Shown here one piece after another: positions 1 to 64,000 of a stretch of DNA of 64,000 nucleotides. The notes below the pieces were generated by a model that did not search any database, was not told the DNA's origin, and worked only from the letters and a program-made list of their open reading frames with translations. Position 1 is the stretch's first letter. The number at the start of each line of letters is the position of its first letter. This stretch comes from Oscillospiraceae bacterium (GTDB lineage Bacteria; Bacillota; Clostridia; Oscillospirales; CAG-272). The position numbers and the translations under genes were made by a program. The stretch is taken from the NCBI GenBank assembly GCA_015063625.1, contig SVTT01000001.1:62001-126000 (forward strand), in the 5' to 3' direction.

Positions 1-2
1 TC

Positions 3-92
3 CCCGTGGCAGCTCTCATCGCCTTCCTCCTGCTTCGGGAGGAGCTGGGTGTGATATTCAGACGCTCCATCGGCTCAAAGGACAATTCCTGA
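3..92 (+). CDS. C-terminal end of a possible membrane protein (partial)
   Basis: Reading from base 3 gives about 29 codons up to a TGA at 90-92. The peptide has a hydrophobic stretch (PVAALIAFLLL) followed by a charged tail ending in SIGSKDNS. This looks like the last membrane helix and cytoplasmic tail of an integral membrane protein that begins before the window. The fragment is too short to assign a family. The alternative is that it is chance coding, because the other forward frames also stay open for part of this stretch. Confidence 0.33.
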   Translation, partial: PVAALIAFLLLREELGVIFRRSIGSKDNS

Positions 93-254
93 AGCCCAAA
101 TATCGTGTTATAAAACCGCAAGCTCCTTCGTTGACGGCGCTCCCCCCTCGTAATGATGCAGAATAATATTCGCAAATTTTACTAAGGAGATGGATGAAAG
201 GAATTCGCAAGAATTTCTGCCGAGAAAAATATCCGCATCGTTATCTTGGGATAG

Positions 255-283
255 AAACGTCATCCTTGTATGATGTCGTTTTT
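255..283 (+). terminator. Possible rho-independent terminator
   Basis: The stem AAACG-T-CATC pairs with GATG-T-CGTTT around a 7-base loop, with one internal T-T mismatch, and is followed by five Ts. It could end transcription of the gene cut off at the left edge, but it lies about 160 bases past that stop. The stretch 93-320 holds no other gene I can support. Confidence 0.4.
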
Positions 284-320
284 CAGTTTTGGCTCTGCAC
301 AGAATGAGGAGATCCTTTTT

Positions 321-998
321 TTAACAAAGCTCACGGAGTGTATCAAGCGCACCCTTTTCGATACGGCTGACGTAGGAGCGCGAGATGCCGAGCAGCTCTG
401 CCACCTCGCGCTGGGTGCGCGGCTCTGTGCCGTCCAGTCCGTAGCGGAGCACGACGATCTGTCGCTCCCGTTCCCCTAACACCGTGCCGACCAGTCTTCT
501 GATACGCAGAGATTTGATATGCGTGTCAACCTCCTCCTCCACATTGTCCTCGGTGGAGATGACGTCCATGTAGGTCAGCGGGTTCCCGTCGCGGTCAACG
601 TCAATGGTTTCGTGGATCGAAACCTCGGCTGACAGCTTTTTCTGCGAGCGAAAATGCATAAGGATCTCGTTTTGAATGCACTTGGCAGCGTAGGTGGCAA
701 ATCGCGCACCGTTGGTGGGGTTAAAGGTGTCCACCGCCTTGACCAGACCGATCGTGCCGATCGAAACGAGATCCTCTTGGTTTTTTGCCGTTCCGTAGTA
801 TTTTCTTACGATGTGCGATACGAGGCGCAGATTGTGAAGGATCAGCTTTTCTCGCGCCTGCATATTGCCCGCCGCCTTTGCGACAAAAGCCTCGCGCTCC
901 TCGCCCGCCTCCAGCGGCGGTGGGAAGCTCTGGGGGGAGCCGATGCCGAGTAAAAGGTGCACAGCGTTCAAGAGCAGTGAAATGAGCATGGAAAGCAT
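321..998 (-). CDS. sigK: RNA polymerase sporulation sigma factor SigK (pro-sigma-K)
   Basis: This 225-residue sigma-70 family protein is the late mother-cell sigma factor that drives coat and cortex maturation genes. Residues 1-18 form a hydrophobic pro-sequence (LISLLLNAVHLLLG). In the known family this is membrane-inserted and removed by the SpoIVFB protease. Region 2 carries HNLRLVSHIVRKYYG and EDLVSIGTIGLVKAVDTF, followed by FATYAAKCIQNEILMH. Region 4 ends with a helix-turn-helix, TQREVAELLGISRSYVSRIEK, which closely matches Bacillus SigK. The frame is uninterrupted, so there is no skin-type insertion. The start at 998 is supported by a GGAGGTGAT ribosome binding site about 7 bases upstream. 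The protein lacks the lysine-rich tail seen in Bacillus. Confidence 0.92.
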   Translation of the reverse strand: MLSMLISLLLNAVHLLLGIGSPQSFPPPLEAGEEREAFVAKAAGNMQAREKLILHNLRLVSHIVRKYYGTAKNQEDLVSIGTIGLVKAVDTFNPTNGARFATYAAKCIQNEILMHFRSQKKLSAEVSIHETIDVDRDGNPLTYMDVISTEDNVEEEVDTHIKSLRIRRLVGTVLGERERQIVVLRYGLDGTEPRTQREVAELLGISRSYVSRIEKGALDTLRELC

Positions 999-1342
999 AT
1001 TGTATCACCTCCAAAGAAATCATACTATGTATATGTTCTCTCGCCTGTCCGACATGACGCATTGCTCCACAGCTTTATATTTCCGACCTTCCATCGACAA
1101 AATCCCTCAGAGGCAGCGTGTTCTCCTTGAGGAGAGCACACCAAAGCCATGATCGTTTTGACGGGCAAGCTACGATAAGCTTCGCATCGTGATGGTTGGA
1201 TTTGTGGGGCTTGAGGTTAGATGGGCGATCATACCATAACATCTGCACAGCAAATTCATCACGGCACGCGCCGGCGAGCCTTATAACGCTGTGCTGAAAA
1301 ATGCGCAAAAATAGCAGGAATGTTCGATATGGTATAAATTTC
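999..1342. other. Gene-free interval between sigK and pfp
   Basis: I see no convincing gene on either strand. There is a short stem, GTGTTCTCCT/AGGAGAGCAC, at 1118-1139 (one wobble pair, no U tract) and an ACGAT/ATCGT inverted repeat near 1170. The sigK promoter must lie here on the minus strand. A sigma-E-type promoter is expected from the family, but I could not find a pair of boxes at the right spacing. Confidence 0.4.
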
Positions 1343-1371
1343 TTGACAGTGCGAAAAATATTTGATATACT
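1343..1371 (+). promoter_or_regulatory. Sigma-A promoter of pfp
   Basis: TTGACA at 1343-1348 and TATACT at 1366-1371 are separated by 17 bases. They lie about 40 bases before the pfp start codon. Confidence 0.85.
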
Positions 1372-1409
1372 TTCATCAAGCGCTTACTTTTTGCGGAGGT
1401 CAGTTGTCT

Positions 1410-2651
1410 ATGAAAAAGCTTTACGGAAACGCGGTCGTCGGTCAGTCGGGCGGTCCCACCGCCGCCATCAACGCCACGCTTGCGGGCGTGATCCGCGGTG
1501 TGCTGGAGGACGTGGGCGAGGGGGCGATCAAGACGCTTTACGGCATGAGAAACGGTGTGGAGGGGCTTCTTGAGGAGCGCCTTGTCAATTTGAATGAGCT
1601 CTTTGCAAGGGAAGAGAATATTGAAATGCTGGAGCACACGCCTGCGGCGGCGCTCGGCTCCTGCCGCAAAAAGCTGCCCAAGCCCGGTGAGAACGACGCG
1701 GTTTATGAGAAGCTGCTTTCGATCTTTCAAAAATACGATATCCGCTATTTCTTCTATATCGGCGGCAACGATTCGATGGATACGGTTGCCAAGCTCTCTG
1801 CTTATACCAAGGAGCACGACTATGAGATGTGTATTATGGGCGTGCCAAAGACCATCGATAACGATCTTGTGGTGACCGACCATACCCCTGGCTTCGGCTC
1901 TGCCGCGAAGTATATCGCGGTCACGGTGCAGGAGATCATCCGTGACTGTGCCGTATATACCGTGCCTGCCGTGACCATTGTGGAGATCATGGGACGTGAT
2001 GCGGGCTGGCTGACGGCAGCATCGGGCATCGGGCTTGCCGTGAACGGCATTGTGCCGGATCTGATTTATCTGCCCGAGCGTGCCTTTGATAAGGACGAAT
2101 TTTTCGAGGATGTGCGTGCCGCGCTGAAGAAGCATCCAAACGTGGTGATCGCCGTTTCCGAGGGCATCCGCTTTGCCGACGGCACTTATGTTTGCGAGGG
2201 CTTCGGCATCGCCTCGGTGGATGCCTTCGGCCATAAGCAGCTTTCGGGCACGGGAAAGGCACTTGAGGTGGCTGTGAAGAACGAGCTTGGCTGTAAGGTT
2301 CGCTCGGTCGAGCTGAATATCTCGCAGCGCTGTGCGGCACATATTGCTTCGGAAACCGATCTTGCCGAGTCCGTATCGGTCGGACGCGCAGCCGTTAAAG
2401 CGGCATCCGAGGGTGTGACCCGTGAGATGATGGTCATTGTGCGCGATTCCACAGAGCCCTATCGCTATCACGTTGATCACAGTGATGTTTCAAGGATCGC
2501 CAATCAGATCAAGAAGGTTCCTGCCGTCTACATCAATGAGCGCGGCAATCACATCACCGCGGAGTGTGCGGAGTACCTGTTGCCCCTGATCGCGGGCGAG
2601 GCTGCGCCGCGCTACCGTTCCGGACTTCCCGCATTTTTTGTCATTGAATAA
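1410..2651 (+). CDS. pfp: 6-phosphofructokinase, pyrophosphate-dependent type
   Basis: This 413-residue protein phosphorylates fructose 6-phosphate in glycolysis. The family motifs are GGND (residues 118-121), PKTIDND (146-152) and MGRDAGWL (from 194). In the PFK family, Gly at the positions of Asp121 and Lys147 means ATP use, whereas Asp and Lys there mark pyrophosphate use, so the donor is inferred to be PPi and the reaction near-reversible. The ATG at 1410 is chosen because GCGGAGG lies about 10 bases upstream and the next residues MKKLYGNAVVGQSGGPT fit the family start. An upstream in-frame ATG at 1362 would lie across the -10 box. The gene is monocistronic, with its own promoter and terminator. 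Confidence 0.92.
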   Translation: MKKLYGNAVVGQSGGPTAAINATLAGVIRGVLEDVGEGAIKTLYGMRNGVEGLLEERLVNLNELFAREENIEMLEHTPAAALGSCRKKLPKPGENDAVYEKLLSIFQKYDIRYFFYIGGNDSMDTVAKLSAYTKEHDYEMCIMGVPKTIDNDLVVTDHTPGFGSAAKYIAVTVQEIIRDCAVYTVPAVTIVEIMGRDAGWLTAASGIGLAVNGIVPDLIYLPERAFDKDEFFEDVRAALKKHPNVVIAVSEGIRFADGTYVCEGFGIASVDAFGHKQLSGTGKALEVAVKNELGCKVRSVELNISQRCAAHIASETDLAESVSVGRAAVKAASEGVTREMMVIVRDSTEPYRYHVDHSDVSRIANQIKKVPAVYINERGNHITAECAEYLLPLIAGEAAPRYRSGLPAFFVIE

Positions 2652-2670
2652 CGCGGAGCATCCCCCGAGA

Positions 2671-2710
2671 GGACGGCTCAGGCTTTTGCAACCTGAGCCG
2701 TCCTTTTTTT
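2671..2710 (+). terminator. Rho-independent terminator of pfp
   Basis: A perfect 12-bp stem, GGACGGCTCAGG/CCTGAGCCGTCC, with a 9-base loop is followed by seven Ts. Confidence 0.93.
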
Positions 2711-2712
2711 GC

Positions 2713-2742
2713 GTATATTTAATACCGTTTTGTGGGATATTA
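2713..2742 (+). promoter_or_regulatory. Candidate sigma-G (forespore) promoter of spoVAF
   Basis: GTATA at 2713-2717 fits the sigma-G -35 consensus GHATR. GATATTA at 2736-2742 matches six of seven positions of CATWHTA, with an 18-base spacer. It falls in the 55-base gap before spoVAF, just after the pfp terminator, and I see no sigma-A promoter there. SpoVAF belongs to a germination family that is known to be forespore-expressed. Confidence 0.6.
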
Positions 2743-2765
2743 TGACAAGACGGAGGAGATATCGT

Positions 2766-4166
2766 ATGGAACTGATGCAAAATTATACCGAAAACGTGAA
2801 GGGGCTTGAGGAGACCCTGCGCGTTGGTGAAAACTTTGACGTGCTCAAAAAGGTGCTTAAGATCGGCGAGGATGAGATCACCATGTTTTATATTGACGGT
2901 CTGATCAAGGACGGCGCCATGCAAAAGCTGTTTATCTATCTGCTTTCTCTGAGGAGTCTGCCGTGCGATGCCGAGCATTTTCTCAACGAAAATATGCCCT
3001 ACGTGGAGAGCTCGGTCAGCGGTGACAGAGAGCTTCTGGTGCAAATGGTGCTTTCCGGGGCAACCGTGCTGCTTGGCTCCACCTTTGGTAACAGAGCCCT
3101 GATCGTGGATGCCAGAACCTACCCTGCACGCGAAACGGCAGAGCCCGAAAACGACCGTGTGATGCGCGGCGCGCGCGACGGCTTTGTGGAAACGCTGATC
3201 TTCAATACCGCGCTGATCCGCCGCCGCGTGCGCGACCCGATGCTGACCATGCATTATGCCACGGTGGGAAGGGCATCAAAAAGCGATATCGTGGTCTGCT
3301 ACGTGAAGGGGCGTGCCGACGAGGGGCTGGTCACGCATATCAAGAAAAGGATCGCCTCGCTTGATACCGATGCACTGACCATGGGGCATCAGTCGCTTGC
3401 GGAAACGCTGATCAGGACAAGGTGGTATAATCCCTTTCCGAAGATCCGCTATACCGAGCGCCCCGACGTTGCCTCGGCACATCTTCTGGAGGGAAGCGTG
3501 ATCGTGCTGCTGGACAATTCGCCTGCCGCCATGATCCTGCCAACCGCCATTTTTGACTTCTTACAGGAGAATAATGACTTTTATCTGCCCCCCTTTACGG
3601 GCACCTATCTGCGCGTGGTGCGCCATTTGGTGTTTTGGCTGACGCTCTTTCTCACTCCCGTATGGTTTCTCGGCGTTCTCAATCCGCAGCTTGTGCCCGA
3701 ATGGCTGGCGTTTTCGCTGCCCTCGGAGCGAGGAACCGTTCCTGTGTATTTGCAGCTGCTGTTGGCGGAATTTGTCATCGACGGCTTGCGCATGGCATCG
3801 ATGAACACGCCCTCCATGCTCTCCAATTCGCTTTCGGTGGTGGGAGGACTCATTCTCGGTGAGTTTGCGGTCAGCGCGGGCTGGCTCATACCCGAGGTCA
3901 TTCTTTATATGTCCTTTGTTGCCATTGCCAATTTCACGCAAACCAGCTTTGAGCTTGGTTACGCGCTGAAGTTTATGCGCATCCTTTTGCTGACGCTGAC
4001 GGCATTCTTCAATATATGGGGCTTTGTGGGGGGTGTGATCCTCATTCTCGTGCTGATCGCAACCAATAAGACGGTCAATGGTGGCAGAAGCTATCTTTAC
4101 CCGCTGATCCCGTTTTCGGGGAAGGCACTGCTCTCGCTGTTTATTCGCCGAAAAAAGCGCTCTTGA
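2766..4166 (+). CDS. spoVAF: Spore germination protein of the GerA family, SpoVAF-like
   Basis: This 466-residue GerABA-family membrane protein belongs in the spore inner membrane and has a role in germinant-driven ion and dipicolinate release. The N-terminal soluble half (about residues 1-270) carries RDGFVETLIFNTALIRRRVRDP and RYTERPDVASAHLLEG, both of which are closer to SpoVAF than to GerAA. The C-terminal half (about 280-450) has four or five hydrophobic helices with an MASMNTPSMLSNSLS segment. The ATG at 2766 has GGAGGAG seven bases upstream, so the earlier in-frame ATGs are rejected. Its usual partners (spoVAA-AE, or gerAB and gerAC) are not adjacent, so it is an orphan here. It is preceded by a sigma-G-like promoter. 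Confidence 0.88.
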   Translation: MELMQNYTENVKGLEETLRVGENFDVLKKVLKIGEDEITMFYIDGLIKDGAMQKLFIYLLSLRSLPCDAEHFLNENMPYVESSVSGDRELLVQMVLSGATVLLGSTFGNRALIVDARTYPARETAEPENDRVMRGARDGFVETLIFNTALIRRRVRDPMLTMHYATVGRASKSDIVVCYVKGRADEGLVTHIKKRIASLDTDALTMGHQSLAETLIRTRWYNPFPKIRYTERPDVASAHLLEGSVIVLLDNSPAAMILPTAIFDFLQENNDFYLPPFTGTYLRVVRHLVFWLTLFLTPVWFLGVLNPQLVPEWLAFSLPSERGTVPVYLQLLLAEFVIDGLRMASMNTPSMLSNSLSVVGGLILGEFAVSAGWLIPEVILYMSFVAIANFTQTSFELGYALKFMRILLLTLTAFFNIWGFVGGVILILVLIATNKTVNGGRSYLYPLIPFSGKALLSLFIRRKKRS

Positions 4167-4191
4167 CTTTCCCCGTGCCTTTTGCTATACT
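4163..4191 (+). promoter_or_regulatory. Sigma-A promoter nested in the spoVAF stop
   Basis: TTGACT at 4163-4168 and TATACT at 4186-4191 are 17 bases apart. The TGA stop of spoVAF (4164-4166) lies inside the -35 hexamer. It drives the small membrane protein that starts at 4256. Confidence 0.78.
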
Positions 4192-4255
4192 GTTATCGTC
4201 GAAAGGGCTGTCAGATTTGACGCCGATCGGCAACAGAGGAAAGTGAGGCACAGAT

Positions 4256-4801
4256 ATGAAGGACGTCAAAAAAGAAACGAAGATCGACTCCACGCTGATC
4301 GTCGGTATCGTGGTCGTAGGGCTGACTCTCTTGGGGATTCTTGCCAGCGTGATCATTCCCTTTGCTGCGGAGAGTGTGAGGTTCAAGGGGATGGTCAAGG
4401 ATATCCTTCGCGGCGAATATGAATATATTTTGCTTTCGGATCCGCTTTATGAAAGTGAGGACGGGGATGAAGGTCTTGGCTTTGAGGTCAGATTGACCGA
4501 TGCGGAAATTGCGACCCTGCGTGCGTCGCTGAAAAAGGTGAGGGCAGGGGGATTTGACAATGAAACCAACGAGAAGAAGAATTCGGGTGCATGGGATCTT
4601 CAGCTGCAATGGCGCGGCAAAAACGGCGATCTGACCACGCTTTATTTTACCGACCGTGCCGCCTATTACGTGAAGGGCAACGACGTAATGCTCTTCAGTG
4701 CGGAGGACGAGAAGGCATACGCCGAATATTTCGCGCTCCTTGAGGAGCTGATCAAAACGCACGCCGAGGCGAGCGAGGAATGCCCCTCCTTGCCCGATTG
4801 A
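4256..4801 (+). CDS. Membrane-anchored protein of unknown function
   Basis: This 181-residue protein has a short lysine-rich cytoplasmic start, one hydrophobic helix at about residues 12-36 with no clear signal peptidase site, and a roughly 145-residue soluble domain that should lie outside the membrane. The domain alternates acidic and aromatic stretches (for example WDLQLQWRGKNGDLTTLYFTD), which suggests a small beta-rich fold. I recognise no family. It has its own sigma-A promoter and a strong terminator, so it is a single-gene unit independent of spoVAF. Confidence 0.78.
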   Translation: MKDVKKETKIDSTLIVGIVVVGLTLLGILASVIIPFAAESVRFKGMVKDILRGEYEYILLSDPLYESEDGDEGLGFEVRLTDAEIATLRASLKKVRAGGFDNETNEKKNSGAWDLQLQWRGKNGDLTTLYFTDRAAYYVKGNDVMLFSAEDEKAYAEYFALLEELIKTHAEASEECPSLPD

Positions 4802-4803
4802 CA

Positions 4804-4842
4804 CACACCGCCGTGAGCTCGCTCACGGCGGTGTGCTTTTTT
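4804..4842 (+). terminator. Rho-independent terminator
   Basis: A 14-bp perfect stem, CACACCGCCGTGAG/CTCACGGCGGTGTG, with a 4-base loop is followed by C and six Ts. Confidence 0.93.
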
Positions 4843-4957
4843 GTGTGTTTTTCACAACGCTGTGGAAAAATAGCACAAAAAATTCCCCTCGCCACCCTCT
4901 GTTTTGAGGAGGTCGGCGCTTGAATTTGTGTAAAACGGAGAAATTTTTGGCATGTAG

Positions 4958-4987
4958 TTGACCGACGACCGATATACAAAATATAAT
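4958..4987 (+). promoter_or_regulatory. Sigma-A promoter of the 1619-residue exported protein
   Basis: TTGACC at 4958-4963 and TATAAT at 4982-4987 are 18 bases apart. Transcription should begin near 4994, which leaves an untranslated leader of about 125 bases before the start codon. I see no other gene between 4843 and 5118. Confidence 0.72.
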
Positions 4988-5118
4988 ATGGATAATATCT
5001 ACCAACATAACCCAGGGCGGTTCGAAGCCGATCTTTGATCCTTCGTGCTCGGCTGCAATAAGATCCCTTGTGTGTCGGTTGAATGTTTGGTCCAGAATCT
5101 TTAAAAAGGAGAAAACAG

Positions 5119-8100
5119 ATGAAAAAACACGTTCGCTTGCTTTTGCTTGTAGCAACCGTTGTGGCACTGCTGGTGCTCACCGCAGTGATGGCGTCTGCCG
5201 CGACCCCTTATCAGGTCGAGGGTGGCAGCAGCTATGCCACGCTTGCCGAGGCGGTCAGTGCGGTTCCGGCTGGCGGCACCATCACGCTGACGGCTGACGT
5301 GACCGAGAATTCGATGGTCACGCTGAATCGGGCAATAACGTATACCATTGACTTTTCCACCCACACCGTGACCTTTAGCGCGAAGCAGGGTCTTCTGGTT
5401 AGTGAGGGAACGGTCACCGTCAGGGGCGGTGTTCTGACGCAGAGCTCGTCGCTTTATACGGGCACTACGGATGCGATCATTTGTGTCGCCGCAGCGAATG
5501 ACATGACGCTGACCATTGACGGCACCACCTTCAGGGGCGGCTGCTCGCAGCTCAATCTTACCAATACGGGCAAGGCGACCGTCAATATTTATAACGCCGT
5601 CTTCGGTGACGGCACCGATCCGATCAGGCGTGCGCTGATCAACTGCAATAACGGTTCTGTCCCGAATGCCGACACGCTGAACATTCACAGCGGCACCTTC
5701 ACCAACAACGTGAATCTGGATATGGGTATGATCAACGCGGCAGGCATGAATGTCAATATCTACGGCGGTACCTTCACCTCGGTTTACGGCAAGAATATCA
5801 TCCGTCTGGCTGATGCTGACCGCGTCTCCGTGGTGAGCATCGAGGGCGGCAGCTTCACGATGCAGCAGGGGGGCATTATCATTGATTTGACCTCACCAGC
5901 ATCTAATCACGGCGAGGTGACCATCACGGGCGGAACCTTCACGGGCGGAAGCCGTCAGATCGACGTCGGCGGGCAGAACGAGCTGACGATCTCCGCAAGC
6001 ACCAAGGTGGCAGGTGAGCCCCGCTTCGGTCTTGGCACGGTTACCGATGCAGTGATCGGCACGCGCAATGCTGGAGATCAGTCCATAAACGGCGTGAGGG
6101 ATGCACTTGTTACCGTCAACGGCGGTACCTTCATTCTCAACGGCATCAGAACGACAGAGGAAACAACCGATTCCGATGGCAAAAGCGAGGATATCTTTGG
6201 CAACCAGCTCTATAAGGTCACGCTTGCAAACTATCGCATCTTCCACCTTGCGGGTGGTGATTGTGTCATCAATGGCGGCACCTTCACGCTGACCGATGAG
6301 GGCGTGGACGATACGGGTGTCAACTTCCCGGGAACCGGGAAGCCTCTGGAGCAGAGGATCTTCAACATGGATGATAACGACGTCATCTCGGATCTGACCA
6401 TCAAGGGCGGTACCTTTACCACCTCGGCACATACGGTTGCCATTGTGTATTACGCAGCCCGCCACGTCGATCGGGCGGATATCGGAAAGCTGCCCTCAAT
6501 CAGCATTTCGGGCGGCGAGTTCCACGCGCTGCTGGGCGGCAGGATCCTTGATCTCAGTGCGGGTAAATCGGGCAAGGTAACCGTTGAGGTCAGCGACGGT
6601 GTCTTTGAAGGAAAGGGCGATTGCCTGATCTGGGTGTCCTTGCCCTCTGCCACCTCCACGCTTTCGATCACGGGCGGCACCTTCACGCTGCTTGAAAACG
6701 AAAGCCTGAACGGCGGTGCCATTCTTCGTACAGGCTCCAATACCTATGTTGATTCCACCACTCCGCTGACCGATCCTACCAAGGTGCACTTTGCGTCTGC
6801 CGTCAGCATCTCGATCACGGGCGGTCTGTTTATCGACGACCGTTCCTCCAACGACCAGATCGTGGATGCCTCGGTCGGAACCTCAAACATCACGGTGGGT
6901 GCGGCAACCCTGCTTTCCCGTTATGCACAGCCTTATTTCGTCAAGGCGGCATCCGATGCACAAACCATTTCCATGACGCGTAATACCCTCAAATACTTCT
7001 ACCTTACCGAGGAGTATTACGCCTACACGGCAAGCACCGCAACCGATCCCTCCAAGGCGCCCACCATGCGCGAGGGTGCGACCATCCGCGTCGTCACCGA
7101 TGAGGAGGGCATCCGCTTTACCTCAAGTGTGCCGAATTCCTTCCTTGCCACGCTTTCGAGCTATGAGCTCCATACCATCATTGCTCCCGTCGATTTCGTC
7201 AATGCGGCAGGCGCCTTTACCAAGGCGGCACTGGAGGCATATGCACAGCGGAATTATGCCGGCGACACCTCCAGGGTCTTTGTCGATATCAAGGCAGAAA
7301 ACAGTATCGCGGTCAGCGGTGACGTCACCACCTTCAACGGCTGTATCATCAAGCTTCGCACCGTCAACTACGACCGTGATTTCGCGGCGATCTCCTACGT
7401 GCTCGATAAGGGTACGGGCAAGATCTATTACGGTGCATACGATCCCTCCCGTCAGGTTCGCTCCTTTGCCAACGTTGCTGCCGAGGCGCTTTCGGATACC
7501 AAAACGAGCGTGGAAGGGAATTATACCGTTCGCTCGGTTCTTAAGACCTCCGAATACAGCCCCTACACCTCCGCGGCACAGAATAAGATGATGACCGTTG
7601 CAGGTCTTGGCGAGGGTGATGTGATCGCTGAGAAAGCAGTCACTGTCGGCAGCTCCTGGGGCGTGGTGTATGCAAGCGGCGCTTCTGCCAACCTTGTTTC
7701 CAAGATCAATGCCATGGCAAGCAGCTACGGCATTACGACGATCAACGGCAGCACCATGACCAATGAGATCCTGATCGGCAAGACGGGCAGGACCGAAACC
7801 AATACGGCGCTTGCAAGGATCAGCGGCAACGGCTACTTTGTCGGTATCATCGGCAACAAGATCGTTGCGGTCGGCACCACCAATCTGCTGACCATGACGG
7901 CAGTCGACGTTCTGATGCGGAATTACAGTGCGGGCTCCCTGCAGGAGGCGCTTGTCTGTGATCTTCCTCTTCTTACACTGAATGCCGATACCTCCTTCAT
8001 GTTCTCCCGTTACCGCGACGGTAATCTCGAGCTCGGCTATGAGTGGGGCTACAATCATGATCACTACTTCTCAACCAGCAACATCAATACCGAGTATGCC

Positions 8101-9978
8101 GCAGAGCGCAACGAGGAGGCGGTGGATTATCCCGTTTATGCCGCCGCACGCCTTGCCGAAAAACTGCTTGGCGCCTCCGAGCAGAGTGGCGTTACCGCGC
8201 TCTTCAATATCGTGCCCGATGCACTGAATGCAAACGGTCTGACCATCCATGTGGGCCTGACCTCCGATGCGGCAACGGCTGCATTGCTGAAGGATTTCGG
8301 CACCGATATCAACGGCTACGGCTATACCATCCGTGACAATAAGATCGTCATTGCTTCCTATAACGATCAGTCGCTTCGCAAGGCGATCGCTCTCTTTACC
8401 GCCGACCTTGCCGACTTCAAGGAGGGGGATATTTACTGCATCCCCGAGGGCTATGAGGTCACCAAGACCGACACCTATACCTCGGATTGGGCATCCGGCT
8501 TCCCGTTGCCCTCCCTTCAGCTCTCGGGTGCGCTTGACGTGCACGCCGATACCTATCAGTATTACTATACGGGTGAGCAGGCAACGCTTTCTGCCTTCGA
8601 GGCCTATTGCAGCACGCTTGTCGGTCAGGGCTACACGGCACAGCTTGTCAACGATAACGTTGAGGGCAGCTATTTCCGCACCTACATGAGCAGCGACGGC
8701 AAGCTGTCGCTTCACGTGATGTACACGGCGTATCGCCACGCATCCACCCAGTACTTCAGCGTGACGGGCAGCACCTCCAACGTGGCACTGGACACCATGT
8801 TCTCACCCGCCATCCGTGTCATTGTGACCAAGGTCGGTGAAAACTCGATTCTCACAACGCCTCCTGCCAAGCTGCAGAGCCTGCAGACCTTTACTCCCAA
8901 TTCCAAGGTGGCAACGGCGCGCCTGACCTCGGTGCAGCTGAAGCCCGAATGCTGCGGCAACTGCTATATCTACGCGCTGGAGGACGGCTCCTTTATCGTG
9001 CTGGACGGCGGCGGAAGCAGTAGCACCTCCTCCACGAACAGCGACGCGGAGCATCTGTATAAAGTGCTTGAAAAGATGCACACGGAGATCTCAGGCTCGT
9101 CGGTTTCGAAAAGCAATCCCATCAGGATCGCGGCATGGTATATCTCGCACTCGCATAACGACCATCATGACGTGTTCTACAAGTTCTGTCAGAGCTATAC
9201 CAATAGCGCAGGGATCTTTGGCTTTGGCGCAAAGTATGCCACGATCGACTATCTGATCGCAAACTTTGCCTCGGACGATGAGGTCTATAACGTATACGAC
9301 CCCAACATTGCAAAGCTCCGCATTCCCTTTGATCTTGAAAACTCGAGCTGGCCCACGGATATGAACGGTAAGATCAAGTATCTGAAGGTTCATACGGGGC
9401 AGAAGCTCTGGTTTGCCAATGCCGAGCTTGAGGTGCTTTACACGCACGAGGACGTTTATCCCTGGAGTCTTGAGTATTACAACAATACCTCTACCGTCAT
9501 TCGCTTCAATATCTACGATACCAACGGTACGGGCACGAAGGGCGAATGCATCAACTCGGGACTGTGGCTGGGTGACCTGCAATACCGCGGAAGCCAGACC
9601 ATGCGCGCCATGTACGGTGACTACTTGAAGTCCGATATGGTTCAGATCGCTCACCACGGCGGCAACGGCAGCGAGCTTGAGCTTTATAAGCTTGTCAACG
9701 CCGAGGTGATCTGGTGGCCGCATTCCTCTGCTACCGTGAAGGCTTATGCCAAGTATCGCGATTCCTATAGCGAAAACCAAAAGGTTTCGACGGGGACCAT
9801 CGAACAGACTGATTGGAAATATCTGGTCGTGCTTGAGGGCTATGATTTCCAGATCAATCTGAGTGGAGCTCTTGATACCGACTTTGCGGGTGCCACGGAC
9901 TACTACAACGGCGAGACCATCACAGAGGGAACCTATTACTTCACGCCTTCCAGCATGGAAACCTTCAGAAGATCTTAA
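5119..9978 (+). CDS. Large exported protein: beta-helix region, two EIxIG modules and C-terminal MBL-fold hydrolase domain
   Basis: This 1619-residue secreted protein starts with a signal peptide (residues 1-26, ending ASA) and a Lys-rich n-region. Residues about 40-600 hold some 12 copies of a (V/I)xGG(T/S/E)F motif, typical of a right-handed beta-helix. About 640-800 is a domain beginning MREGATIRVV and DEEGIRFTSSV, a style seen on surface proteins of uncultured Clostridia. Two EILIG/IHVG modules (about 865-935 and 1040-1110) and a linker domain (about 1130-1230) follow. The last 350 residues are an MBL-fold domain with H1344-x-H1346-x-D1348-H1349, D1486 in LGD, and H1512-H1513-G, the ComEC-type metal-site pattern. 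The parts from about 860 onward are shared with the four lipoproteins at 35-45 kb. The ATG at 5119 follows AAAAAGGAG. No wall-anchor motif is visible, and the substrate is unknown. Confidence 0.85.
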   Translation: MKKHVRLLLLVATVVALLVLTAVMASAATPYQVEGGSSYATLAEAVSAVPAGGTITLTADVTENSMVTLNRAITYTIDFSTHTVTFSAKQGLLVSEGTVTVRGGVLTQSSSLYTGTTDAIICVAAANDMTLTIDGTTFRGGCSQLNLTNTGKATVNIYNAVFGDGTDPIRRALINCNNGSVPNADTLNIHSGTFTNNVNLDMGMINAAGMNVNIYGGTFTSVYGKNIIRLADADRVSVVSIEGGSFTMQQGGIIIDLTSPASNHGEVTITGGTFTGGSRQIDVGGQNELTISASTKVAGEPRFGLGTVTDAVIGTRNAGDQSINGVRDALVTVNGGTFILNGIRTTEETTDSDGKSEDIFGNQLYKVTLANYRIFHLAGGDCVINGGTFTLTDEGVDDTGVNFPGTGKPLEQRIFNMDDNDVISDLTIKGGTFTTSAHTVAIVYYAARHVDRADIGKLPSISISGGEFHALLGGRILDLSAGKSGKVTVEVSDGVFEGKGDCLIWVSLPSATSTLSITGGTFTLLENESLNGGAILRTGSNTYVDSTTPLTDPTKVHFASAVSISITGGLFIDDRSSNDQIVDASVGTSNITVGAATLLSRYAQPYFVKAASDAQTISMTRNTLKYFYLTEEYYAYTASTATDPSKAPTMREGATIRVVTDEEGIRFTSSVPNSFLATLSSYELHTIIAPVDFVNAAGAFTKAALEAYAQRNYAGDTSRVFVDIKAENSIAVSGDVTTFNGCIIKLRTVNYDRDFAAISYVLDKGTGKIYYGAYDPSRQVRSFANVAAEALSDTKTSVEGNYTVRSVLKTSEYSPYTSAAQNKMMTVAGLGEGDVIAEKAVTVGSSWGVVYASGASANLVSKINAMASSYGITTINGSTMTNEILIGKTGRTETNTALARISGNGYFVGIIGNKIVAVGTTNLLTMTAVDVLMRNYSAGSLQEALVCDLPLLTLNADTSFMFSRYRDGNLELGYEWGYNHDHYFSTSNINTEYAAERNEEAVDYPVYAAARLAEKLLGASEQSGVTALFNIVPDALNANGLTIHVGLTSDAATAALLKDFGTDINGYGYTIRDNKIVIASYNDQSLRKAIALFTADLADFKEGDIYCIPEGYEVTKTDTYTSDWASGFPLPSLQLSGALDVHADTYQYYYTGEQATLSAFEAYCSTLVGQGYTAQLVNDNVEGSYFRTYMSSDGKLSLHVMYTAYRHASTQYFSVTGSTSNVALDTMFSPAIRVIVTKVGENSILTTPPAKLQSLQTFTPNSKVATARLTSVQLKPECCGNCYIYALEDGSFIVLDGGGSSSTSSTNSDAEHLYKVLEKMHTEISGSSVSKSNPIRIAAWYISHSHNDHHDVFYKFCQSYTNSAGIFGFGAKYATIDYLIANFASDDEVYNVYDPNIAKLRIPFDLENSSWPTDMNGKIKYLKVHTGQKLWFANAELEVLYTHEDVYPWSLEYYNNTSTVIRFNIYDTNGTGTKGECINSGLWLGDLQYRGSQTMRAMYGDYLKSDMVQIAHHGGNGSELELYKLVNAEVIWWPHSSATVKAYAKYRDSYSENQKVSTGTIEQTDWKYLVVLEGYDFQINLSGALDTDFAGATDYYNGETITEGTYYFTPSSMETFRRS
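5500..6845 (+). repeat. Degenerate coding repeat of a beta-helix (GG-T-F motif)
   Basis: Within the large exported protein the peptide pattern (I/V)-x-GG-(T/S/E/L)-F recurs about 12 times at irregular spacing, for example IYGGTFTS, IEGGSFTM, ITGGTFTG, VNGGTFIL, INGGTFTL, IKGGTFTT, ISGGEFHA, ITGGTFTL and ITGGLFID. The matching DNA GGCGG(C/T)ACCTTCA is partly conserved, which suggests growth by internal duplication. Confidence 0.75.
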
Positions 9979-9986
9979 AAAAATGA

Positions 9987-10019
9987 GGGCGCATCGAGAA
10001 TTTCTCGGTGCGCCCTTTT
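9987..10019. terminator. Bidirectional terminator between convergent genes
   Basis: The 14-bp stem GGGCGCATCGAGAA/TTCTCGGTGCGCCC (one wobble) is flanked by an A-rich tract on the left and TTTT on the right. It can serve the exported protein on + and the AEC transporter operon on -. Confidence 0.85.
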
Positions 10020-10057
10020 GTCGTAGGAATGGGAAATGGGATGTGTTCGAATATGCC

Positions 10058-11023
10058 CTAAAGCCTTGCCACCAGATCGCCGATAAAGTAAAGAAGGGGC
10101 AGTGTGGCAACCGAAAGCATCGAGGAGGAGCCAACGGTCTGTGCAGCCCAGCCGGGATTGATGTCGTAAAGCTCTGCCAGCATGGTGACGGTGGCGGCGC
10201 TGGGCAGCGCGGCGATCACCGTGCAGAAGAGCACGATGCCGTAGCTGTTGTCCATGCCGAGCGTGCATGCCTTTGCAATAAAGCAGACCGCAAGGGGGAG
10301 CAACAGGAGCTTGATGGCGTTAAACAGATAAAGACGGGGACTTTTGAGAATGGTTCTGAAATCCTGTGTGGCAACCAGAGCGCCCGTAACGAGCACCGAG
10401 ATCGGCATGCTGAGATTGCCGAGATAGTTGCAGAAATCAACTGCCACCGCGGGCATCGGGATCACTGCCTTGGCAAGGTATAGGAGCAAGCCGAGTGCAC
10501 AGGGAACGGTGCCGAAGTTGATCAGCGCCTTCCTCGGGGTCAATCTGATGTCATCCCGTCCGCGTGACAGAATATAGATGCCAAGCGTCCAGATATAAAT
10601 GTGGAAGCCGATGATGAAAAAGGCACCGTTGAATGCGCCCTTCCCGGGAAAGACTGCTTCAAGAACGGGGAAGCCCACAAAGCCGCAGTTGGTAAAGATG
10701 AGGGCAAATTGGCTGAGCTTTTTTTGCTCGGGATCTTGAAAGAAGCGACCGCAAAGGAGCGAGAAGAGCGCCATCAGCGGATGGAGCAGAAGACCGATCA
10801 GCAGATAAAAGAGCCCTTCCTTCAATAGCTCTGTGCTGAAGTCCTTGCTGATCAGAGCGCCAATGATCATCATAGGCTGTCCGATCTTGATGATCAGACC
10901 CGAAAGTCGGTTGGAGGCGGCATTGTCGATGATGCCCGTGCGGCGACAGATGAAGCCCGTGACCATCAGTAAAAACAGCACTCCGATGATCGAAAGCAGG
11001 TTATAAAAGGTGGCGATATTCAC
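10058..11023 (-). CDS. AEC-family auxin efflux/malate permease-type transporter
   Basis: This 321-residue integral membrane protein has about ten hydrophobic helices in two halves, the pattern of the AEC family (PF03547). These are secondary transporters of small organic anions such as malate, or of amino acids. Typical segments are FALIFTNCGFVGFPVLEAVFP in the first half and LSMPISVLVTGAL near the start of the second. The start is GTG at 11023 with AAGGAG about 7 bases upstream. It begins 10 bases after the stop of the uracil-DNA glycosylase gene, so the two are co-transcribed. The substrate cannot be told from the sequence. Confidence 0.88.
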   Translation of the reverse strand: MNIATFYNLLSIIGVLFLLMVTGFICRRTGIIDNAASNRLSGLIIKIGQPMMIIGALISKDFSTELLKEGLFYLLIGLLLHPLMALFSLLCGRFFQDPEQKKLSQFALIFTNCGFVGFPVLEAVFPGKGAFNGAFFIIGFHIYIWTLGIYILSRGRDDIRLTPRKALINFGTVPCALGLLLYLAKAVIPMPAVAVDFCNYLGNLSMPISVLVTGALVATQDFRTILKSPRLYLFNAIKLLLLPLAVCFIAKACTLGMDNSYGIVLFCTVIAALPSAATVTMLAELYDINPGWAAQTVGSSSMLSVATLPLLYFIGDLVARL

Positions 11024-11033
11024 GGCAAGCTCC

Positions 11034-11585
11034 TTATTTCAGCTCGTCAAGCTTGGCGCGGATGCGTTTCATATCGGTCAGCATATCCTCTTTTTTGCGT
11101 GGATCGCGCAGAAGATAGGCGGGATGGTAAACGGCGGTCATGAGGAAATCACCCTTTTCAAACCACAAGCCATGCTCCTTGGTGATGCGGAAATCGGGCT
11201 TGATGAGCCGCATCGCGGAGATCCTGCCAAGACACACGATCACCTTGGGGCGTATCAATCGCACCTGCTCGCGCAGATAGCCGATACAGGCATCCTCCTC
11301 CTCGGGCAGGGGATCGCGATTTTGCGGAGGACGGCATTTCAAAATGTTGGCAATATAGACCCTGTCGCGCGGGATCTCTACCGCATCAAGAAATTTATCC
11401 AAAAGCTGACCGGCTCTGCCGACAAAGGGCATGCCCGAAAGGTCCTCCTGCTCACCGGGTGCTTCCCCCACAAACATCAGCTCGGCGTGTCGGTCCCCCT
11501 TGCCGAATACACAGTTGGTGCGCGTGGCGGCAAGCCCGCATTTTTGGCAGGTGGCACATTGCTTTTCAAGTGTTTCAAAATCCAT
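11034..11585 (-). CDS. Uracil-DNA glycosylase, family 4 (4Fe-4S)
   Basis: This 183-residue enzyme removes uracil from DNA to start base-excision repair. Four cysteines for the iron-sulfur cluster are visible: CQKC at residues 13-16 (with an extra C10), one in ILKCRPP, and one in DACIGYL. The catalytic motif GEAPGEQED and the later HPAYLLR motif are both present, and the length is normal for the family. AAAAGGAGC precedes the ATG. It lies 93 bases downstream of the AraC gene on the same strand, with no terminator seen between them, so they may share a transcript. Confidence 0.93.
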   Translation of the reverse strand: MDFETLEKQCATCQKCGLAATRTNCVFGKGDRHAELMFVGEAPGEQEDLSGMPFVGRAGQLLDKFLDAVEIPRDRVYIANILKCRPPQNRDPLPEEEDACIGYLREQVRLIRPKVIVCLGRISAMRLIKPDFRITKEHGLWFEKGDFLMTAVYHPAYLLRDPRKKEDMLTDMKRIRAKLDELK

Positions 11586-11678
11586 GATAAGCTCCTTTTT
11601 GAATATACAGTGATATGATATCGGGATGTTTCCGAACGGGCGGCGCTAAAAGCATGCATTGGGCTTGCCGATCCTTCC

Positions 11679-12500
11679 TTATCGGTTGCGGTAGTACCCG
11701 GGCGTATGCCCCGTGATACGGCGAAAGACCGTCGAGAAGTAGCCGGCGTCCGAGAAGCCGAAGTGGAGCGCCGTTTCCGCCACGCTTTGACCCCCACGGA
11801 GCATCGGAATGGCGGCAAGGACCTTTTGTGTGCGGAAGTATTCCATCACACCCATGCCCGCATATTTGGAAAAGGTCTTTTTCAAGAGGGAAGAGCTCAT
11901 GTGGCAGAGCGCTGCAAGCTCTGCGGTGTCAAGCGATCTTGTCAGGTTGGATTCAAGCACCGAAAGCGCGTGTGCGTAATTGCGGGCGCCTGTGGTTTCA
12001 TAAACGGCCTCGGGTGCTTTTTTGATCTCGTCAAGGCGCAAAAGCAATATCTCCATCAGCCTTGCCGCCTCCACTAACTGCCGTTCCCGTCCTTCGGCTG
12101 CGCCGATGAGGTGGATCCCTTGCCACTCGGCAGCGCTTTTGAGCAAGGTCAAGATCTGCTCGGATGCCTCCCGCGTCTTAGGAGAGAGAGAAAAGATGCG
12201 CTTGTGATAGACGGGGACCGACGTGGCGCAAAAGGTAAAGATACGCACGGTGGGTGAGCTTCCGAGGGCGGCGTGCAGGCTGTGAAATTCCATGGGAGGA
12301 TGCAGGATCGCAGAGCCCTCGTGCAGAATAAAGGAATCAGAGCCGGCTGTGACACCGACACTGCCGGAAAGCACCACCACCAGCTCGTAAAAATCGTGGC
12401 TTTCGCCGCGGAAAACAAATTCGGGGGCGGCGTGCATCTCAAAGGCGGTAAAAAGGCTATTGATGCGCACGGCTTGCGGTATTTGAAGTAGCTGATGCAT
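11679..12500 (-). CDS. AraC-family transcriptional regulator
   Basis: This 273-residue regulator has an N-terminal cupin-type effector domain (about residues 20-90, with FYELVVVLSGSVGV and LHPPMEFHSL) and a C-terminal double helix-turn-helix of the AraC/XylS type (about 170-273). The latter holds LDTAELAALCHMSSSLLKKTF and the signature GFSDAGYFSTVFRRITGHTPGYYR. Such proteins usually sense sugars or other small molecules. It is divergent from the SGNH hydrolase at 12766, which is its most likely target. The ATG at 12500 follows a GGGGGGA run. Confidence 0.92.
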   Translation of the reverse strand: MHQLLQIPQAVRINSLFTAFEMHAAPEFVFRGESHDFYELVVVLSGSVGVTAGSDSFILHEGSAILHPPMEFHSLHAALGSSPTVRIFTFCATSVPVYHKRIFSLSPKTREASEQILTLLKSAAEWQGIHLIGAAEGRERQLVEAARLMEILLLRLDEIKKAPEAVYETTGARNYAHALSVLESNLTRSLDTAELAALCHMSSSLLKKTFSKYAGMGVMEYFRTQKVLAAIPMLRGGQSVAETALHFGFSDAGYFSTVFRRITGHTPGYYRNR

Positions 12501-12662
12501 AAAATCCCCCCTACAGGTTTGTCAGCGCACAAAAACTTTACAAGAGCACTTGCCGCCGAAAGCGTTGGAATGCGAGGCTTCAGTGATTTTGGACGGTATA
12601 GGATGACTAAAAACAAAGCTTCTTTGAAAAGATACGCAATAACTTTTCTTTCGGCTACTGAT

Positions 12663-12692
12663 ATGATAACATATTTTGCATTTTCATGTCAA
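12663..12692 (-). promoter_or_regulatory. Sigma-A promoter of araC-type gene
   Basis: On the minus strand TTGACA (12692-12687) and TATCAT (12668-12663) are 18 bases apart. It sits back to back with the SGNH hydrolase promoter, with the two -35 boxes 19 bases apart. Confidence 0.6.
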
Positions 12693-12711
12693 TATATTTT
12701 TGCCTTGTCTC

Positions 12712-12740
12712 TTGAAATTCGAAGGGGTATTTGCTATAAT
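12712..12740 (+). promoter_or_regulatory. Sigma-A promoter of the SGNH hydrolase
   Basis: TTGAAA at 12712-12717 and a perfect TATAAT at 12735-12740 are separated by 17 bases, 25 bases before the start codon. Confidence 0.82.
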
Positions 12741-12765
12741 GAAAAAAGAGAAAGAGGGGTGTTTT

Positions 12766-13860
12766 ATGTTGACTGAAATTGAAAAATATGACAAAAATTT
12801 GGTAGTGGAAACAGACATCAAGGAACCTGATATCGTGTGGTTTTCGGCACGTGAGCTGCCTTTTTCTTTTTTCGGTGTCATGTATGACGAGGAAATGGGC
12901 TGCTACACCCGCATGCCGCAAAGGGTCGCAACGGGGATCTCCGCAGGCGTTTCGGGGAGCTTAAACCGCTGTACCGCAGGCGGCAGAGTCCGCTTCCGCA
13001 CCGACTCCTCCTATATCGCCATCCGTGCCGTGATGAAGTCGGGGGGCTGCATGAGCCATATGCCTCTCACGGGGCAGTCGGGCTTTGATCTTTACCGTGT
13101 GGAAAGGAACGGCAGAGATACCTACTATCGCACCTTTGTGCCTCCGAGAAATATGACGGATGGCTATTCCTCCGGTATTTATACTGACCGTGTGATGACC
13201 GATTATACCATCAATTTTCCGCTATATGACGGTGTCAAGGAGCTTTATGTTGCACTCAAAAGGGATGCACACCTTGCCATATCCACTCCGTATCGCGACC
13301 TGCCCCCTGTGGTGTATTACGGCTCGTCGATCACGCAGGGCGGATGTGCCTCACGCCCGGGTAACAGCTATCAGGCGATCATCGGTCGCCGCCTTTGCAT
13401 GGATCATGTCAATCTTGGCTTCTCCGGCAGTGCCAAGGGCGAGCCCGCAATGGCAGAATACATCAAGGATCTGCCCATGAGTGCCTTTGTGATGGATTAT
13501 GATCATAACACCAATAACGAGGAGCATCTTCAGCAAACGCACGAGCCCTTTTTCCGCATCGTGCGTGAGGCAAATCCCACGCTTCCCATCGTCATCGTTT
13601 CGGCGCCCAACGTGCTTCTGAAGGGGGATGAGAGGTTTGACTACGGTCGCTTTACCGCACGCCGCGAGATCATTCGAAAAACCTACGAGAACGCCCTTGC
13701 CGCAGGCGACAAAAACGTGTATTTCGTGGATGGCGGCGAGCTGTTTGAGGGCGAGGAATGGGATGGCTGCACGGTTGACGGCACGCACCCCAACGATCTC
13801 GGCTTTTACCGCATGGCAATGCGCATCGGCAAGGAGCTTGAAGGGATTTTTGAGCCGTGA
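12766..13860 (+). CDS. SGNH/GDSL-type esterase with GxDLY N-terminal domain
   Basis: This 364-residue protein has an N-terminal beta-sandwich containing GQSGFDLYRVE, the motif that names the GxDLY domain. The C-terminal SGNH domain has block I GSSITQG (S188 is the likely nucleophile, with Ser in place of Asp in GDS), FSGSAKGEPAMAEYI as block II, and DGTHPND as block V (D338 and H341). Relatives are carbohydrate or ester deacetylases. No signal peptide is seen, so it should act in the cytoplasm, perhaps on imported oligosaccharides. The ATG at 12766 has AGAGGGG upstream. An earlier in-frame ATG lies before the -10 box and is rejected. The divergent AraC gene suggests substrate-inducible control. 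Confidence 0.87.
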   Translation: MLTEIEKYDKNLVVETDIKEPDIVWFSARELPFSFFGVMYDEEMGCYTRMPQRVATGISAGVSGSLNRCTAGGRVRFRTDSSYIAIRAVMKSGGCMSHMPLTGQSGFDLYRVERNGRDTYYRTFVPPRNMTDGYSSGIYTDRVMTDYTINFPLYDGVKELYVALKRDAHLAISTPYRDLPPVVYYGSSITQGGCASRPGNSYQAIIGRRLCMDHVNLGFSGSAKGEPAMAEYIKDLPMSAFVMDYDHNTNNEEHLQQTHEPFFRIVREANPTLPIVIVSAPNVLLKGDERFDYGRFTARREIIRKTYENALAAGDKNVYFVDGGELFEGEEWDGCTVDGTHPNDLGFYRMAMRIGKELEGIFEP

Positions 13861-13924
13861 TCATCAGAAGGACCGATGACTTTTACGCACACTTTCTTGA
13901 ATCAGTCGGCTGTTACCGATAAAG

Positions 13925-13960
13925 AAAAGACCGCAGGAAGCAGTTCCTGCGGTCTTTTCC
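13925..13960. terminator. Bidirectional terminator
   Basis: A 15-bp perfect stem, AAAAGACCGCAGGAA/TTCCTGCGGTCTTTT, with a 4-base loop lies between the SGNH hydrolase (+) and the MecA-like gene (-). It has T-rich flanks on both strands. Confidence 0.9.
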
Positions 13961-14575
13961 TTAAAGCGCACCAAGCCGTGCGACGGCGTCCCTTGCGGCA
14001 AGGCAGATGCCGTGCTCGGGGAAGCGCATTCGCGCCGCAGTGGCGTTCTCGGATCTTCCGTATTCTTTTAAAAAGGTGTATTTTTCTTGCAGCGCCGCGG
14101 GAGTGCCGTGCTCGGCAAGAAAAAGAAAATAACGGGGATCGCGAGAGCGCCATGCCTCGCTGTCATCCGAAAAGTCCCTTGCCCTGAGAATGCGGCAAAC
14201 GGCGATCAGCTCCTCAAATCGGGAAAAAGAAAATGCGAGGCGGTGTTTTTGCGAAAGCGATGGCGTGATCCTGCCCCGAAGCGGTGTTGACTCTGCTTCT
14301 CCCGTATTCTCGGCATCCTCGGATAGCAGCAAGCCCATCTTGGTGATGAACAGCTCGCACCCTCCCTCGCGCGACGGATACATTTGTATGTAGACCTTAT
14401 CCTCTGCGGCGTCAAATCCGGTTTCCCTTTGAATGTCGGTGAGAATGCTTCGGAACGCCTTTCGTGTGTGCGCGTCCGCATAGTCGGCGCTTTCGGGAGA
14501 AAGCGCGTAATGGCTTGCATCCTCCTTGCTCAGCATCAGTTTGAGCTTATTGGCACCGATTCTGATCCATTCCAT
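13961..14575 (-). CDS. MecA/YpbH-like adaptor protein
   Basis: This 204-residue protein resembles the MecA family of adaptors, which deliver substrates to the ClpCP protease. The N-terminal part (about residues 1-75) has IRIGANKLKLMLSKEDASHYAL, then an FDAAEDKVYIQMYPSREGGCELFITK stretch like the MecA N-domain. The C-terminal half (about 115-200) has FSRFEELIAVCRIL, YFLFLAEHG and LKEYGRSE, which parallel the MecA C-domain, including its EYGK-type ending. The linker is acidic. AAAGGAGGTAGGAG precedes the ATG. No clp gene is in the window. Similarity is moderate, so its exact client is unknown. Confidence 0.74.
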   Translation of the reverse strand: MEWIRIGANKLKLMLSKEDASHYALSPESADYADAHTRKAFRSILTDIQRETGFDAAEDKVYIQMYPSREGGCELFITKMGLLLSEDAENTGEAESTPLRGRITPSLSQKHRLAFSFSRFEELIAVCRILRARDFSDDSEAWRSRDPRYFLFLAEHGTPAALQEKYTFLKEYGRSENATAARMRFPEHGICLAARDAVARLGAL

Positions 14576-14698
14576 CTCCTACCTCCTTTCTCGGAGCCGT
14601 GTCCTGACTCGTTTTTTCTTTGACCGCTATCTATATTATAAGCTACGAAGGAGATATGGGCTACCCCTAAATTTATGGTAATTCCATAGCACGCTTGG

Positions 14699-14727
14699 TT
14701 GACTTTCTCGCGCGTATATGATAAAAT
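14699..14727 (+). promoter_or_regulatory. Sigma-A promoter of the helicase gene
   Basis: TTGACT at 14699-14704 and TAAAAT at 14722-14727 are 17 bases apart, about 29 bases before the GTG start at 14756. Confidence 0.75.
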
Positions 14728-14755
14728 AGGAACAAACGAAAAAGGGGGGATGCTC

Positions 14756-17182
14756 GTGAAATATAATGCCGATACTCTGGCAATGGAGCTTTCCGTGCAC
14801 GAGCTGTGCACCATGGCGCATAAAAGCGGACATCTTGATGCCCGCCGCCCCCATCGGTCTGCCGCACCCGTGAAGAGCCGAGAGCTGCACCGCAAGCTGC
14901 AAGCAGGGGAGGGCGCGTTCTATCAGGCAGACGTTTTGCTGGTCAATACCGTGATCTACCGTGGCGTGACCTATACCGTGACGGGCGTTGCCGACGGTGT
15001 GATCGAGCAGAACGGCACCGTGACGGTGGAGGAGATCAAGATCTCTCGCGGTGCTTCCGCAGGAGAGGATGCCTATTCAAGACTGCGCTGCTATGCGCAT
15101 TTTCTCGCCGAGGCAAGGCATCTGGCGCGCGTCAGATTACGCATGCGCGTTTGTGATCGGCAGGGGGAGGGCGTGAGGGATTCGTACAGTGAGATGAGCG
15201 CAGCAGATCTGCGCGATTTTTACTGCGGTCTTCTTGACAGAATAGAACCGCATGCACGCTTTGAGCTTCTGAGAAGAACCGAGCTGATCTCCACGGTGAC
15301 CGATATTTCTTTTCCCTATCCAAGCCCTCGTGAGGGACAGACCGAGCTTGCCGAGAGCACATTCCGTGCCATTCGTAAGGGTGAGCGCCTGTTTGCCGAG
15401 GCGCCCACCGGTATCGGCAAGACTATGTCCACCCTCTATCCTGCCGTCAAGTCGGTCGGGGAAGGACTTTGCGATCGCATTTTTTATCTGACGGCAAAGG
15501 CAAGCACGCGTCGCGAGGCGTATGCCGCCGCGGGCAAGCTTTTTGAGAAGGGGGCAAAGCTTCGTACCGTGATGCTGTATGCCAAGGAACAGATGTGTCT
15601 TTGCGAGGCGGGCTGCCGCAGGGGAAGTGTGTCGAATTGCGATCCCGATGCTTGCCCCTATGCAAGGGGATATTATGACCGTGTGGACGGTGCGATGTTC
15701 GAGCTGCTTTCCCGTCAGAACGGCTTTCCGCGTCATATTCTGTTGGAGGTCGCCCGCAAGCACCGTGTTTGCCCCTACGAGCTTTCGCTTGATCTTTCCC
15801 GTTATTGCGAGATCATTATTTGCGACTATAACTACGCCTTTGATCCTGCGGTATACCTGCGCCGTTATTTTGACGCCGAGGAGGGCGAACGGGGCAAATA
15901 CGTGTTTTTGGTGGACGAGGCGCACAATCTGCCCGATCGGGCAAGGAGCATGTATTCCGCTACGCTTTCGGCGCCGCGCTTTGAGGAGCTTTACGCGCGC
16001 CTGGATGCGATCGAGGACCGTGAGCCGGAGGAGATCATGGGTGGATTTTTGCTTGCCTTTCGTCGCCTTGCCTCGCTTTGCACCGAGCAAAGAGTGAAGC
16101 ACGAGGACGGAAGTGAAAGCGGCTACTATATCAACCGTGCTCCTCTTAGGGACTTTATTGACCGAGCAGATCTCACACGACGTCGGCTGGATTCTTTTTT
16201 GAAAAGCCATCCGTTGCACCGATATGAAAGCGAGCTTGGGGAGCTTTCCTCAATGCTTCGCCGCTTCTGTGGGATCGGTGAATATTATGATGAGCACTTT
16301 TTGACCTACGTCGAGCTGAAGTGCGGCGAGCTGTCGGTACAGCTTTTCTGCCTTGATCCCTCGGGGGTGCTCAATACCTGCTCGGCACGCGCTGTGGCAG
16401 CGGTGTTCTTTTCTGCAACGCTCACGCCGCTTGACTATTTTGCCGAGATCCTGGGAGGGGACAGGCGGTCAAGAACCGTGACGCTGACCTCGCCCTATGA
16501 CCCGGAAAACCTGGGCGTCACGGTGGTGACCTCGGTCAGCACGCGAATGGAGTCGCGTGCCGTCTCCTATCGCCGTATCGCCACCCTGATCGCCGCTACT
16601 GTCAGCGCAAAGGCAGGGAATTATCTGGTTTATTTTCCGTCCTATGATTATCTGGAATCGGTGCTTGAAAGGTTCCGCGAGCGTTATCCGCGGGTCAAAT
16701 GCATCGTACAGGAGCGCCACATGACGCAGGTACAAAGGGAGGCGTTCCTTGATCGCTTCAAGGAGGATGAGGGGCATTTGCGCGTCGGCTTTTGCGTGTT
16801 GGGAGGCAGCTTCTCGGAGGGCGTTGATCTTCCGGGCAACCGCCTCATCGGCGTCGTGGTGGTCGGGGTTGGTATTCCGGGGCTCTCCAACGAGCGCAAT
16901 ATCCTGCGCGATTACTATGAAAACAAATGCGAGCGTGGCTACGATTATGCCTACACCTTCCCGGGGATGAACCGCGTCCTTCAGGCGGCGGGCAGGGTCA
17001 TTCGTCGCGAGGAGGATCGCGGTATCGTGGTGCTGATCGATGACCGATACGGCGAGGAGCCCTATTTGCATCTTTATCCCTCCCATTGGCAAAATATCTG
17101 CGTGGCAGGGGACGCCAAATCACTCGCGCGCCGTATGCAGCTGTTCTGGCAGGGAGGTGCTCCCCAACTCAAGAAGGATTGA
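14756..17182 (+). CDS. DinG/XPD-type Fe-S DNA helicase with N-terminal PD-(D/E)XK-like domain
   Basis: This 808-residue superfamily 2 helicase is probably a repair enzyme that unwinds DNA 5'-3'. The N-terminal 170 residues include VADGVIEQNGTVTVEEIKI, which fits a PD-(D/E)XK nuclease-fold core (D, then ExK). Walker A is APTGIGKT with K222. Five cysteines at 281, 283, 287, 295 and 300 form the expected iron-sulfur cluster site. The DEAH box is D387-H390. The C-terminal helicase half has VFFSATLTPLDYF, GGSFSEGVDLPG and QAAGRVIRREED. I chose the GTG at 14756 because the AAAGGGGGG site ends where an ATG at 14750 begins, which is too close for that ATG. No clear terminator follows. Confidence 0.87.
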   Translation: MKYNADTLAMELSVHELCTMAHKSGHLDARRPHRSAAPVKSRELHRKLQAGEGAFYQADVLLVNTVIYRGVTYTVTGVADGVIEQNGTVTVEEIKISRGASAGEDAYSRLRCYAHFLAEARHLARVRLRMRVCDRQGEGVRDSYSEMSAADLRDFYCGLLDRIEPHARFELLRRTELISTVTDISFPYPSPREGQTELAESTFRAIRKGERLFAEAPTGIGKTMSTLYPAVKSVGEGLCDRIFYLTAKASTRREAYAAAGKLFEKGAKLRTVMLYAKEQMCLCEAGCRRGSVSNCDPDACPYARGYYDRVDGAMFELLSRQNGFPRHILLEVARKHRVCPYELSLDLSRYCEIIICDYNYAFDPAVYLRRYFDAEEGERGKYVFLVDEAHNLPDRARSMYSATLSAPRFEELYARLDAIEDREPEEIMGGFLLAFRRLASLCTEQRVKHEDGSESGYYINRAPLRDFIDRADLTRRRLDSFLKSHPLHRYESELGELSSMLRRFCGIGEYYDEHFLTYVELKCGELSVQLFCLDPSGVLNTCSARAVAAVFFSATLTPLDYFAEILGGDRRSRTVTLTSPYDPENLGVTVVTSVSTRMESRAVSYRRIATLIAATVSAKAGNYLVYFPSYDYLESVLERFRERYPRVKCIVQERHMTQVQREAFLDRFKEDEGHLRVGFCVLGGSFSEGVDLPGNRLIGVVVVGVGIPGLSNERNILRDYYENKCERGYDYAYTFPGMNRVLQAAGRVIRREEDRGIVVLIDDRYGEEPYLHLYPSHWQNICVAGDAKSLARRMQLFWQGGAPQLKKD

Positions 17183-17241
17183 TCAAGGACACCTATTCTT
17201 GAAATGTTCACAATTATTTTTGTCATTTTTGCAATTTGGGG

Positions 17242-17270
17242 TTGCAATTCTTGCGAAAATGTGCTATAAT
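17242..17270 (+). promoter_or_regulatory. Sigma-A promoter of the aminotransferase
   Basis: TTGCAA at 17242-17247 and TATAAT at 17265-17270 are 17 bases apart. The untranslated leader is then about 85 bases and T-rich, with no clear riboswitch fold. Confidence 0.8.
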
Positions 17271-17363
17271 CGATGTTGTTTAAGGCGATTTTTGCAACTT
17301 ATGGTAGTTTTTGATGCGAAATGTCAATGTTTTTTGCCGTCTTGGCAGTAAAGGAGAACCGAG

Positions 17364-18650
17364 ATGAATTATACCACCCTCACGACCGCACAGCTGCAAA
17401 AGGAATTGGATGCGTTGATGACTGAGTATCGCGCATTTTGCGATAAGGGTCTGAATCTTGATCTTTCGAGAGGAAAGCCCGGTAGCAAGCAGATCGATCT
17501 GCTGACCGATATGCTGACCTGCTTAAGGACTCCCGAGGACTGTCGCTCCGAGAACGGCTTCGATAACCGTAACTACGGCGTGCTTGACGGTATTCCCGAG
17601 GCAAAGAAGCTGTTTTCCGAGCTGCTCGGCATCAAGGAGAGCTATATCATCGTGGGCGGAAACTCCTCGCTTAATCTGATGTATGACGCCATGGCACGCG
17701 CCATGCTTTACGGCGTTTTCGGAAGCGAGCGCGCATGGTCGCGTGAGGAGAAGGTGAAGTTCGTTTGCCCCGTCCCCGGCTATGACCGCCACTTCGGTAT
17801 CTGCAAGTCGCTTGGTATTGAGATGGTCAACGTGCCCATGACGCCCACGGGTCCCGATATGGATGCCGTTGAGGCGCTGGTGGCAAACGATCCTGCCTTC
17901 AAGGGCATTTGGTGCAATCCCAAATATTCCAATCCCGACGGTATTACCTACTCCGATGAAACCGTGCGCCGCCTTGCTTCAATGAAGACTGCGGCTCCCG
18001 ATTTCCGCATCTTCTGGGATAATGCATACGCTATTCACGATTTTTACAGCGAGCGCGGAAACGATGCGCTGCTTGATATTTTTGCCGCTTGCCGCGAGGC
18101 AGGCACTGAGGACAGAGTGTTCTATTTTGCCTCTACCTCCAAGATCTCCTTCCCGGGTGCGGGCGTTGCCATCATTGCCGCCTCCGAGAACAACGTCAAG
18201 CAGATCAAGTCGATCATGAGCGCACAGACCATCGGCTTTGACAAGCTCAATCAGATGCGCCACGTTCGCTATTTCAAAACTGCGGAGAATATGATCAAGC
18301 ACATGCAGGTGCTTGCCGAGATCATCCGTCCCAAGTTTGAAACCGTTGAGCGTATCCTGGAGGAGGATCTTGGCGGCACGGGTACTGCCCGTTGGACCGA
18401 CCCTCGCGGCGGCTACTTCATCAGTCTTTATACCATGAATGGCTGCGCAAAGCGTGCATTCAAGCTTTGTGCCGATGCGGGTGTGCGCCTGACCAACGTC
18501 GGTGAGACCTATCCTTACGGCTACGATCCCGATGACAGCAATATCCGTATTGCACCGACCTATCCCTCGGATGCCGATCTTGAGGCGGCAATGCGCGTGC
18601 TTACCCTGTGCGTCAAGATCGCCGCAGTGGAAAAGCTGTTGGCGGCATAA
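17364..18650 (+). CDS. PLP-dependent aminotransferase, MocR/AspC4-like class I fold
   Basis: This 428-residue protein belongs to the fold-type I aminotransferase group annotated as aspartate- or alanine-glyoxylate-type (PF12897). The sequence shows [12 protein letters not shown] near the N-terminus, [12 protein letters not shown] (phosphate-binding region), [21 protein letters not shown] (the Asp that contacts the pyridine nitrogen), and [12 protein letters not shown], where K260 should bind the cofactor. It likely interconverts aspartate or a similar amino acid with its 2-oxo acid. AAAGGAG is 8 bases before the ATG. It has its own promoter and terminator. Confidence 0.9.
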
Positions 18651-18660
18651 TACACATTCG

Positions 18661-18692
18661 AAAGCGCGGGCAGCTCTTGGCCCGCGCTTTTT
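18661..18692 (+). terminator. Rho-independent terminator of the aminotransferase
   Basis: The perfect 11-bp stem AAAGCGCGGGC/GCCCGCGCTTT is followed by Ts, 10 bases after the stop. The ribosome binding site of the next gene follows within a few bases, so read-through may feed the radical SAM gene. Confidence 0.85.
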
Positions 18693-18704
18693 GAGTAGGA
18701 GCTT

Positions 18705-19673
18705 ATGAGAAAGATCACGCAAAAAGAGAAGAATCCCTTTCCGTATTCGGATTCCAATAAGCGCTACCATACCTATGACTATTACTTGCGGAAAGCCTTT
18801 GGCGGCAAGTGTGTCAAGATCGCGCTTGATGCGGGCACGACCTGCCCCAATATCGACGGAAGATGTGGCTATGGCGGCTGTATCTATTGTTCGGATAAGG
18901 GAAGCGGAGATTTTACGGCGAATGCCGCGCTTTCGGTAACCGCACAATACCGTATACAGGTAGAGCGTATGGGAGAAAAATGGGATCCCGTGCGTATCAT
19001 TCCTTATTTCCAGCCTCATACCAACACCTATGCGCCGCTTGCTCGCCTTACCCCGATGTTTGAGGAGGCGCTCGCGCTTCCCGGGGCGGTAGGGCTGAAT
19101 ATTGCCACGCGCGCCGACTGCCTTGCCGATGATATGCTTGAATATCTGGCAGAGATTTCGGAGCGCACAGTGCTGACCGTGGAGCTCGGGCTTCAGACCG
19201 TGCATGACGCAACTGCGCGTCTGATCAATCGCGGGCATACCTTTGCCGATTTCCTTGACGGTTACGAGAGGCTTCGCCGCCGCGTGCCGCGCGCGCGGAT
19301 CGGCATCCACCTGATTCTCGGCTTGCCGCAGGAGAGCGAGGAGATGATGCTGGAAAGCGTTTCCACCGCTGCGGCGTTGCTGCCCGATGAGATCAAGCTG
19401 CACCTGCTTTACGTGTTAAAGGGCACGCGGCTTGCATCACTCTACGAGGCAGGGGAATATACACCCCTTGAGAAGGAAGCTTATGTCAGGCTTGCCGTCC
19501 GTGCACTTGAGCGCATCCCGAGGGAAACCGTGATCGGCAGACTGACGGGGGATGGCGAGGAGGGGGCATTGCTTGCTCCACTGTGGAGCAGAAAAAAGCT
19601 TTGCGTTCTCAATGAGATCGATCAAATGCTTTATAAAGAAGATACCTGGCAGGGAAAATTCTGCCGTTTTTAA
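18705..19673 (+). CDS. TIGR01212-family radical SAM protein (YhcC/YtqA-like)
   Basis: This 322-residue radical SAM enzyme carries the family-specific cluster motif CPNIDGRCGYGGCIYC, with spacing unlike the usual CxxxCxxC. Also visible are PYFQPHTNTYAP, LNIATRADCL, ELGLQTVHDAT and HLILGLPQESEEMM. Homologues are cytoplasmic and their substrate is still poorly known. TAGGAGC lies just before the ATG. The gene is followed by a strong terminator, and the aminotransferase upstream may supply some transcription. Confidence 0.92.
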   Translation: MRKITQKEKNPFPYSDSNKRYHTYDYYLRKAFGGKCVKIALDAGTTCPNIDGRCGYGGCIYCSDKGSGDFTANAALSVTAQYRIQVERMGEKWDPVRIIPYFQPHTNTYAPLARLTPMFEEALALPGAVGLNIATRADCLADDMLEYLAEISERTVLTVELGLQTVHDATARLINRGHTFADFLDGYERLRRRVPRARIGIHLILGLPQESEEMMLESVSTAAALLPDEIKLHLLYVLKGTRLASLYEAGEYTPLEKEAYVRLAVRALERIPRETVIGRLTGDGEEGALLAPLWSRKKLCVLNEIDQMLYKEDTWQGKFCRF

Positions 19674-19687
19674 ATAGGCTGCCACAA

Positions 19688-19725
19688 ACGGCATCTGCAA
19701 GCGTCGCAGATGCCGTCTTTTTTTA
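19688..19725 (+). terminator. Rho-independent terminator of the radical SAM gene
   Basis: A perfect 11-bp stem, ACGGCATCTGC/GCAGATGCCGT, with a 7-base loop is followed by CTTTTTTTT. Confidence 0.92.
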
Positions 19726-19803
19726 TTCGCCACAAAAAATCTTATAAAAACTGATTTTTTGCAAAAAATGTAAAAATTTTCTGTCTTTTTTTGAGATTGG
19801 GTA

Positions 19804-19833
19804 TTGACAAACGTGGGAAAATAGGGTTATAAT
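19804..19833 (+). promoter_or_regulatory. Sigma-A promoter of the dcw cluster
   Basis: TTGACA at 19804-19809 and TATAAT at 19828-19833 are 18 bases apart, about 80 bases upstream of mraZ. Confidence 0.85.
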
Positions 19834-19840
19834 AGGTTCA

Positions 19841-19880
19841 GTGGAGAGAAATGGGCAGAAATGTTTAATTGTGGAATGAG
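19841..19880 (+). promoter_or_regulatory. Candidate MraZ operator (10-bp periodic GTGG repeats)
   Basis: Just after the predicted transcription start, four 10-base units line up: GTGGAGAGAA, ATGGGCAGAA, ATGTTTAATT and GTGGAATGAG. TGG recurs at 19842, 19852 and 19872, and the third unit is degenerate. MraZ proteins are known to bind tandem G-rich repeats at about 10-bp period in front of their own gene, so autoregulation is inferred. Confidence 0.5.
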
Positions 19881-19912
19881 TTTTTGAGGAGAAGGGAAAG
19901 GAGGTCACGATC

Positions 19913-20359
19913 ATGCTGTTTGGTGAATATCGTCATTCGCTTGATGCAAAAAATCGTGTTTCCATTCCCGCAAAGCTGCGCGAGGAGCTGGGCGAAAATT
20001 TCTTTATCGTTCGCAGCATCCGCGGCACGTGTCTTCGTTTTTATTCCGCACGCGCGTGGGATGAATATATCGCACCGCTGAAAAGTCTGCCCCGTAAGGT
20101 TGCCGAGGATGCGTATTTCACGCTTTACCGTGATGCCATCCAGGTCACGCCCGATTCTCTCGGAAGGGTTCTGCTGACGCCCGCCCTGCTCGGATTTGCC
20201 GAGGTGGCGGATAAAGCGGAGGAGGGCAGCACACGCAATCTCGTGATCGTCGGGTGCGGTGATTACGGAGAGATCTGGTCGGATAAGCTCTATGCCGAGC
20301 GTGTCGGCACCATGGATATGGAAGCGGTTCGCCAGGCTCTTGAAGAGTGTGGGCTTTGA
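19913..20359 (+). CDS. mraZ: Transcriptional regulator MraZ
   Basis: This 148-residue protein has two SpoVT/AbrB-like MraZ domains. The first holds [25 protein letters not shown], and the second [23 protein letters not shown]. It is a DNA-binding ring protein that controls the division and cell-wall cluster it heads. AAAGGAGG lies 7 bases before the ATG. The stop TGA is two bases before rsmH. Confidence 0.95.
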
Positions 20360-20360
20360 T

Positions 20361-21299
20361 ATGGAGATCAATTTTTCACACCGTTCGGTGCTGCTTGATG
20401 AATGCATCGAGGCACTTGCCATTCGCGGTGACGGCATCTATGTGGATGGCACCGCGGGCGGCGGCGGACACTCCTTCGAGATCGCACGGCGGCTGACCAC
20501 GGGTAGGCTGATCGCGATCGATCAGGACGAGGCGGCGATTGCCGCAGCCGGCGCAAGGCTTGCACCGCTTGGTGAGCGTGCCACAGTGGTCAGAAGCAAT
20601 TTTTCCGAGGTGGCAAGCGTTCTTGATTCTCTCGGTATTGAAAAGATCGACGGTATTTTGCTTGATCTTGGTGTTTCCTCGTATCAGCTTGATACCTCGG
20701 AGCGCGGCTTTTCCTATAACGCTGACGCACCGCTGGATATGCGGATGGACCGTCGCCGTGAAAAAAGCGCGTATACTGTGGTCAACACTTATTCCGAAGA
20801 GCAGCTGAAGCAGATCCTTTTCACCTACGGTGAGGAGCGCTACGCTGCCCGTATTGCGGCACGCATCGCTGCGGCAAGAGAGCAAGCACCCATCAAAACC
20901 ACCGCTGAGCTTTCAGAGCTGATCAAGGGAGCCATTCCTGCCGCTGCACGCGAGGGAGGTCATCACCCCGCAAAGCGTTCCTTTCAGGCGATCCGCATCG
21001 AGGTCAACGGGGAGCTGGACGTGATCGCACCTGCGCTGAAGAGCGCGGTTGCAAGAATGAATCGGGGCGGCAGACTTGCCGTGATCACCTTTCATTCGCT
21101 GGAGGATCGCATTGTCAAGCAGACCTTTGCCGAGCTTGCAAGCGGTTGTGTGTGTCCCAAAAGCCTGCCCATTTGCGTGTGTGGCAATGAGCCGAAGCTT
21201 AAGCTGATCGCCAAGAAGCCGATCCTGCCAAGCGAGGCTGAATTAACAGAAAATCCGCGCTCCCGCAGCGCAAAGCTGCGTGTAGCGGAGAAACGATAA
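20361..21299 (+). CDS. rsmH: 16S rRNA (cytosine(1402)-N4)-methyltransferase RsmH
   Basis: This 312-residue SAM-dependent enzyme methylates C1402 in 16S rRNA. It opens with [13 protein letters not shown] and [12 protein letters not shown] (motif I), and later has [46 protein letters not shown] and [11 protein letters not shown], all hallmark motifs. The ATG at 20361 directly follows the mraZ stop. A longer in-frame reading from 20259 would overlap mraZ and is not used. A weak GAAGAG site precedes it, consistent with translational coupling. Confidence 0.96.
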
Positions 21300-21327
21300 A
21301 CGATAAAAGAAGGAGGCTGCCAATTCG

Positions 21328-22011
21328 ATGAACGGTACATCTTACGAAAAGGTTTATTTCAATGACAATTATAAGCAACAGTTTGAAGAGCTGCGCAGCC
21401 GCTATCGCGAGCGTACGCGCCGCGCACTTCAGGGCAGAACGGTCGACCGTCGTCCCGTGCCCAATGCCACCACGATCGTCTATTTACATGACGATGCCGA
21501 CGGCAATACCATGATCACCACGGGTGATTTTGTGGAATATTTCAACAGCCGCTACGGTGACAAGGACCGTATCGGTGCCATGAGGCGCTCTCTCGCGAAT
21601 GCTGAAGCCAAGGCAAAGAAGATCAGCGAGCGTGCCGAGCGTGAAAAAACTGTCAGAACGCGCGATCGGAACAAATCGGGGTTTGCGCATCGCGTGCGTT
21701 CTGCGGGACGCCATATGGCACTGGTCAATGCCATGTTCCTCTTGATGCTGATGCTTTCGGTCACCATGCTGCTCGGCTCCTCTCTGGCGCTTCAGCGTAT
21801 TGATGGGCAGATCGCAGCGCTTGAGGCACAGGACAAGGGCGTTGTGGTCTGTGAGAACGTGTACAATGCAAGCGGCAGTGAGAGCGTGTCCTATCCCGCA
21901 CTTTCGGGCGGTGACACGGTGAAGGTCTTTGAGGTCGAGGAGGAGCAGCGCTCGGGCATCTCGGTGCTGCGCGATATGTGGCAGCTTCTCGGTGAGGATC
22001 AGAAGGACTGA
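21328..22011 (+). CDS. FtsL/DivIC-like cell-division membrane protein with long N-terminal tail
   Basis: This 227-residue bitopic protein sits between rsmH and the class B PBP, the place where ftsL is found. The membrane helix is at about residues 131-154. The N-terminal cytoplasmic part is unusually long (130 residues) and rich in Arg, with a charged helix (RRSLANAEAKAKKISERAEREKT). The outside part begins with a short heptad-like stretch (LALQRIDGQIAALEAQ), much shorter than a classical FtsL coiled coil. FtsL sequences are poorly conserved, so the call rests on position and topology. A GAAGGAGG site lies upstream of the ATG. Confidence 0.68.
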   Translation: MNGTSYEKVYFNDNYKQQFEELRSRYRERTRRALQGRTVDRRPVPNATTIVYLHDDADGNTMITTGDFVEYFNSRYGDKDRIGAMRRSLANAEAKAKKISERAEREKTVRTRDRNKSGFAHRVRSAGRHMALVNAMFLLMLMLSVTMLLGSSLALQRIDGQIAALEAQDKGVVVCENVYNASGSESVSYPALSGGDTVKVFEVEEEQRSGISVLRDMWQLLGEDQKD

Positions 22012-22069
22012 CCAGGTATAAACCCTCCTTTTTGTGAATAGAATGGGATGAACGGTTATACTGTTCTCC

Positions 22070-22111
22070 GGCGGCAAATTCCGTATGCACGACGGGTTCG
22101 CCGCCTTTTTT
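22070..22111 (+). terminator. Terminator-like hairpin inside the dcw operon
   Basis: GGCGG pairs with CCGCC and is extended by an imperfect inner stem, then followed by six Ts. It lies in the 123-base gap between the ftsL-like gene and ftsI, immediately upstream of the ftsI ribosome binding site. It may attenuate expression of the downstream half of the cluster. Confidence 0.55.
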
Positions 22112-22134
22112 GTTCTCAAAAAGGAGGGATTTCC

Positions 22135-24378
22135 ATGTCATCGAATGGCAAGCGCGCCGTGGCTCTTAAAAGATCCTCTGCGGTGGCGCTCTTTTTACTG
22201 CTGGTGTTTGTGTTTTTGCTGGCTCGCATTTTTATCATACAAGTCTTTGACTTTGAGCGTTATCAAAAAAAGGTGATCGATCAGCTAACCACCGAATCGC
22301 CTGTTCCCGCAAAGCGCGGACTGATCCTGGATGCCGCAGGGCGGGTGCTTGCCACCAACCGTACGGTTTATCGGATATCGGTTTTTCCATCCGTGGTGGC
22401 AGACAGTGAGGAGAGAGAGGCGATGACTGAGCTGATCGCAACGGGGCTTTCCTCGTGTATTGAGGGGATTTCGTCAGAGCGCGTTCGGGAGCACCTGACG
22501 CATACGAGTGAGCTGGAGCGCACAGTGGCGCGCAACGTCGAGAGCGATACCGCCGATCGTGTGCTTTCCTTTGTACGGGAGCATGGGCTTTATGAGATGA
22601 TCGCCGTGGAGGGTGTCAATACCCGATATTATCCATACGGAACGCTTGCCTCGCATCTGCTCGGCTTTACGGGCAGTGACGGGCAGGGACTATACGGGCT
22701 TGAATTGCGGTATAATACAGAGCTCGCGGGCGTGTCGGGCTCCTACGTCACGGCAAGAGATTCCACAGGCAACCGTTTGCCGGATCGCTATGAGGCGTAT
22801 CTGCCGGCGACCGACGGGTATACGCTTCAGACCACGGTGGATGCCTACGTACAGGCGGTGCTTGAGGAGCAGCTTGAGACGACCATGATAGAATCGGGCG
22901 CGGCAAACCGTGTGTGCGGTATCGTGATGAATGTCAAAACAGGTGCGATCCTCGGCATGGCGACCGCCCCCTCCTTTGATCTGAACTCGCCCTTTACTTT
23001 GAATGAATACGCCGCCGCAGAGCTTGCGGCAATGGGACTCGGCGAGAGCAGTGCCGAATACGTGGCGGAAAAAAATAAGCTTTTGCTGGAAATGTGGTCA
23101 AACAAAGCCGTGACAGAGATCTATATGCCGGGTTCAACCTTTAAGACGCTGACCTGCTCCATGGTGCTGGAGGAGGACGCGGTGACCGATCTTCAGGAGC
23201 GCTTTTTTTGCAGTGGCGCACTTGCGGTTGCGGATCGTCTGATCCATTGCCACAAAAAAGGGGGACACGGCAGTCTGACCTTTACCGAGGGGCTGCAAAA
23301 CTCCTGCAACCCGGTCATGATGACCATTGCGGCGCGGATCGGCACCGACTGCTTTTATGATTACGTGCGCAGCTTCGGCTTGCTCGAAAGGACGGGGATC
23401 GATCTGCCCGGTGAGGGCAATTCCATCTTCCACGCCAGATCCTCCTTTACAGAGCTGGATCTTGCCACCGCCTCCTTTGGGCAAAATTTTAAGGTCTCGA
23501 TCCTTCAGATGATCACGGCGGTATCCGCGGTGGCAAACGGCGGAAGCCTTCTGTCACCCTACGTGGTGGAAAGCATTGCCGATGCCGATGGAAATGAGGT
23601 TTATCGGCATGAGAGTGCCGTGCGTCGGACGGTGATCAGCGAGGAAACGGCAAGAACCGTTTGTGAGATCCTGGCAGGCGGCGTTGCAGGAGACGGCGGT
23701 GCCAAAAACGCCTATGTGGCAGGCTACCGCGTTGCCGCAAAAACAGGCACCTCCGAAAAGATCGGTGACGACAGGAGCGCCCGTATCGGCTCTTGCGTAG
23801 GCTTTGCTCCTGCCGATGACCCCGAGATCGCGGTGATCATTGTGGTGGATGAGCCGACACAGGGAAGCAAATACGGCAGCGTGGTAGCAGCACCCTATGT
23901 GGCAAACGTATTTGAGGCGACATTGCCCTATCTCGGTGTAGAGGCGGTCTATACCGAGCAGGAGGAGGCAGAGCGCATGCTGAGTGTTCCCGATCTTTGC
24001 GGGATGGATATGGCAAGCGCTGCGGCTTTGCTCGGTGAATCACCGTTTCAGTTCAGCTTTGTGGGCACGGGAGAGAGGATCACAGGTCAAAGTCCTGCGG
24101 CAGGGAGTCAGGTCACTCGAAACCGAGCCTCGATCGTGCTTACACTGGGGGATGCTGTACCGGGTGAATTGACGGTTCCTGACGTGGTGGGAATGACTGC
24201 CTCGGCGGCAAACAGACTTCTCACCGATATGGGCTTTAACGTGGCGGTTGCAGGGGCAAAGGATTATCTGTTGACAGATAAGACCGTCAAGCGTCAGTAT
24301 CCCACCGCAGGAAGCGCCGCAGCACGGGGAACGGTCGTGACGCTGTATTTTCCGTATGACGAGATCGATGATGGGTAA
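22135..24378 (+). CDS. ftsI: Class B penicillin-binding protein FtsI/SpoVD with two PASTA domains
   Basis: This 747-residue transpeptidase crosslinks septal peptidoglycan. It has an N-terminal membrane helix (about residues 17-40), a dimerisation domain starting at VPAKRGLILDAAGRVLA, and a transpeptidase domain with S334-TFK (nucleophile), S390-C-N392 and K536-TGT. Two C-terminal PASTA domains follow, at about 617-673 and 679-741. In Bacillus, PBP2B has two PASTA domains and SpoVD one, so vegetative FtsI/PBP2B is slightly favoured, though the sporulation paralogue SpoVD cannot be excluded. AAAGGAGG precedes the ATG at 22135. Confidence 0.93.
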   Translation: MSSNGKRAVALKRSSAVALFLLLVFVFLLARIFIIQVFDFERYQKKVIDQLTTESPVPAKRGLILDAAGRVLATNRTVYRISVFPSVVADSEEREAMTELIATGLSSCIEGISSERVREHLTHTSELERTVARNVESDTADRVLSFVREHGLYEMIAVEGVNTRYYPYGTLASHLLGFTGSDGQGLYGLELRYNTELAGVSGSYVTARDSTGNRLPDRYEAYLPATDGYTLQTTVDAYVQAVLEEQLETTMIESGAANRVCGIVMNVKTGAILGMATAPSFDLNSPFTLNEYAAAELAAMGLGESSAEYVAEKNKLLLEMWSNKAVTEIYMPGSTFKTLTCSMVLEEDAVTDLQERFFCSGALAVADRLIHCHKKGGHGSLTFTEGLQNSCNPVMMTIAARIGTDCFYDYVRSFGLLERTGIDLPGEGNSIFHARSSFTELDLATASFGQNFKVSILQMITAVSAVANGGSLLSPYVVESIADADGNEVYRHESAVRRTVISEETARTVCEILAGGVAGDGGAKNAYVAGYRVAAKTGTSEKIGDDRSARIGSCVGFAPADDPEIAVIIVVDEPTQGSKYGSVVAAPYVANVFEATLPYLGVEAVYTEQEEAERMLSVPDLCGMDMASAAALLGESPFQFSFVGTGERITGQSPAAGSQVTRNRASIVLTLGDAVPGELTVPDVVGMTASAANRLLTDMGFNVAVAGAKDYLLTDKTVKRQYPTAGSAAARGTVVTLYFPYDEIDDG

Positions 24379-24395
24379 AGGAGCAGAGGAAGGAT

Positions 24396-25865
24396 ATGTT
24401 ATTGAAAAAACTCTTGGAATCGGCGGGTTATTCTTCCCATGCGGCAAGAGAGAATATGGATATCAGGGGGATCGCCTCGGATTCCCGTGAGGTCAAGAGG
24501 GGAGAGCTTTTTGTGGCGATCAACGGACTCCATCACGATGCCGCATCCTACGTTGATGAGGCGATCGCTCGCGGCGCCGTTTTTGCGGTCGCCGAGCGTC
24601 CCGTCCGTGGGATCCCCTCGCTTGTCGTCGAGGATGCGCGTCTTGCACTGGCGCGGCTTTTTGACGCATGGTACGGGCATCCTGCAAGGGGGATGAAGCT
24701 GATCGGTGTGACGGGAACCAATGGGAAAACCTCGGTTTCTACCATGCTTTACAGTATTTTGACCTACGCGGGCAGGCGTTGTGGCATGATCGGTACGGTA
24801 AAGACCCTTTGTCGGGGCAAAAGCCTTTGCTTTGAAAATTCCGATCGCCTTGCCAATATGACCACCCCCGATCCCTCCGAGCTTTATCGGCTGTTGCTTG
24901 AGATGCGGCACATGGGCGCGGAATACGTGATCATGGAGGTTACCTCGCACGCGCTTGCACTTTCAAAGGTGGAGCCCCTGTTTTTTCACCGTGCGATTTT
25001 TACCAATCTGACGCCGGATCATCTTGATCTGCATGGGGATATGGAGAGCTACTTCCTGGAAAAAAAGAAGCTTTTTTCGAGGTGCGAGCAGGCGGTGATC
25101 TCCTGCTTTGGCGCATACGGACAAAGACTTGCAGAGGAGCTTGAATGTGGGGTAAGGCTTGTGGGTGAGGAGCAGGTCTGCAATGTGCAAAAAAGGGGAG
25201 AAAAGGGTGTTTCCTTTATGCTCACAGAGGAGGGTGTTGACCTTCTTTTGCCTGTACCGGGTGATTTTTCGGTGGAAAACGGGGCACTGGCTGCCGTTAC
25301 GGCACACTCCCTCGGTGTGGGAGTCGATGTGATCAAGGAAGCGCTTGCGCATTTTTCGGGTGTTCCGGGACGTATGGAGCGCATTACGGGAGATCGTGAC
25401 GATATCCACGTGTTCTTAGATTATGCCCACACACCCGATGCACTGCAAAAGCTTTTGACAACAGTGAGGGGCTTTCGGTCAAAAGGAAATCAGATCCTGC
25501 TGCTGTTTGGCTGCGGCGGTGATCGCGACCGCAGCAAGCGCCGTGAAATGGGGCGTATCGCCTCCCGTCTTGCCGATCTTTCGATCATTACCTCGGATAA
25601 CAGTCGCAGCGAGGATCCTCAAGACATCATTTCGGATATTCTGAAGGGAGTCGACAAGGAGAAGCCTTATATTGTGATCGAGGACCGCAGAGAGGCGATC
25701 GCCTATGCGGTGCGCACCGCGCGGGCAGGGGATATTCTGCTTCTTGCGGGAAAGGGGCATGAGGAATACGAGATCGTAGGAAATGAGCGCCGTCCCTTTT
25801 CGGAGCGTGCTCTGGTCGCCTCCTGCCTTGCGCAACGGGAAAGGACGAGAGGACATGAGGGTTGA
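24396..25865 (+). CDS. murE: UDP-N-acetylmuramoyl-L-alanyl-D-glutamate ligase MurE
   Basis: This 489-residue cytoplasmic Mur ligase adds the third residue of the stem peptide. The N-domain has IRGIASDSREVKRGELFVAI, the ATP loop is GVTGTNGKTS, and the UDP-MurNAc region has TTPDPSEL. The specificity loop reads D401-N-S-R-S-E-D-P408. The Arg of the DNPR motif, which marks meso-diaminopimelate use, is kept, but Pro is replaced by Ser. The addition of meso-DAP is therefore inferred. Its 3' end overlaps murF by 11 bases. Confidence 0.94.
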   Translation: MLLKKLLESAGYSSHAARENMDIRGIASDSREVKRGELFVAINGLHHDAASYVDEAIARGAVFAVAERPVRGIPSLVVEDARLALARLFDAWYGHPARGMKLIGVTGTNGKTSVSTMLYSILTYAGRRCGMIGTVKTLCRGKSLCFENSDRLANMTTPDPSELYRLLLEMRHMGAEYVIMEVTSHALALSKVEPLFFHRAIFTNLTPDHLDLHGDMESYFLEKKKLFSRCEQAVISCFGAYGQRLAEELECGVRLVGEEQVCNVQKRGEKGVSFMLTEEGVDLLLPVPGDFSVENGALAAVTAHSLGVGVDVIKEALAHFSGVPGRMERITGDRDDIHVFLDYAHTPDALQKLLTTVRGFRSKGNQILLLFGCGGDRDRSKRREMGRIASRLADLSIITSDNSRSEDPQDIISDILKGVDKEKPYIVIEDRREAIAYAVRTARAGDILLLAGKGHEEYEIVGNERRPFSERALVASCLAQRERTRGHEG

Positions 25866-27252
25866 TCTCTATTCTGGCTTGCGGGAGGCGCGTGCATTGG
25901 CTTGCGCGTTCGGCAGTATGGCTTTTCGGATCGGTGATCCCTCTCCCCATATCAAAGGCATTGCAACCGATTCGCGCGAGGTGCTTGCGGGCGATCTTTT
26001 TGTCGCACTGAGGGGTGCATTCACCGACGGTGCGATGTATCTGGGGGAGGCATTGGAAAGAGGTGCCTCGGCGCTTCTCATGCCCTTTGACGTTGCTCCG
26101 CCCATGGGAAGCTATTGGCTGATGCAGGTCAACGATCCTCAAAGCGCTCTGATGAACGCCGTAAGGCTTCGGCGAAGGCTTTGCGGCGGCAGGGTGATCG
26201 CCATCAGCGGCAGCACGGGTAAGACCACGGTGAAGGAGGCGGTTGCGGCACTGCTTTCCGAGCATGGGCATGTTGAAAAAAGCGAAGGGAATTTTAACAG
26301 CGGGATCGGTATGCCCCTGTCCTTTCTGTCGATGGAGGAGGCGAATTTTTACGTTCTCGAGCTTGGCATCAGCCATCCGCACGAGATGGAGGAAATGGCA
26401 CACGCACTGTTGCCGCATATTGCCGTTCTGACCAATGTGGGGTCGGCGCATATCGGAAATTTCGAGAGCTACGCCGCGCTGGTGCATGAAAAGCTTGGTA
26501 TAGCCGCGGCGCAAACGGGAGAGGATATTCTACTGATCCCTGAGGAGCTGGATACACCTCTGTTGAAGAGCATCTCCTCCGTGATCTATCGGGTCGGAAG
26601 AGGAGAGCGTGCCGATTTCTGTGCCGAAAAGGTCGTGTTTAATGCCGAGGGAACCAGGGCTTCGCTGCGCTTCGGGGAGCGAGAAATCAGGGAGCTTTTC
26701 TGGGGGGTGCCCGGGCGCGCGGGGCTTTCAAGTCTGATGCTTGCCGCATCGGTGGGTGTGCTTTGCGGACTTGATGACCGCCGGATCCGCGAGGGACTTT
26801 CAAGGGCGAGCAGCTCTACTCCGCGTATGAAGAAGCTGACACACGGAAAACGGCTGCTGCTGGAGGATTGCTATAACGCATCGCCCGAGAGTGTCGCGAC
26901 ATCGCTTGAGTCGACGGTCCTGCTTGCGGGCAGTCGCCCGACCGTGGCAGTGCTGGGGGATATGGCGGAGCTTGGAGATCGCTCGGAGGCACTGCACCGG
27001 GCGGTGGGAGAATGTGCGGCACGGGATGGGATCGGGATGCTGATAACATACGGAAAGCTGGCAAACGGTATCAAAAAAGGGGCTGTTTTGGCAGGGATGA
27101 GCGAGGAGAGGATCCACTCCTTTGAAAAGGGAGAGGAGGGAGCACTGATCGATACGATCCTGCGTCGGACGCCGGAAAACGCCGTCGTGCTTTTCAAGGG
27201 AGCGAGAAAAATGGCGCTCGAAAAGATCATGTTGGAATTAAGGAGGACGTGA
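25855..27252 (+). CDS. murF: UDP-N-acetylmuramoyl-tripeptide--D-alanyl-D-alanine ligase MurF
   Basis: This 465-residue Mur ligase attaches D-Ala-D-Ala to complete the pentapeptide. It shows HIKGIATDSREVLAGDLFVAL, the ATP loop AISGSTGKTTVKE, EGNFNSGIGMPLS, ELGISHPHEMEEMA, TNVGSAHIGNF and DCYNASPESV, which are typical MurF motifs. The ATG at 25855 overlaps the murE end, with a GAGAGG site. An upstream ATG at 25783 lies well inside murE and is rejected. It overlaps mraY at its own stop. Confidence 0.95.
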   Translation: MRVDLYSGLREARALACAFGSMAFRIGDPSPHIKGIATDSREVLAGDLFVALRGAFTDGAMYLGEALERGASALLMPFDVAPPMGSYWLMQVNDPQSALMNAVRLRRRLCGGRVIAISGSTGKTTVKEAVAALLSEHGHVEKSEGNFNSGIGMPLSFLSMEEANFYVLELGISHPHEMEEMAHALLPHIAVLTNVGSAHIGNFESYAALVHEKLGIAAAQTGEDILLIPEELDTPLLKSISSVIYRVGRGERADFCAEKVVFNAEGTRASLRFGEREIRELFWGVPGRAGLSSLMLAASVGVLCGLDDRRIREGLSRASSSTPRMKKLTHGKRLLLEDCYNASPESVATSLESTVLLAGSRPTVAVLGDMAELGDRSEALHRAVGECAARDGIGMLITYGKLANGIKKGAVLAGMSEERIHSFEKGEEGALIDTILRRTPENAVVLFKGARKMALEKIMLELRRT

Positions 27253-28247
27253 TGCTGCAAAGGTCTTTGATTGAATACGGCTTGGTTGCCTTGGCGATCT
27301 TTTTCTCCACGGCTGCCTATGAGGCGCTGCTCATTCCCGTTTTGAGGCGCTATCGCGCAGGACAGCCGATCCTTGAGATCGGACCATCCTGGCACAGTAA
27401 AAAGGCGGGCACGCCCACCATGGGCGGACTTGCCTTTGTATTTGCCGTGCTGACGGTTGGTGCGGTGTACGGAATCGTGCTCGCCTTCAAGGGGAGGGGA
27501 CGTGAGCTTTACCCTGTGCTTGCCGTGCTTTTCCTCGCCCTCGGCTCTGCCGCTATCGGTTTTTATGACGATTATTTGAAACTCCTGAAAAAGGAAAACA
27601 AGGGGCTCTCGGCAGCGCAAAAATATTTTCTCCAGCTGTTGCTTGCGGCACTGTTTTTGCTCGTCGCCGTGCGGCTGCTGGGTGTTGGAACTGCGGTCCG
27701 CTTGCCTTTTGTATCGCGCCAACTGGCGCTTGGGCTTTGGTACTATCCGCTGATGCTCCTGTTCATCACAGGGGTGATCAACGCGCTCAATCTGACCGAT
27801 GGACTGGACGGACTGCTTTCCGCGACCGTATCGGTGCTCGGTGTCTTTTGCCTTGCCTTTGGCTTGAGGTCGGGCGTGAGTCTGTATCTTTTCTTCGGTG
27901 CTGTGATGCTCGGCGGATCGGTCGGCTTTCTTCTTTACAACGCCCATCCCGCAAAGGTGTTTATGGGGGACACGGGCTCACTGTTCTGGGGCGGTATGGT
28001 CGCAGGCGTCGGCGTGCTGACGGCAAGCCCGATCACGCTGCTGCTGGCAGGGGGCGTTTACGTGATCGAGGCGGCATCGGTCATATTGCAGGTCATATTT
28101 TTCAAGCTGACGAAGGGGAAGCGCCTGTTCCGCATGGCGCCCCTTCATCACCATTTTGAAAAGTGCGGTCTTGGAGAACGAAGCATCGTTTTTCTGTTTT
28201 CTCTTACGGCGCTTCTTTTCGCCGTGCTTGCCTTTGTCGGGGGATAA
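27252..28247 (+). CDS. mraY: Phospho-N-acetylmuramoyl-pentapeptide transferase MraY
   Basis: This 331-residue polytopic enzyme moves phospho-MurNAc-pentapeptide onto undecaprenyl phosphate to make lipid I. Visible are KKAGTPTMGGLAF, IGFYDDYLK (the Asp pair), NLTDGLDGL, VFMGDTGSL and FRMAPLHHHFE, with about ten hydrophobic helices. AGGAGG at 27241 fits the ATG at 27252 better than a GTG at 27249, which is only 2 bases from it. The ATG overlaps the murF TGA. The next gene is ftsW, so the usual murD is missing. Confidence 0.95.
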   Translation: MLQRSLIEYGLVALAIFFSTAAYEALLIPVLRRYRAGQPILEIGPSWHSKKAGTPTMGGLAFVFAVLTVGAVYGIVLAFKGRGRELYPVLAVLFLALGSAAIGFYDDYLKLLKKENKGLSAAQKYFLQLLLAALFLLVAVRLLGVGTAVRLPFVSRQLALGLWYYPLMLLFITGVINALNLTDGLDGLLSATVSVLGVFCLAFGLRSGVSLYLFFGAVMLGGSVGFLLYNAHPAKVFMGDTGSLFWGGMVAGVGVLTASPITLLLAGGVYVIEAASVILQVIFFKLTKGKRLFRMAPLHHHFEKCGLGERSIVFLFSLTALLFAVLAFVGG

Positions 28248-28250
28248 GCC

Positions 28251-29450
28251 ATGAGTTTGAAAAAAAGGCTTTTCGAGGCATGGTCGATCAAGCCGCTTTC
28301 CGAAAAAGCTGCGCGTGACGGTGTGCATCGCGGTGGGATCGATCGCGGCTTTTTACTGGTCGTTTTGCTGATGCTGGCGTTCGGAACGGCAATGTCCTAC
28401 AGTGCGAGCTCTGTTTACGGAAAGGAATTTTATGGAGATTCCTTCTATTTCTTTAAGAGATATTTACTGTTTGCATTGCTGTCGGTCGGTGCGACTGTCC
28501 CCTTCGTTCTGTTTGCCACCCCCGCATTCTGGCGCGGCTTCGGCGTGTTTCTGTATGCCTGCTCGCTCGCATTGCTGCTGTTGGTCCTGCTGATCGGAAC
28601 CGTGGGCGGCGGCGCACAGCGATGGTTGGTATTGGGACCGATCACGGTTCAGCCATCGGAGATCGCCAAGCTTGCTCTCTTGATGGTGCTTGCACTCATG
28701 CTTTCAAAATACGAGCGCGAGATCACCTCGCTGAAAAAAGGGGGAGGGAGCTTCCGTTTCGGTGTGCTGATGCCAGGAGGATTGATCGGTACGGTTTGCG
28801 TGCTGGTTGCGGCGGAAAAACATATCTCGGGTCTTTTGATTATTGCCATGCTCGGTGTGTGCATGATGTTTCTCGGGGGAACGCGTATCCGTTATCTCGG
28901 TATGATGGCAGGCGTTGTCGCCGCAGCGGGGTGTCTGCTGATCCTGGTTTCCTCGTATGCGCAGGTGCGCGTGGATACCTGGCTTCATATCGAGGAGGTC
29001 GATCCTCTCGGTGCGGCGTGGCAGACCTTGCAGGGCCTTTATGCGATCGGCTCGGGTGGACTCTTCGGCAAGGGCTTTGGCGGCAGTCAGCAAAAGTACG
29101 GCTATGTTTCTCAGCCGCAGAACGATTTCATTTTTACGGTCATCTGTGAGGAGCTCGGCTTTCTGGGAGCACTTTTGACGGTTTTGCTGTTCGTGCTGCT
29201 GTTTTTCAGAGGCTTTCGCATTGCCGCACACGCACCCGATCGCTTCTGTTCACTTTTGGTTTACGGCATTTCGCTCAAGCTGGCACTGCAAGCGGTGCTG
29301 AATATTGCGGTGGTGACCAATTCCATGCCGAATACGGGTGTGTCGCTGCCATTTTTCAGCTCGGGCGGTACATTCCTTGCCATGCAAATTTTTGAAATGG
29401 GGATCGTGCTGTCGATATCTCGTTACAGCACGGGGAGAAAATCGGTATGA
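28251..29450 (+). CDS. ftsW: Septal peptidoglycan polymerase FtsW (SEDS family)
   Basis: This 399-residue SEDS glycosyltransferase has about ten membrane helices. Hallmark stretches are RWLVLGPITVQPSEIAKLA, AAEKHISGLLIIA, GGLFGKGFGGSQQKYGYVSQPQNDFIFTVICEELGF and NTGVSLPFFSSGG. In the family it polymerises glycan strands from lipid II at the septum, together with a class B PBP such as the upstream ftsI product. It starts 3 bases after mraY and overlaps murG by four bases. Confidence 0.95.
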   Translation: MSLKKRLFEAWSIKPLSEKAARDGVHRGGIDRGFLLVVLLMLAFGTAMSYSASSVYGKEFYGDSFYFFKRYLLFALLSVGATVPFVLFATPAFWRGFGVFLYACSLALLLLVLLIGTVGGGAQRWLVLGPITVQPSEIAKLALLMVLALMLSKYEREITSLKKGGGSFRFGVLMPGGLIGTVCVLVAAEKHISGLLIIAMLGVCMMFLGGTRIRYLGMMAGVVAAAGCLLILVSSYAQVRVDTWLHIEEVDPLGAAWQTLQGLYAIGSGGLFGKGFGGSQQKYGYVSQPQNDFIFTVICEELGFLGALLTVLLFVLLFFRGFRIAAHAPDRFCSLLVYGISLKLALQAVLNIAVVTNSMPNTGVSLPFFSSGGTFLAMQIFEMGIVLSISRYSTGRKSV

Positions 29451-30556
29451 GGATCATCATGACCTGTGGGGGTACGGGGGGGCATATCACCCCCGCCCTT
29501 GCCATTGCGGATACGATCAGGGAGAATATTGCGGGGGCTGAGCTCCTGTTTGTGGGTGCTGCCGGAGGCATGGAGAATGAGCTGGTAACAGGTGCAGGCT
29601 ATGCGATCAGAAGCCTGCACGTCAAGGGGCTTTCGAGGAAGCTCGGGATCTCCCTTCTTCGTGAGGGTGCACTTGCGGTAAAGGCGATCGGAGATGCAAG
29701 GGCGCTTTTGCGTGAATTTGCTCCGGATATCGTGATCGGTACGGGCGGATACGCCTGTTACCCCACGCTTTTTGCTGCGACACGGATGGGTATCCCGACG
29801 GCAGTGCATGAGTCGAATGCCGTTCCGGGGCTTGCCGTGCGAATGCTGGCAGGCTCTGTGGATCGCGTATGGGTCAATTTCCCCTCGGCGGGCAAGCGGT
29901 TGAGTAGCCGTGCAAGGGTGCTGACGGTGGGAAATCCCTTGCCGCGCGGCTTTGTCGGCACGGGAATTGCGTATTCCTTGCCTGCGGGCTGCCGCCGTAT
30001 GATCCTTTCCTTTGGAGGAAGCCTCGGTGCTGCGGCGCTCAACCGCGCCGTGATCGATCTGATGCGGGCGGAACGCGAGGACGTCTACCATTTGCACGCA
30101 ACGGGGAAGGGGGGATATGAGGAGTTCATGCGCGCGTTCTCCGAGGCAGGGCTTGTCGCGTCAGGGCGACTTGATATCCGTCCCTTCATCTTTGACATGC
30201 CGCGGCACATGGCAAGTGCGACACTGGTCATCTGCCGTGCGGGTGCCATGAGCATCAGCGAGCTTGCGGCGGCAGGACGCGCCGCTGTGCTGGTGCCCTC
30301 TCCCAATGTGACGGGTAACCATCAATATGAGAATGCCAAGGCGCTTTACGAGAACGGAGCAGGAGTCCTGCTTGAAGAGCGCGAACTCGTGGAGGGAGGG
30401 CTTGCCGCCGCCGTGCTTCCGCTTCTTGACGACTCCGCACGCATCCGTGCTTATGAGCGAGGTATTTCCGCGTTTTCCCGTCCCGATGCCAACAGAAGGA
30501 TTCTTGAGGATATGTTAGGACTTTGCCAAAAGGCAAAAAAACATCAAAAAAGGTAG
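29447..30556 (+). CDS. murG: UDP-N-acetylglucosamine--lipid I transferase MurG
   Basis: This 369-residue peripheral membrane glycosyltransferase (GT28) makes lipid II. It shows the glycine-rich N-terminal loop CGGTGGHITPALAIA, GTGGYACYP, HESNAVPGLAVR, LSFGGSLGAAALN, and the UDP-GlcNAc region CRAGAMSISELAAAGRAAVLVPSP followed by NHQYENA. Its ATG overlaps the ftsW stop (ATGA). It is the last gene before the ftsZ promoter. Confidence 0.96.
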   Translation: MRIIMTCGGTGGHITPALAIADTIRENIAGAELLFVGAAGGMENELVTGAGYAIRSLHVKGLSRKLGISLLREGALAVKAIGDARALLREFAPDIVIGTGGYACYPTLFAATRMGIPTAVHESNAVPGLAVRMLAGSVDRVWVNFPSAGKRLSSRARVLTVGNPLPRGFVGTGIAYSLPAGCRRMILSFGGSLGAAALNRAVIDLMRAEREDVYHLHATGKGGYEEFMRAFSEAGLVASGRLDIRPFIFDMPRHMASATLVICRAGAMSISELAAAGRAAVLVPSPNVTGNHQYENAKALYENGAGVLLEERELVEGGLAAAVLPLLDDSARIRAYERGISAFSRPDANRRILEDMLGLCQKAKKHQKR

Positions 30557-30617
30557 CATAGCAGAGTGTTAGGGCGAGGCTTGTCGCTTCTTTTTTAAAA
30601 ATATTTCGTGAAACATC

Positions 30618-30646
30618 TTGCAAATTGGCTTGGAATATATTAAAAT
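30618..30646 (+). promoter_or_regulatory. Sigma-A promoter of ftsZ
   Basis: TTGCAA at 30618-30623 and TAAAAT at 30641-30646 are 17 bases apart in the 157-base gap after murG. A weak GCGA/TCGC stem with T-rich tail at 30574-30596 precedes it. Confidence 0.65.
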
Positions 30647-30713
30647 ATAACTTGAATTGTTGTAATGTTTGCGGCAAGGTGCCGTAAAGACCTGAAAAAC
30701 GGAGGATGTACAT

Positions 30714-32030
30714 ATGACCTTTGAACACGATAATGCCTGTGAAAGCGGCGTAGTGATTCGAGTGATCGGCGTGGGCGGCGGCGGCAATAATGCCGTGAAC
30801 CGCATGATCGCCGCCAATATTCGCGGCGTGGAGTTTGTTTCTGTCAACACTGACCGTCAGGCGCTTCGCAAATCCGAGGCACCCGTGCAGATGGTGATCG
30901 GCGAAAAGATCACCAAGGGCTTCGGTGCGGGCGCAAATCCCGATGTGGGCGCACGTGCCGCAGAGGAGTCGATCGATGAGATCAAGCAGATGCTGGCAGG
31001 TGCCGATATGGTCTTTGTCACCGCCGGTATGGGAGGCGGAACCGGAACAGGTGCCGCACCCATTGTGGCTCGCCTTGCACATGAAATGAATATTCTGACC
31101 ATCGGTATTGTGACCAAGCCCTTCAGCTTTGAGGGCAAGCGCCGCCAGGAGCAGGCGGAGCGAGGCATCAAGGAGCTGCGTCAGTATGTGGATTCGCTGG
31201 TGGTCATCCCCAATGAAAAGCTGAAGCAGGTGTCGGATACGCGCATTACGCTCGGCAACGCCTTTGAGATCGCCGATGATGTGCTTCGTCGCGGCGTGCA
31301 GAGCATTTCCGAGCTGATCAACGTTCCCGGCTTTATCAACCTCGATTTTGCCGACGTCACCTCGGTGATGAAGAACGCAGGCTACGCACATATGGGCGTA
31401 GGCGGCGCAACCGGTGCAGACAAGGCAGAGCTTGCGGCAAGAGCCGCGATTTCCAGTCCCTTGCTTGAAACCTCCATCCACGGTGCACGCGGCATTCTGA
31501 TCAGCATTACCGCCTCGCACGATGTGGGACTTGAGGAGGTGGATCTTGCATCCTCCATGGTTTCCCGTGAGGCACACCCCGATGCCAATGTCATCTGGGG
31601 TCTTGCATTTGATGATTCTCTTGACGACGAAATGCGTATTACCATCATCGCGACCGGCTTTGAGCAGGGAGAGGAGGCAGAGGCTCCCTCGGTTGAGGCA
31701 GTGTCCGCACCTGCACCCAGACCCGAGCCCCCTGTCTTTACCGCACCCGTGACCCCCGCAGGGCAGACTCCCTCGTATGCAAGCCCCGTGGCTGGTTCCG
31801 TGCAGGCACCCTACGTAGCACCCGCCGTCCCTGCGCAGCAGACTCCCGTCGTACAGCCCCAGGCACCCGCAGCGGCGGAGATCCCCGTGGCTCAGCCCGT
31901 TGCTCCTGCCGTCGGTCATCCCCCCAAGTATGATTCCGAGGGAGAGGATTCCTCGATCTCCGAGGATGACTTTGATGCTATCATGAGCATTTTCAAATCT
32001 CGCGGTCGCCGTGACAGAAGCGGCAGATAA
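30714..32030 (+). CDS. ftsZ: Cell division protein FtsZ
   Basis: This 438-residue tubulin-like GTPase forms the Z ring. The N-terminal domain has GVGGGGNNAVNRM and the tubulin signature GGGTGTGAAPIVA, then TKPFSFEGKRR and the T7-loop segment NVPGFINLDFADV. After about residue 320 comes a linker rich in Pro, Ala, Val and Gln. The tail ends EDDFDAIMSIFKSRGRRDRSGR, so the usual DIPxF(I/L) tip is replaced by a DDFDAIMSIF version. GGAGG precedes the ATG. ftsA is not adjacent. Confidence 0.97.
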   Translation: MTFEHDNACESGVVIRVIGVGGGGNNAVNRMIAANIRGVEFVSVNTDRQALRKSEAPVQMVIGEKITKGFGAGANPDVGARAAEESIDEIKQMLAGADMVFVTAGMGGGTGTGAAPIVARLAHEMNILTIGIVTKPFSFEGKRRQEQAERGIKELRQYVDSLVVIPNEKLKQVSDTRITLGNAFEIADDVLRRGVQSISELINVPGFINLDFADVTSVMKNAGYAHMGVGGATGADKAELAARAAISSPLLETSIHGARGILISITASHDVGLEEVDLASSMVSREAHPDANVIWGLAFDDSLDDEMRITIIATGFEQGEEAEAPSVEAVSAPAPRPEPPVFTAPVTPAGQTPSYASPVAGSVQAPYVAPAVPAQQTPVVQPQAPAAAEIPVAQPVAPAVGHPPKYDSEGEDSSISEDDFDAIMSIFKSRGRRDRSGR

Positions 32031-32040
32031 CAACGTATAA

Positions 32041-32076
32041 AACAGACCCGTGTGCCACGTGCACACGGGTCTGTTT
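32041..32076 (+). terminator. Rho-independent terminator of ftsZ
   Basis: The 15-bp stem AACAGACCCGTGTGC/GCACACGGGTCTGTT with a 5-base loop lies 10 bases after the ftsZ stop. Confidence 0.88.
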
Positions 32077-32081
32077 ATAAT

Positions 32082-32122
32082 AAAAACACAGGGCTTGCCG
32101 CTTTATCGCGTGCAAGCCCTGT
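32082..32122 (-). terminator. Rho-independent terminator of alaS
   Basis: On the minus strand, ACAGGGCTTGC and GCAAGCCCTGT form an 11-bp stem followed by G and a run of five Ts, just after the alaS stop. Confidence 0.85.
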
Positions 32123-32128
32123 TTGCTT

Positions 32129-34774
32129 TTAGCCGAGCTGTGCGGCAAGAATATCCCTTGCACCAAGCAGTGCCTCATCGAGCTTGGAGAGATCGCGACC
32201 GCCTGCCATGGCGTTATCGGGGCGACCGCCGCCCTTACCGCCCGTGATGGCGGCAACGGCACCGACCAGCTTGCCTGCGTGTGCACCTGCCGCAACGGCT
32301 GCCTTGCCCGCAACGGCGATCAGATTGATGCGAGCTCCGTCGGTCACGGCAAGCAATGCCACGGTGTCATCAAGGCTTGCCTTGATGTCGTCGGCAAGGC
32401 TTCTTGCCACGTCAAGCTGCATGCCGTCAAGGCGTGCGGCGGCAAGCTTGATGCTGCCCACGGCAACGGCGTTCTTCAGCACGTCATCGCGCTTAGAGGA
32501 GGCGAGCTTGGCATTGATGGACTCCAGCTCTCTTCGAACCTCCTTCAGCTCGCCCTGCAAGGCGTGCGCGCGCTTGGCAACGTCACCCGGGTTTTGTGCC
32601 TTCAGGATGTCGGCGGCTTCGGCGAGCAGGGAATCGCGTGCGCAAAGAAGATCCAGTACACCTGTGCCGGTCACCGCCTCGATACGGCGTACGCCTGCGG
32701 CAACAGAGGTTTCGGAAACGATCTTAAACAGCCCGATCTTGGCGGTGTTGTCAAGATGGGTTCCACCACAGAACTCAGTGGAGAAGTCACCCATGCGCAC
32801 GACACGGACGATCCTTCCGTATTTTTCGCCAAAGAGCGCGAGTGCACCGCACTTTTTCGCCTCTTCGATCGGCATTTCGGTCATGGTGATGGTCGCGCCC
32901 GCAAAGATGTGACGGTTGACGGTGGCTTCGACTGTGGCAAGCTCCTTGCTTGTGAGGGCAGCGAAATGGGTGAAGTCAAAGCGGCATTTTTCGCCGTCGA
33001 CCATCGAGCCTGCCTGCTCCACGTGCGTGCCGAGCACCTCGCGGAGAGCTGCTTGCAGGAGGTGTGCCACCGAGTGGTTGCGTGCGATGGCGGCTCTCCT
33101 CTCAACATCAATGGTCGCGGTTACGGTATCACCTTTTTTAAGAATACCGTCTGAAAGGGTGCAGATGTGCAGGTAGATGCCGTCGGTCTTCTTGGTATCG
33201 GTGACCTGAAGGGATGCGTGCTCGGCCGAGATCGAGCCGATATCGCCGATCTGACCGCCACCCTCGCCGTAGAATACGGTTTTGTCAAGGATCACGGTGC
33301 ATTCGCCCTCGCTGATCTCCTCCACGCTTGCCGTGCCCTCCTCGTTTTCTACGATGATGGCAAGAACCTTGGCAGCGTCACAGGAGGTGGTGTCATAGCC
33401 GAGGAACGCGGTGGCGTCAAGACCCTCAAGGATTCCCTTGGCGGTGTTATCCCAGCCGCTGATGTTTCCGCGTGCGGCGCGTGCGCGCTCGCGCTGGGCC
33501 TTCATCAGCTCCTTGAAGGTGTCCTCGTCAAGTCCTAGCTTGTTTTCCGCAAGGATCTCCTTCGTAAGATCAAGCGGGAAGCCAAAGGTGTCGTAAAGCT
33601 TGAAGGCGTCCTCGCCCGAGATGGCAGCTTTGCCCCCCTCTACGGCATCCTTGATCAGACCCGAAAGGATGGAAAGACCTGCATCGATGGTGGCGTCAAA
33701 GCGCTCCTCCTCCATCGAAATGACCTTGAGGATATAATCCTGCTTTTCCTGCAGCTCGGGGTAAGCACCCTTGTTCTCGCCGATCGCCACGCGGCAGAGA
33801 TCGCAAAGGAAGGGGTGGTTGATGCCGAGCAGCTTTCCGTGGCGGCAGGCGCGTCTAATGATACGGCGAAGCACGTAGCCGCGTCCCTCGTTGGAGGGGA
33901 TCACTCCGTCGGCGATCATGAACATCGAGCTCTTGATGTGGTCGGTGCAGACGCGGATCGAAATGTCGTTTTCCTTGCTGTCGCCGTAGTGCTTGTCTGC
34001 AATGGTGCAGACGGTATCGAGGATCTTGCGGATGGTGTCGACCTCGAACATGTTGTCAACGCCCTGCATGACGCAGGCAAGACGCTCAAGACCCATACCG
34101 GTATCGATGTTTTTCTGGACCAGCTCGGTGTAATTGCCCCGACCGTCGTTGTTAAACTGGGAAAAGACGTTGTTCCAGATCTCCATATAGCGGTCGCAGT
34201 CACAGCCGGGACGGCAATCCGCCTTGCCGCAGCCGTATTTTTCGCCGCGGTCAAAATAGATCTCGGAGCAGGGGCCGCAGGGACCCGAGCCGTGCTCCCA
34301 GAAGTTGTCGGCTTTTCCAAGGCGGGTGATGCGCTCTGCGGGAACGCCGATCTTGTTGTGCCAGATATCGAAGGCCTCCTCGTCATTTTCGTAGATGGAG
34401 GGCCAAAGAAGCTCACCGGGGATCTCCAGTGTAACGGTCAGAAATTCCCACGCCCAGGAGATCGCCTCCTCCTTGAAATAATCGCCGAAGGAGAAGTTGC
34501 CGAGCATTTCGAAAAACGTGCCGTGCCTTGCGGTATGTCCCACGCGCTCAAGATCGGGGGTGCGGATACACTTCTGGCAGGTGGTGACGCGGTTGCGGGG
34601 GGGGATCTCCTCACCCGTGAAAAACTTTTTCATGGGCGCCATGCCGGAGTTGATGAGCAAAAGCGATTTGTCGTTGATGGGAACGAGGGGGAAGGAGGGA
34701 AGACGCAAATGTCCCTTGGATTCAAAAAAAGCAAGGTATTTTTCGCGCAGCTCGTTAAGTGAAGTCCATTTCAT
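32129..34774 (-). CDS. alaS: Alanyl-tRNA synthetase
   Basis: This 881-residue class II synthetase charges tRNA-Ala. The catalytic domain begins LREKYLAFFESKGHLRLPSFPLVP and has HTARHGTFFEMLGNFSFGDYFKEE. The editing domain has the zinc ligands in HSVAHLLQAAL and CGGTHLDNT. The C-terminal oligomerisation part ends GGKGGGRPDNAMAGG, the typical C-Ala glycine-rich motif. The ATG at 34774 is preferred over one 8 codons upstream because GAGAGGC lies 9 bases before it and the family begins at MKWTSLNELR. No T-box sequence is seen in the leader. It is convergent with ftsZ and divergent from the MBL-lipoprotein array. Confidence 0.96.
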   Translation of the reverse strand: MKWTSLNELREKYLAFFESKGHLRLPSFPLVPINDKSLLLINSGMAPMKKFFTGEEIPPRNRVTTCQKCIRTPDLERVGHTARHGTFFEMLGNFSFGDYFKEEAISWAWEFLTVTLEIPGELLWPSIYENDEEAFDIWHNKIGVPAERITRLGKADNFWEHGSGPCGPCSEIYFDRGEKYGCGKADCRPGCDCDRYMEIWNNVFSQFNNDGRGNYTELVQKNIDTGMGLERLACVMQGVDNMFEVDTIRKILDTVCTIADKHYGDSKENDISIRVCTDHIKSSMFMIADGVIPSNEGRGYVLRRIIRRACRHGKLLGINHPFLCDLCRVAIGENKGAYPELQEKQDYILKVISMEEERFDATIDAGLSILSGLIKDAVEGGKAAISGEDAFKLYDTFGFPLDLTKEILAENKLGLDEDTFKELMKAQRERARAARGNISGWDNTAKGILEGLDATAFLGYDTTSCDAAKVLAIIVENEEGTASVEEISEGECTVILDKTVFYGEGGGQIGDIGSISAEHASLQVTDTKKTDGIYLHICTLSDGILKKGDTVTATIDVERRAAIARNHSVAHLLQAALREVLGTHVEQAGSMVDGEKCRFDFTHFAALTSKELATVEATVNRHIFAGATITMTEMPIEEAKKCGALALFGEKYGRIVRVVRMGDFSTEFCGGTHLDNTAKIGLFKIVSETSVAAGVRRIEAVTGTGVLDLLCARDSLLAEAADILKAQNPGDVAKRAHALQGELKEVRRELESINAKLASSKRDDVLKNAVAVGSIKLAAARLDGMQLDVARSLADDIKASLDDTVALLAVTDGARINLIAVAGKAAVAAGAHAGKLVGAVAAITGGKGGGRPDNAMAGGRDLSKLDEALLGARDILAAQLG

Positions 34775-34812
34775 AATAATTGCCTCTCGGTAAATCAAAT
34801 ATAAACGTCAAC

Positions 34813-34842
34813 ATTATACCATCTGTATGCGCGCTCTGTCAA
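34813..34842 (-). promoter_or_regulatory. Sigma-A promoter of alaS
   Basis: On the minus strand TTGACA (34842-34837) and TATAAT (34818-34813) are 18 bases apart, about 39 bases before the alaS start. Confidence 0.82.
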
Positions 34843-35085
34843 GTGCGTATGACGAGGTTTTCGCTATTTCCTCAAAGGAAAAAAGGCTCCTTTTTCATCA
34901 TGCTCAAGGCGGACGAGTCAAGGAAAATAATTTGGACGAAACATTTTTTTTACAATGAATTCACGCTTCCGCACTTTTTACCGAAAATGGCAAATTTCCG
35001 TTAGACTCATGGTACAAAACGCACGAAAAAAAATTGTGAAAAATGATGAATTTGTTCAAGAGATTGTGAAACATCGGAAGATTGC
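34843..35085. other. AT-rich gene-free spacer between divergent promoters
   Basis: I see no coding signal here. The stretch has several A and T runs and an imperfect AAAGGAAAAAAGGCTCCTTT inverted repeat near 34876, with no clear operator. It separates the alaS promoter from the MBL-lipoprotein promoter. Confidence 0.4.
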
Positions 35086-35114
35086 TTGAAAACGAGTCTG
35101 AGAAGTGGTATAAT
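35086..35114 (+). promoter_or_regulatory. Sigma-A promoter of the MBL-lipoprotein array
   Basis: TTGAAA at 35086-35091 and a perfect TATAAT at 35109-35114 are 17 bases apart, 64 bases before the first lipoprotein gene. It is the only strong promoter I find for the four-gene array. Confidence 0.8.
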
Positions 35115-35178
35115 TATTCCGTCTATTAGGATAGTTCTCACAGCGCAGTGTTTTAACAGAAAGGGAGCAGTCATTGTT

Positions 35179-37560
35179 ATGAAAAGAGTTATCAATCTCT
35201 TGCTTTGCGTGGTGATTTCGGCATCCATGTTGCTGATCTTCTCCTCGTGCAAGAAGGGTGAAACCAAGGTTGATCTGAAGGATTACGATATCGTTTACAG
35301 CAGCGATTTTTCCGCAGGACTTGTGACCGAGGTCAATCAGTTTGCAAAGGATCTCGGCAACTTGATCGGATATGATTTTAACCGCGTCCGCGATAAATCG
35401 AAGGAAGAGATCGTGAGTGACGATTTTGAGATCCTGATCGGTCTGACCAAGCGCGCTGAGTCAAGACAGGCGCTTGAGGAGATCGAGGGGGACGGCTATT
35501 GCATCCGTGTCCTCAACAACAAGATCGTGATCATCGGTACGACCAATCTTCTGACCAGGCAGGCGATCGATCTTTTCGTTTCCACTTACTGTGCCGAGGG
35601 GGAGGGAATGTCCTCCGAGATCCTGTTGAAGGACGATCTGCACTACAATATTGAAATGGTAGAGGTGACCAAGAGCTATAACGTGGTTTATTCCTATCGT
35701 CTGGACGATACGCCCAGCACGGCAGAGCGCTACGAGCCTGGCAACCCCAATGCTTTTGATTATCCCGTTGTTGCGGCAGAGCAGATCCGTTCGAAGCTTA
35801 CCCAAACGCTCGGGCTGACCGCGTCTACAACGGTGTTCCCGATCGGCAAGGATAAGACCTCCTTCGCAATGGCAAAGGAGATCCTTGTCGGAGAGACCAC
35901 TCGTGAGGAAAGCAAGGGCTTCCGCGCAACGCTGGAGGCAAATGAGTATGGCTTTACCATTACCTCTGAAGGCGATATTGTGATCACGGGCACGAACGAC
36001 ATGGGACTCCGTGAGGCTGTCAGTAAGTTTTCTGATGCCATTTTGGATTCCACTGCATTAACCGGTGACAAAAAGAGCGTTCGCTTCCCACTTAATTATA
36101 CTTACAAAGCCGCCTTTAACCAGAGCTGGTTTTTGGATTTTCCGAGACCGGAGGGAGAGGGCATTGAATTTGTCGGCTCGGTCGACGTTTACGATAATTC
36201 GATCGAGCTTTGCTATGACGGCAGTGGCGTCAACGAGGCGTCCTTTGCCGACTATTGCAGAGTGCTTGAAAATGCGGGCTACCGTGTGCATATGTCAAAT
36301 CGGATCGAGGACAGCATCTTCAAGACCTACATCAACGAAGCGGTGGGTGCCACGCTTCATGTTTCCTATGCTGCCTTCAAGCATGCCAATGCGCAGGGCG
36401 TCACACTCTTTTCTCCCTGCATCCGCATCGTTTCCTCCACTCTTGATTCTGTAAATGTCATTGAGGAAGAGCTGCTTAACGAGAGGCAGACCTTTGAAAA
36501 GGTGACCCAGACGCGTATCACCACCATGCAGCTGAACCGCGCCGAGGGCAACTGGGGAAACTGCTATATCATGACCCTTGAGGATGGCTCCTTCGTGATC
36601 TTTGACGGCGCCGGCTCGTATGGCAACTCGGATCACAACCGCCTTTGGAACGTGCTTTCCACGCTCTATGAGCAGGTTCACGGGTATTTGCCCTCCGCAG
36701 AGAACCCCATTGTGATCGCGGCATGGTATCTCTCACACGGACATTTCGATCATTTTTCGAATTTCTGGAAGTTCTGTGAGGTATACGGCTCTCGCATTTC
36801 GGTGGAGCGTATGCTTGCAAACTTTTCCTCGGATGAGGAAAACTATAACACTCATGATCCCAATCCTCAGATTCGTGATTCGCTCAACCGACTGAATCTC
36901 ATCGTGTCGGGCGGTGTCAAATACTATAAAGTCCATTCCGGACAGAAGTTCTATATCCGTAACGTTGAGCTGGAGGTCCTTTATACGCATGAGGATCTGT
37001 ATCCTCAGAAGCTGGAGATCTTCAACGACAGCTCTACCGTCATTCGCTTTACAGTGCATAACACCGACGGAAACGGAAACCGATCGGGTGAGTCCTGCAG
37101 CTCACTCTGGCTGGGAGACCTGCATTATCGAGGCAGCAAATGCTTGCGTGCGATGTACGGCGCTTATCTTGATTCGGATATGGTTCAGTTGGCGCACCAC
37201 GGATATAACGGCTGTGAATATGAGCTTTATCAGCTCGTTTCGCCCGAGCTTGTCTGGTGGCCCTGCGGCAGAGGCGAGTACCACAATACCCAGACGGTGG
37301 ATCCCAACTCCAGTGTCACTCAGTATGTGATCGATTATCGTGTTGCCCACGAACTTGAATCCGTGAGATACATCATTCTCGGTGATGATTACAACACGAC
37401 GCTGACCATCACACCAAACGGTCCCGATTACACGATCGATAACAGCAATGACGGATCTGGCACGGGCATCTACAACGTTGCCGAATACGATCCGACCAAC
37501 CAGAAGACATGGATCAAGCCGAGCACATTAAGTAGCAAGACCTCGTTTATCCGAAAATGA
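35179..37560 (+). CDS. Exported MBL-fold lipoprotein, paralogue 1 of 4
   Basis: This 793-residue protein begins with a lipoprotein signal ending FSSC, followed by KKGETKVDLKDYDIVYSSDF. Module A has EILIGLTKRAESRQALEEIEG and VIIGTTNLLTRQAI. Module B repeats it as EILVGETTREESKGF. A linker domain with DFPRPEGEGIEFVGSVDVYDNS and KHANAQ follows. The MBL-fold domain has NCYIMTLEDGSFVIFDG, H520-x-H522-x-D524-H525, YTHEDLYP, D647 in LGD and H673-H674-G. These are the ComEC-type ligands for two metals, so hydrolase activity outside the membrane is likely, with unknown substrate. The ATG at 35179 gives a clean signal peptide and follows AAGGGAG. Longer readings are rejected because they start upstream of the -10 box. 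Confidence 0.85.
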   Translation: MKRVINLLLCVVISASMLLIFSSCKKGETKVDLKDYDIVYSSDFSAGLVTEVNQFAKDLGNLIGYDFNRVRDKSKEEIVSDDFEILIGLTKRAESRQALEEIEGDGYCIRVLNNKIVIIGTTNLLTRQAIDLFVSTYCAEGEGMSSEILLKDDLHYNIEMVEVTKSYNVVYSYRLDDTPSTAERYEPGNPNAFDYPVVAAEQIRSKLTQTLGLTASTTVFPIGKDKTSFAMAKEILVGETTREESKGFRATLEANEYGFTITSEGDIVITGTNDMGLREAVSKFSDAILDSTALTGDKKSVRFPLNYTYKAAFNQSWFLDFPRPEGEGIEFVGSVDVYDNSIELCYDGSGVNEASFADYCRVLENAGYRVHMSNRIEDSIFKTYINEAVGATLHVSYAAFKHANAQGVTLFSPCIRIVSSTLDSVNVIEEELLNERQTFEKVTQTRITTMQLNRAEGNWGNCYIMTLEDGSFVIFDGAGSYGNSDHNRLWNVLSTLYEQVHGYLPSAENPIVIAAWYLSHGHFDHFSNFWKFCEVYGSRISVERMLANFSSDEENYNTHDPNPQIRDSLNRLNLIVSGGVKYYKVHSGQKFYIRNVELEVLYTHEDLYPQKLEIFNDSSTVIRFTVHNTDGNGNRSGESCSSLWLGDLHYRGSKCLRAMYGAYLDSDMVQLAHHGYNGCEYELYQLVSPELVWWPCGRGEYHNTQTVDPNSSVTQYVIDYRVAHELESVRYIILGDDYNTTLTITPNGPDYTIDNSNDGSGTGIYNVAEYDPTNQKTWIKPSTLSSKTSFIRK

Positions 37561-37652
37561 GCTGATCGTCGCTTCGACCGCAGGGAAGGGAGCCCTCCCG
37601 TCAGCGAGTGCATCAATGAGTTTAGGTGTAACATTCATAGAGGAGTATTTTT

Positions 37653-40013
37653 ATGAAGAAAAGGATTTTTATTCTGTTCCTTTCGGTCTGTCTTCTCGCT
37701 TCTGCTACGCTTCTTTTTGCCTCCTGCTCCAAGGCTGAGGTCGATCTGACCAATTACAGCATCGTTTACGGTGATGACGTTTCAAACACCTTCCTTGGAA
37801 GGATCAACGATTTTGTAAAGACCTTCGGGAAGGCTGTCGGAGGTTCTCCCGAAGCGGTCTTGGATAAAGAAACTCAAACCGTTAAAAACAGCAATTTTGA
37901 AATTCTGATCGGCAATACATCTCGAGAGGAAACGGCAAAGGCACTGGAGCTGATCGAGGGCGACGGCTATTGTATTGCGGTCATCGACGATAAGATCGTC
38001 ATTGTAGGTACGACCAACCTTCTGACCGGCAAGGCGCTTGATCTATTCGTTGAAACCTATCTGAACGATACCGAGGCGGATCTCAGCGTTCTTAAGATGG
38101 AGAAGGAAACGGTTGTCAGCAATATCCCCCTGTTGCAGGTCAACGCCGATTGGAGTATGATCTATTCCATCCGTCTTGACGACAGCTCCACCGATGCCAA
38201 GGGCGACCGTTTGAATCCCGAGAACCCCAACGGCTATGATTATCCTGTGCTCGTCTGCCATCAGCTCTGCGAGTATTTTTCGGATCTGACCGTTCTGAAG
38301 AAGAAGGATATCTATATGGCACCCGATTCTAAATCCTATACCAACGAGATCATTGTGGGCACTACCACGCATCGGGAGGGCATTGACTTTATGGCAACCA
38401 TGAATGTTGATGAATACGGTGTTGGGATCAAGGATGGCAAGGTGGTCGTGGCGGCGCTGAATGACAACATGCTTCGCAAAGCCGCAGCGCTTTTCAAGGA
38501 TGTGATCTACGACAGCAAGAAGGTGGATCCCGATAACGAGAACGAGTATATCATCTGCTTCCCCGATGAGTACAGCATCGTTTTGAGCGAAAAAACCGGC
38601 TGGAGAGTGGATTTCCCCAAGCCCGAGGGAGATCAGATCATCCTGACAGGCTCGGTCAACGTTCATGACGATTCTGTGGAGTATTATTATACCGGATCGG
38701 GTATTTCGAGCAGCGCTTTCGCAGCCTACTGCCAAAAGCTAGAGAGCGGAAATTACAAGCTCCACATGAGCAATACCATTGAAGAGAATGTCTTCAAGAC
38801 CTATTACAATACGTCGAAGGGCGTGATGCTTCACGTGATCTATGCGCCCTATATCCATGCCGCGGAGCAGAAGGTGGAGATGTTTGTTCCCAGCTTCCGC
38901 ATCATTTCCTCCAAGCTGAGCTCGGTCAATATGGTTCCTCAGGAGCTGCTGAACAGCAAGCAGACCTACACCAAGCGCTCCGATACGCGCATCACTGCCG
39001 TGAGATTGGATTACAATGGTGGTGAGAACTACGGAAACAGCTACGTGATGACGCTGGAGGACGGCACCTTCATCGTTTTTGACGGCGGCGGATTTGTCAG
39101 TTCGGACGCAGACAGACTCTACGCTGTTTTGTCAGATCTTTACCGTTCTATTTATGGCAGATTGCCGACCGCCTCCAATCGTATCAAGATCACTGCTTGG
39201 TATATGACGCACGGGCATGCGGATCATTACTATGCATTTTCTACCTTCTGTAATAAGTACGGAGGACTGACCGATCTTGATTACGTGATCGCCAATTTCC
39301 CCTCGGAGCAGGAGACCTACAACTCCTTTGACCCCAATAATACCGTTCGCGACGGCCTGAAGAGCATGCTTTCCAAGCTCGGTGGGCAGAAGATGTACAT
39401 TAAGGTGCATGCGGGTCAGAAATTCTTTATCCGTAATGTCGAGATGGAGGTCCTTTATACGCACGAGGAGATGTATCCTTGGAATATCGAGATCTTCAAC
39501 GATACCTCCACGGTCATCCGTATGAGCATTCGCAACACCGATGGGCAGGGAAATCTGAATTCGGATCGGGAATACAGCTTCCTTTGGCTGGGTGACCTGC
39601 AAACGCGCGGCAGTCGTACGCTCCGTGCCATGTACGGAGATTATCTGCAATCCGATATGGTGCAGGTCTCGCATCACGGCGGTAACGGCTGTGAATGGGC
39701 TCTGTATCAGCTGGTAGCCCCCGAGTACGTCTGGTGGCCTCACAGATTGTCTTACTTTAGCGAGATGGATTCGGGCAGAGAGTCCAACGTGACGTATATC
39801 AAGACCTCCTACAAGGTCATCAACGAGCTTCCTTCCGTGAAATATTTCATTCTGTCGGATAACTATAACGTCACCATGACCATCACTGCGGACGGACCCG
39901 ATATGAGGTTCGTCGGTGAAAGCTCCACGGGACTTTACAATGCCGCAGAGCAGATCGGCACGCCGTTGCTCGCTTACGGAGATGCCGTGATCGCAAAAAA
40001 CCGTTCTTACTAA
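37653..40013 (+). CDS. Exported MBL-fold lipoprotein, paralogue 2 of 4
   Basis: This 786-residue paralogue has the same order of parts: lipoprotein signal with FASC (C25), module A EILIGNTSREETAKALELIEG with IVIVGTTNLLTGKA, module B NEIIVGTTTHREG, linker domain DFPKPEGDQIILTGSVNV, then the MBL-fold domain. Metal-site residues are H520-x-H522-x-D524-H525, D648 and H674-H675-G, at almost the same positions as in paralogue 1. The His-rich motif reads THGHADH. AGAGGAG precedes the ATG. The 92-base gap to paralogue 1 has no clear terminator, so co-transcription is likely. Confidence 0.86.
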   Translation: MKKRIFILFLSVCLLASATLLFASCSKAEVDLTNYSIVYGDDVSNTFLGRINDFVKTFGKAVGGSPEAVLDKETQTVKNSNFEILIGNTSREETAKALELIEGDGYCIAVIDDKIVIVGTTNLLTGKALDLFVETYLNDTEADLSVLKMEKETVVSNIPLLQVNADWSMIYSIRLDDSSTDAKGDRLNPENPNGYDYPVLVCHQLCEYFSDLTVLKKKDIYMAPDSKSYTNEIIVGTTTHREGIDFMATMNVDEYGVGIKDGKVVVAALNDNMLRKAAALFKDVIYDSKKVDPDNENEYIICFPDEYSIVLSEKTGWRVDFPKPEGDQIILTGSVNVHDDSVEYYYTGSGISSSAFAAYCQKLESGNYKLHMSNTIEENVFKTYYNTSKGVMLHVIYAPYIHAAEQKVEMFVPSFRIISSKLSSVNMVPQELLNSKQTYTKRSDTRITAVRLDYNGGENYGNSYVMTLEDGTFIVFDGGGFVSSDADRLYAVLSDLYRSIYGRLPTASNRIKITAWYMTHGHADHYYAFSTFCNKYGGLTDLDYVIANFPSEQETYNSFDPNNTVRDGLKSMLSKLGGQKMYIKVHAGQKFFIRNVEMEVLYTHEEMYPWNIEIFNDTSTVIRMSIRNTDGQGNLNSDREYSFLWLGDLQTRGSRTLRAMYGDYLQSDMVQVSHHGGNGCEWALYQLVAPEYVWWPHRLSYFSEMDSGRESNVTYIKTSYKVINELPSVKYFILSDNYNVTMTITADGPDMRFVGESSTGLYNAAEQIGTPLLAYGDAVIAKNRSY

Positions 40014-40043
40014 ACAGTCCGGAATAAAAAGGAGGATTTTTCT

Positions 40044-42401
40044 GTGAAAAAAACAATCAGTCTGTTGCTGATTCTTTGTCTTCTGGGAGCATCAATGCTG
40101 ATGTTCTCCTCTTGCGGAAAGACAAAGGTCGATCTTGAGCAGTACAGCGTGATCTATGATTCCGATATTTCCGACACGATGGAGGCAAGCATCAAAAGCT
40201 TTGGTCGGAATTTCGGAGATTGGCTCGGCAACTCGGTAAGTGCCAAAAAGGATGACAAAAAGGACGGTGTGGATACCGCCGACTATGAGATCCTGATCGG
40301 TAACACCTCGCGCGTCGAAAGCGCAGAGGCGCTTTCCATGATCGAGGGTCATGGATATGCCATCGTGGTCAGCGACTATAAGATCGCGATCGTCGGTACG
40401 ACCAATCTGTTCACCAAGATGGCATTGGATGAGTTTGCCAAGCTGTGCTTCGAGGGTGGCATCGAAAACGTCAACGAGTTCCAGATGCAAAAGGAAACCG
40501 TTGTCAGCAACGCGGAAGTTACCAAGCTTGACGCTGATTTTAACATGATCTTCTCTGTGCGTATGGATTATGATAATACCGATAACACCCGTGTAGAGAA
40601 TGAGTCCGATAACCCCGAGGGATATGACTATCCCGTCAATGCTGCCGAGCAGATCCGTGAGTACATTGCAGCGAATTCCGTGCTGAAGAAGAATGATCTT
40701 CGCATGTCGGCAGACAGCAAGTCCTATGAGAAGGAGATCATCGTCGGTGTCACTGACCGCACAGAGGGAAAGAGCTTCCTTTCTACGTTGGATTCGACGG
40801 GCTACGGTATCTCGGTCAACGGAAACAAGATCGTTGTGGGCGCTTTGAACGTGACCACCCTGAAAAAGGCAGTCGCGATCTTCTTTGACGCAATTTTGGA
40901 TTCCAAGACCGCTTCCGGAGAGGAAGGGAAGTACGATATCGTTTTCCCTGCGCAGTATTCCTTCGTCGAGAAGGATACAAAGTCTTCTTGGGTTGCGGAT
41001 TTCCCGAGACCCACCGGCGACGGACTGGCGCTGACCGGTACTACGGACGTGGGCGAGGGCTCCTATTCCTACTCCTATACGGGCGAAGGCGCAACTGCCA
41101 ACGCATGTCTCGCCTATTTCACGGCGCTGGAGAATGCAGGCTATACACTGTATGACAGCAACACCATCGGTAACAATCTTTTCCGTACCTACAATCATGC
41201 CGCAAACGGGATCTCGCTCTACGTGACCTATGCCGAGTATACCTATGATGAGTCACAGAAGGTCAATATGTATGAGCCCACCATCCGCATCGTAGCGGCG
41301 AAGAAGGAAAATGCTCATCTGATTCCCGAAAAGCTTCTTTCTGCTTCTCAGAGCTACACCAAGGTGACCGATACCCGCATTACGGCAATGCGTCTTGACT
41401 ATAACGGCAACGCCACCTCGGTTTACGGTAACTGCTACATCGTCACGCTCGAGGACGGCTCCTTTATCGTGTATGACGGCGGTATGACCGACGCCGATGA
41501 CGAGGCAAGACTTTATAACGTCCTGGCCGATCTGCACAAGACGGTCAACGGAAAGAACAGCATCAGCAGACAGGATCCCATCCGCATCGCGGCATGGTAT
41601 CTCTCGCACGGCCACGGTGACCACTACGGCAACTTCCTGGCTTTTGCCAAGACCTACGGTCAGTATTGCTCGGTGGAATATCTGCTCGGCAACTTCACCT
41701 CGAATGACGAGACCTATAATACCCATAACCCCAACAACTACGTTCGTGACCGCCTCTCGACCATTGCGGGCTATTTCAATAAGCCCTTCACCTATGTCCG
41801 TATCCATTCGGGTCAGCAGTTCTATCTGCGCAACGTTGGTATCGAGGTGCTTTATACGCATGAGGATCTCGGTCCTTGGCCGCTTGGCGTCTTTAATAAC
41901 TCCTCTACTGTGATCCGTCTTTCGCTCCGCAGCACCGACGGGCAGGGCAATCTCAACAATACCGATCCCACGACCTTTACTTGGCTCGGTGACCTGCAGG
42001 ATCGCGGCAGTAAGACGCTTCGTGCCATGTACGGCAATTATATGCAGTCCGATATGGTACAGGTCGCTCACCACGGTTGGGATGGCTGCGAGTGGGCACT
42101 TTATCAGCTGATCGCACCCGAGTGCGTTTGGTGGCCCACTTCCATGGCAAACTTCAACTCCTTCTCTTATGCTGCCAATTCGAGCAACGCCTATGCGCGC
42201 GTTGACTACAAGGTGATCAACGAGCTTTCGAGCGTGAATTATCATATTATTTCCGACTTTTACAATGTCACGATGACCATTAAACCCGACGGACGCCCCG
42301 ATTATAGTATTGGCGGTACCACCGGCCTTTACAGTGCGGGCGAAACGGTTCAAAACACGTTGGCCGCGTACGGAACAGCTGTTCGCAAGATCATTCGCTG
42401 A
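40044..42401 (+). CDS. Exported MBL-fold lipoprotein, paralogue 3 of 4
   Basis: This 785-residue paralogue starts with GTG at 40044 after AAAGGAGG, 30 bases past paralogue 2. The lipobox is FSSC (C24). Module A has EILIGNTSRVESAEALSMIEG with IAIVGTTNLFTKMA, and module B has KEIIVGVTDRTEG. The linker domain shows DFPRPTGDGLALTGTTDVG with YSYTGEGA. The MBL-fold ligands are H522-x-H524-x-D526-H527, D650 and H676-H677-G. It is the closest in tone to paralogue 2. A hairpin terminator follows at 42428. Confidence 0.86.
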   Translation: MKKTISLLLILCLLGASMLMFSSCGKTKVDLEQYSVIYDSDISDTMEASIKSFGRNFGDWLGNSVSAKKDDKKDGVDTADYEILIGNTSRVESAEALSMIEGHGYAIVVSDYKIAIVGTTNLFTKMALDEFAKLCFEGGIENVNEFQMQKETVVSNAEVTKLDADFNMIFSVRMDYDNTDNTRVENESDNPEGYDYPVNAAEQIREYIAANSVLKKNDLRMSADSKSYEKEIIVGVTDRTEGKSFLSTLDSTGYGISVNGNKIVVGALNVTTLKKAVAIFFDAILDSKTASGEEGKYDIVFPAQYSFVEKDTKSSWVADFPRPTGDGLALTGTTDVGEGSYSYSYTGEGATANACLAYFTALENAGYTLYDSNTIGNNLFRTYNHAANGISLYVTYAEYTYDESQKVNMYEPTIRIVAAKKENAHLIPEKLLSASQSYTKVTDTRITAMRLDYNGNATSVYGNCYIVTLEDGSFIVYDGGMTDADDEARLYNVLADLHKTVNGKNSISRQDPIRIAAWYLSHGHGDHYGNFLAFAKTYGQYCSVEYLLGNFTSNDETYNTHNPNNYVRDRLSTIAGYFNKPFTYVRIHSGQQFYLRNVGIEVLYTHEDLGPWPLGVFNNSSTVIRLSLRSTDGQGNLNNTDPTTFTWLGDLQDRGSKTLRAMYGNYMQSDMVQVAHHGWDGCEWALYQLIAPECVWWPTSMANFNSFSYAANSSNAYARVDYKVINELSSVNYHIISDFYNVTMTIKPDGRPDYSIGGTTGLYSAGETVQNTLAAYGTAVRKIIR

Positions 42402-42427
42402 TCCCAAAAATCTCACATAATTGAAAT

Positions 42428-42454
42428 GCCCAAACACTTGTTTGGGCATTTTTT
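42428..42454 (+). terminator. Terminator between MBL paralogues 3 and 4
   Basis: The perfect 8-bp stem GCCCAAAC/GTTTGGGC with a 4-base loop is followed by A and six Ts. It sits 26 bases after paralogue 3 and just before the start of paralogue 4, so paralogue 4 may be expressed at a lower level or by read-through. Confidence 0.82.
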
Positions 42455-42467
42455 GAAAGGGTTTACT

Positions 42468-44765
42468 TTGAAACGAGTAATCATTTGCTTATCCGCAATT
42501 CTCCTGCTGTGTTCGGCGTGCCTCGGGTTCTCATCCTGCTCCTCCGACAAGGTGGATCTGGCGGATTATAAGATCGTTTATGACAGAAATCTGAAAGGGA
42601 TCTTTCTTGACGAGGTGGAGGAGCTTGCGCTTCTTTTGAATGCGCGTGCCGGTGCCGAGCTCTCTTTTGTTTCTGATAAATCCGATTTTACAAGCCGTGA
42701 GATCCTGATCGGAAACACCGACCGCGAGGAGACCGCCAAGGTGCTTGCGAGCATCGAAGGGGAGGGCTACGCCATCCGGATGGTGGGCAAGCACATTGTG
42801 ATCGTCGGTACCGACCGACTGATGACCCTGAAGGCAATGCAGGTGTTTTCCGAGGCTTATCTGACGGGGGAGGGCAAGCTCGAGATCGGCGAAGGGGTAA
42901 TCTGCTCCAACGCAGAGCAGTTGGTGCTTGATAGCAGCTTTGCCGTTGTTTACGATCACAGGCTGGATGACGAAAAGGGAAGCAGCTTCGGCTCCGATTA
43001 TCGTACCGAAACCGAAAACCCGGATGCGTATGACTATCCCGTTGTTGCCGCCCATCAGATCCTTGATGCCTTAGAGTCAAGGGCGTCGCTGATCTGCACG
43101 CTTGATACCGATCAGTTCGATCTTCGTAACAAGGAGATCCTTGTGGGCATTGTGGACAGATCGCTTTGTCAGAGCACGCTGAGTGGGTTGAACGTCAATG
43201 ATTACGGTGTCGTGGTGTCGGGGAATAAGGTCTTGGTCGCGGCTGCCAACGACCCCGGACTGCGTATGGCGATCACGCTTTTTAAAAATATTCTCACCGA
43301 GGCGATGGACGAGGACGGCGTTTGCCGTTTGCCGCAGGATTTTTCCATCTTCCGTATGAGAGATTCCTCTCTTTTATCGGACTTTCCGAAGCCTACGGGT
43401 GAAAATATTGATTTCTGCGGCTCGGTCAACGTGGCAGACGGCTCGGTAGAATTGGTCTATCGCGGAAATGGTGTCAATGCCGACAGCTTTGAAGCATACT
43501 GCCACGGCCTGCTTGATGCGGGATGTGAGCTTTTGCTTGAAAATTCGATCGAGGGAAGCCGATTCAAAACGCTTGTCAACCGTGAAAAAGGATATTCTTT
43601 GCACGTCATGTATGCGGCGTATAAGCACGCGGCTGCGCAGGCGGTGAGTGGTCTTTCTCCCACGCTGCGCGTCGTTTGCTCCTCCTTAAAGAAGGTCGCG
43701 GTGCCTGATGGGGCATTGCTTGACAGTCGGCAGACCTATGAAAAGGTAACCGATACGATGGTGACGGCTGTGAAGCTGGATTACAACTACGATGGCGGTA
43801 ACTACGGTAACAGCTTTGTGATCACGCTGGAGGACGGCTCCTTCATCGTATGCGACGGCGGAGGCTTCTCTGACAATGACGGCGAGGAGCTTTTTAAGGT
43901 CCTGAAGAATCTGTTCTATCGCATTTACGGCGTCCTTCCTACAGCAAGCAATCCCATTCGCATTGCCGCGTGGTATATGTCGCACGGTCACGCCGATCAT
44001 TTTGATGCATTTTCTTATTTTTGCAGCACCTACGGCTATCTGGTGGAAATGGATTATATTATCGCCAACTTCCCCTCGGATGACGAAACCTACAATTGCT
44101 ATAACCCCAACAACTATGTGCGTGATAATTTTTCGGGAATGACCTCGGGATTCCTGAAGCGCCCCGTGTATATCAAGGTGCATACGGGTCAGCGCCTTTT
44201 TGTGCGAAACGTCGAGCTGGAGGTGCTTTATACACACGAGGATCTTTATCCCAATATTCTTGATTATTTTAACGACACCTCCACGGTGATCCGTATGCAT
44301 ATTCGCAATACGAACGGGCAGGGAGAGCTTCGCGGCGAGGAAACCACCGTGCTCTGGCTCGGTGATCTTTATTTGCAGGGAAGTCGGTATCTGCGCGCGA
44401 TGTACGGCAATGCACTGCAAACGGATATCGTGCAGCTCGCGCACCACGGATCAATGGGCTGTGAGTATGAGATGTATCAGCTGGTGGCACCCGAATGCGT
44501 GCTCTGGACGGCAAGCGCGAGCAACTACTATCGACAAACGCGCTATCAAAATTCCTCCAACTGGGTCACACGCGCCAACTATGGGCTTGCGCATCTTGCT
44601 TCGGTGCGCTTTATCATCGTGTGCGACGTATATGACACCACCTTTACCGTGACCGAGCAGGGACCTGTTTATGAGGTGGACGGCGAGAACTGTATGTTTG
44701 ACGCCTCGTTGGTTTCAACCCCCCGCGTTTACTATGGAGATGCGATCATCAAGAAGAATCAATAG
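42468..44765 (+). CDS. Exported MBL-fold lipoprotein, paralogue 4 of 4
   Basis: This 765-residue protein is read from a TTG at 42468, which gives a normal signal peptide (LKRVIICLSAILLLCSACLG) ending FSSC. An ATG at 42426 is in frame but lies across the terminator and would add a charged stretch. Module A is EILIGNTDREETAKVLASIEG with IVIVGTDRLMTLKA, and module B is KEILVGIVDRSLCQ. The linker domain DFPKPTGENIDFCGSVNVADGS carries an extra Cys. MBL ligands are H506-x-H508-x-D510-H511, D633 and H659-H660-G. It is the most diverged of the four, and no separate promoter is seen. Confidence 0.83.
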   Translation: MKRVIICLSAILLLCSACLGFSSCSSDKVDLADYKIVYDRNLKGIFLDEVEELALLLNARAGAELSFVSDKSDFTSREILIGNTDREETAKVLASIEGEGYAIRMVGKHIVIVGTDRLMTLKAMQVFSEAYLTGEGKLEIGEGVICSNAEQLVLDSSFAVVYDHRLDDEKGSSFGSDYRTETENPDAYDYPVVAAHQILDALESRASLICTLDTDQFDLRNKEILVGIVDRSLCQSTLSGLNVNDYGVVVSGNKVLVAAANDPGLRMAITLFKNILTEAMDEDGVCRLPQDFSIFRMRDSSLLSDFPKPTGENIDFCGSVNVADGSVELVYRGNGVNADSFEAYCHGLLDAGCELLLENSIEGSRFKTLVNREKGYSLHVMYAAYKHAAAQAVSGLSPTLRVVCSSLKKVAVPDGALLDSRQTYEKVTDTMVTAVKLDYNYDGGNYGNSFVITLEDGSFIVCDGGGFSDNDGEELFKVLKNLFYRIYGVLPTASNPIRIAAWYMSHGHADHFDAFSYFCSTYGYLVEMDYIIANFPSDDETYNCYNPNNYVRDNFSGMTSGFLKRPVYIKVHTGQRLFVRNVELEVLYTHEDLYPNILDYFNDTSTVIRMHIRNTNGQGELRGEETTVLWLGDLYLQGSRYLRAMYGNALQTDIVQLAHHGSMGCEYEMYQLVAPECVLWTASASNYYRQTRYQNSSNWVTRANYGLAHLASVRFIIVCDVYDTTFTVTEQGPVYEVDGENCMFDASLVSTPRVYYGDAIIKKNQ

Positions 44766-44820
44766 AGTACGCCTTTTGGTGTTTTCTTTTCCCCTGCTAT
44801 CCTTGAAAAGCAATCAAAGC

Positions 44821-44857
44821 AATACCGGCATGCGAAAGCTTCGCATGCCGGTATTCT
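44821..44857. terminator. Bidirectional terminator after the MBL array
   Basis: A 16-bp perfect stem, AATACCGGCATGCGAA/TTCGCATGCCGGTATT, closed by a tiny loop lies between paralogue 4 (+) and the pantothenate kinase gene (-). The U tract is short on both sides. Confidence 0.75.
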
Positions 44858-45709
44858 TTAGCTTGAGAGGGCTGCGCCGATCACTGTTCCGTACTGCGCA
44901 TTTTGGGGGATGATAAAGTGGATGTTAAAGGTTTTTTCAAGGATTTCAAATACGCGTTGGATGGGTGCAAGGGTGGTCAGATTGCCCGTCAGCACCACGC
45001 GGTCGAGTCCGTAGCTGCGTGCCGCAAACACCGAAAGCATGCCGATGGTCTCGCCCACCATGTTGGCAACACCGAGCGCTACGTCGTTTTTACTGGCAAG
45101 ATCGCTGACCTTGCCGAAGTTGGAGGCGGTGAGATCACGATTGACGTTGGGGTATAGCTTTTTGTTGGACATGTCACTGATGCGGAGATCGATGTTGGAA
45201 AGGTCGCCCTCAAGGCAAAGCTGTTCAATGTGCTCCACGGTATCCACGCCGATCAGCAATTTGGAAAGACCTACCAGCGTGCCGCCTCCGACGCCGGTGC
45301 CCCCAAGATATTCGACCTTGGTATTACCGTCCGCAAGCTGTTTGGCATAGATCAGTGCCGTGCCCGTGCCCATGCTGACGATGATCGCCTCGTCAAGCCC
45401 CGAGAGGTAGAGTCCGCCCAAAGCTACGCTGGTGAATTCGGGAACCGATCTGCAGGACAATCCCTCGTAAAGAGGCTTCTCGGCAAAGGTGGAGCCTACT
45501 CCTGTCATCATGACACGGTCGATGTCACCGAGCGAAAGACCGTTTTCCATGGTAAATTTTCCAAACGCGCCGTAGATCGAGGTCAGGGGGTCGTTTGCAC
45601 GCACAAACTGGGGCGTGATCAGCTCACGTCCGTTTTCGTTCTCCCGAAAGCCCACGATTTTTGTGGCGGTGCCGCCAACGTCGATGCCCAATACGGTTTT
45701 CTTTGTCAT
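44858..45709 (-). CDS. coaW: Type II pantothenate kinase
   Basis: This 283-residue ASKHA-fold kinase makes 4'-phosphopantothenate, the first step of coenzyme A synthesis. It has the phosphate-1 loop GIDVGGTATKIVGF, TGVGSTFAEKPLYEGL, IVSMGTGTALIYA (phosphate 2), GGTGVGGGTLVGLSKLL, and an adenosine-loop stretch RVVLTGNLTT near the end. In known type II enzymes, feedback inhibition by CoA is weak. The ATG at 45709 follows AAAAAGGAGCC. A longer reading of 9 residues lacks a ribosome binding site. It is divergent from the NagD-like gene. Confidence 0.88.
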   Translation of the reverse strand: MTKKTVLGIDVGGTATKIVGFRENENGRELITPQFVRANDPLTSIYGAFGKFTMENGLSLGDIDRVMMTGVGSTFAEKPLYEGLSCRSVPEFTSVALGGLYLSGLDEAIIVSMGTGTALIYAKQLADGNTKVEYLGGTGVGGGTLVGLSKLLIGVDTVEHIEQLCLEGDLSNIDLRISDMSNKKLYPNVNRDLTASNFGKVSDLASKNDVALGVANMVGETIGMLSVFAARSYGLDRVVLTGNLTTLAPIQRVFEILEKTFNIHFIIPQNAQYGTVIGAALSS

Positions 45710-45755
45710 ATGAGGCTCCTTTTTGTATATTATCACGGTTTATTTTAACACAGTC

Positions 45756-45784
45756 TTGCAAAAAAATCAAGGGAGTGTTATAAT
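45756..45784 (+). promoter_or_regulatory. Sigma-A promoter of nagD-rqcH(-topB)
   Basis: TTGCAA at 45756-45761 and TATAAT at 45779-45784 are 17 bases apart, 34 bases before the NagD-like gene. Confidence 0.8.
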
Positions 45785-45817
45785 ATATGGGAATTTTTTC
45801 AAATGAGGAGTCTTTTT

Positions 45818-46639
45818 ATGAGCTTTAAGAATCCGAACCCCGCGCTTCTTGCCGAGAAGGAGCTTTATATTTTTGATATGGATGGCACGATCTATCTTGG
45901 ATATCAGGTCTTTCCGTTTGCCATTCGCTTCATCAACAATCTGCGCGCTGCGGGTAAGAGAGTGCTGTTTTTCACCAACAATGCATCTCATACCACCGAT
46001 TTTTACGTCAAAAAGCTGGAAAAGCTTGGATTTTCTCCCCGTAAGGAGGAGATCATGACCTCGGGTGACGTGACCATTGAGTATCTGAAGCGGCACCGTG
46101 CAGGCAAGAATGTCTATCTTGTCGGCACCGATGAGCTGGTTGCCAACTTCAGGGAGAACGGTATCCCCATGCTGGAGGGTAGCGAAGAGCGTGCCGATAT
46201 CGTAGTCACCAGCTTTGATACCACGCTGACCTATCAAAAGCTTGACAATGCCTGCCGTCTGGTCCGCGGCGGTGCGGAGTATCTTTCCACGCATCCCGAT
46301 TTCAATTGCCCCACCGAGACGGGATTCATCCCCGACAGCGGCGCCATTGCCGCCTTTGTGACCGCCTCAACGGGCAAGAAGCCGACCTATTTCGGCAAGC
46401 CCTATAAGGAAACCATTGAGATGATCTGTGAGGCGACGGGCTACCGCTGCGATCAGATGTGCATTTTCGGCGATCGCCTTTATACCGATATTGCCGTAGG
46501 CAAGCGTCACGGCGTGACGGCGGTTCTCGTTCTTTCGGGCGAGACAACTGCGGCAGACGTGGAGGAGGCAGCCGAGGCAGACCGTCCCGATTTCATGTAT
46601 GATTCGCTGGATGATGTGGATCGCATCCTATTTCAATAA
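45818..46639 (+). CDS. NagD/PGP-like HAD-family phosphatase (HAD-IIA)
   Basis: This 273-residue HAD hydrolase of subclass IIA shows motif I FDMDGTIYLG, motif II FFTNNASH, a cap region with PDFNCPTETGFIPDSGAIAAF, KPYKETIE for motif III, and motif IV FGDRLYTDIAVGKRHG. Relatives dephosphorylate nucleotides, glycerol phosphate or 4-nitrophenyl phosphate. It is likely a cytoplasmic house-cleaning phosphatase. The ATG at 45818 is chosen because GAGGAG ends 8 bases before it, whereas an ATG at 45803 would precede this site. It starts a + strand run with rqcH and topB. Confidence 0.9.
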   Translation: MSFKNPNPALLAEKELYIFDMDGTIYLGYQVFPFAIRFINNLRAAGKRVLFFTNNASHTTDFYVKKLEKLGFSPRKEEIMTSGDVTIEYLKRHRAGKNVYLVGTDELVANFRENGIPMLEGSEERADIVVTSFDTTLTYQKLDNACRLVRGGAEYLSTHPDFNCPTETGFIPDSGAIAAFVTASTGKKPTYFGKPYKETIEMICEATGYRCDQMCIFGDRLYTDIAVGKRHGVTAVLVLSGETTAADVEEAAEADRPDFMYDSLDDVDRILFQ

Positions 46640-46654
46640 TTAAAGGAAGACAGT

Positions 46655-48415
46655 ATGGCATTTGACGCAGGATTTCTTGCCGCGGTCGCGGCAGAGCTGA
46701 GGCAAACGGCGCTCGGCGCAAGAATTGAAAAGGTCTATCAGCCGGAGCGCGATGCCGTGATCCTGCAAATGCGCACCTTTGCGGGAGGTAAGCGACTGCT
46801 GATCAATGCGGGATCGGCAAATCCGCGTATGGGATTTACCGAGATCCCCATGGAAAACCCCCAGAATCCTCCCTTGTTCTGCATGCTGCTGCGCAAGCAT
46901 CTTTCGGGTGCCAAGCTGCTCTCGGTCAATCAGGCGGGCTTCGAGCGTGTGCTGACGCTGGAGTGGGAAACCAGGGATGAGATGGGCTATACCTGTATCC
47001 GCCGTCTTGTGGCGGAGATGATGGGGAAATACAGTAATTTGATCTTTACCGACGGGGAGGGCAGGATCCTTGCCGTCCTGCGTCCCGTGGATTTCACCAC
47101 CAGCAGCTTGCGCCAGGTGTTGCCCGGTATGCGCTATGAGCTGCCTCCGCCCCAGGAAAAGGCGAATCCTTTGACAGTCGCGGAGTCGGAATTTGAAGAG
47201 CTGCTTGCACATGCGGGCGACCGCCCTGCCGACAAATGGATCACCGCCACCTTTCTCGGCATTTCTGCAAGCGTGGCAAGGGAGATCGTTTATCGCGCGG
47301 CAGGGGAGAGCGACGCATTGCTTTACAGTATTCCCAAGGCGGCGCTCTACGAAAGCTTTGCCGCAGTGATCTCCATGGTAAGGGAGGAGCGCTTTTCTCC
47401 CTGTGTCGTCTATGACGAACGGGAGGTGCCCAAGGAATATGCCTTTTTGCCGCTGACCCATTACGGCAAGATGCGCGCCGTCGAAAGCCCCTCGGTATTG
47501 CTTGACCTCTGGTTTGGGGAAAAGGATAAGCGCGCCCGTATCACACAGCGTGCCGCCGATCTTTTAAAGCTTTTGACCAATGCCCGTAACCGTATTGCTC
47601 ATAAGCTCTCGCTGCAGGAGGCAGAGCTTGCCGCCTGTGAGAAGGGAGAGGAATATAAGCGTGCGGGGGATCTCATCGTTGCCAATTGCTATCAGCTGCA
47701 AAAGGGTGCCAAAAGCGCGGTGCTGATCGATTATAACGACTATCGTGAGGACGGCAGCTTCGGAAGTGTCACAGTCGAGCTTGACCCCCGCCTTTCGCCT
47801 ACCGCAAACGCGCAGCGGTATTACAAAAGATACAATAAAAGCAAAAGTGCGCGCGTGGAGCTCGGAAAGCAGATCGAGCTTGGCAGAAAGGAGCTTGCCT
47901 ATCTTGCCAGCGTCAATACCGCGCTTTCCACTGCGGAGACCCCGACCGACCTGTTGGAGATCCGCGAGGAGCTGGCGCGAAGCGGCTATGCATCCCGTAT
48001 CAAGACGGCGCAGAGCGTCAAGCGCCCCGCCGCCCCCTCCTTTGCCGAATACCGCACGACGGGGGGATACCGCGTGCTGTGCGGCAAAAACAATCTGCAA
48101 AACGAACACATCACGCACAAGCTTGCTGAGAAAAACGATTTTTGGTTTCATGTCAAGGGTATGCCCGGCTCTCACGTGGTGATGCTGCTGGAGGGGAAGG
48201 AGGAGCCGGAGGCGCTCGACTTCACCGAGGCGGCGTCGATCGCAGCGATCTATTCGGAGGCAGGCGGTGCTCCCATGACCGAGGTGGATTATACCAAGGT
48301 CAGGAACCTGAAAAAGGCACCCGGCGGAAAGCCCGGCTTCGTGATCTACCATACCAATTGGAGCGCCACGGTGTCGCCCGATAAGGAGCAGATCGCAAAG
48401 CTGCGCGTGAAATAA
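46655..48415 (+). CDS. rqcH: Rqc2/NEMF-family protein RqcH (fibronectin-binding-like)
   Basis: This 586-residue NFACT protein is part of bacterial ribosome quality control. In the family it recruits tRNA-Ala to stalled 50S subunits and adds alanine tails. The NFACT-N domain opens MAFDAGFLAAVAAEL and has ANPRMGFTEIPMENPQNPPLFCMLLRKHL. A coiled-coil middle region lies around residues 280-420 (AQRYYKRYNKSKSARVELGK). The NFACT-R domain near the C-terminus has NDFWFHVKGMPGSHVVML and VDYTKVRNLKKAPGGKPGFVIY. AAAGGAAG precedes the ATG. It is 15 bases after the NagD-like gene, and topB follows 20 bases on. Confidence 0.93.
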   Translation: MAFDAGFLAAVAAELRQTALGARIEKVYQPERDAVILQMRTFAGGKRLLINAGSANPRMGFTEIPMENPQNPPLFCMLLRKHLSGAKLLSVNQAGFERVLTLEWETRDEMGYTCIRRLVAEMMGKYSNLIFTDGEGRILAVLRPVDFTTSSLRQVLPGMRYELPPPQEKANPLTVAESEFEELLAHAGDRPADKWITATFLGISASVAREIVYRAAGESDALLYSIPKAALYESFAAVISMVREERFSPCVVYDEREVPKEYAFLPLTHYGKMRAVESPSVLLDLWFGEKDKRARITQRAADLLKLLTNARNRIAHKLSLQEAELAACEKGEEYKRAGDLIVANCYQLQKGAKSAVLIDYNDYREDGSFGSVTVELDPRLSPTANAQRYYKRYNKSKSARVELGKQIELGRKELAYLASVNTALSTAETPTDLLEIREELARSGYASRIKTAQSVKRPAAPSFAEYRTTGGYRVLCGKNNLQNEHITHKLAEKNDFWFHVKGMPGSHVVMLLEGKEEPEALDFTEAASIAAIYSEAGGAPMTEVDYTKVRNLKKAPGGKPGFVIYHTNWSATVSPDKEQIAKLRVK

Positions 48416-48435
48416 GTCAAAAAGAGGAAAGTTAG

Positions 48436-50559
48436 GTGACCGAAATGGTTCTGATCATTGCAGAAAAGCCAAGCCTTGCACGTAATATCGCTGCGGGCAT
48501 CGGACAGATGGCGCGTCGTGACGGCTATCTTGAGGGCGACGGCTACCTGATCACATGGGCGTTCGGTCATCTGTTTTCTTTGGCGGATATCGAGGCATAC
48601 AATCCCGCACCCGCGCATGCGGCGGGGCACTGGACGATGGAGAATCTGCCATGCATCCCGAGGGAGTTTCGCTTTGAGCTGCGTCGCGATAAAGACAAAA
48701 AGGGACCCGATGCCGGTATCGTCAAGCAGTTTCGCATCATTGAGTCACTTTGCAACCGTCCCGATGTCGATACCATCGTCAATGCGGGGGACGCCGATCG
48801 CGAGGGCGAGATCATCGTCAGACTCTGTATCCGTCATGCCTTAAAGACGAAAAAGGCGTTAAAGCGGCTGTGGCTCCCCGACCAGACGCCCGAAACGGTT
48901 GCCGAGGCGTTGAAAAGCCTGGGGGATGAATCGGAATATGAAAATCTGGCAAGCGAGGGCTTTGCCAGAACCTATATCGATTGGCTCTACGGTGTCAATC
49001 TCACGCGCTATGCCACGCTCAAAAGCGGATCGCTCTTGCGTGTCGGCCGCGTGATCGTTCCCATTGTCCGTGCGATCTATGACCGCGATATGTCGATCCG
49101 CAATTTCGTGCCGGGCAAGTATCTCGCGCTGGTCAGTGCCGCCGAGACCAACGGCGAGAGAGTCGAGCTTGTCAGCAAGCTGAAGTTTGATGAGAAGGAC
49201 CGTGCCAAGGCAGAACAGACTGCAGCGGCATATAATGCGGCAGGGGCGATGGTCAAGTCGGTCAAGCGCAAGAAGGACACGTTGGCACCGGGTAAGCTCT
49301 ATTCGCTTTCCAAGCTGCAAAACGTGCTCGGAAGAAAATATAAAATGTCGATGAGCGATAGCCTTGCCATCATTCAGGGACTTTACGAGAAGGGCTATCT
49401 GACCTACCCCCGAACCAACTCCGAATATCTTGCTACGGCGGAAAAGGATAAGATGCGGCGCATCATCGGTGCCTGCAAGAATCTCGGCTACGCCGTGTGC
49501 TTCAAGGATTCCAAAAAGATCTTTGACGACAGCAAGATCGAGTCGCACTCGGCGCTGACCCCCACCTATAAGATCCCCAAGAAGGAGGATCTCAGTGATC
49601 GGGAGAGCCAGGTCTATGCGACGGTGTTCCGCCGCTTTGTGGCAGTCTTTTGCGCTGAGCCCTGTACGGCAGAGCGCACCGAGATCACCGTTGCCGTGGG
49701 CGAATATGAGGAATTTGTTCTGAAGGGGCTTGTGATCATCGATCGCGGATGGATGAAATATGACGACTCCGCACAAAAGGACAAGGTCCTGCCAAAGCTG
49801 TCTAAAGGAGAAACGGTCAATATTGATTTTTCACCCCGCGAAAAGGAAACCGCACCTCCCAAGCACTATACCATTGAAACCCTCAATAATTATCTCAAAA
49901 ATCCCTTCCGTGACGAAAAGGCAGCAGCGGAGGATACCGTGGGCAGTGACGATGCCGAGGAATACAAGGCGGTGTTTGAGGGCCTTGAGCTCGGCACCGA
50001 GGCAACGCGCACGGGCATCATCGATAATGCCAAAAAAAGCGGCTATATCGCACTCAATAAGGACGTGTATACCATTCTCCCGGGCGGTGAATATCTCATA
50101 GAATCACTTGATAAATTCGGCATCCGTATGGATAAGTTCCGCACCAGTGAGATGGGCAAGGCGCTGAAAAAGGTGTTTCGCGGAGAGATGAGCGTGGAGG
50201 GAAGCGTGGCGCTGGCGGCAGAGGAGGTCATGGCAGTGTTTGAGAAAAAGAATCTCTCGCCCGAGGAGGACACCGACATCGGCCTGTACGGCGAGGAGGT
50301 GGGAAGCTGCCCCCTTTGCGGCAAGCCCGTGGTGCGCGGCAAATTCAGCTACGGCTGCAGCGGCTATAAGGATGGCTGTACCTTTCGCGTCAATACCGTG
50401 ATATGCGGCAGAGCCATCTCGGTATCAAACATCAGACTGCTGCTCCAAAGCGGTAGGACCGCCAAGATCAAGGGCTTTATCTCCAAAAAGAAGGATCAGA
50501 GGTTTGATGCGGTGCTCCGTCTCGAGGCGGGAAAGGCAGTGTTTGATTTTTCATCATGA
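48436..50559 (+). CDS. topB: DNA topoisomerase III
   Basis: This type IA topoisomerase has 707 residues from the GTG at 48436. The Toprim domain starts VLIIAEKPSLARNIA and has the acidic triad region NAGDADREGE. The active-site motif LTYPRTNS gives Y324 as the nucleophile. Late in the protein EATRTGIIDNAKKSGYI is typical of TopB. The C-terminus has one zinc-finger-like repeat (CPLCGKPVVRG, then YGCSGYKDGC). The start could instead be the ATG at 48445 with TTAGGTG as its site. Both are possible, and the GTG has AGGAAAG at better distance. It resolves or decatenates DNA. Confidence 0.93.
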   Translation: MTEMVLIIAEKPSLARNIAAGIGQMARRDGYLEGDGYLITWAFGHLFSLADIEAYNPAPAHAAGHWTMENLPCIPREFRFELRRDKDKKGPDAGIVKQFRIIESLCNRPDVDTIVNAGDADREGEIIVRLCIRHALKTKKALKRLWLPDQTPETVAEALKSLGDESEYENLASEGFARTYIDWLYGVNLTRYATLKSGSLLRVGRVIVPIVRAIYDRDMSIRNFVPGKYLALVSAAETNGERVELVSKLKFDEKDRAKAEQTAAAYNAAGAMVKSVKRKKDTLAPGKLYSLSKLQNVLGRKYKMSMSDSLAIIQGLYEKGYLTYPRTNSEYLATAEKDKMRRIIGACKNLGYAVCFKDSKKIFDDSKIESHSALTPTYKIPKKEDLSDRESQVYATVFRRFVAVFCAEPCTAERTEITVAVGEYEEFVLKGLVIIDRGWMKYDDSAQKDKVLPKLSKGETVNIDFSPREKETAPPKHYTIETLNNYLKNPFRDEKAAAEDTVGSDDAEEYKAVFEGLELGTEATRTGIIDNAKKSGYIALNKDVYTILPGGEYLIESLDKFGIRMDKFRTSEMGKALKKVFRGEMSVEGSVALAAEEVMAVFEKKNLSPEEDTDIGLYGEEVGSCPLCGKPVVRGKFSYGCSGYKDGCTFRVNTVICGRAISVSNIRLLLQSGRTAKIKGFISKKKDQRFDAVLRLEAGKAVFDFSS

Positions 50560-50756
50560 TCAAAAGTAGCTCAAGAGGGAGTGATCCAAACCAGCCCGAA
50601 AGCCATGATTTTCAGCGCTTTCGGCGACCCGTTTTCGGCGCCCTCGCGGCACGTTTGGATACGATCAAACCGTGGTAGGGTCGGCGCCCTCGACGACTCG
50701 TTTGTGAATGCCGTTTGTTTGTAACGGGCTGTCGTGATCGCCAGCCCCTCCACTGG
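50560..50756. repeat. Gene-free interval with direct and inverted repeat remnants
   Basis: No gene is supported here. The 12-mer TCGGCGCCCTCG occurs twice (50635-50646 and 50681-50692), each followed a few bases later by CGTTTG. Two short stems follow, GGGCTG/CAGCCC and CCTCCA/TGGAGG, at about 50726-50759. The composition and repeats look like the remains of an interspersed intergenic repeat rather than an operator. Confidence 0.42.
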
Positions 50757-50797
50757 AGGAATGTACCGACAAAAAAAGGTGCATTCCTCTCTTTTTG
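50757..50797 (+). terminator. Probable terminator of the topB transcript
   Basis: AGGAATGTACC pairs with GGTGCATTCCT (one wobble) around a loop of As, followed by CTCTTTTT. It lies 200 bases after the topB stop. Confidence 0.6.
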
Positions 50798-50859
50798 CGT
50801 CGAAAATTTGCACTCTCATGCCGCAAGAAGAAAAAAGTTTGAAAAGTTTGTGAAAATCC

Positions 50860-50888
50860 TTGACAATGGGGGAGAATAGTGGTATATT
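50860..50888 (+). promoter_or_regulatory. Sigma-A promoter of the hrcA heat-shock operon
   Basis: TTGACA at 50860-50865 and TATATT at 50883-50888 are separated by 17 bases, just upstream of the CIRCE operator. Confidence 0.85.
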
Positions 50889-50900
50889 TTTAGATGAAAT

Positions 50901-50927
50901 TTAGCACTGACCGCGCACGAGTGCTAA
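50901..50927 (+). promoter_or_regulatory. CIRCE operator (HrcA binding site)
   Basis: TTAGCACTG, nine bases, then GAGTGCTAA matches the CIRCE consensus TTAGCACTC-N9-GAGTGCTAA with one mismatch. It overlaps the expected transcription start of hrcA, so the HrcA repressor, encoded just downstream, should block this promoter at normal temperature. Confidence 0.95.
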
Positions 50928-50952
50928 ATCAATGCGAGGAGGAGGGGAAACG

Positions 50953-52026
50953 ATGTCGGATCATCTCGGCGAATTGAGCGAGCGAAAAAGACTGATCCTG
51001 AAGGCGGTCGTCGAGGCGCATATTCAGGGCGGCGAGCCTGTTGGCTCAAAGTATATTACCGAGGCGGGACAGCTGACCTGTTCCTCTGCCACGATTCGAA
51101 ACGAGATGGCGGAGCTGGAATCGCTCGGGTATCTTGAGCAACCTCATACCTCTGCGGGGCGCATCCCCAGTAAGCGGGGCTATCGCTTTTACGTCGATAC
51201 GCTGCTGGAGGAATACGCGATGACCGCCAAGGAGATCGCACAGATCAATCAGCTCATGAAGATCAAAATGTCGGAGCTTGATCAGATCCTTGACAAGGCG
51301 TCAAAGGTCGCGTCTTCTCTGACCAATTATACGGGCTTTGCGATCAAGCCGCGTGCTCACGCCGTCACCGTTACCAAATATGAGACGGCGCTGATCGATG
51401 CCAACAGCTTTATTCTGATCATCGTGGCATCCAACGGTGCGGTCAAGACACGCAACGTCTTTTCGGAAACAGAGCTTGATGATGCACTGCTTACAAGGCT
51501 TTCGGGAGCGCTTAACGAGCTGGTGGTGGGGCTTGATGCCTCCCAGATCTCGCTTCCCATCATCATCTCGCTGGAAAACCGCATGGCGGGGGACACGGTT
51601 CTGGTCAATACCGTCATGAAAAGCATCTATGAGGTGTTGAGTGAGCTTGACAGCGGCGAATTGAAGGTCAGCGGTCTTGACAGGCTGCTGCAATACCCCG
51701 AATTTACCGATGCGACGAATCTCGGAGAGCTTCTGAGTGCCCTGGAGAGAAAGGACGATATCCTTGATCTGGTGTCGGCTTCGGACGGTGACGGTGTCAA
51801 CGTTGTGATCGGCTCGGAAAACTCGGTCAAGGTCATCAATCATTCCACACTCGTCTTTAAGCCCATCAAGAGCAACGGACGGACGGTCGGCGCGATCGGT
51901 GTCATCGGACCCTTGCGCATGGATTATGCGAGAGTGCTTGCCACGCTCGACAATCTCGGCGGCAATATCATGCACTTGCTAAGCGAGCCGAGATATCAGG
52001 ATAAAGGAGAAAATCATGACGGATGA
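50953..52026 (+). CDS. hrcA: Heat-inducible transcription repressor HrcA
   Basis: This 357-residue repressor of class I heat-shock genes is known to depend on GroEL for activity. The N-terminal winged helix has LSERKRLILKAVVEAHIQGGEPVGSKYI and SSATIRNEMAELESLGYLEQPHTSAGRIPSKRGYRFYVD. A GAF-like C-terminal domain follows, ending with VIGPLRMDYARVLATLDNLG. The ATG at 50953 has AGGAGGAGGGG in front. An ATG at 50932 would put the ribosome binding site inside the gene. It overlaps grpE by 11 bases. Confidence 0.96.
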   Translation: MSDHLGELSERKRLILKAVVEAHIQGGEPVGSKYITEAGQLTCSSATIRNEMAELESLGYLEQPHTSAGRIPSKRGYRFYVDTLLEEYAMTAKEIAQINQLMKIKMSELDQILDKASKVASSLTNYTGFAIKPRAHAVTVTKYETALIDANSFILIIVASNGAVKTRNVFSETELDDALLTRLSGALNELVVGLDASQISLPIIISLENRMAGDTVLVNTVMKSIYEVLSELDSGELKVSGLDRLLQYPEFTDATNLGELLSALERKDDILDLVSASDGDGVNVVIGSENSVKVINHSTLVFKPIKSNGRTVGAIGVIGPLRMDYARVLATLDNLGGNIMHLLSEPRYQDKGENHDG

Positions 52027-52612
52027 AATGAAAAACGAAGCGGTAGAGGAAACCGCCGAGATGATGGAAGAGTCGCCCGTTGAGGAAGTCCCCACCGAGG
52101 AGGCGTCCGAGGCAAAGGGCGGTAAGGAGAGCAAGAAAAAGCAGCGCCAGCTGGAGGCGGAGAATCTTCAGCTCAAAAAGGAGCTGGAAGCGCAAAAGGC
52201 AGAGCTTGCCGCGAAAAACGATCAGTGCCTGCGCATTGCCGCGGAATACGATAACTTCCGTAAGCGCAGCGTCAAGGAGCGCGAGGGGATCTATACCGAC
52301 GCCTATGCCGACGCACTGGCAGCCCTCTTTCCCGTTGTGGATAACCTGGAGCGTGCTGCGATGTACTCGGATGGCGAGAATGTCGCAAAGGGTGTCGCAA
52401 TGACCCTGAAGGGCATTGAGGACACCTTTGAAAAGCTGGGTGTCGTTGCCATCGATCCCAAGGGGGAGGCGTTCGATCCGCAGCTCCATAACGCCGTGAT
52501 GCACGTGGAGGACCCCGAATACGGTGAAAGCATCGTCGTAGAGGTCCTGCAAAAGGGCTATCGCCGCGGTGATCGCATTTTGCGCTACGCCATGGTCAAG
52601 GTGGCAAATTAA
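52016..52612 (+). CDS. grpE: Nucleotide exchange factor GrpE
   Basis: This 198-residue cochaperone releases ADP from DnaK. The N-terminus is acidic and low complexity, then a long coiled coil runs over about residues 35-95 ([42 protein letters not shown]). The C-terminal beta domain contains the typical [41 protein letters not shown] lies upstream inside the end of hrcA, showing translational coupling. Confidence 0.96.
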
Positions 52613-52668
52613 TTGACGAACAATTTGAAATTTATATAGAAGAGAATTCTTCGGGAGGATTGATTATC

Positions 52669-54501
52669 ATGGGAAAAATTATCGGTATTGACTTGGGTAC
52701 CACCAACTCTTGTGTCGCGGTTTACGAGGGCGGCGAGCCTATCGTGATCCCCAACCCCGAAGGGGCGAGAACCACCCCTTCCGTCGTGGCGTTTTCCAAG
52801 ACCGGCGAGCGTATGATCGGTCAGGTCGCAAAGCGTCAGAGCATCACCAACCCCGACCGTACCGTCATCTCCATCAAGCGCGAGATGGGTACGGGCTACA
52901 AGGTCAGCATTGACGATAAAAAGTATACGCCTCAGGAGATCTCCGCAATGATCCTGCAAAAGCTCAAGGCCGATGCAGAGGCATATCTGGGCACCACTGT
53001 CAGCGAGGCGGTCATCACCGTTCCTGCATATTTCTCGGATGCTCAGCGCCAGGCGACCAAGGATGCGGGCAAGATCGCAGGGCTTGACGTCAAGCGTATC
53101 ATCAACGAGCCTACTGCCGCAGCACTTGCCTACGGCATGGATAAGGAAAACGATCAGACCATCATGGTCTTTGACCTTGGCGGCGGTACCTTCGACGTTT
53201 CGATCCTTGAGATCTCGGACGGCGTGTTCGAGGTGCTTGCCACCAACGGCGATACCCGTCTTGGCGGCGACGACTTTGACCAGCGTATCATTGATTGGAT
53301 GGCGGATAAGTTCCTCAAGGAGAACGGCGTTGATCTGCGCAATGACAAGATGGTGCTTCAGCGTTTGAAGGATGCGGCAGAGAAGGCGAAGATCGAGCTT
53401 TCGGGCATGACCTCCTCCAACATCAATCTGCCCTTTATCACGGCAACCGCGGCAGGTCCTCTGCACTTTGAGGCGACCCTCACTCGCGCCGAGTTTGACA
53501 GACTGACTGCCGATCTCGTTGACCGCTGCATGATCCCCACGAAGAAGGCTCTTGCCGATGCGGGAAAGTCGGTTTCGGATATTCACAAGGTCCTGCTGGT
53601 CGGCGGCTCTACCCGCATTCCCGCCGTACAGGAGGCAGTCAAGAAGTTTATCGGCAAGGATGCCTTCAAGGGCATCAACCCCGACGAATGTGTGGCAGTC
53701 GGTGCGGCTATTCAGGGCGGTGTGCTTGGCGGCGACGTCAAGGATCTGCTGCTGCTTGACGTAACTCCGCTTTCCCTCGGCATCGAAACGCTTGGCGGCG
53801 TGTTCAACCGCATTATCGATCGCAACACCACCATCCCCGTCAAGAAGAGCCAGATCTATTCTACCGCCGCAGACGGCCAGACCTCTGTGGAGATCCACGT
53901 TCTGCAGGGCGAGCGTGAAATGGCAGCCGGCAATACCACGCTGGGAAGATTCTCGCTTGACGGCATTCCTGCTGCTCCCCGCGGTGTACCGCAGATCGAG
54001 GTCACCTTTGACATTGACGCCAACGGTATCGTAAACGTCAGTGCACAGGACAAGGGCACGGGCAAGGAAACGCATATCACCATCACCTCCTCCACCAATA
54101 TGTCCCAAGAGGACATCGACCGCGCCGTCAAGGATGCGGAGAAGTTCGCAGAAGAGGATAAGAAGCAAAAAGAGGCAGTGGACACCAAGAACCACGCCGA
54201 ATCCCTCATCTTCCAGAGCGAAAAGACGCTTGGCGAGGTCGGCGACAAGATCTCCGAGGAGGATAAGGCAGACGTGAAGGCAGCGATCGAAAAGCTGCGC
54301 ACCACGGTTGCGGGAGGAGATACCGCTGCCATCAAGGCAGACACCGAGGCGCTCGAAAAGGCGTTCTATGCACTTTCCGAGAAGCTTTATAAGCAGCAGG
54401 GCGGTGCGGCAGGTCCCGATATGGGCGGCGCCGCAGGTGCCGACAACGGCGGTGCCGAGGGCGGCTTCTACAATGCCGACTTCGAGGATAAGAGTAACTG
54501 A
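52669..54501 (+). CDS. dnaK: Molecular chaperone DnaK (Hsp70)
   Basis: This 610-residue Hsp70 has [13 protein letters not shown] at the start, then [46 protein letters not shown] and [11 protein letters not shown] in the ATPase domain. The substrate domain has [18 protein letters not shown]. The tail is rich in Gly and Ala ([14 protein letters not shown]) without the Proteobacterial insert, as in Gram-positive DnaK. GGGAGG lies about 10 bases before the ATG at 52669. A TTG three codons earlier is in frame but too close to that site. Confidence 0.98.
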
Positions 54502-54516
54502 TAAAAAGAGAGAATT

Positions 54517-55659
54517 ATGGCAGACAAACGCGATTATTATGAGGTTTTAGGGGTCGATAAGGGCGCGGACGAGGCGACGATCAAAAAAGCGTACCGTTCG
54601 CTTGCCAAGAAATATCACCCCGACATGAACCCGGGGGACAAGGACGCGGAGCTCAAGTTCAAAGAGGTCAACGAGGCTTATGACGTTCTCTCGGATGCCG
54701 ATAAGCGCGCAAAGTATGACCAGTTCGGTCATGCGGCGTTCGATCCTGCCGCCGGCGGTGCCGGCGGCGGCTTCGGCGGCTTCGGTGACTTTGGCGATAT
54801 TTTCAGCAGCTTTTTCGGCGGCGGCTTCGGTGGCTTTGGCGGCGGCGGTCGTGCAAACGGTCCCGTACGGGGGGATGACATCGGTGCGCGCGTTTCGGTC
54901 ACCTTTGAGGAGGCGGCGTTCGGCGTCAAAAAGGAGATCAGCTATAACCGCGTTTCACGTTGTCCCGACTGCTCGGGAAGCGGTGCGGCAAAGGGCAGCT
55001 CTGCCGAGACCTGTCAGAAATGCCACGGATCGGGACAGATGCGCGTGGTACAGCGGCTTGGCGGTATGCAGTTCCAAAGCACCACCACCTGTGACAGCTG
55101 CCGAGGAAGGGGAAAGATCATCCGTACCCCTTGTAACAACTGTCGGGGAACGGGCTTTATCCGTATCAATAAAAAACTGGAGGTTTCTATCCCTGCGGGC
55201 ATTGATGACGGCGAGCGTATTGCGCTCCGCGGTCAGGGCAATGACGGACGTAACGGAGGCAGCGCAGGCGATCTCATTTTGCAGGTGACCGTTAAGCCGC
55301 ATCCCATTTTTGAGCGTGACGGCTATCACATTTATTGCGAGGTACCGATCCCCGTGACCGATGCCATTCTCGGAGCCGAGATCGAGATCCCGACGCTGGA
55401 GGGAACGGCGAAACACACCATTCCCGAGGGCACGCAGCCCGGTACGAAATTTACGGTGCGGGGCAAGGGAATTCCTTATATCAACAATTCCGCGAGAAGG
55501 GGAGATCTTGTGTTCCGTGTCAACGTGGAGATCCCGCGCTCACTTTCGGATAAGCAAAAGGAGCAGGTCCGCGCCTTTGCTTCGGGATGTGCGGAGACCA
55601 ATTACGGCAAGAAATCCGGCTTTTTCAAGCGGATCTTTGAAAAGCTCAATAAAAATTAA
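54517..55659 (+). CDS. dnaJ: Chaperone protein DnaJ
   Basis: This 380-residue Hsp40 has a J domain (residues 1-70, with HPD in [10 protein letters not shown]), a Gly/Phe-rich linker (about 78-115), four zinc-binding repeats ([32 protein letters not shown]) and C-terminal substrate-binding beta domains. It stimulates DnaK ATP hydrolysis and delivers clients. The gene starts 15 bases after dnaK, and prmA follows 9 bases after its stop, all on the CIRCE-controlled transcript. Confidence 0.97.
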
Positions 55660-55668
55660 GGAGCGCTT

Positions 55669-56598
55669 ATGGAAAACTGCAAGGACTGGACACAGCTGAA
55701 GGTCACCGTGCCGCTTGAGCGTCTGGATACGCTGGTGGCGATCATGAGCATGCTCAACAACAATCTGATGATCGAGGATTTCAGTGATATCGATCTCAAG
55801 ACCTGCTATGGGGATCTCATAGATGAAAGCATTCTCAATGCCGATAAGACCATTGCCGCCGTATCGGTCTTTTTGCCCGCCGACCGCCCCTTTACCGATG
55901 CCGTCGCCTTTGTGCGCGATCGCATGAGTGAAAGCGGCTTTGAGGGTAAGGTGGAGATCATCGGTGTCAATGAGGAGGATTGGGCAAATTCCTGGAAGGC
56001 ATATTACAAAACGCTGCATATCGGTAAAAGAATGGTCATCGTTCCGATGTGGGAGGATTATGCCGCGAAGGAGGGAGAGCTGATCGTTCGTATGGATCCG
56101 GGCATGGCGTTTGGCACGGGCACGCATGAAACGACGCGCCTTGTGATCGAGCTTTTGGAGGAATATACCAAAGAGGGCTGTCGTATGCTGGACGTCGGAT
56201 GCGGAAGCGGCATTCTTGCCATTTGTGCATCCAAGCTTGGTGCAGCCGAGTGCCGTGCCTACGATATCGACCCCGTGGCGGTGCGTGTTGCCAACGAAAA
56301 CATTGCCGAAAGCGGGGAGAAAAACGTCACCTGCGAGGTCTCCGATCTTCTGAAGCAGGTCGACCTGACGGGAGGCAAATACGATCTTGTCTGTGCCAAT
56401 ATCGTGGCAGACATCATTATTCGTATGGCACCCGACGTGGGACGCTACATGAAGGACGATGCCGTTCTGCTTGCTTCGGGTATCATCACCGAGCGTGCCG
56501 ATGAAGTGTGCGAGGCACTGGAGAAGCACGCGTTGCGTGTTGCAAGAAGGCTTGAGGATAACGGCTGGTGCGCACTGGTCGTCAAAAAAGCACTCTGA
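55669..56598 (+). CDS. prmA: Ribosomal protein L11 methyltransferase
   Basis: This 309-residue enzyme trimethylates ribosomal protein L11 using SAM. The N-terminal substrate-recognition domain has NEEDWANSWKAYYK, and the catalytic domain has MDPGMAFGTGTHETTRL, LDVGCGSGILAI (motif I) and LVCANIVADIII (NIVAD motif). AAGGAGCG precedes the ATG. Position after dnaJ is the usual Firmicutes arrangement, and a strong terminator closes the operon. Confidence 0.96.
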   Translation: MENCKDWTQLKVTVPLERLDTLVAIMSMLNNNLMIEDFSDIDLKTCYGDLIDESILNADKTIAAVSVFLPADRPFTDAVAFVRDRMSESGFEGKVEIIGVNEEDWANSWKAYYKTLHIGKRMVIVPMWEDYAAKEGELIVRMDPGMAFGTGTHETTRLVIELLEEYTKEGCRMLDVGCGSGILAICASKLGAAECRAYDIDPVAVRVANENIAESGEKNVTCEVSDLLKQVDLTGGKYDLVCANIVADIIIRMAPDVGRYMKDDAVLLASGIITERADEVCEALEKHALRVARRLEDNGWCALVVKKAL

Positions 56599-56604
56599 AT
56601 AAGA

Positions 56605-56656
56605 AAAACCCTTGTGGGATCGCCATTTCAAGGCGATCCCACAAGGGTTTTCTTTG
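56605..56656 (+). terminator. Rho-independent terminator of the heat-shock operon
   Basis: A 20-bp perfect stem (AAAACCCTTGTGGGATCGCC and its complement) with a 7-base loop is followed by a T-rich tail. It separates prmA from rsmE, which has its own promoter. Confidence 0.93.
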
Positions 56657-56775
56657 ATATTCGGATGTTTTTTGTGTTTTTTTCATAGCAAGCAATTTTT
56701 GGGTATTTCGGCGATCGTTGGGATGGCTTTTTGTCATTTTTGTCCATAACAATGTAAAAAATCACAAAAAAAGCA

Positions 56776-56804
56776 TTGACAAATTGTTTAACTTGTGATA
56801 TATT
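56776..56804 (+). promoter_or_regulatory. Sigma-A promoter of rsmE
   Basis: TTGACA at 56776-56781 and TATATT at 56799-56804 are 17 bases apart, 31 bases before the start codon. Confidence 0.85.
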
Positions 56805-56835
56805 ATGAATGTGTTAAAGAAAAGGGGGCTTCGAT

Positions 56836-57579
56836 ATGGCACATTTTTTTGTGAGAAGTACCCAAATCAACGGGGATACAGTCAGAATTACCGGCGATGA
56901 CGCGCACCACATCTCTCGTTCTCTGCGGATGGCAGCAGGCGAGCATATAACGGTCGCGGATGATGTCGGTTTTTTGTATGACTGCCGTCTTTTTGCTTTT
57001 TTGCCCGATGCCGTGGAGGCAACCGTCGAGGCGGTTTCTCCCTGTGGGAGTGAGCCTCCTTGCCCGCTTCTGCTCTTTCAAGCGCTTCCCAAGGGAGATA
57101 AGCTTGACGGTATCATTCAGAAATCGGTGGAATGCGGTGTGCTCAGCATCCATCCCTTTGAAAGCGAACGGTGTATCGTTCGTGCCAAGAGGGAAGCGGA
57201 GGCACACAAGACCGAACGGCGCAACCGCATCGCGCTCGAGGCGGCAAAGCAATCAAAGCGAGGCGTCATGCCTACTGTATGTCCCACGGTTTCCTTTGAC
57301 GAGATGCTGAAGGAGGCGTCACTTGCCGATCATGTGCTTTTTTGCTATGAGGGCGAGGGGACGGAGCCCATCGGCATGACGTTAAGGGATGTCAACCCGA
57401 AAAAGGGAGAGCGCATTGCTGTGGTTATCGGCAGTGAGGGCGGCTTTTCCGAGAGGGAAGCGCAGAGAGCAAGAGAGGCGGGCTTTCTGATGACGGGGCT
57501 CGGATCGCGCATCCTGCGTACCGAAACGGCTTCCGCCTTTGCGTTTGCAGCCATTTCCTGCATGCTTGAGCTATCTTAA
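56836..57579 (+). CDS. rsmE: 16S rRNA (uracil(1498)-N3)-methyltransferase RsmE
   Basis: This 247-residue SPOUT-class enzyme methylates U1498 of 16S rRNA. It has the N-terminal PUA-like part (HHISRSLRMAAGEHITV), LFQALPKGDKLDGIIQKSVECGV, and the knot region IGSEGGFSEREAQRAREAGF followed by LGSRILRTETASAFAFAAISCM. AAAGGGGG precedes the ATG. It often follows prmA in Firmicutes. Here it is separated from prmA by a terminator and a promoter. Confidence 0.96.
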   Translation: MAHFFVRSTQINGDTVRITGDDAHHISRSLRMAAGEHITVADDVGFLYDCRLFAFLPDAVEATVEAVSPCGSEPPCPLLLFQALPKGDKLDGIIQKSVECGVLSIHPFESERCIVRAKREAEAHKTERRNRIALEAAKQSKRGVMPTVCPTVSFDEMLKEASLADHVLFCYEGEGTEPIGMTLRDVNPKKGERIAVVIGSEGGFSEREAQRAREAGFLMTGLGSRILRTETASAFAFAAISCMLELS

Positions 57580-57645
57580 CATCGCACCACCCCATTCTCC
57601 AAGTTTTCAAAAGTTTCAAAAATACAGAAAGATTGAGGTATAGGT

Positions 57646-58731
57646 ATGTCCAACAGATTATTCCAAGGCGTGATTCATCAGATGAAGGATGCCATCGACC
57701 GTGTGATCGGCGTGATCGACGAAAACGGCGTTGTCATTTCCTGCTCTGAGCTGGTTAAGATCGGGGAGATCAAGCAGGGTGTCCGTGATGAATTGGCGTA
57801 TACCTCGGAGGAGGTCATATCCGGCGGATATACCTACCGTCCGATCTTCAGCGGTGCGAAGGCAGAGTACATCGTTTTCGTCGAGGGTGAGGATAAGATG
57901 GCAAGCAAGATGTGCAAAATGCTTGCGATCTCGCTCGGCAATATCAAAAATCTTTACGATGAGAAGTATGATAAGGGCTCGTTCATCAAGAATATTATCT
58001 TGGATAATATTCTTCCGAGCGATATTTACATCAAGAGTAAGGAGCTGCACTTCAATACCGAGGAGGTGCGCATCGTATTTTTGATCAAGTTCTTCGGCAA
58101 GACCGATATGATGCCCTTTGAGATGCTGCAGAACATGTTCCCCGACAAATCGAAGGATTATGTGATCAGCGTCGGTGAGCACGATATCGTGCTGGTCAAG
58201 GACGTCAAGCAGGGGATTGACAGCCGCGAGATCGAAAAGATCGCCACCAACATTGCCGACACGCTTTCCACTGAGTTCTATACCAAGGTCGCGATCGGTA
58301 TTTCGACTGCCGTTGATAACATCAAGGATCTTGCCCGTGCCTACAAGGAGGCGCAGGTCGCCCTTGAGGTCGGCAAGGTGTTTGAAACCGAAAAGAACAT
58401 CATCAGCTATGAAAATCTCGGCATCGGCAGACTGATCTATCAGCTGCCCACCACGCTCTGCGAGATGTTCTTGCAGGAGGTTTTCAAAAAAGAGAGCCTT
58501 GAGTCGCTGGATCGCGAAACGCTGATGACCATTCAGAGCTTCTTTGAAAACAATCTCAATGTTTCCGAAACCTCGAGAAAGCTTTTCGTACATCGCAATA
58601 CGCTGGTATACCGTCTTGAAAAGATCCGCAAGCTGACAGGGCTTGATCTTCGTGAGTTTGAGCATGCCATCACCTTCAAGGTGGCGCTCATGGTCAAGAA
58701 ATATCTTGACTCCAAGCCCAATAAATTCTAA
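57646..58731 (+). CDS. CdaR/PucR-type transcriptional regulator
   Basis: This 361-residue regulator has an N-terminal sensor part with a GGDEF-like domain (about 110-250, KVAIGISTAVDNIKDLARAYKEAQVALEVG) and a C-terminal PucR-type helix-turn-helix (about 295-350) with FFENNLNVSETSRKLFVHRNTLVYRLEKIRKLTGLDLREFEHAITFKVAL. Homologues control sugar-diacid, purine or amino acid use, but no such operon is beside it. A GATTGAGGT site precedes the ATG. No promoter boxes were found in the 66-base gap after rsmE. Confidence 0.87.
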   Translation: MSNRLFQGVIHQMKDAIDRVIGVIDENGVVISCSELVKIGEIKQGVRDELAYTSEEVISGGYTYRPIFSGAKAEYIVFVEGEDKMASKMCKMLAISLGNIKNLYDEKYDKGSFIKNIILDNILPSDIYIKSKELHFNTEEVRIVFLIKFFGKTDMMPFEMLQNMFPDKSKDYVISVGEHDIVLVKDVKQGIDSREIEKIATNIADTLSTEFYTKVAIGISTAVDNIKDLARAYKEAQVALEVGKVFETEKNIISYENLGIGRLIYQLPTTLCEMFLQEVFKKESLESLDRETLMTIQSFFENNLNVSETSRKLFVHRNTLVYRLEKIRKLTGLDLREFEHAITFKVALMVKKYLDSKPNKF

Positions 58732-58853
58732 AGTACTTTTATAGCCGAGCGCGGTAGGTCTTTGCGTGCAAAAATCCGCCCTGTCATCGAGAAAGGCTCA
58801 TGACATATCTGCATATGACTACTCGGTTGATATGTGATTTGGAAAGGAACCCC

Positions 58854-60443
58854 ATGAGAATCATTTTTTCCTTGAACCCCGCAGTTGCTCCGGGCAAGGA
58901 GCAGGAGCTGATCGCGCTTGTCACAAGCAGGCTTCCGGGCGCGTCGGCACAGGTCGATCCTGCCGGCATGCGCATGCTGGTGGTGCTACCGATCGGTACG
59001 GATCCCTTCGCGGCATCCGAAACGGTCCGCTATACGCTTCGTGAGCTTGGCTACGACGCTCGCGAGATCGAGCGCCTGGCTCCGCAGTATACGCAAGCCC
59101 CTCCGATGTATCCGCCGATGTATCCCCCGATGCAGAAGAAGCCGCGCACCGTGCGCCTTTCGACCTTTCTGATTTCCTTGATCTCCGCGATCCTTGTGGT
59201 GGCGCTGCTTTCCTTTTCTCTTGCCGCCGTGGTTTTTTCTGCGGTTCCGGGATTGCTGTATTCGGATTCGCTCGGCAACATGGAGAACAAGGGCGAGGAT
59301 TATATCGGTAAGATCAGTCTGATCGATCAGATCTTCAGTGAATATTCACTGTACGATATTGACGGAGACCTCATGCTGGACAGTATGCTAAAGGCATACG
59401 CCGCTGCCACGGGGGATCGTTATGCCGCCTATTATACCGCGGAGGAATTTGCCGCATTGATGGCAGACAATAATGCCGAGGCAGTCGGCATCGGTATTAC
59501 GGTCGTCGAAAACCTTGATCCCGACGGCTTCATGATCGTCAGCGTTTTGCCCGATTCTCCTGCTATGGCGGCGGGAGTTGCCCCGGGTGATCTGCTCATC
59601 GCCGTAAAAAGCGGTGATGCTGTTATTACGGTAGAAGACGATGGCTTTGACAGAGTGTATGCCGCTTTGGGCGGCGGCGAGGGAACGGTTGCCGAATTCA
59701 CGGTCAGGCGCGGCAGCGAAACGCTTGATTTTTCTGTCACCCGTGCCAGGCTGCAAACGCGTTCGGTAGAGGCTCGCGTGCATTCGGCGGATCCCACCGT
59801 CGGAGTGGTGCGCATCATGCAATTCGATCTTTCCACGCCGCAACAGTTTGAAGCCGCGATGGAGGCGCTGATCGGGGAGGGGTGCACGCGATTTGTGTTT
59901 GACGTGCGCAACAATCCGGGCGGAGATCTGCAATCGGTCAATGCCGTGCTTTCCTTTTTCCTCAATGAGGGCGATCTGATCGTCAGCACCTCACAAAAGG
60001 ACGGCACCACCACCTATTATCACAATAATCCTGCCGATTACGACGGCGATTATGCGGGATGCAGCGTCAAAAAGGAAAAGATCGGCAAGTACCGCAATTA
60101 TAAAAATGCCGTTCTTGTCAACGGAAATACTGCCAGTGCCGCAGAGCTCTTTACAGCTGCACTTGCGGATTATGATCTTACCACTGTTGTAGGCGAAACC
60201 ACCTTTGGAAAGGGCATTTTGCAGCAGGTATATAGCCTTGAGCCTCTTGGCTATGAGGGCGGCATCAAGCTGACCACGGGTTATTACTCTCCCCCCTCCG
60301 GTGTCAACTACCACGACAAGGGCATTACCCCCGACGTTGCGGCATCTCTTGAGGGTGAGGCAGCAAACAAAAACGTGTATTTACTGACCGACAGTGAGGA
60401 TACGCAACTGACTGCCGCGATAAATGCATTACAATCATTATGA
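58854..60443 (+). CDS. S41-family (CtpA/CtpB-like) serine peptidase with unusual N-terminal domain
   Basis: This 529-residue membrane-anchored protease has a small N-terminal domain (about residues 1-75) that is probably cytoplasmic, a PPMYPPMYPPM linker (83-93), a membrane helix (102-130), a PDZ domain (about 205-300) and the S41 catalytic domain. The nucleophile is S428 in NTASAAE, with K453 in GKGILQQ. The 25-residue gap equals that of known Ctp enzymes. In spore formers, Ctp-type proteases such as CtpB can act in sigma-K activation, but the general role is cleavage of envelope proteins. GGAAAGGAA lies before the ATG at 58854. An earlier in-frame ATG at 58800 lacks a site. Confidence 0.88.
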   Translation: MRIIFSLNPAVAPGKEQELIALVTSRLPGASAQVDPAGMRMLVVLPIGTDPFAASETVRYTLRELGYDAREIERLAPQYTQAPPMYPPMYPPMQKKPRTVRLSTFLISLISAILVVALLSFSLAAVVFSAVPGLLYSDSLGNMENKGEDYIGKISLIDQIFSEYSLYDIDGDLMLDSMLKAYAAATGDRYAAYYTAEEFAALMADNNAEAVGIGITVVENLDPDGFMIVSVLPDSPAMAAGVAPGDLLIAVKSGDAVITVEDDGFDRVYAALGGGEGTVAEFTVRRGSETLDFSVTRARLQTRSVEARVHSADPTVGVVRIMQFDLSTPQQFEAAMEALIGEGCTRFVFDVRNNPGGDLQSVNAVLSFFLNEGDLIVSTSQKDGTTTYYHNNPADYDGDYAGCSVKKEKIGKYRNYKNAVLVNGNTASAAELFTAALADYDLTTVVGETTFGKGILQQVYSLEPLGYEGGIKLTTGYYSPPSGVNYHDKGITPDVAASLEGEAANKNVYLLTDSEDTQLTAAINALQSL

Positions 60444-60467
60444 AATAGAATATAGAGGAGAACTGTC

Positions 60468-60956
60468 ATGGCAAACGAAAAGAAGATCACAATGACCCAA
60501 GAGGGTTATGACGAGCTGGTAAAGGAGCTTCAATGGCGCGAGGGCGAGGAGCGCGAGCGTATTAAAAACGATATCGTGACCGCACGCGGCTTCGGCGACC
60601 TTTCCGAGAACGCCGAGTATGACGCTGCCCGTAATGCGCAAGCCGAAAATGAGGCACGGATTCTGAAGCTGAAGCATGATATTGAAAATGCCGAGATCTA
60701 TGATGCCTCCAAAGCAGTGCGCGGTGTGATTGACATCGGTTCGGTCGTCAGAGTCTATGATGAAGATATGAAAGAGGAAGTGAAGTGGCGCATCGTCGGC
60801 TCGAATGAGGCAGACGTGGTTGCTGGCAAAATTTCCGATCAATCTCCTGTTGGAAAGGCGATGATCGGCCACCGTGCAGGCGATGTGGTCACCGATACCG
60901 TTGAGGCATCGGGTTATACGTTCACCTACCGTATTCTTGAAGTGACGCGCGACTGA
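60468..60956 (+). CDS. greA: Transcription elongation factor GreA
   Basis: This 162-residue factor rescues backtracked RNA polymerase by aiding transcript cleavage. The N-terminal coiled coil has MTQEGYDELVKELQWREGEERERI and AREFGDLSENAEY-like GFGDLSENAEYDAARNAQAENEARI. The C-terminal FKBP-like domain has SPVGKAMIGHRAGDVV. AGAGGAG precedes the ATG. It lies 24 bases after the S41 peptidase and 14 bases before lysS. Confidence 0.97.
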   Translation: MANEKKITMTQEGYDELVKELQWREGEERERIKNDIVTARGFGDLSENAEYDAARNAQAENEARILKLKHDIENAEIYDASKAVRGVIDIGSVVRVYDEDMKEEVKWRIVGSNEADVVAGKISDQSPVGKAMIGHRAGDVVTDTVEASGYTFTYRILEVTRD

Positions 60957-60970
60957 TTAAGAGGTAAGAA

Positions 60971-62479
60971 ATGGCTGAAGAAATCAAAAATCAAGCTGCA
61001 GAGGAAGCTGCGGAGGAAGTCAACATCGGTGACGTGTTCCGCGTTCGCCGCGAAAAGCTGGCGGCACTCTGCGAGGCAGGACAGAATCCCTTTGAAAAGG
61101 TGAAGTACGATTTTGATACCTACACCGCACAGATCCACGCTGATTTTGAACATTATGAGGATCGGGATGTGAAAATTGCGGGCAGGATCATGAGCCGCCG
61201 CGATATGGGCAAGGCAAACTTTATCGATGTTGCCGACGGCAAGGGAAGAATCCAGTGCTACGTCCGTATCAACGATATTGGCGAGGAAACCTTTGAGCAG
61301 TTTAAAAAGTGGGATATCGGCGATATCGTCGGCGTTTCGGGTAAGGTGTTCCGCACCCGTCGCGGCGAGATCTCGGTGCACGTCTTTGGCATCGAGCTGC
61401 TTGCCAAATCCTTGCTCCCTCTGCCCGAAAAGTTCCACGGACTGAAGGATACCGATATGCGCTACCGTCAGCGCTATGTCGATCTTATTATGAATCCGGA
61501 GGTCAAGGAAACCTTTGTCAAGCGCAGCCGCATTCTCACCGAGATCCGCCATTATCTTGACAGCAAGGGCTTCCTTGAGGTGGATACTCCGATCCTTACC
61601 CCCTTTGAGATCGGTGCCTCTGCGCGCCCCTTTGTCACACACCACAATACGCTGGATATGGATATGTATCTGCGCATTGAAACAGAGCTTTATCTGAAGC
61701 GTCTGATCGTGGGCGGTATGGACCGTGTCTATGAGGTCGGCCGCATCTTCCGCAACGAGGGCATGGATACCAAGCACAATCCCGAGTTTACCTCGATCGA
61801 GCTTTACCAGGCGTTCACCGATTATAAGGGCATGATGGATCTGGTTGAGGATCTTTATAAGTACCTTGCAGAGAAGATCTGCGGCTCGCTGGTTATTCCT
61901 TATCAGGGGCATGAGATCAACATGGGCAGCTGGGAGCGCCTGACGATGGTAGAGGCGGTCAAGAAGTATGCGGATGTTGATTATCACGAGTGGGCGACCG
62001 ACGAGGACGCACGCGCTGCCGCCAAGGAAAAGCATGTTGAGGTGCCTGCTAATGCGACCAAGGGCACGGTACTGGTGGAATTCTTTGACGCCTTTGTTGA
62101 GGAGAATCTGATCCAGCCCACCTTCATCTATGATTATCCCGTGGAGAACAGTCCGCTTGCTAAGCGCAAGCCCTCCGATCCTCGCTTTACCGAGCGCTTT
62201 GAATATTTTATCAATGCGACCGAGTTTGGCAACGCGTTTTCCGAGCTCAACGATCCTATCGACCAGAAGGAGCGCTTCGAAAAGCAGGTTGCTGCCAAGC
62301 GCGCAGAGGATCCCAATACCACCGCACGTGTTGATGACGATTACATCACGGCTCTCGAATACGGTCTGCCCCCCACGGGCGGTCTTGGCTTCGGTATTGA
62401 CCGTTTGGTCATGCTTCTTACCGACAGTGCCTCGATTCGTGACGTGCTCCTGTTCCCGACCATGAAGCCCCTTGACTAA
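60971..62479 (+). CDS. lysS: Lysyl-tRNA synthetase, class II
   Basis: This 502-residue class II synthetase charges tRNA-Lys. The OB-fold anticodon domain has KIAGRIMSRRDMGKANFIDV, and the catalytic core has motif 1 (GFLEVDTPILTP), motif 2 (FRNEGMDTKHNPEFTSIELYQAF) and motif 3 (GLGFGIDRLVMLLTDS). AGAGGTAAG precedes the ATG. No T-box was seen. It is coupled with greA, the common Firmicutes order. Confidence 0.97.
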   Translation: MAEEIKNQAAEEAAEEVNIGDVFRVRREKLAALCEAGQNPFEKVKYDFDTYTAQIHADFEHYEDRDVKIAGRIMSRRDMGKANFIDVADGKGRIQCYVRINDIGEETFEQFKKWDIGDIVGVSGKVFRTRRGEISVHVFGIELLAKSLLPLPEKFHGLKDTDMRYRQRYVDLIMNPEVKETFVKRSRILTEIRHYLDSKGFLEVDTPILTPFEIGASARPFVTHHNTLDMDMYLRIETELYLKRLIVGGMDRVYEVGRIFRNEGMDTKHNPEFTSIELYQAFTDYKGMMDLVEDLYKYLAEKICGSLVIPYQGHEINMGSWERLTMVEAVKKYADVDYHEWATDEDARAAAKEKHVEVPANATKGTVLVEFFDAFVEENLIQPTFIYDYPVENSPLAKRKPSDPRFTERFEYFINATEFGNAFSELNDPIDQKERFEKQVAAKRAEDPNTTARVDDDYITALEYGLPPTGGLGFGIDRLVMLLTDSASIRDVLLFPTMKPLD

Positions 62480-62486
62480 TGAAAAA

Positions 62487-62531
62487 GGGTGACTTCTGTC
62501 ACCGATGTGACGGAGGTCACCCCTTGCTTTT
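62487..62531 (+). terminator. Rho-independent terminator of greA-lysS
   Basis: GGGTGACTTCTGTCAC pairs with GTGACGGAGGTCACC in a long stem with small mismatches, followed by CTTGCTTTT. It lies 8 bases after the lysS stop. Confidence 0.82.
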
Positions 62532-62556
62532 ACCGATCACTGAAGGAGAGGATAGT

Positions 62557-63372
62557 ATGCAGCATCCCGAAGATAAGAAAAACGAAAGGCTTGGCGACCG
62601 CGAGATCAGAGTGGGAGCGTCGGCGGCGGGGAAAGCCACCGAGCGCAAGCACGGCAGGGTCTATCGCTGGCTTGATAATTTCTGGTATCACTATAAATGG
62701 CATACCGTTGCCGTGCTCTTTGTTGCCGTGGTGCTGACAGTCTGCATCGTGCAGCTGGTATCTCGCGATACCGAGGCGGATGTGGATATCGTGATGGCAG
62801 GCCCCTACAGCTTTACCACGCGTGAGGAGGACTTGACGGCGCTTCGCGCCTGTCTTGCCACCTATTTGCCTGCCGATTTTGATGAAAGCGGCGATAAAAA
62901 AGTCAAGATCATTTCCTACTCCTTCTATTCGGAGGAAGAGATCGAGGACATCGAGAGTCGCCTGGATGAGAACGGAGAGCCTCTTGGCGTCAAGGTGGAT
63001 ACGGCGCAGAATGCCAATCAATACGAGCAGTTTTATTCATATTTGCGAACGGGAAGCTCCTCGCTTTATTTTCTGTCCCCCTCGCTTTATGAGGAGCTTG
63101 CGGAAAGGACCTCCACGCTGGTCGATCTGAAGGAGCTGCTTGGAGTCCTGCCGGAGGGAGCACTTCTTTTTGCCGACGGTGAGGGCAACAGCGTTTGCCT
63201 CGGTGTGCGTCTCGGCGATACTGCGCTTTACCGTGAGAACAGCGCCGTCCGCACCCTGCCCGAGGATACGGTGATCTGCTTGACTGCCCCTTTCGTATTC
63301 GGCAGCAGCAGTAATACCGAGCAGTATGAGCACGCGGTTTCCTACATCAAAGCCCTGATGGGCATTCAATAA
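62557..63372 (+). CDS. One-TM membrane protein with extracytoplasmic domain, unknown function
   Basis: This 271-residue protein has a 48-residue charged N-terminus ending NFWYHYKWH, a membrane helix at about residues 50-68, and a roughly 200-residue outside domain. The W-YHYKWHT pattern just before the helix is common in small membrane proteins of uncultured Clostridia, whose outside domain sometimes resembles solute-binding proteins. I do not recognise a specific family. GAAGGAGAGG precedes the ATG at 62557. A reading from 62479 would cover the lysS terminator and is rejected. A terminator follows, so it is likely one unit, perhaps fed by read-through from lysS. Confidence 0.78.
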   Translation: MQHPEDKKNERLGDREIRVGASAAGKATERKHGRVYRWLDNFWYHYKWHTVAVLFVAVVLTVCIVQLVSRDTEADVDIVMAGPYSFTTREEDLTALRACLATYLPADFDESGDKKVKIISYSFYSEEEIEDIESRLDENGEPLGVKVDTAQNANQYEQFYSYLRTGSSSLYFLSPSLYEELAERTSTLVDLKELLGVLPEGALLFADGEGNSVCLGVRLGDTALYRENSAVRTLPEDTVICLTAPFVFGSSSNTEQYEHAVSYIKALMGIQ

Positions 63373-63379
63373 TCACTCG

Positions 63380-63419
63380 CCCGCGGTTTCCAAAGGGAAC
63401 CGCGGGCATCCTCTTTTTC
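63380..63419 (+). terminator. Rho-independent terminator before sigG
   Basis: The stem CCCGCGGTTTCC/GGGAACCGCGGG (one wobble) with a 3-base loop is followed by CATCCTCTTTTT. Confidence 0.88.
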
Positions 63420-63447
63420 TCATCCATTTTTTGCCCGTTTTGTCAGT

Positions 63448-63476
63448 GCATAAGGGCAAATGGGCGGGGCAATACT
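63448..63476 (+). promoter_or_regulatory. Sigma-F (forespore) promoter of sigG
   Basis: GCATA at 63448-63452 fits the -35 consensus GYWTA. GGCAATACT at 63468-63476 fits the first nine positions of the -10 consensus GGHAANAHTR, with the standard 15-base spacer. sigG is known to be transcribed by sigma-F in Bacillus. The predicted start is about 30 bases before the ATG. Confidence 0.78.
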
Positions 63477-63513
63477 TTCATCAGTTGCTCCCGAATTCCC
63501 AAAGGAGAAAAAG

Positions 63514-64000
63514 ATGTATCGGAACAAAGTTGAAATTTGCGGCGTAAATACCGCAAAGCTCAAAACACTGACCGATGAAGAAAAGCGCAGATTGCTGGAG
63601 CGTACCAAGGCAGGTGACAGTGCTGCGCGCGACGAATTGATCTACGGAAATTTGCGCTTGGTGCTCAGCATCATCCAGCGCTTTTCGGGTAGAAAGGAAA
63701 ACGCGGACGATCTGTTTCAGGTTGGATGTATCGGGTTGGTCAAGGCGGTGGATCACTTTAATATCGATCTTGACGTCAAGTTTTCCACCTATGCAGTTCC
63801 CATGATCATCGGCGAGATCCGACGCTATCTCCGTGATAACAACTCCATCCGCATCAGTCGCTCTGTGCGAGATCTTGCATACCGTGCCCTGCAGGCGAGG
63901 GAGGAGCTGACAAGGGAACGTGAATATGAGCCGAGCGTGGACGAGATCGCCAAAAAGCTTGGCGAGGAGCGAGAGTCAGTGCTTCGCGCCATGGAGGCAA
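63514..64000 (+). CDS. sigG: RNA polymerase sporulation sigma factor SigG (N-terminal part)
   Basis: About 162 codons are present and the gene runs off the right edge. It begins MYRNKVEICGVNTAKLKTLTDEEK, the known SigG start, then NLRLVLSIIQRFSGRKENADDLFQVGCIGLVKAVDHFNIDLDVKFSTYAVPMIIGEIRRYLRDNNSIRISRSVRDLAYRALQ, which is region 2 of the sigma-F/G branch. The VEICGV motif separates it from SigF. It directs late forespore genes, such as the germination genes. AAAGGAG precedes the ATG by 6 bases, and a sigma-F promoter lies upstream. Confidence 0.95.
   Translation, partial: MYRNKVEICGVNTAKLKTLTDEEKRRLLERTKAGDSAARDELIYGNLRLVLSIIQRFSGRKENADDLFQVGCIGLVKAVDHFNIDLDVKFSTYAVPMIIGEIRRYLRDNNSIRISRSVRDLAYRALQAREELTREREYEPSVDEIAKKLGEERESVLRAMEA

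Follow-up and report, generated by a model that had tools for sequence, protein, structure and literature searches.

A protein of 1619 residues encoded at 5119..9978 (+) in the 64,000-nucleotide stretch of DNA analysed here (the window) carries the same C-terminal cassette as four tandem lipoproteins encoded further along that stretch. We regard it as probable, at roughly 60%, that the large protein and the lipoproteins are extracellular metal-dependent phosphodiesterases, either nuclease-like or acting as esterases on a phospho-polymer, from the MBL enzyme group that includes ComEC and Pce. This reading is based on the observations that ComEC and Pce are the closest enzymes by both structure and profile, that the metal ligands are kept, and that the ComEC domain is a proven phosphodiesterase, and also on the finding that the pair of modules lying ahead of the MBL domain precedes alkaline phosphatase, EEP and GDPD domains as well. 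The MBL domain would cut phosphodiesters outside the cell, and both GH20b-like modules, together with the linker, would serve as a fixed scaffold or substrate-presenting unit common to other secreted phosphoesterases. The cassette would come in two forms: a membrane-bound one, as lipoproteins encoded in tandem, and one that is released or wall-associated on a stalk made of a beta-helix and an IRFTSSV domain. Export by way of the signal peptide, and positioning of the substrate by the modules and the stalk, would complete this scheme.

Both the enzyme group and the small domains belong to known kinds. Neither Pfam nor NCBIfam has a name for the arrangement, for the module pair as found on several phosphoesterase folds, or for the IRFTSSV domain. 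In the literature, judged on titles and the beginnings of abstracts, we recognised no description of a stalk-module-MBL architecture. An abundant, unannotated surface-protein family of gut Clostridia gains a testable enzyme class, a domain known from glycosidases is found to serve phosphoesterases too, and one recurrent domain is newly defined; similar stalk-enzyme fusions have been built several times in related gut bacteria.

The large protein shares its C-terminal cassette with a lipoprotein array

The reading frame is open from 5119 to 9978, and a second in-frame ATG is present at 5083. Its product is predicted to be a secreted form of the cassette, joined to a beta-helix and an IRFTSSV domain. 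A putative Sec-type signal peptide (residues 1-28, 5119..5202), recognised by sequence reading, is followed by a repeat region (residues ~30-600, 5206..6918) and by the IRFTSSV domain (6934..7719, with a core from about residue 664), which was placed by alignment of its members. The cassette consists of module A, or the EILIG module (residues 838-940, 7630..7938); module B, a second copy of the same domain (residues 997-1102, 8107..8424); a linker domain with the motifs YYYTG...YRHAS (residues ~1137-1238, 8527..8832); and the MBL domain (residues 1263-1597, 8905..9909). All of these features lie on the + strand. The modules were assigned by sequence match and model, the linker by sequence match and the cassette model, and the MBL domain by alignment, model, and structure and profile matches.

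The four lipoproteins are encoded at 35086..37560, 37653..40013, 40044..42401 and 42426..44765, all on the + strand, and were delineated by alignment and regular expression. BLASTP of the large protein against them gave one long match each, with 35.4-36.5% identity and E-values of 4.6e-135, 2.1e-126, 1.2e-115 and 9.0e-115. The matched span is continuous and runs, depending on the lipoprotein, from residue 839-883 to residue 1540-1601 of the large protein, which bears out the proposal of a preliminary description that the five proteins have a C-terminal cassette in common. Similarity limited to generic MBL motifs was ruled out: residues 831-1290, from which the MBL domain is cut off, still matched the four lipoproteins at E-values of 4.6e-39 to 1.0e-57, and the single units did so individually as well (8e-13 to 8e-20 for module A, 1e-10 to 2e-14 for module B and 1e-11 to 8e-21 for the linker). 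A profile of the lipoproteins scored residues 831-1290 at 222 bits and reported 0/1000 shuffles of that stretch. Modules A and B are themselves related, as module A matched the second copy in the third and fourth lipoproteins (E 9e-7 and 3e-6), and a module profile built from relatives found two modules in each of the four lipoproteins and in the large protein.

Residues 1-830 gave nothing significant against the four lipoproteins (best E 0.097), and the N-terminal part is therefore unshared. The lipoproteins thus correspond to an isolated cassette, to which the large protein adds ~830 residues. A lipobox-like motif was detected by regular expression near the N terminus in 4/4 array members, including the first, a cassette alone with lipobox, and was absent from the large protein. 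This agrees with the suggestion that one cassette occurs either by itself with a lipid anchor or as part of a secreted fusion. The array and the large gene are 25.1 kb apart on the same strand, close to the 25 kb first estimated. The array lies downstream of a mraW-ftsI-murE-murF-mraY-ftsW-murG-ftsZ cluster (window 20259-44765), in which ftsZ is followed by two other genes and then by the array, and the same order is seen in G005 and G012.

The repeat region of the large protein is a probable right-handed beta-helix, as judged by regular expression and a low-confidence model. Eleven GG-x-F-type rungs were counted in residues 189-571, in keeping with an earlier count of about 12 GG-T-F repeats. 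The model of the N-terminal half was poor (mean pLDDT 51.3) because its alignment had only three usable rows, and its Foldseek matches to right-handed beta-helix folds were weak, the best being to PL6 lyase (E 9.9e-4), pertactin and tailspikes. The carbohydrate binding that had been ascribed to this helix is not shown by such matches.

The modules resemble a glycosidase domain and accompany several phosphoesterase folds

An AlphaFold2 model of the cassette, made from 45 rows, had a mean pLDDT of 81.3 and a pTM of 0.84. Outside the MBL domain, Foldseek matched this model to CpGH84A (6pv4, E 8.7e-4), the lacto-N-biosidase LNBase (4h04), and GH67 and GH138 enzymes (1mqp, 6hzg), with E-values from 8.7e-4 to 0.1. 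The matched part, over ~120-140 columns, is what we take to be the small alpha/beta N-terminal domain of GH84/GH20/GH67/GH138 enzymes. Modules A and B probably resemble this GH20b-like domain, with which the strand and helix order of the model agrees. Relatives of the modules gave weak Pfam matches to PF02838 (Glyco_hydro_20b), PF12971 (NAGLU_N) and PF03648 (Glyco_hydro_67N), all below the curated cut-off. Unlike the domain of the glycosidases, the one seen here stands as a tandem pair ahead of an MBL domain, without a glycosidase barrel.

A profile of the module pair matched in 84/118 genomes of the family. Partners of the module were surveyed in 40 stretches chosen by hand from the module-pair listing (L104-L143), which contain 57 proteins with the module. 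As identified by clustering and by Pfam scans of representatives, the C-terminal partners include MBL, EEP, alkaline phosphatase, GDPD, BNR-repeat, GxGYxYP, GH26 and GH76/88 domains, with amylase-like, DUF4838, DUF6528, DUF4350 and GDSL domains as further examples. Since EILIG modules are common on glycosidase-like and other domains, they are not by themselves a marker of phosphoesterases. At least two modules were present in 18/22 phosphoesterases versus 5/33 other proteins among 55 hand-picked family proteins (Fisher p 1e-6, which is only a guide because the rows are related rather than independent and some class labels come from clustering alone). This sample comprised proteins with a C-terminal part of at least 120 aa, left out three added rows, and derived from a search whose query had two modules.

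The window's own genome provides two such cases on other contigs. The module pair is found on an alkaline phosphatase (L042:9083-10867, contig C6; PF00245, 3.5e-30) and on an EEP domain (L043:7421-9643, contig C16; PF03372, 0.0084, below the cut-off). The alkaline phosphatase gene is flanked by V-type ATPase genes, which give no clear functional hint. Elsewhere, tandem arrays of ~570-aa proteins that combine one EILIG-type module with a BNR-repeat domain were observed in L118 (G125:C57:18000-37000), with nine copies in 19 kb, and in L131.

The MBL domain groups with ComEC and Pce

In the Foldseek search, the MBL part of the cassette model matched the Moorella glycerini ComEC domain (9ic4, E 4.6e-10); the second match of the model was arylsulfatase 8gyg. 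In VIA-align comparisons, ComEC 9ic4 reached a Z of 24.6 over 255 residues and Pce (2bib/1wra) a Z of 23.5 over ~270, with RNase J2 next at 17.8. A 32-row MBL profile searched against PDB sequences also placed ComEC (2.1e-10) and Pce (1.8e-7) on top, followed by RNase J (2.3e-4); a whole-cassette profile found nothing among PDB sequences at E 1, and it was the MBL-only profile that gave the matches. Pfam PF00753 scored above its cut-off in 2/4 lipoproteins and not in the large protein. The model and the alignment together contain every element of an MBL fold with H-x-H-x-D-H, a bridging Asp and a distal His. The residues H1344-S-H-N-D-H, D1486 and H1512-H-G had been located correctly in the preliminary description, and across 116 MBL rows D1296, H1344 and D1348 are conserved in 116, H1346, H1349, H1512 and H1513 in 115, and D1486 in 114.

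ComEC is nearest both by profile (2e-10 to 5e-9) and by structure, is likewise extracellular, and has in common with the cassette the position of the bridging Asp and the HHG motif. Its MBL domain is a proven Mn-dependent phosphodiesterase/nuclease, according to the portion of the published account consulted (PMC8579336), and the same portion describes a motif His that ComEC replaces and Pce keeps. Motif II is H-x-H-x-D-H here, with H1346 in 115/116 rows, whereas 9ic4 has H-x-D-x-D-H (H-P-D-A-D-H). The proteins studied here also differ from ComEC in having no competence channel domain (PF03772) and in a predicted export by signal peptide or as a lipoprotein. ComEC is a separate gene in the window's genome, and PF03772 is present in 20/21 genomes of the genus. 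Pce/CbpE, the pneumococcal teichoic acid phosphorylcholine esterase, is similar in structure and profile at 12% identity, and the portion of PMC4929436 consulted presents it as a secreted MBL esterase borne on a long repeat module. The order of parts is different: in Pce the enzyme is followed by choline-binding repeats, whereas in the large protein the MBL domain comes last, after the stalk, an unnamed domain, the pair of GH20b-like modules and the linker.

Relatives of the MBL domain of ~400 aa, one or two at a time and without modules or an evident signal peptide, adjoin a RadA-like gene (a label from sequence reading) within a few kb of comEC in four genomes of the genus, G005, G016, G014 and G012 (L218:2527-5054, L219:6897-9642, L220:1952-4397 and L221:2386-3585). 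In the window's genome, such short relatives are absent beside comEC. Their presence next to comEC elsewhere is a weak hint toward nucleic acids as the substrate.

MBL folds are catalytically diverse, and the domain might instead hydrolyse non-phosphate bonds, such as a lactone, ester, sulfate or amide bond in a compound from the diet or the host, in which case the link to phosphoesterases would be coincidental. The arylsulfatase found second by Foldseek fits this possibility, as does the presence of EILIG modules on glycosidases and a GDSL esterase, but in both the structure and the profile comparison ComEC and Pce outscore every other MBL by a clear margin, and in the hand-picked sample it is mainly phosphoesterases that carry the module pair. 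We therefore consider hydrolysis of non-phosphate bonds rather unlikely.

An improbable alternative is that the proteins trim phosphocholine or glycerophosphate from the cell's own teichoic acids in the manner of Pce, hence the place of the array beside the division and wall cluster. Its location downstream of mraW-ftsZ is in line with this, and Pce, one of the two most similar solved structures, is also an MBL enzyme on an elongated repeat module in the portion of PMC4929436 consulted. However, the teichoic-acid polymerase family PF04464 was found in 0/21 genomes of the genus, although the control was positive in B. subtilis and L. lactis, and LicD in 3/21, being absent from the window's genome. 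These counts make Pce-like action on own polymerised teichoic acid or phosphocholine unlikely, and own teichoic acid was rejected on them as the main substrate. Moreover, a Pfam scan of the large protein at E 0.1 found no family and hence no choline-binding repeat family. Decay of the enzyme into a protein serving only as an adhesin or surface decoy is very unlikely, because it would not leave ligands kept in 114-116/116 rows, even though the stalk is similar to beta-helices of the adhesin type and the copy number is high (2 to 6 in 13 arrays, counted by hand).

The IRFTSSV domain is repeatedly joined to phosphoesterases

Pfam and NCBIfam scans of 11 IRFTSSV members returned nothing credible, only isolated weak matches. 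The domain is present in 20/21 genomes of the genus and 17/118 of the family, in many cases behind beta-repeats and within very large frames; open frames with it reach 5221 aa in the genus (e.g. G008:C57:38401-39009). Outside the genus, nine IRFTSSV proteins from eight stretches were examined, three of which are fused to a phosphoesterase, the others having none that was detected. The fusion in G100 combines a beta-repeat, IRFTSSV, one module and EEP (PF03372, 4.4e-11); that in G112 a beta-repeat, IRFTSSV, one module, the linker and MBL; and that in G082 GLUG repeats and MBL, with IRFTSSV at the C terminus. In both L029 and G048, a single stretch encodes IRFTSSV proteins and module-pair MBL lipoproteins in distinct genes. 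IRFTSSV has been joined to MBL or EEP on at least three further occasions in the family, and the finding that the IRFTSSV half and the enzyme half are repeatedly joined or neighbouring argues for a shared task. In L209:1208-6379 (G078), IRFTSSV precedes a region that looks by eye like a heparinase or alginate lyase. Neither the cassette nor IRFTSSV had a relative on viral contigs.

We tentatively raise the possibility that IRFTSSV and one or two GH20b-like modules form a hitherto undescribed extracellular delivery platform, which gut Clostridia would have loaded repeatedly with unrelated phosphoesterase folds (MBL, EEP, alkaline phosphatase and GDPD) and which would attack a phosphorylated polymer other than own teichoic acid.

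The beta-helix fusion arose once in the genus

The cassette profile matched in 21/21 genomes of the genus, and its activity is therefore likely to be important for the lineage. Tandem arrays of 2 to 6 copies are found in 13 of these genomes by hand count. A tree built from 80 cassettes groups into one clade (SH-aLRT 100) all 15 beta-helix/IRFTSSV fusions found with a complete cassette, which come from 9/21 genomes, and the IRFTSSV domain is present in 15/15 of them. A tenth genome, G009, has a fusion copy (L160) that is cut by the contig start; a tree of 116 MBL domains places it within this clade, and one of the three fusion label changes in that tree is an artefact arising from L160. The window protein and the contig C9 fusion of the same genome entered the trees as partial copies (L005 and L006).

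The gene in the window is flanked by genes for PFK, a GerA-type protein, a permease and uracil-DNA glycosylase. This setting is kept in G005, G012, G015, G017 and G002, and in part in G004 and G009, and extra copies lie around the GerA-type gene in G005 and G015. In the stretches compared, none of these neighbours was seen for the second fusion of the window's genome (L041, contig C9) or for the G014 copy. The second fusion (L041:4496-10628) adjoins a gene of the choloylglycine-hydrolase family (PF02275, 3.9e-80), and its neighbours (choloylglycine hydrolase, RtcB and a TIM-barrel protein) offer no clear functional hint. One clade with conserved neighbours indicates a single origin followed by inheritance, as opposed to a roaming cassette: the beta-helix fusion arose once in the genus and has passed on by mostly vertical inheritance with local duplication.

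The idea that the cassette is a mobile building block is accordingly upheld in part. The fusion itself is one clade with conserved neighbours, but smaller parts recombine across the family, where the units exchanged appear from their domain combinations to be the GH20b-like module, alone or as a pair, together with the IRFTSSV and MBL domains, each smaller than the cassette and each found with other partners. The MBL domains of G112 and G082 lie far from the window's clade in the tree of 116, both on long branches; G082 was entered as a fragment (L176) and its separate place was read by eye. The cassette also has separate fusions to cysteine-rich repeats in G006 and to an Fn3-looking repeat in G019, the repeat labels being assigned by eye. 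In G006 (L156:5178-9254 and L148), the MBL cassette is accompanied by cysteine-rich HSYG...C..C repeats, and L156 ends, by eye, in a probable transmembrane anchor.

Follow-up and report, generated by a model that had tools for sequence, protein, structure and literature searches.

Four tandem genes at 35179-44765 of the window (the whole 64,000-nucleotide stretch of DNA analyzed here) would, as one unit, supply secreted, lipid-anchored hydrolases with a binuclear metal site. We attach an even probability to the reading that these are surface phosphodiesterases of phosphate-bearing glycopolymers outside the cell, with copies that vary mainly in their targeting domains. This reading is preferred because the MBL domain is close to those of Pce and ComEC, the metal ligands are kept, dN/dS is low, and the N-terminal modules are of a glycoside hydrolase (GH) type, and also because the fusions of such modules in the same genome all involve phosphoester enzymes, one relative has dockerin and CBM_4_9 domains, and two homologues are fused to beta-helix-like repeats. 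However, MBL folds also hydrolyze lactones, thioesters, and sulfates, which counts against it. The folds themselves are known, and what appears to be new is their combination and genomic arrangement, of which we found no earlier description in the literature. An earlier note had left open that the architecture might belong to a family of known function, and none that covers all of it emerged from the profile, structure, and literature searches.

The genes and their putative expression signals are arranged in the window as follows.
35086..35114, + strand: promoter-like site TTGAAA-17-TATAAT with TG before the -10 element (extended -10); consensus match only
35179..37560, + strand: copy 1, lipoprotein of 793 aa with signal, two GH-N-type modules, DUF6591-like linker, and MBL domain
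37653..40013, + strand: copy 2, lipoprotein of 786 aa; structure predicted
40044..42401, + strand: copy 3, lipoprotein of 785 aa, GTG start, with AAAAGGAGG upstream
42423..42452, + strand: terminator- or attenuator-like 13-pair hairpin with T-rich 3' end in the gap between copies 3 and 4; z -4.9
42468..44765, + strand: copy 4, lipoprotein of 765 aa, TTG start
44821..44855, no strand assigned: two-way terminator-like 16-pair hairpin 3' of copy 4, at the end of the array; consensus match only

The open reading frames of the four paralogues were found in tandem, with the positions and lengths that the earlier note had given. The promoter-like site is 64 bases ahead of copy 1 and adjoins a divergent alaS promoter-like site that agrees at 12/12 bases (consensus match only). 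The four copies are probably one transcription unit, and since a strong hairpin separates copies 3 and 4, copy 4 may be expressed at a lower level. An alternative ATG start of copy 4 at 42426 would enclose this hairpin in the gene. Identity among the copies is about 43-48% (43-47% against copy 1). A signal peptide and a lipobox, with its cysteine at residue 24 or 25, are present in all four, which, judging from these two features only, are probably secreted and lipid-anchored at the surface; the possible envelope system of the earlier note has these same two features as its evidence of location.

Copy 2 was used for structure prediction (AlphaFold2; pLDDT 93.5, pTM 0.90), and its parts are listed below.
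37731..38102, + strand: first GH20b/GH67N/GH115N-like alpha/beta module (residues 27-150)
38103..38582, + strand: second such module (residues 151-310)
38583..38972, + strand: DFP(R/K)PxG segment and DUF6591-like alpha+beta domain (residues 311-440)
38973..39962, + strand: MBL domain of the ComEC/Pce group (residues 441-770), from predicted structure and structural and profile matches
39210..39227, + strand: motif II, HGHADH (residues 520-525)
39594-39596, + strand: ligand D648
39672-39680, + strand: HHG motif

The MBL domain of the model (440-770) matches Pce (2bib; Z 24.8, 271 residues, 3.3 A) and the ComEC MBL domain (9ic4; Z 24.4, 257 residues, 2.9 A), which are tied. The next structural group is RNase J, aligned through the MBL core (Z 17.6), but the beta-CASP domain of nucleases of that type has no Pfam match in the four proteins; an MBL arylsulfatase is also among the matches (Z 16.1). 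The top Foldseek match is the ComEC MBL domain (E 6e-12). The PDB profile search likewise placed ComEC MBL domains closest (E 1.4e-8), followed by Pce (E 0.0015), and a single-sequence search of the PDB with copy 2 gave no match. For Lactamase_B (PF00753), copies 2 and 3 reach the Pfam gathering score and copies 1 and 4 fall below it, while 51/63 relatives match at E 0.01. Based on the confident model, the catalytic domain is predicted to be a binuclear-metal hydrolase of the ComEC/Pce group.

The metal motifs are intact in all four copies, as the earlier note reported: HxHxDH starts at residues 520/520/522/506, the Asp of LGD follows 127/128/128/127 residues later, and HHG is 26 residues further. 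None of 200,000 shuffles of one protein had all three motifs in this order with about these spacings. All seven ligand positions are kept in 40/41 lipoproteins of the genus, with one G017 protein as the exception. In the 63-sequence family alignment, both His and the Asp of HxHxD are present in every sequence, and the final His in 62/63. NG86 dN/dS between near orthologues is 0.11-0.19 (dS saturated in 2/4 pairs), and the lipoproteins are under purifying selection. The ligands, kept in 40/41 lipoproteins and 62/63 aligned relatives, together with these ratios, support the earlier suggestion that these look like active enzymes. W516, just before motif II, is invariant across the alignment, and a conserved N-x-P-S loop comes after the motif; from this conservation, both may shape the substrate pocket.

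The earlier note had also assigned the MBL domains to the ComEC type. The predicted fold is indeed ComEC-like, but the metal site is of the Pce kind (HxHxDH) and not of the ComEC kind (HxDxDH). The second position of motif II is His87 in Pce (PMC5031224) and a conserved Asp in ComEC (PMC5031224; PMC8579336), and it is His in 63/63 of our relatives. With the ComEC MBL domains (9ic4, 9vc6), the lipoproteins share the fold, an NDxSxV segment, the GD and HHG motifs, and, as predicted, the extracellular side. In contrast to ComEC, the four proteins have no match to the Competence transmembrane domain (PF03772), and a Ser directly after HHG (S728 in ComEC), which binds DNA and supports nuclease activity (PMC12455585), is found in only 4/63 relatives. 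Membership in ComEC thus fails on three tested features. Pce/CbpE, the teichoic acid phosphorylcholine esterase (2bib, 1wra), shares the MBL fold over ~270 residues, HxHxDH, the bridging Asp, and the organization as a surface protein with an accessory targeting part. Identity to Pce is 16%, however, and the lipoproteins differ from it in having a predicted lipid anchor and N-terminal glycosidase-type modules. Membership in Pce fails on the choline-binding repeats, for which no Pfam match was found in the four proteins. Overall, the predicted catalytic site resembles that of Pce most. No LicD match was found in the genome (94% complete), which makes phosphocholine on the producer's own wall polymers unlikely but says nothing of the polymers of other cells.

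The ComEC likeness raises another explanation, namely, that the lipoproteins are extracellular nucleases, which would cleave environmental DNA or RNA at the cell surface to scavenge nucleotides and phosphate, or would replace the lost nuclease activity of the cell's own ComEC. The closest profile matches are ComEC MBL domains, relatives of which are proven Mn-dependent nucleases (PMC8579336; PMC12455585), and one protein of this genome joins the N-terminal module type to a DNase I-like domain. Moreover, motif II is degenerate (HYHNAH and similar) in the MBL domain of the host's separate ComEC (G000:C10:198621-199436) and in those of all 15 genus-mates read, i.e., 16/16 sequences. However, in other families of the order the state of this motif is mixed. 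Degenerate ComEC MBL domains were also seen in genera of this family and order for which no such lipoprotein was found, and the two traits are thus not co-distributed. We accordingly rejected an in-trans nuclease for the degenerate ComEC, as the distribution gives no specific link. Given also the His at the Asp position of ComEC and the rarity of the Ser after HHG, we consider the nuclease explanation unlikely. Sugar-enzyme-type modules would also be unusual on a nuclease.

The N-terminal modules have been recognized previously by an EI(L/I)(I/V)GxTxR pattern said to occur in both. Both modules are present, but the pattern is inexact, as copy 2 has EIIVGTTTH and copy 4 has EILVGIVDR in the second module. 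In a separate model of the N-terminal 415 residues of copy 2 alone (pLDDT 93.9), both modules match the N-terminal domains of GH115, GH67, GH20, GH84, and GH138 enzymes (Z 9-11.7). Relatives have sequence-profile matches to such domains (PF02838, PF03648, PF12971; Glyco_hydro_20b, Glyco_hydro_67N, NAGLU_N), among which PF02838 is found in 5/63; the window copies by themselves have no match to it. BT_4395 was matched in the PDB profile search, in line with glycosidase-type modules. These modules are therefore not new but appear, from model and profiles, to be glycoside-hydrolase N-terminal-type domains. Unlike in those enzymes, no glycosidase domain comes after them, and two stand in tandem before an MBL domain. 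The linker weakly matches DUF6591 (PF20234) in core relatives (E 2e-4 to 0.02, below the curated cut-off) and has no such match in the window proteins themselves; 6td9 (Z 9.7), among the structural matches of the N-terminal model, overlaps it.

Mean identity between copies is 55% for the MBL domain versus 36% for the second module, which rules out an equal divergence of all domains; the second module and the C-terminal tail are the most divergent parts. Because the modules diverge more than the MBL domain, we propose that the copies share one chemistry and differ mainly in targeting domains, possibly with a division of labor. The two GH-N-terminal-type domains and the DUF6591-like domain would place the active site on the polymer, and catalysis would be phosphodiester hydrolysis on extracellular polymers. 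The most likely substrates would be phosphate-substituted glycopolymers, either chains resembling teichoic acid or the phosphoryl groups of plant or microbial glycans in the hindgut.

The domain company of these proteins bears on this proposal. Modules of this type recur in two other proteins of the genome, one with an alkaline phosphatase domain and one with a DNase I-like, Exo_endo_phos-like domain (E 0.0085, below the curated cut-off). P0006, a linker+MBL core relative in another family, carries type I dockerin and CBM_4_9 domains, and its genome has 12 dockerin and 4 cohesin matches.
L103:5575-9249 (G055:C14): 1225-aa protein with type I dockerin, DUF6591-like linker, MBL domain, and CBM_4_9
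The dockerin/CBM_4_9 protein is apparently an MBL enzyme borne by a cellulosome-like system. Together, the fusions and this relative place the catalytic domain in the company of phosphoesterases on one side and of glycan-degrading systems on the other. The genome of the window itself has three cohesin matches and a weak dockerin match near a 3346-aa open frame (G000:C7:139214-142465), a locus that is possibly scaffoldin-like.

Such company would also fit glycan-directed enzymes that remove an ester, lactone, or sulfate, and not a phosphate, from plant, mucin, or microbial polysaccharides. The carbohydrate-enzyme-type modules, the beta-helix fusions, the dockerin/CBM-bearing relative in a cellulosome-like genome, the apparent glycoside hydrolase genes adjoining relatives (by eye), and the MBL arylsulfatase match are all in its favor. 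However, structure and sequence are much closer to the phosphodiesterases Pce and ComEC (Z 24-25 vs 16), and we regard this explanation as unlikely as well. A broader form of the phosphodiesterase reading is possible though doubtful: the proteins may represent a new carbohydrate-active class of surface- or cellulosome-borne MBL-fold phosphodiesterases that strip phosphoryl groups from glycopolymers of the ruminant hindgut, with paralogues specialized by their modules. If the phosphodiesterase reading is right, the ComEC/Pce phosphodiesterase group would be tied to glycan processing, a function class would be suggested for a Clostridia-wide core family matched in Pfam only as MBL hydrolase, and the copies would form a natural paralogue series with one chemistry and variable targeting domains.

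The array is not an isolated set of four genes, as it was first taken to be, but part of a family that is found throughout the genus at a fixed locus, in varying copy number, and a fifth homologue in the window had been overlooked.
5083..9978, + strand: fifth homologue, 1631 aa, with beta-helix-like repeats (by eye), modules, linker, and MBL domain; homologous part 7636-9867
Its metal motifs are HSHNDH, LGD, and HHG. The sixth homologue of the genome, on contig C9, is likewise a long protein and has N-terminal beta-helix-like repeats (by eye) ahead of modules, linker, and MBL domain of the same kinds. Within the genus, 21/21 genomes carry the complete architecture (matches at E <= 1e-60, 1 to 11 per genome), which would be a testable surface trait of this uncultured gut genus, kept by every genome examined. 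Of 391 genomes sampled across the class, with the best two candidates per genome scored, only that of the window had all of the architecture, while the linker+MBL core or the MBL domain alone was found in 25 others (E <= 1e-40). In G055, from another family of the same order, the partial relative extends over the second module too. Metagenome bins are the source of the named relatives, in several cases bins from the caecum or colon of roe deer, sheep, or goat.

In at least 10 other genomes of the genus, the lipoproteins likewise lie between alaS (recognized in G001 and G017 through its antisense frame) and a pantothenate-kinase-like gene. The copy numbers at this locus include one (G011, G017), two (G015, G019, G020), three (G012), four (G005), five (G001, G010), and six (G004). 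A tree of 41 lipoproteins has 19 genome-label changes versus 32.0 in shuffles. It contains clear pairs of orthologues from near species and, in other species, groups specific to one genome; the window's copies 1-3 cluster (support 93), and copy 4 is a deeper branch. This tree suggests that copy number at the locus shifts through tandem duplication, divergence, and loss.

The sole locus lipoprotein of G017 (L079:7681-10116) has the ligands HHDNDNN, i.e., H525N, H674N, and H675N, in a full-length, open frame, and is a candidate natural pseudoenzyme. With three ligands lost in the only copy at the locus, the lipoprotein may have a non-catalytic role in one species at least. This case, and the fastest divergence being in the targeting domains, would agree with lectin-like surface binding proteins or sensors with a structural metal site. 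As a general account this is highly improbable, because every ligand is kept in 40/41 lipoproteins and in all aligned linker+MBL relatives over deep divergence.

The signal-less MBL proteins of ~400 aa found in several genomes of the genus, often paired in tandem next to radA and a few kb from comEC, are cousins that are presumably intracellular and leave the array unexplained.
L136 7897-10639; L137 7497-10021; L138 4030-6554; L140 4455-6897: loci of signal-less ~400-aa MBL proteins
A 548-aa MBL relative without an obvious signal peptide (G000:C9:32532-33368) adjoins apparent sugar-metabolism genes, and its C-terminal part weakly matches ASRT (PF07100). A defence or phage role is not supported, with NCBIfam ComEC and 6A-MBL anti-phage matches weak and far under the cut-off and nothing usable from PADLOC and PHROGs. 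No constant gene partner was found near relatives across the class. In line with the earlier remark on the substrate, no neighbor points to a pathway or names a substrate; both flanking genes, alaS and the kinase gene, seem to have housekeeping functions. On the far side of alaS from the array, the window has a cell-wall and division run (19913-32030; mraZ, rsmH, PBP, murE, murF, mraY, ftsW, murG, and ftsZ, by eye), parts of which likewise lie beyond alaS in several genomes of the genus.
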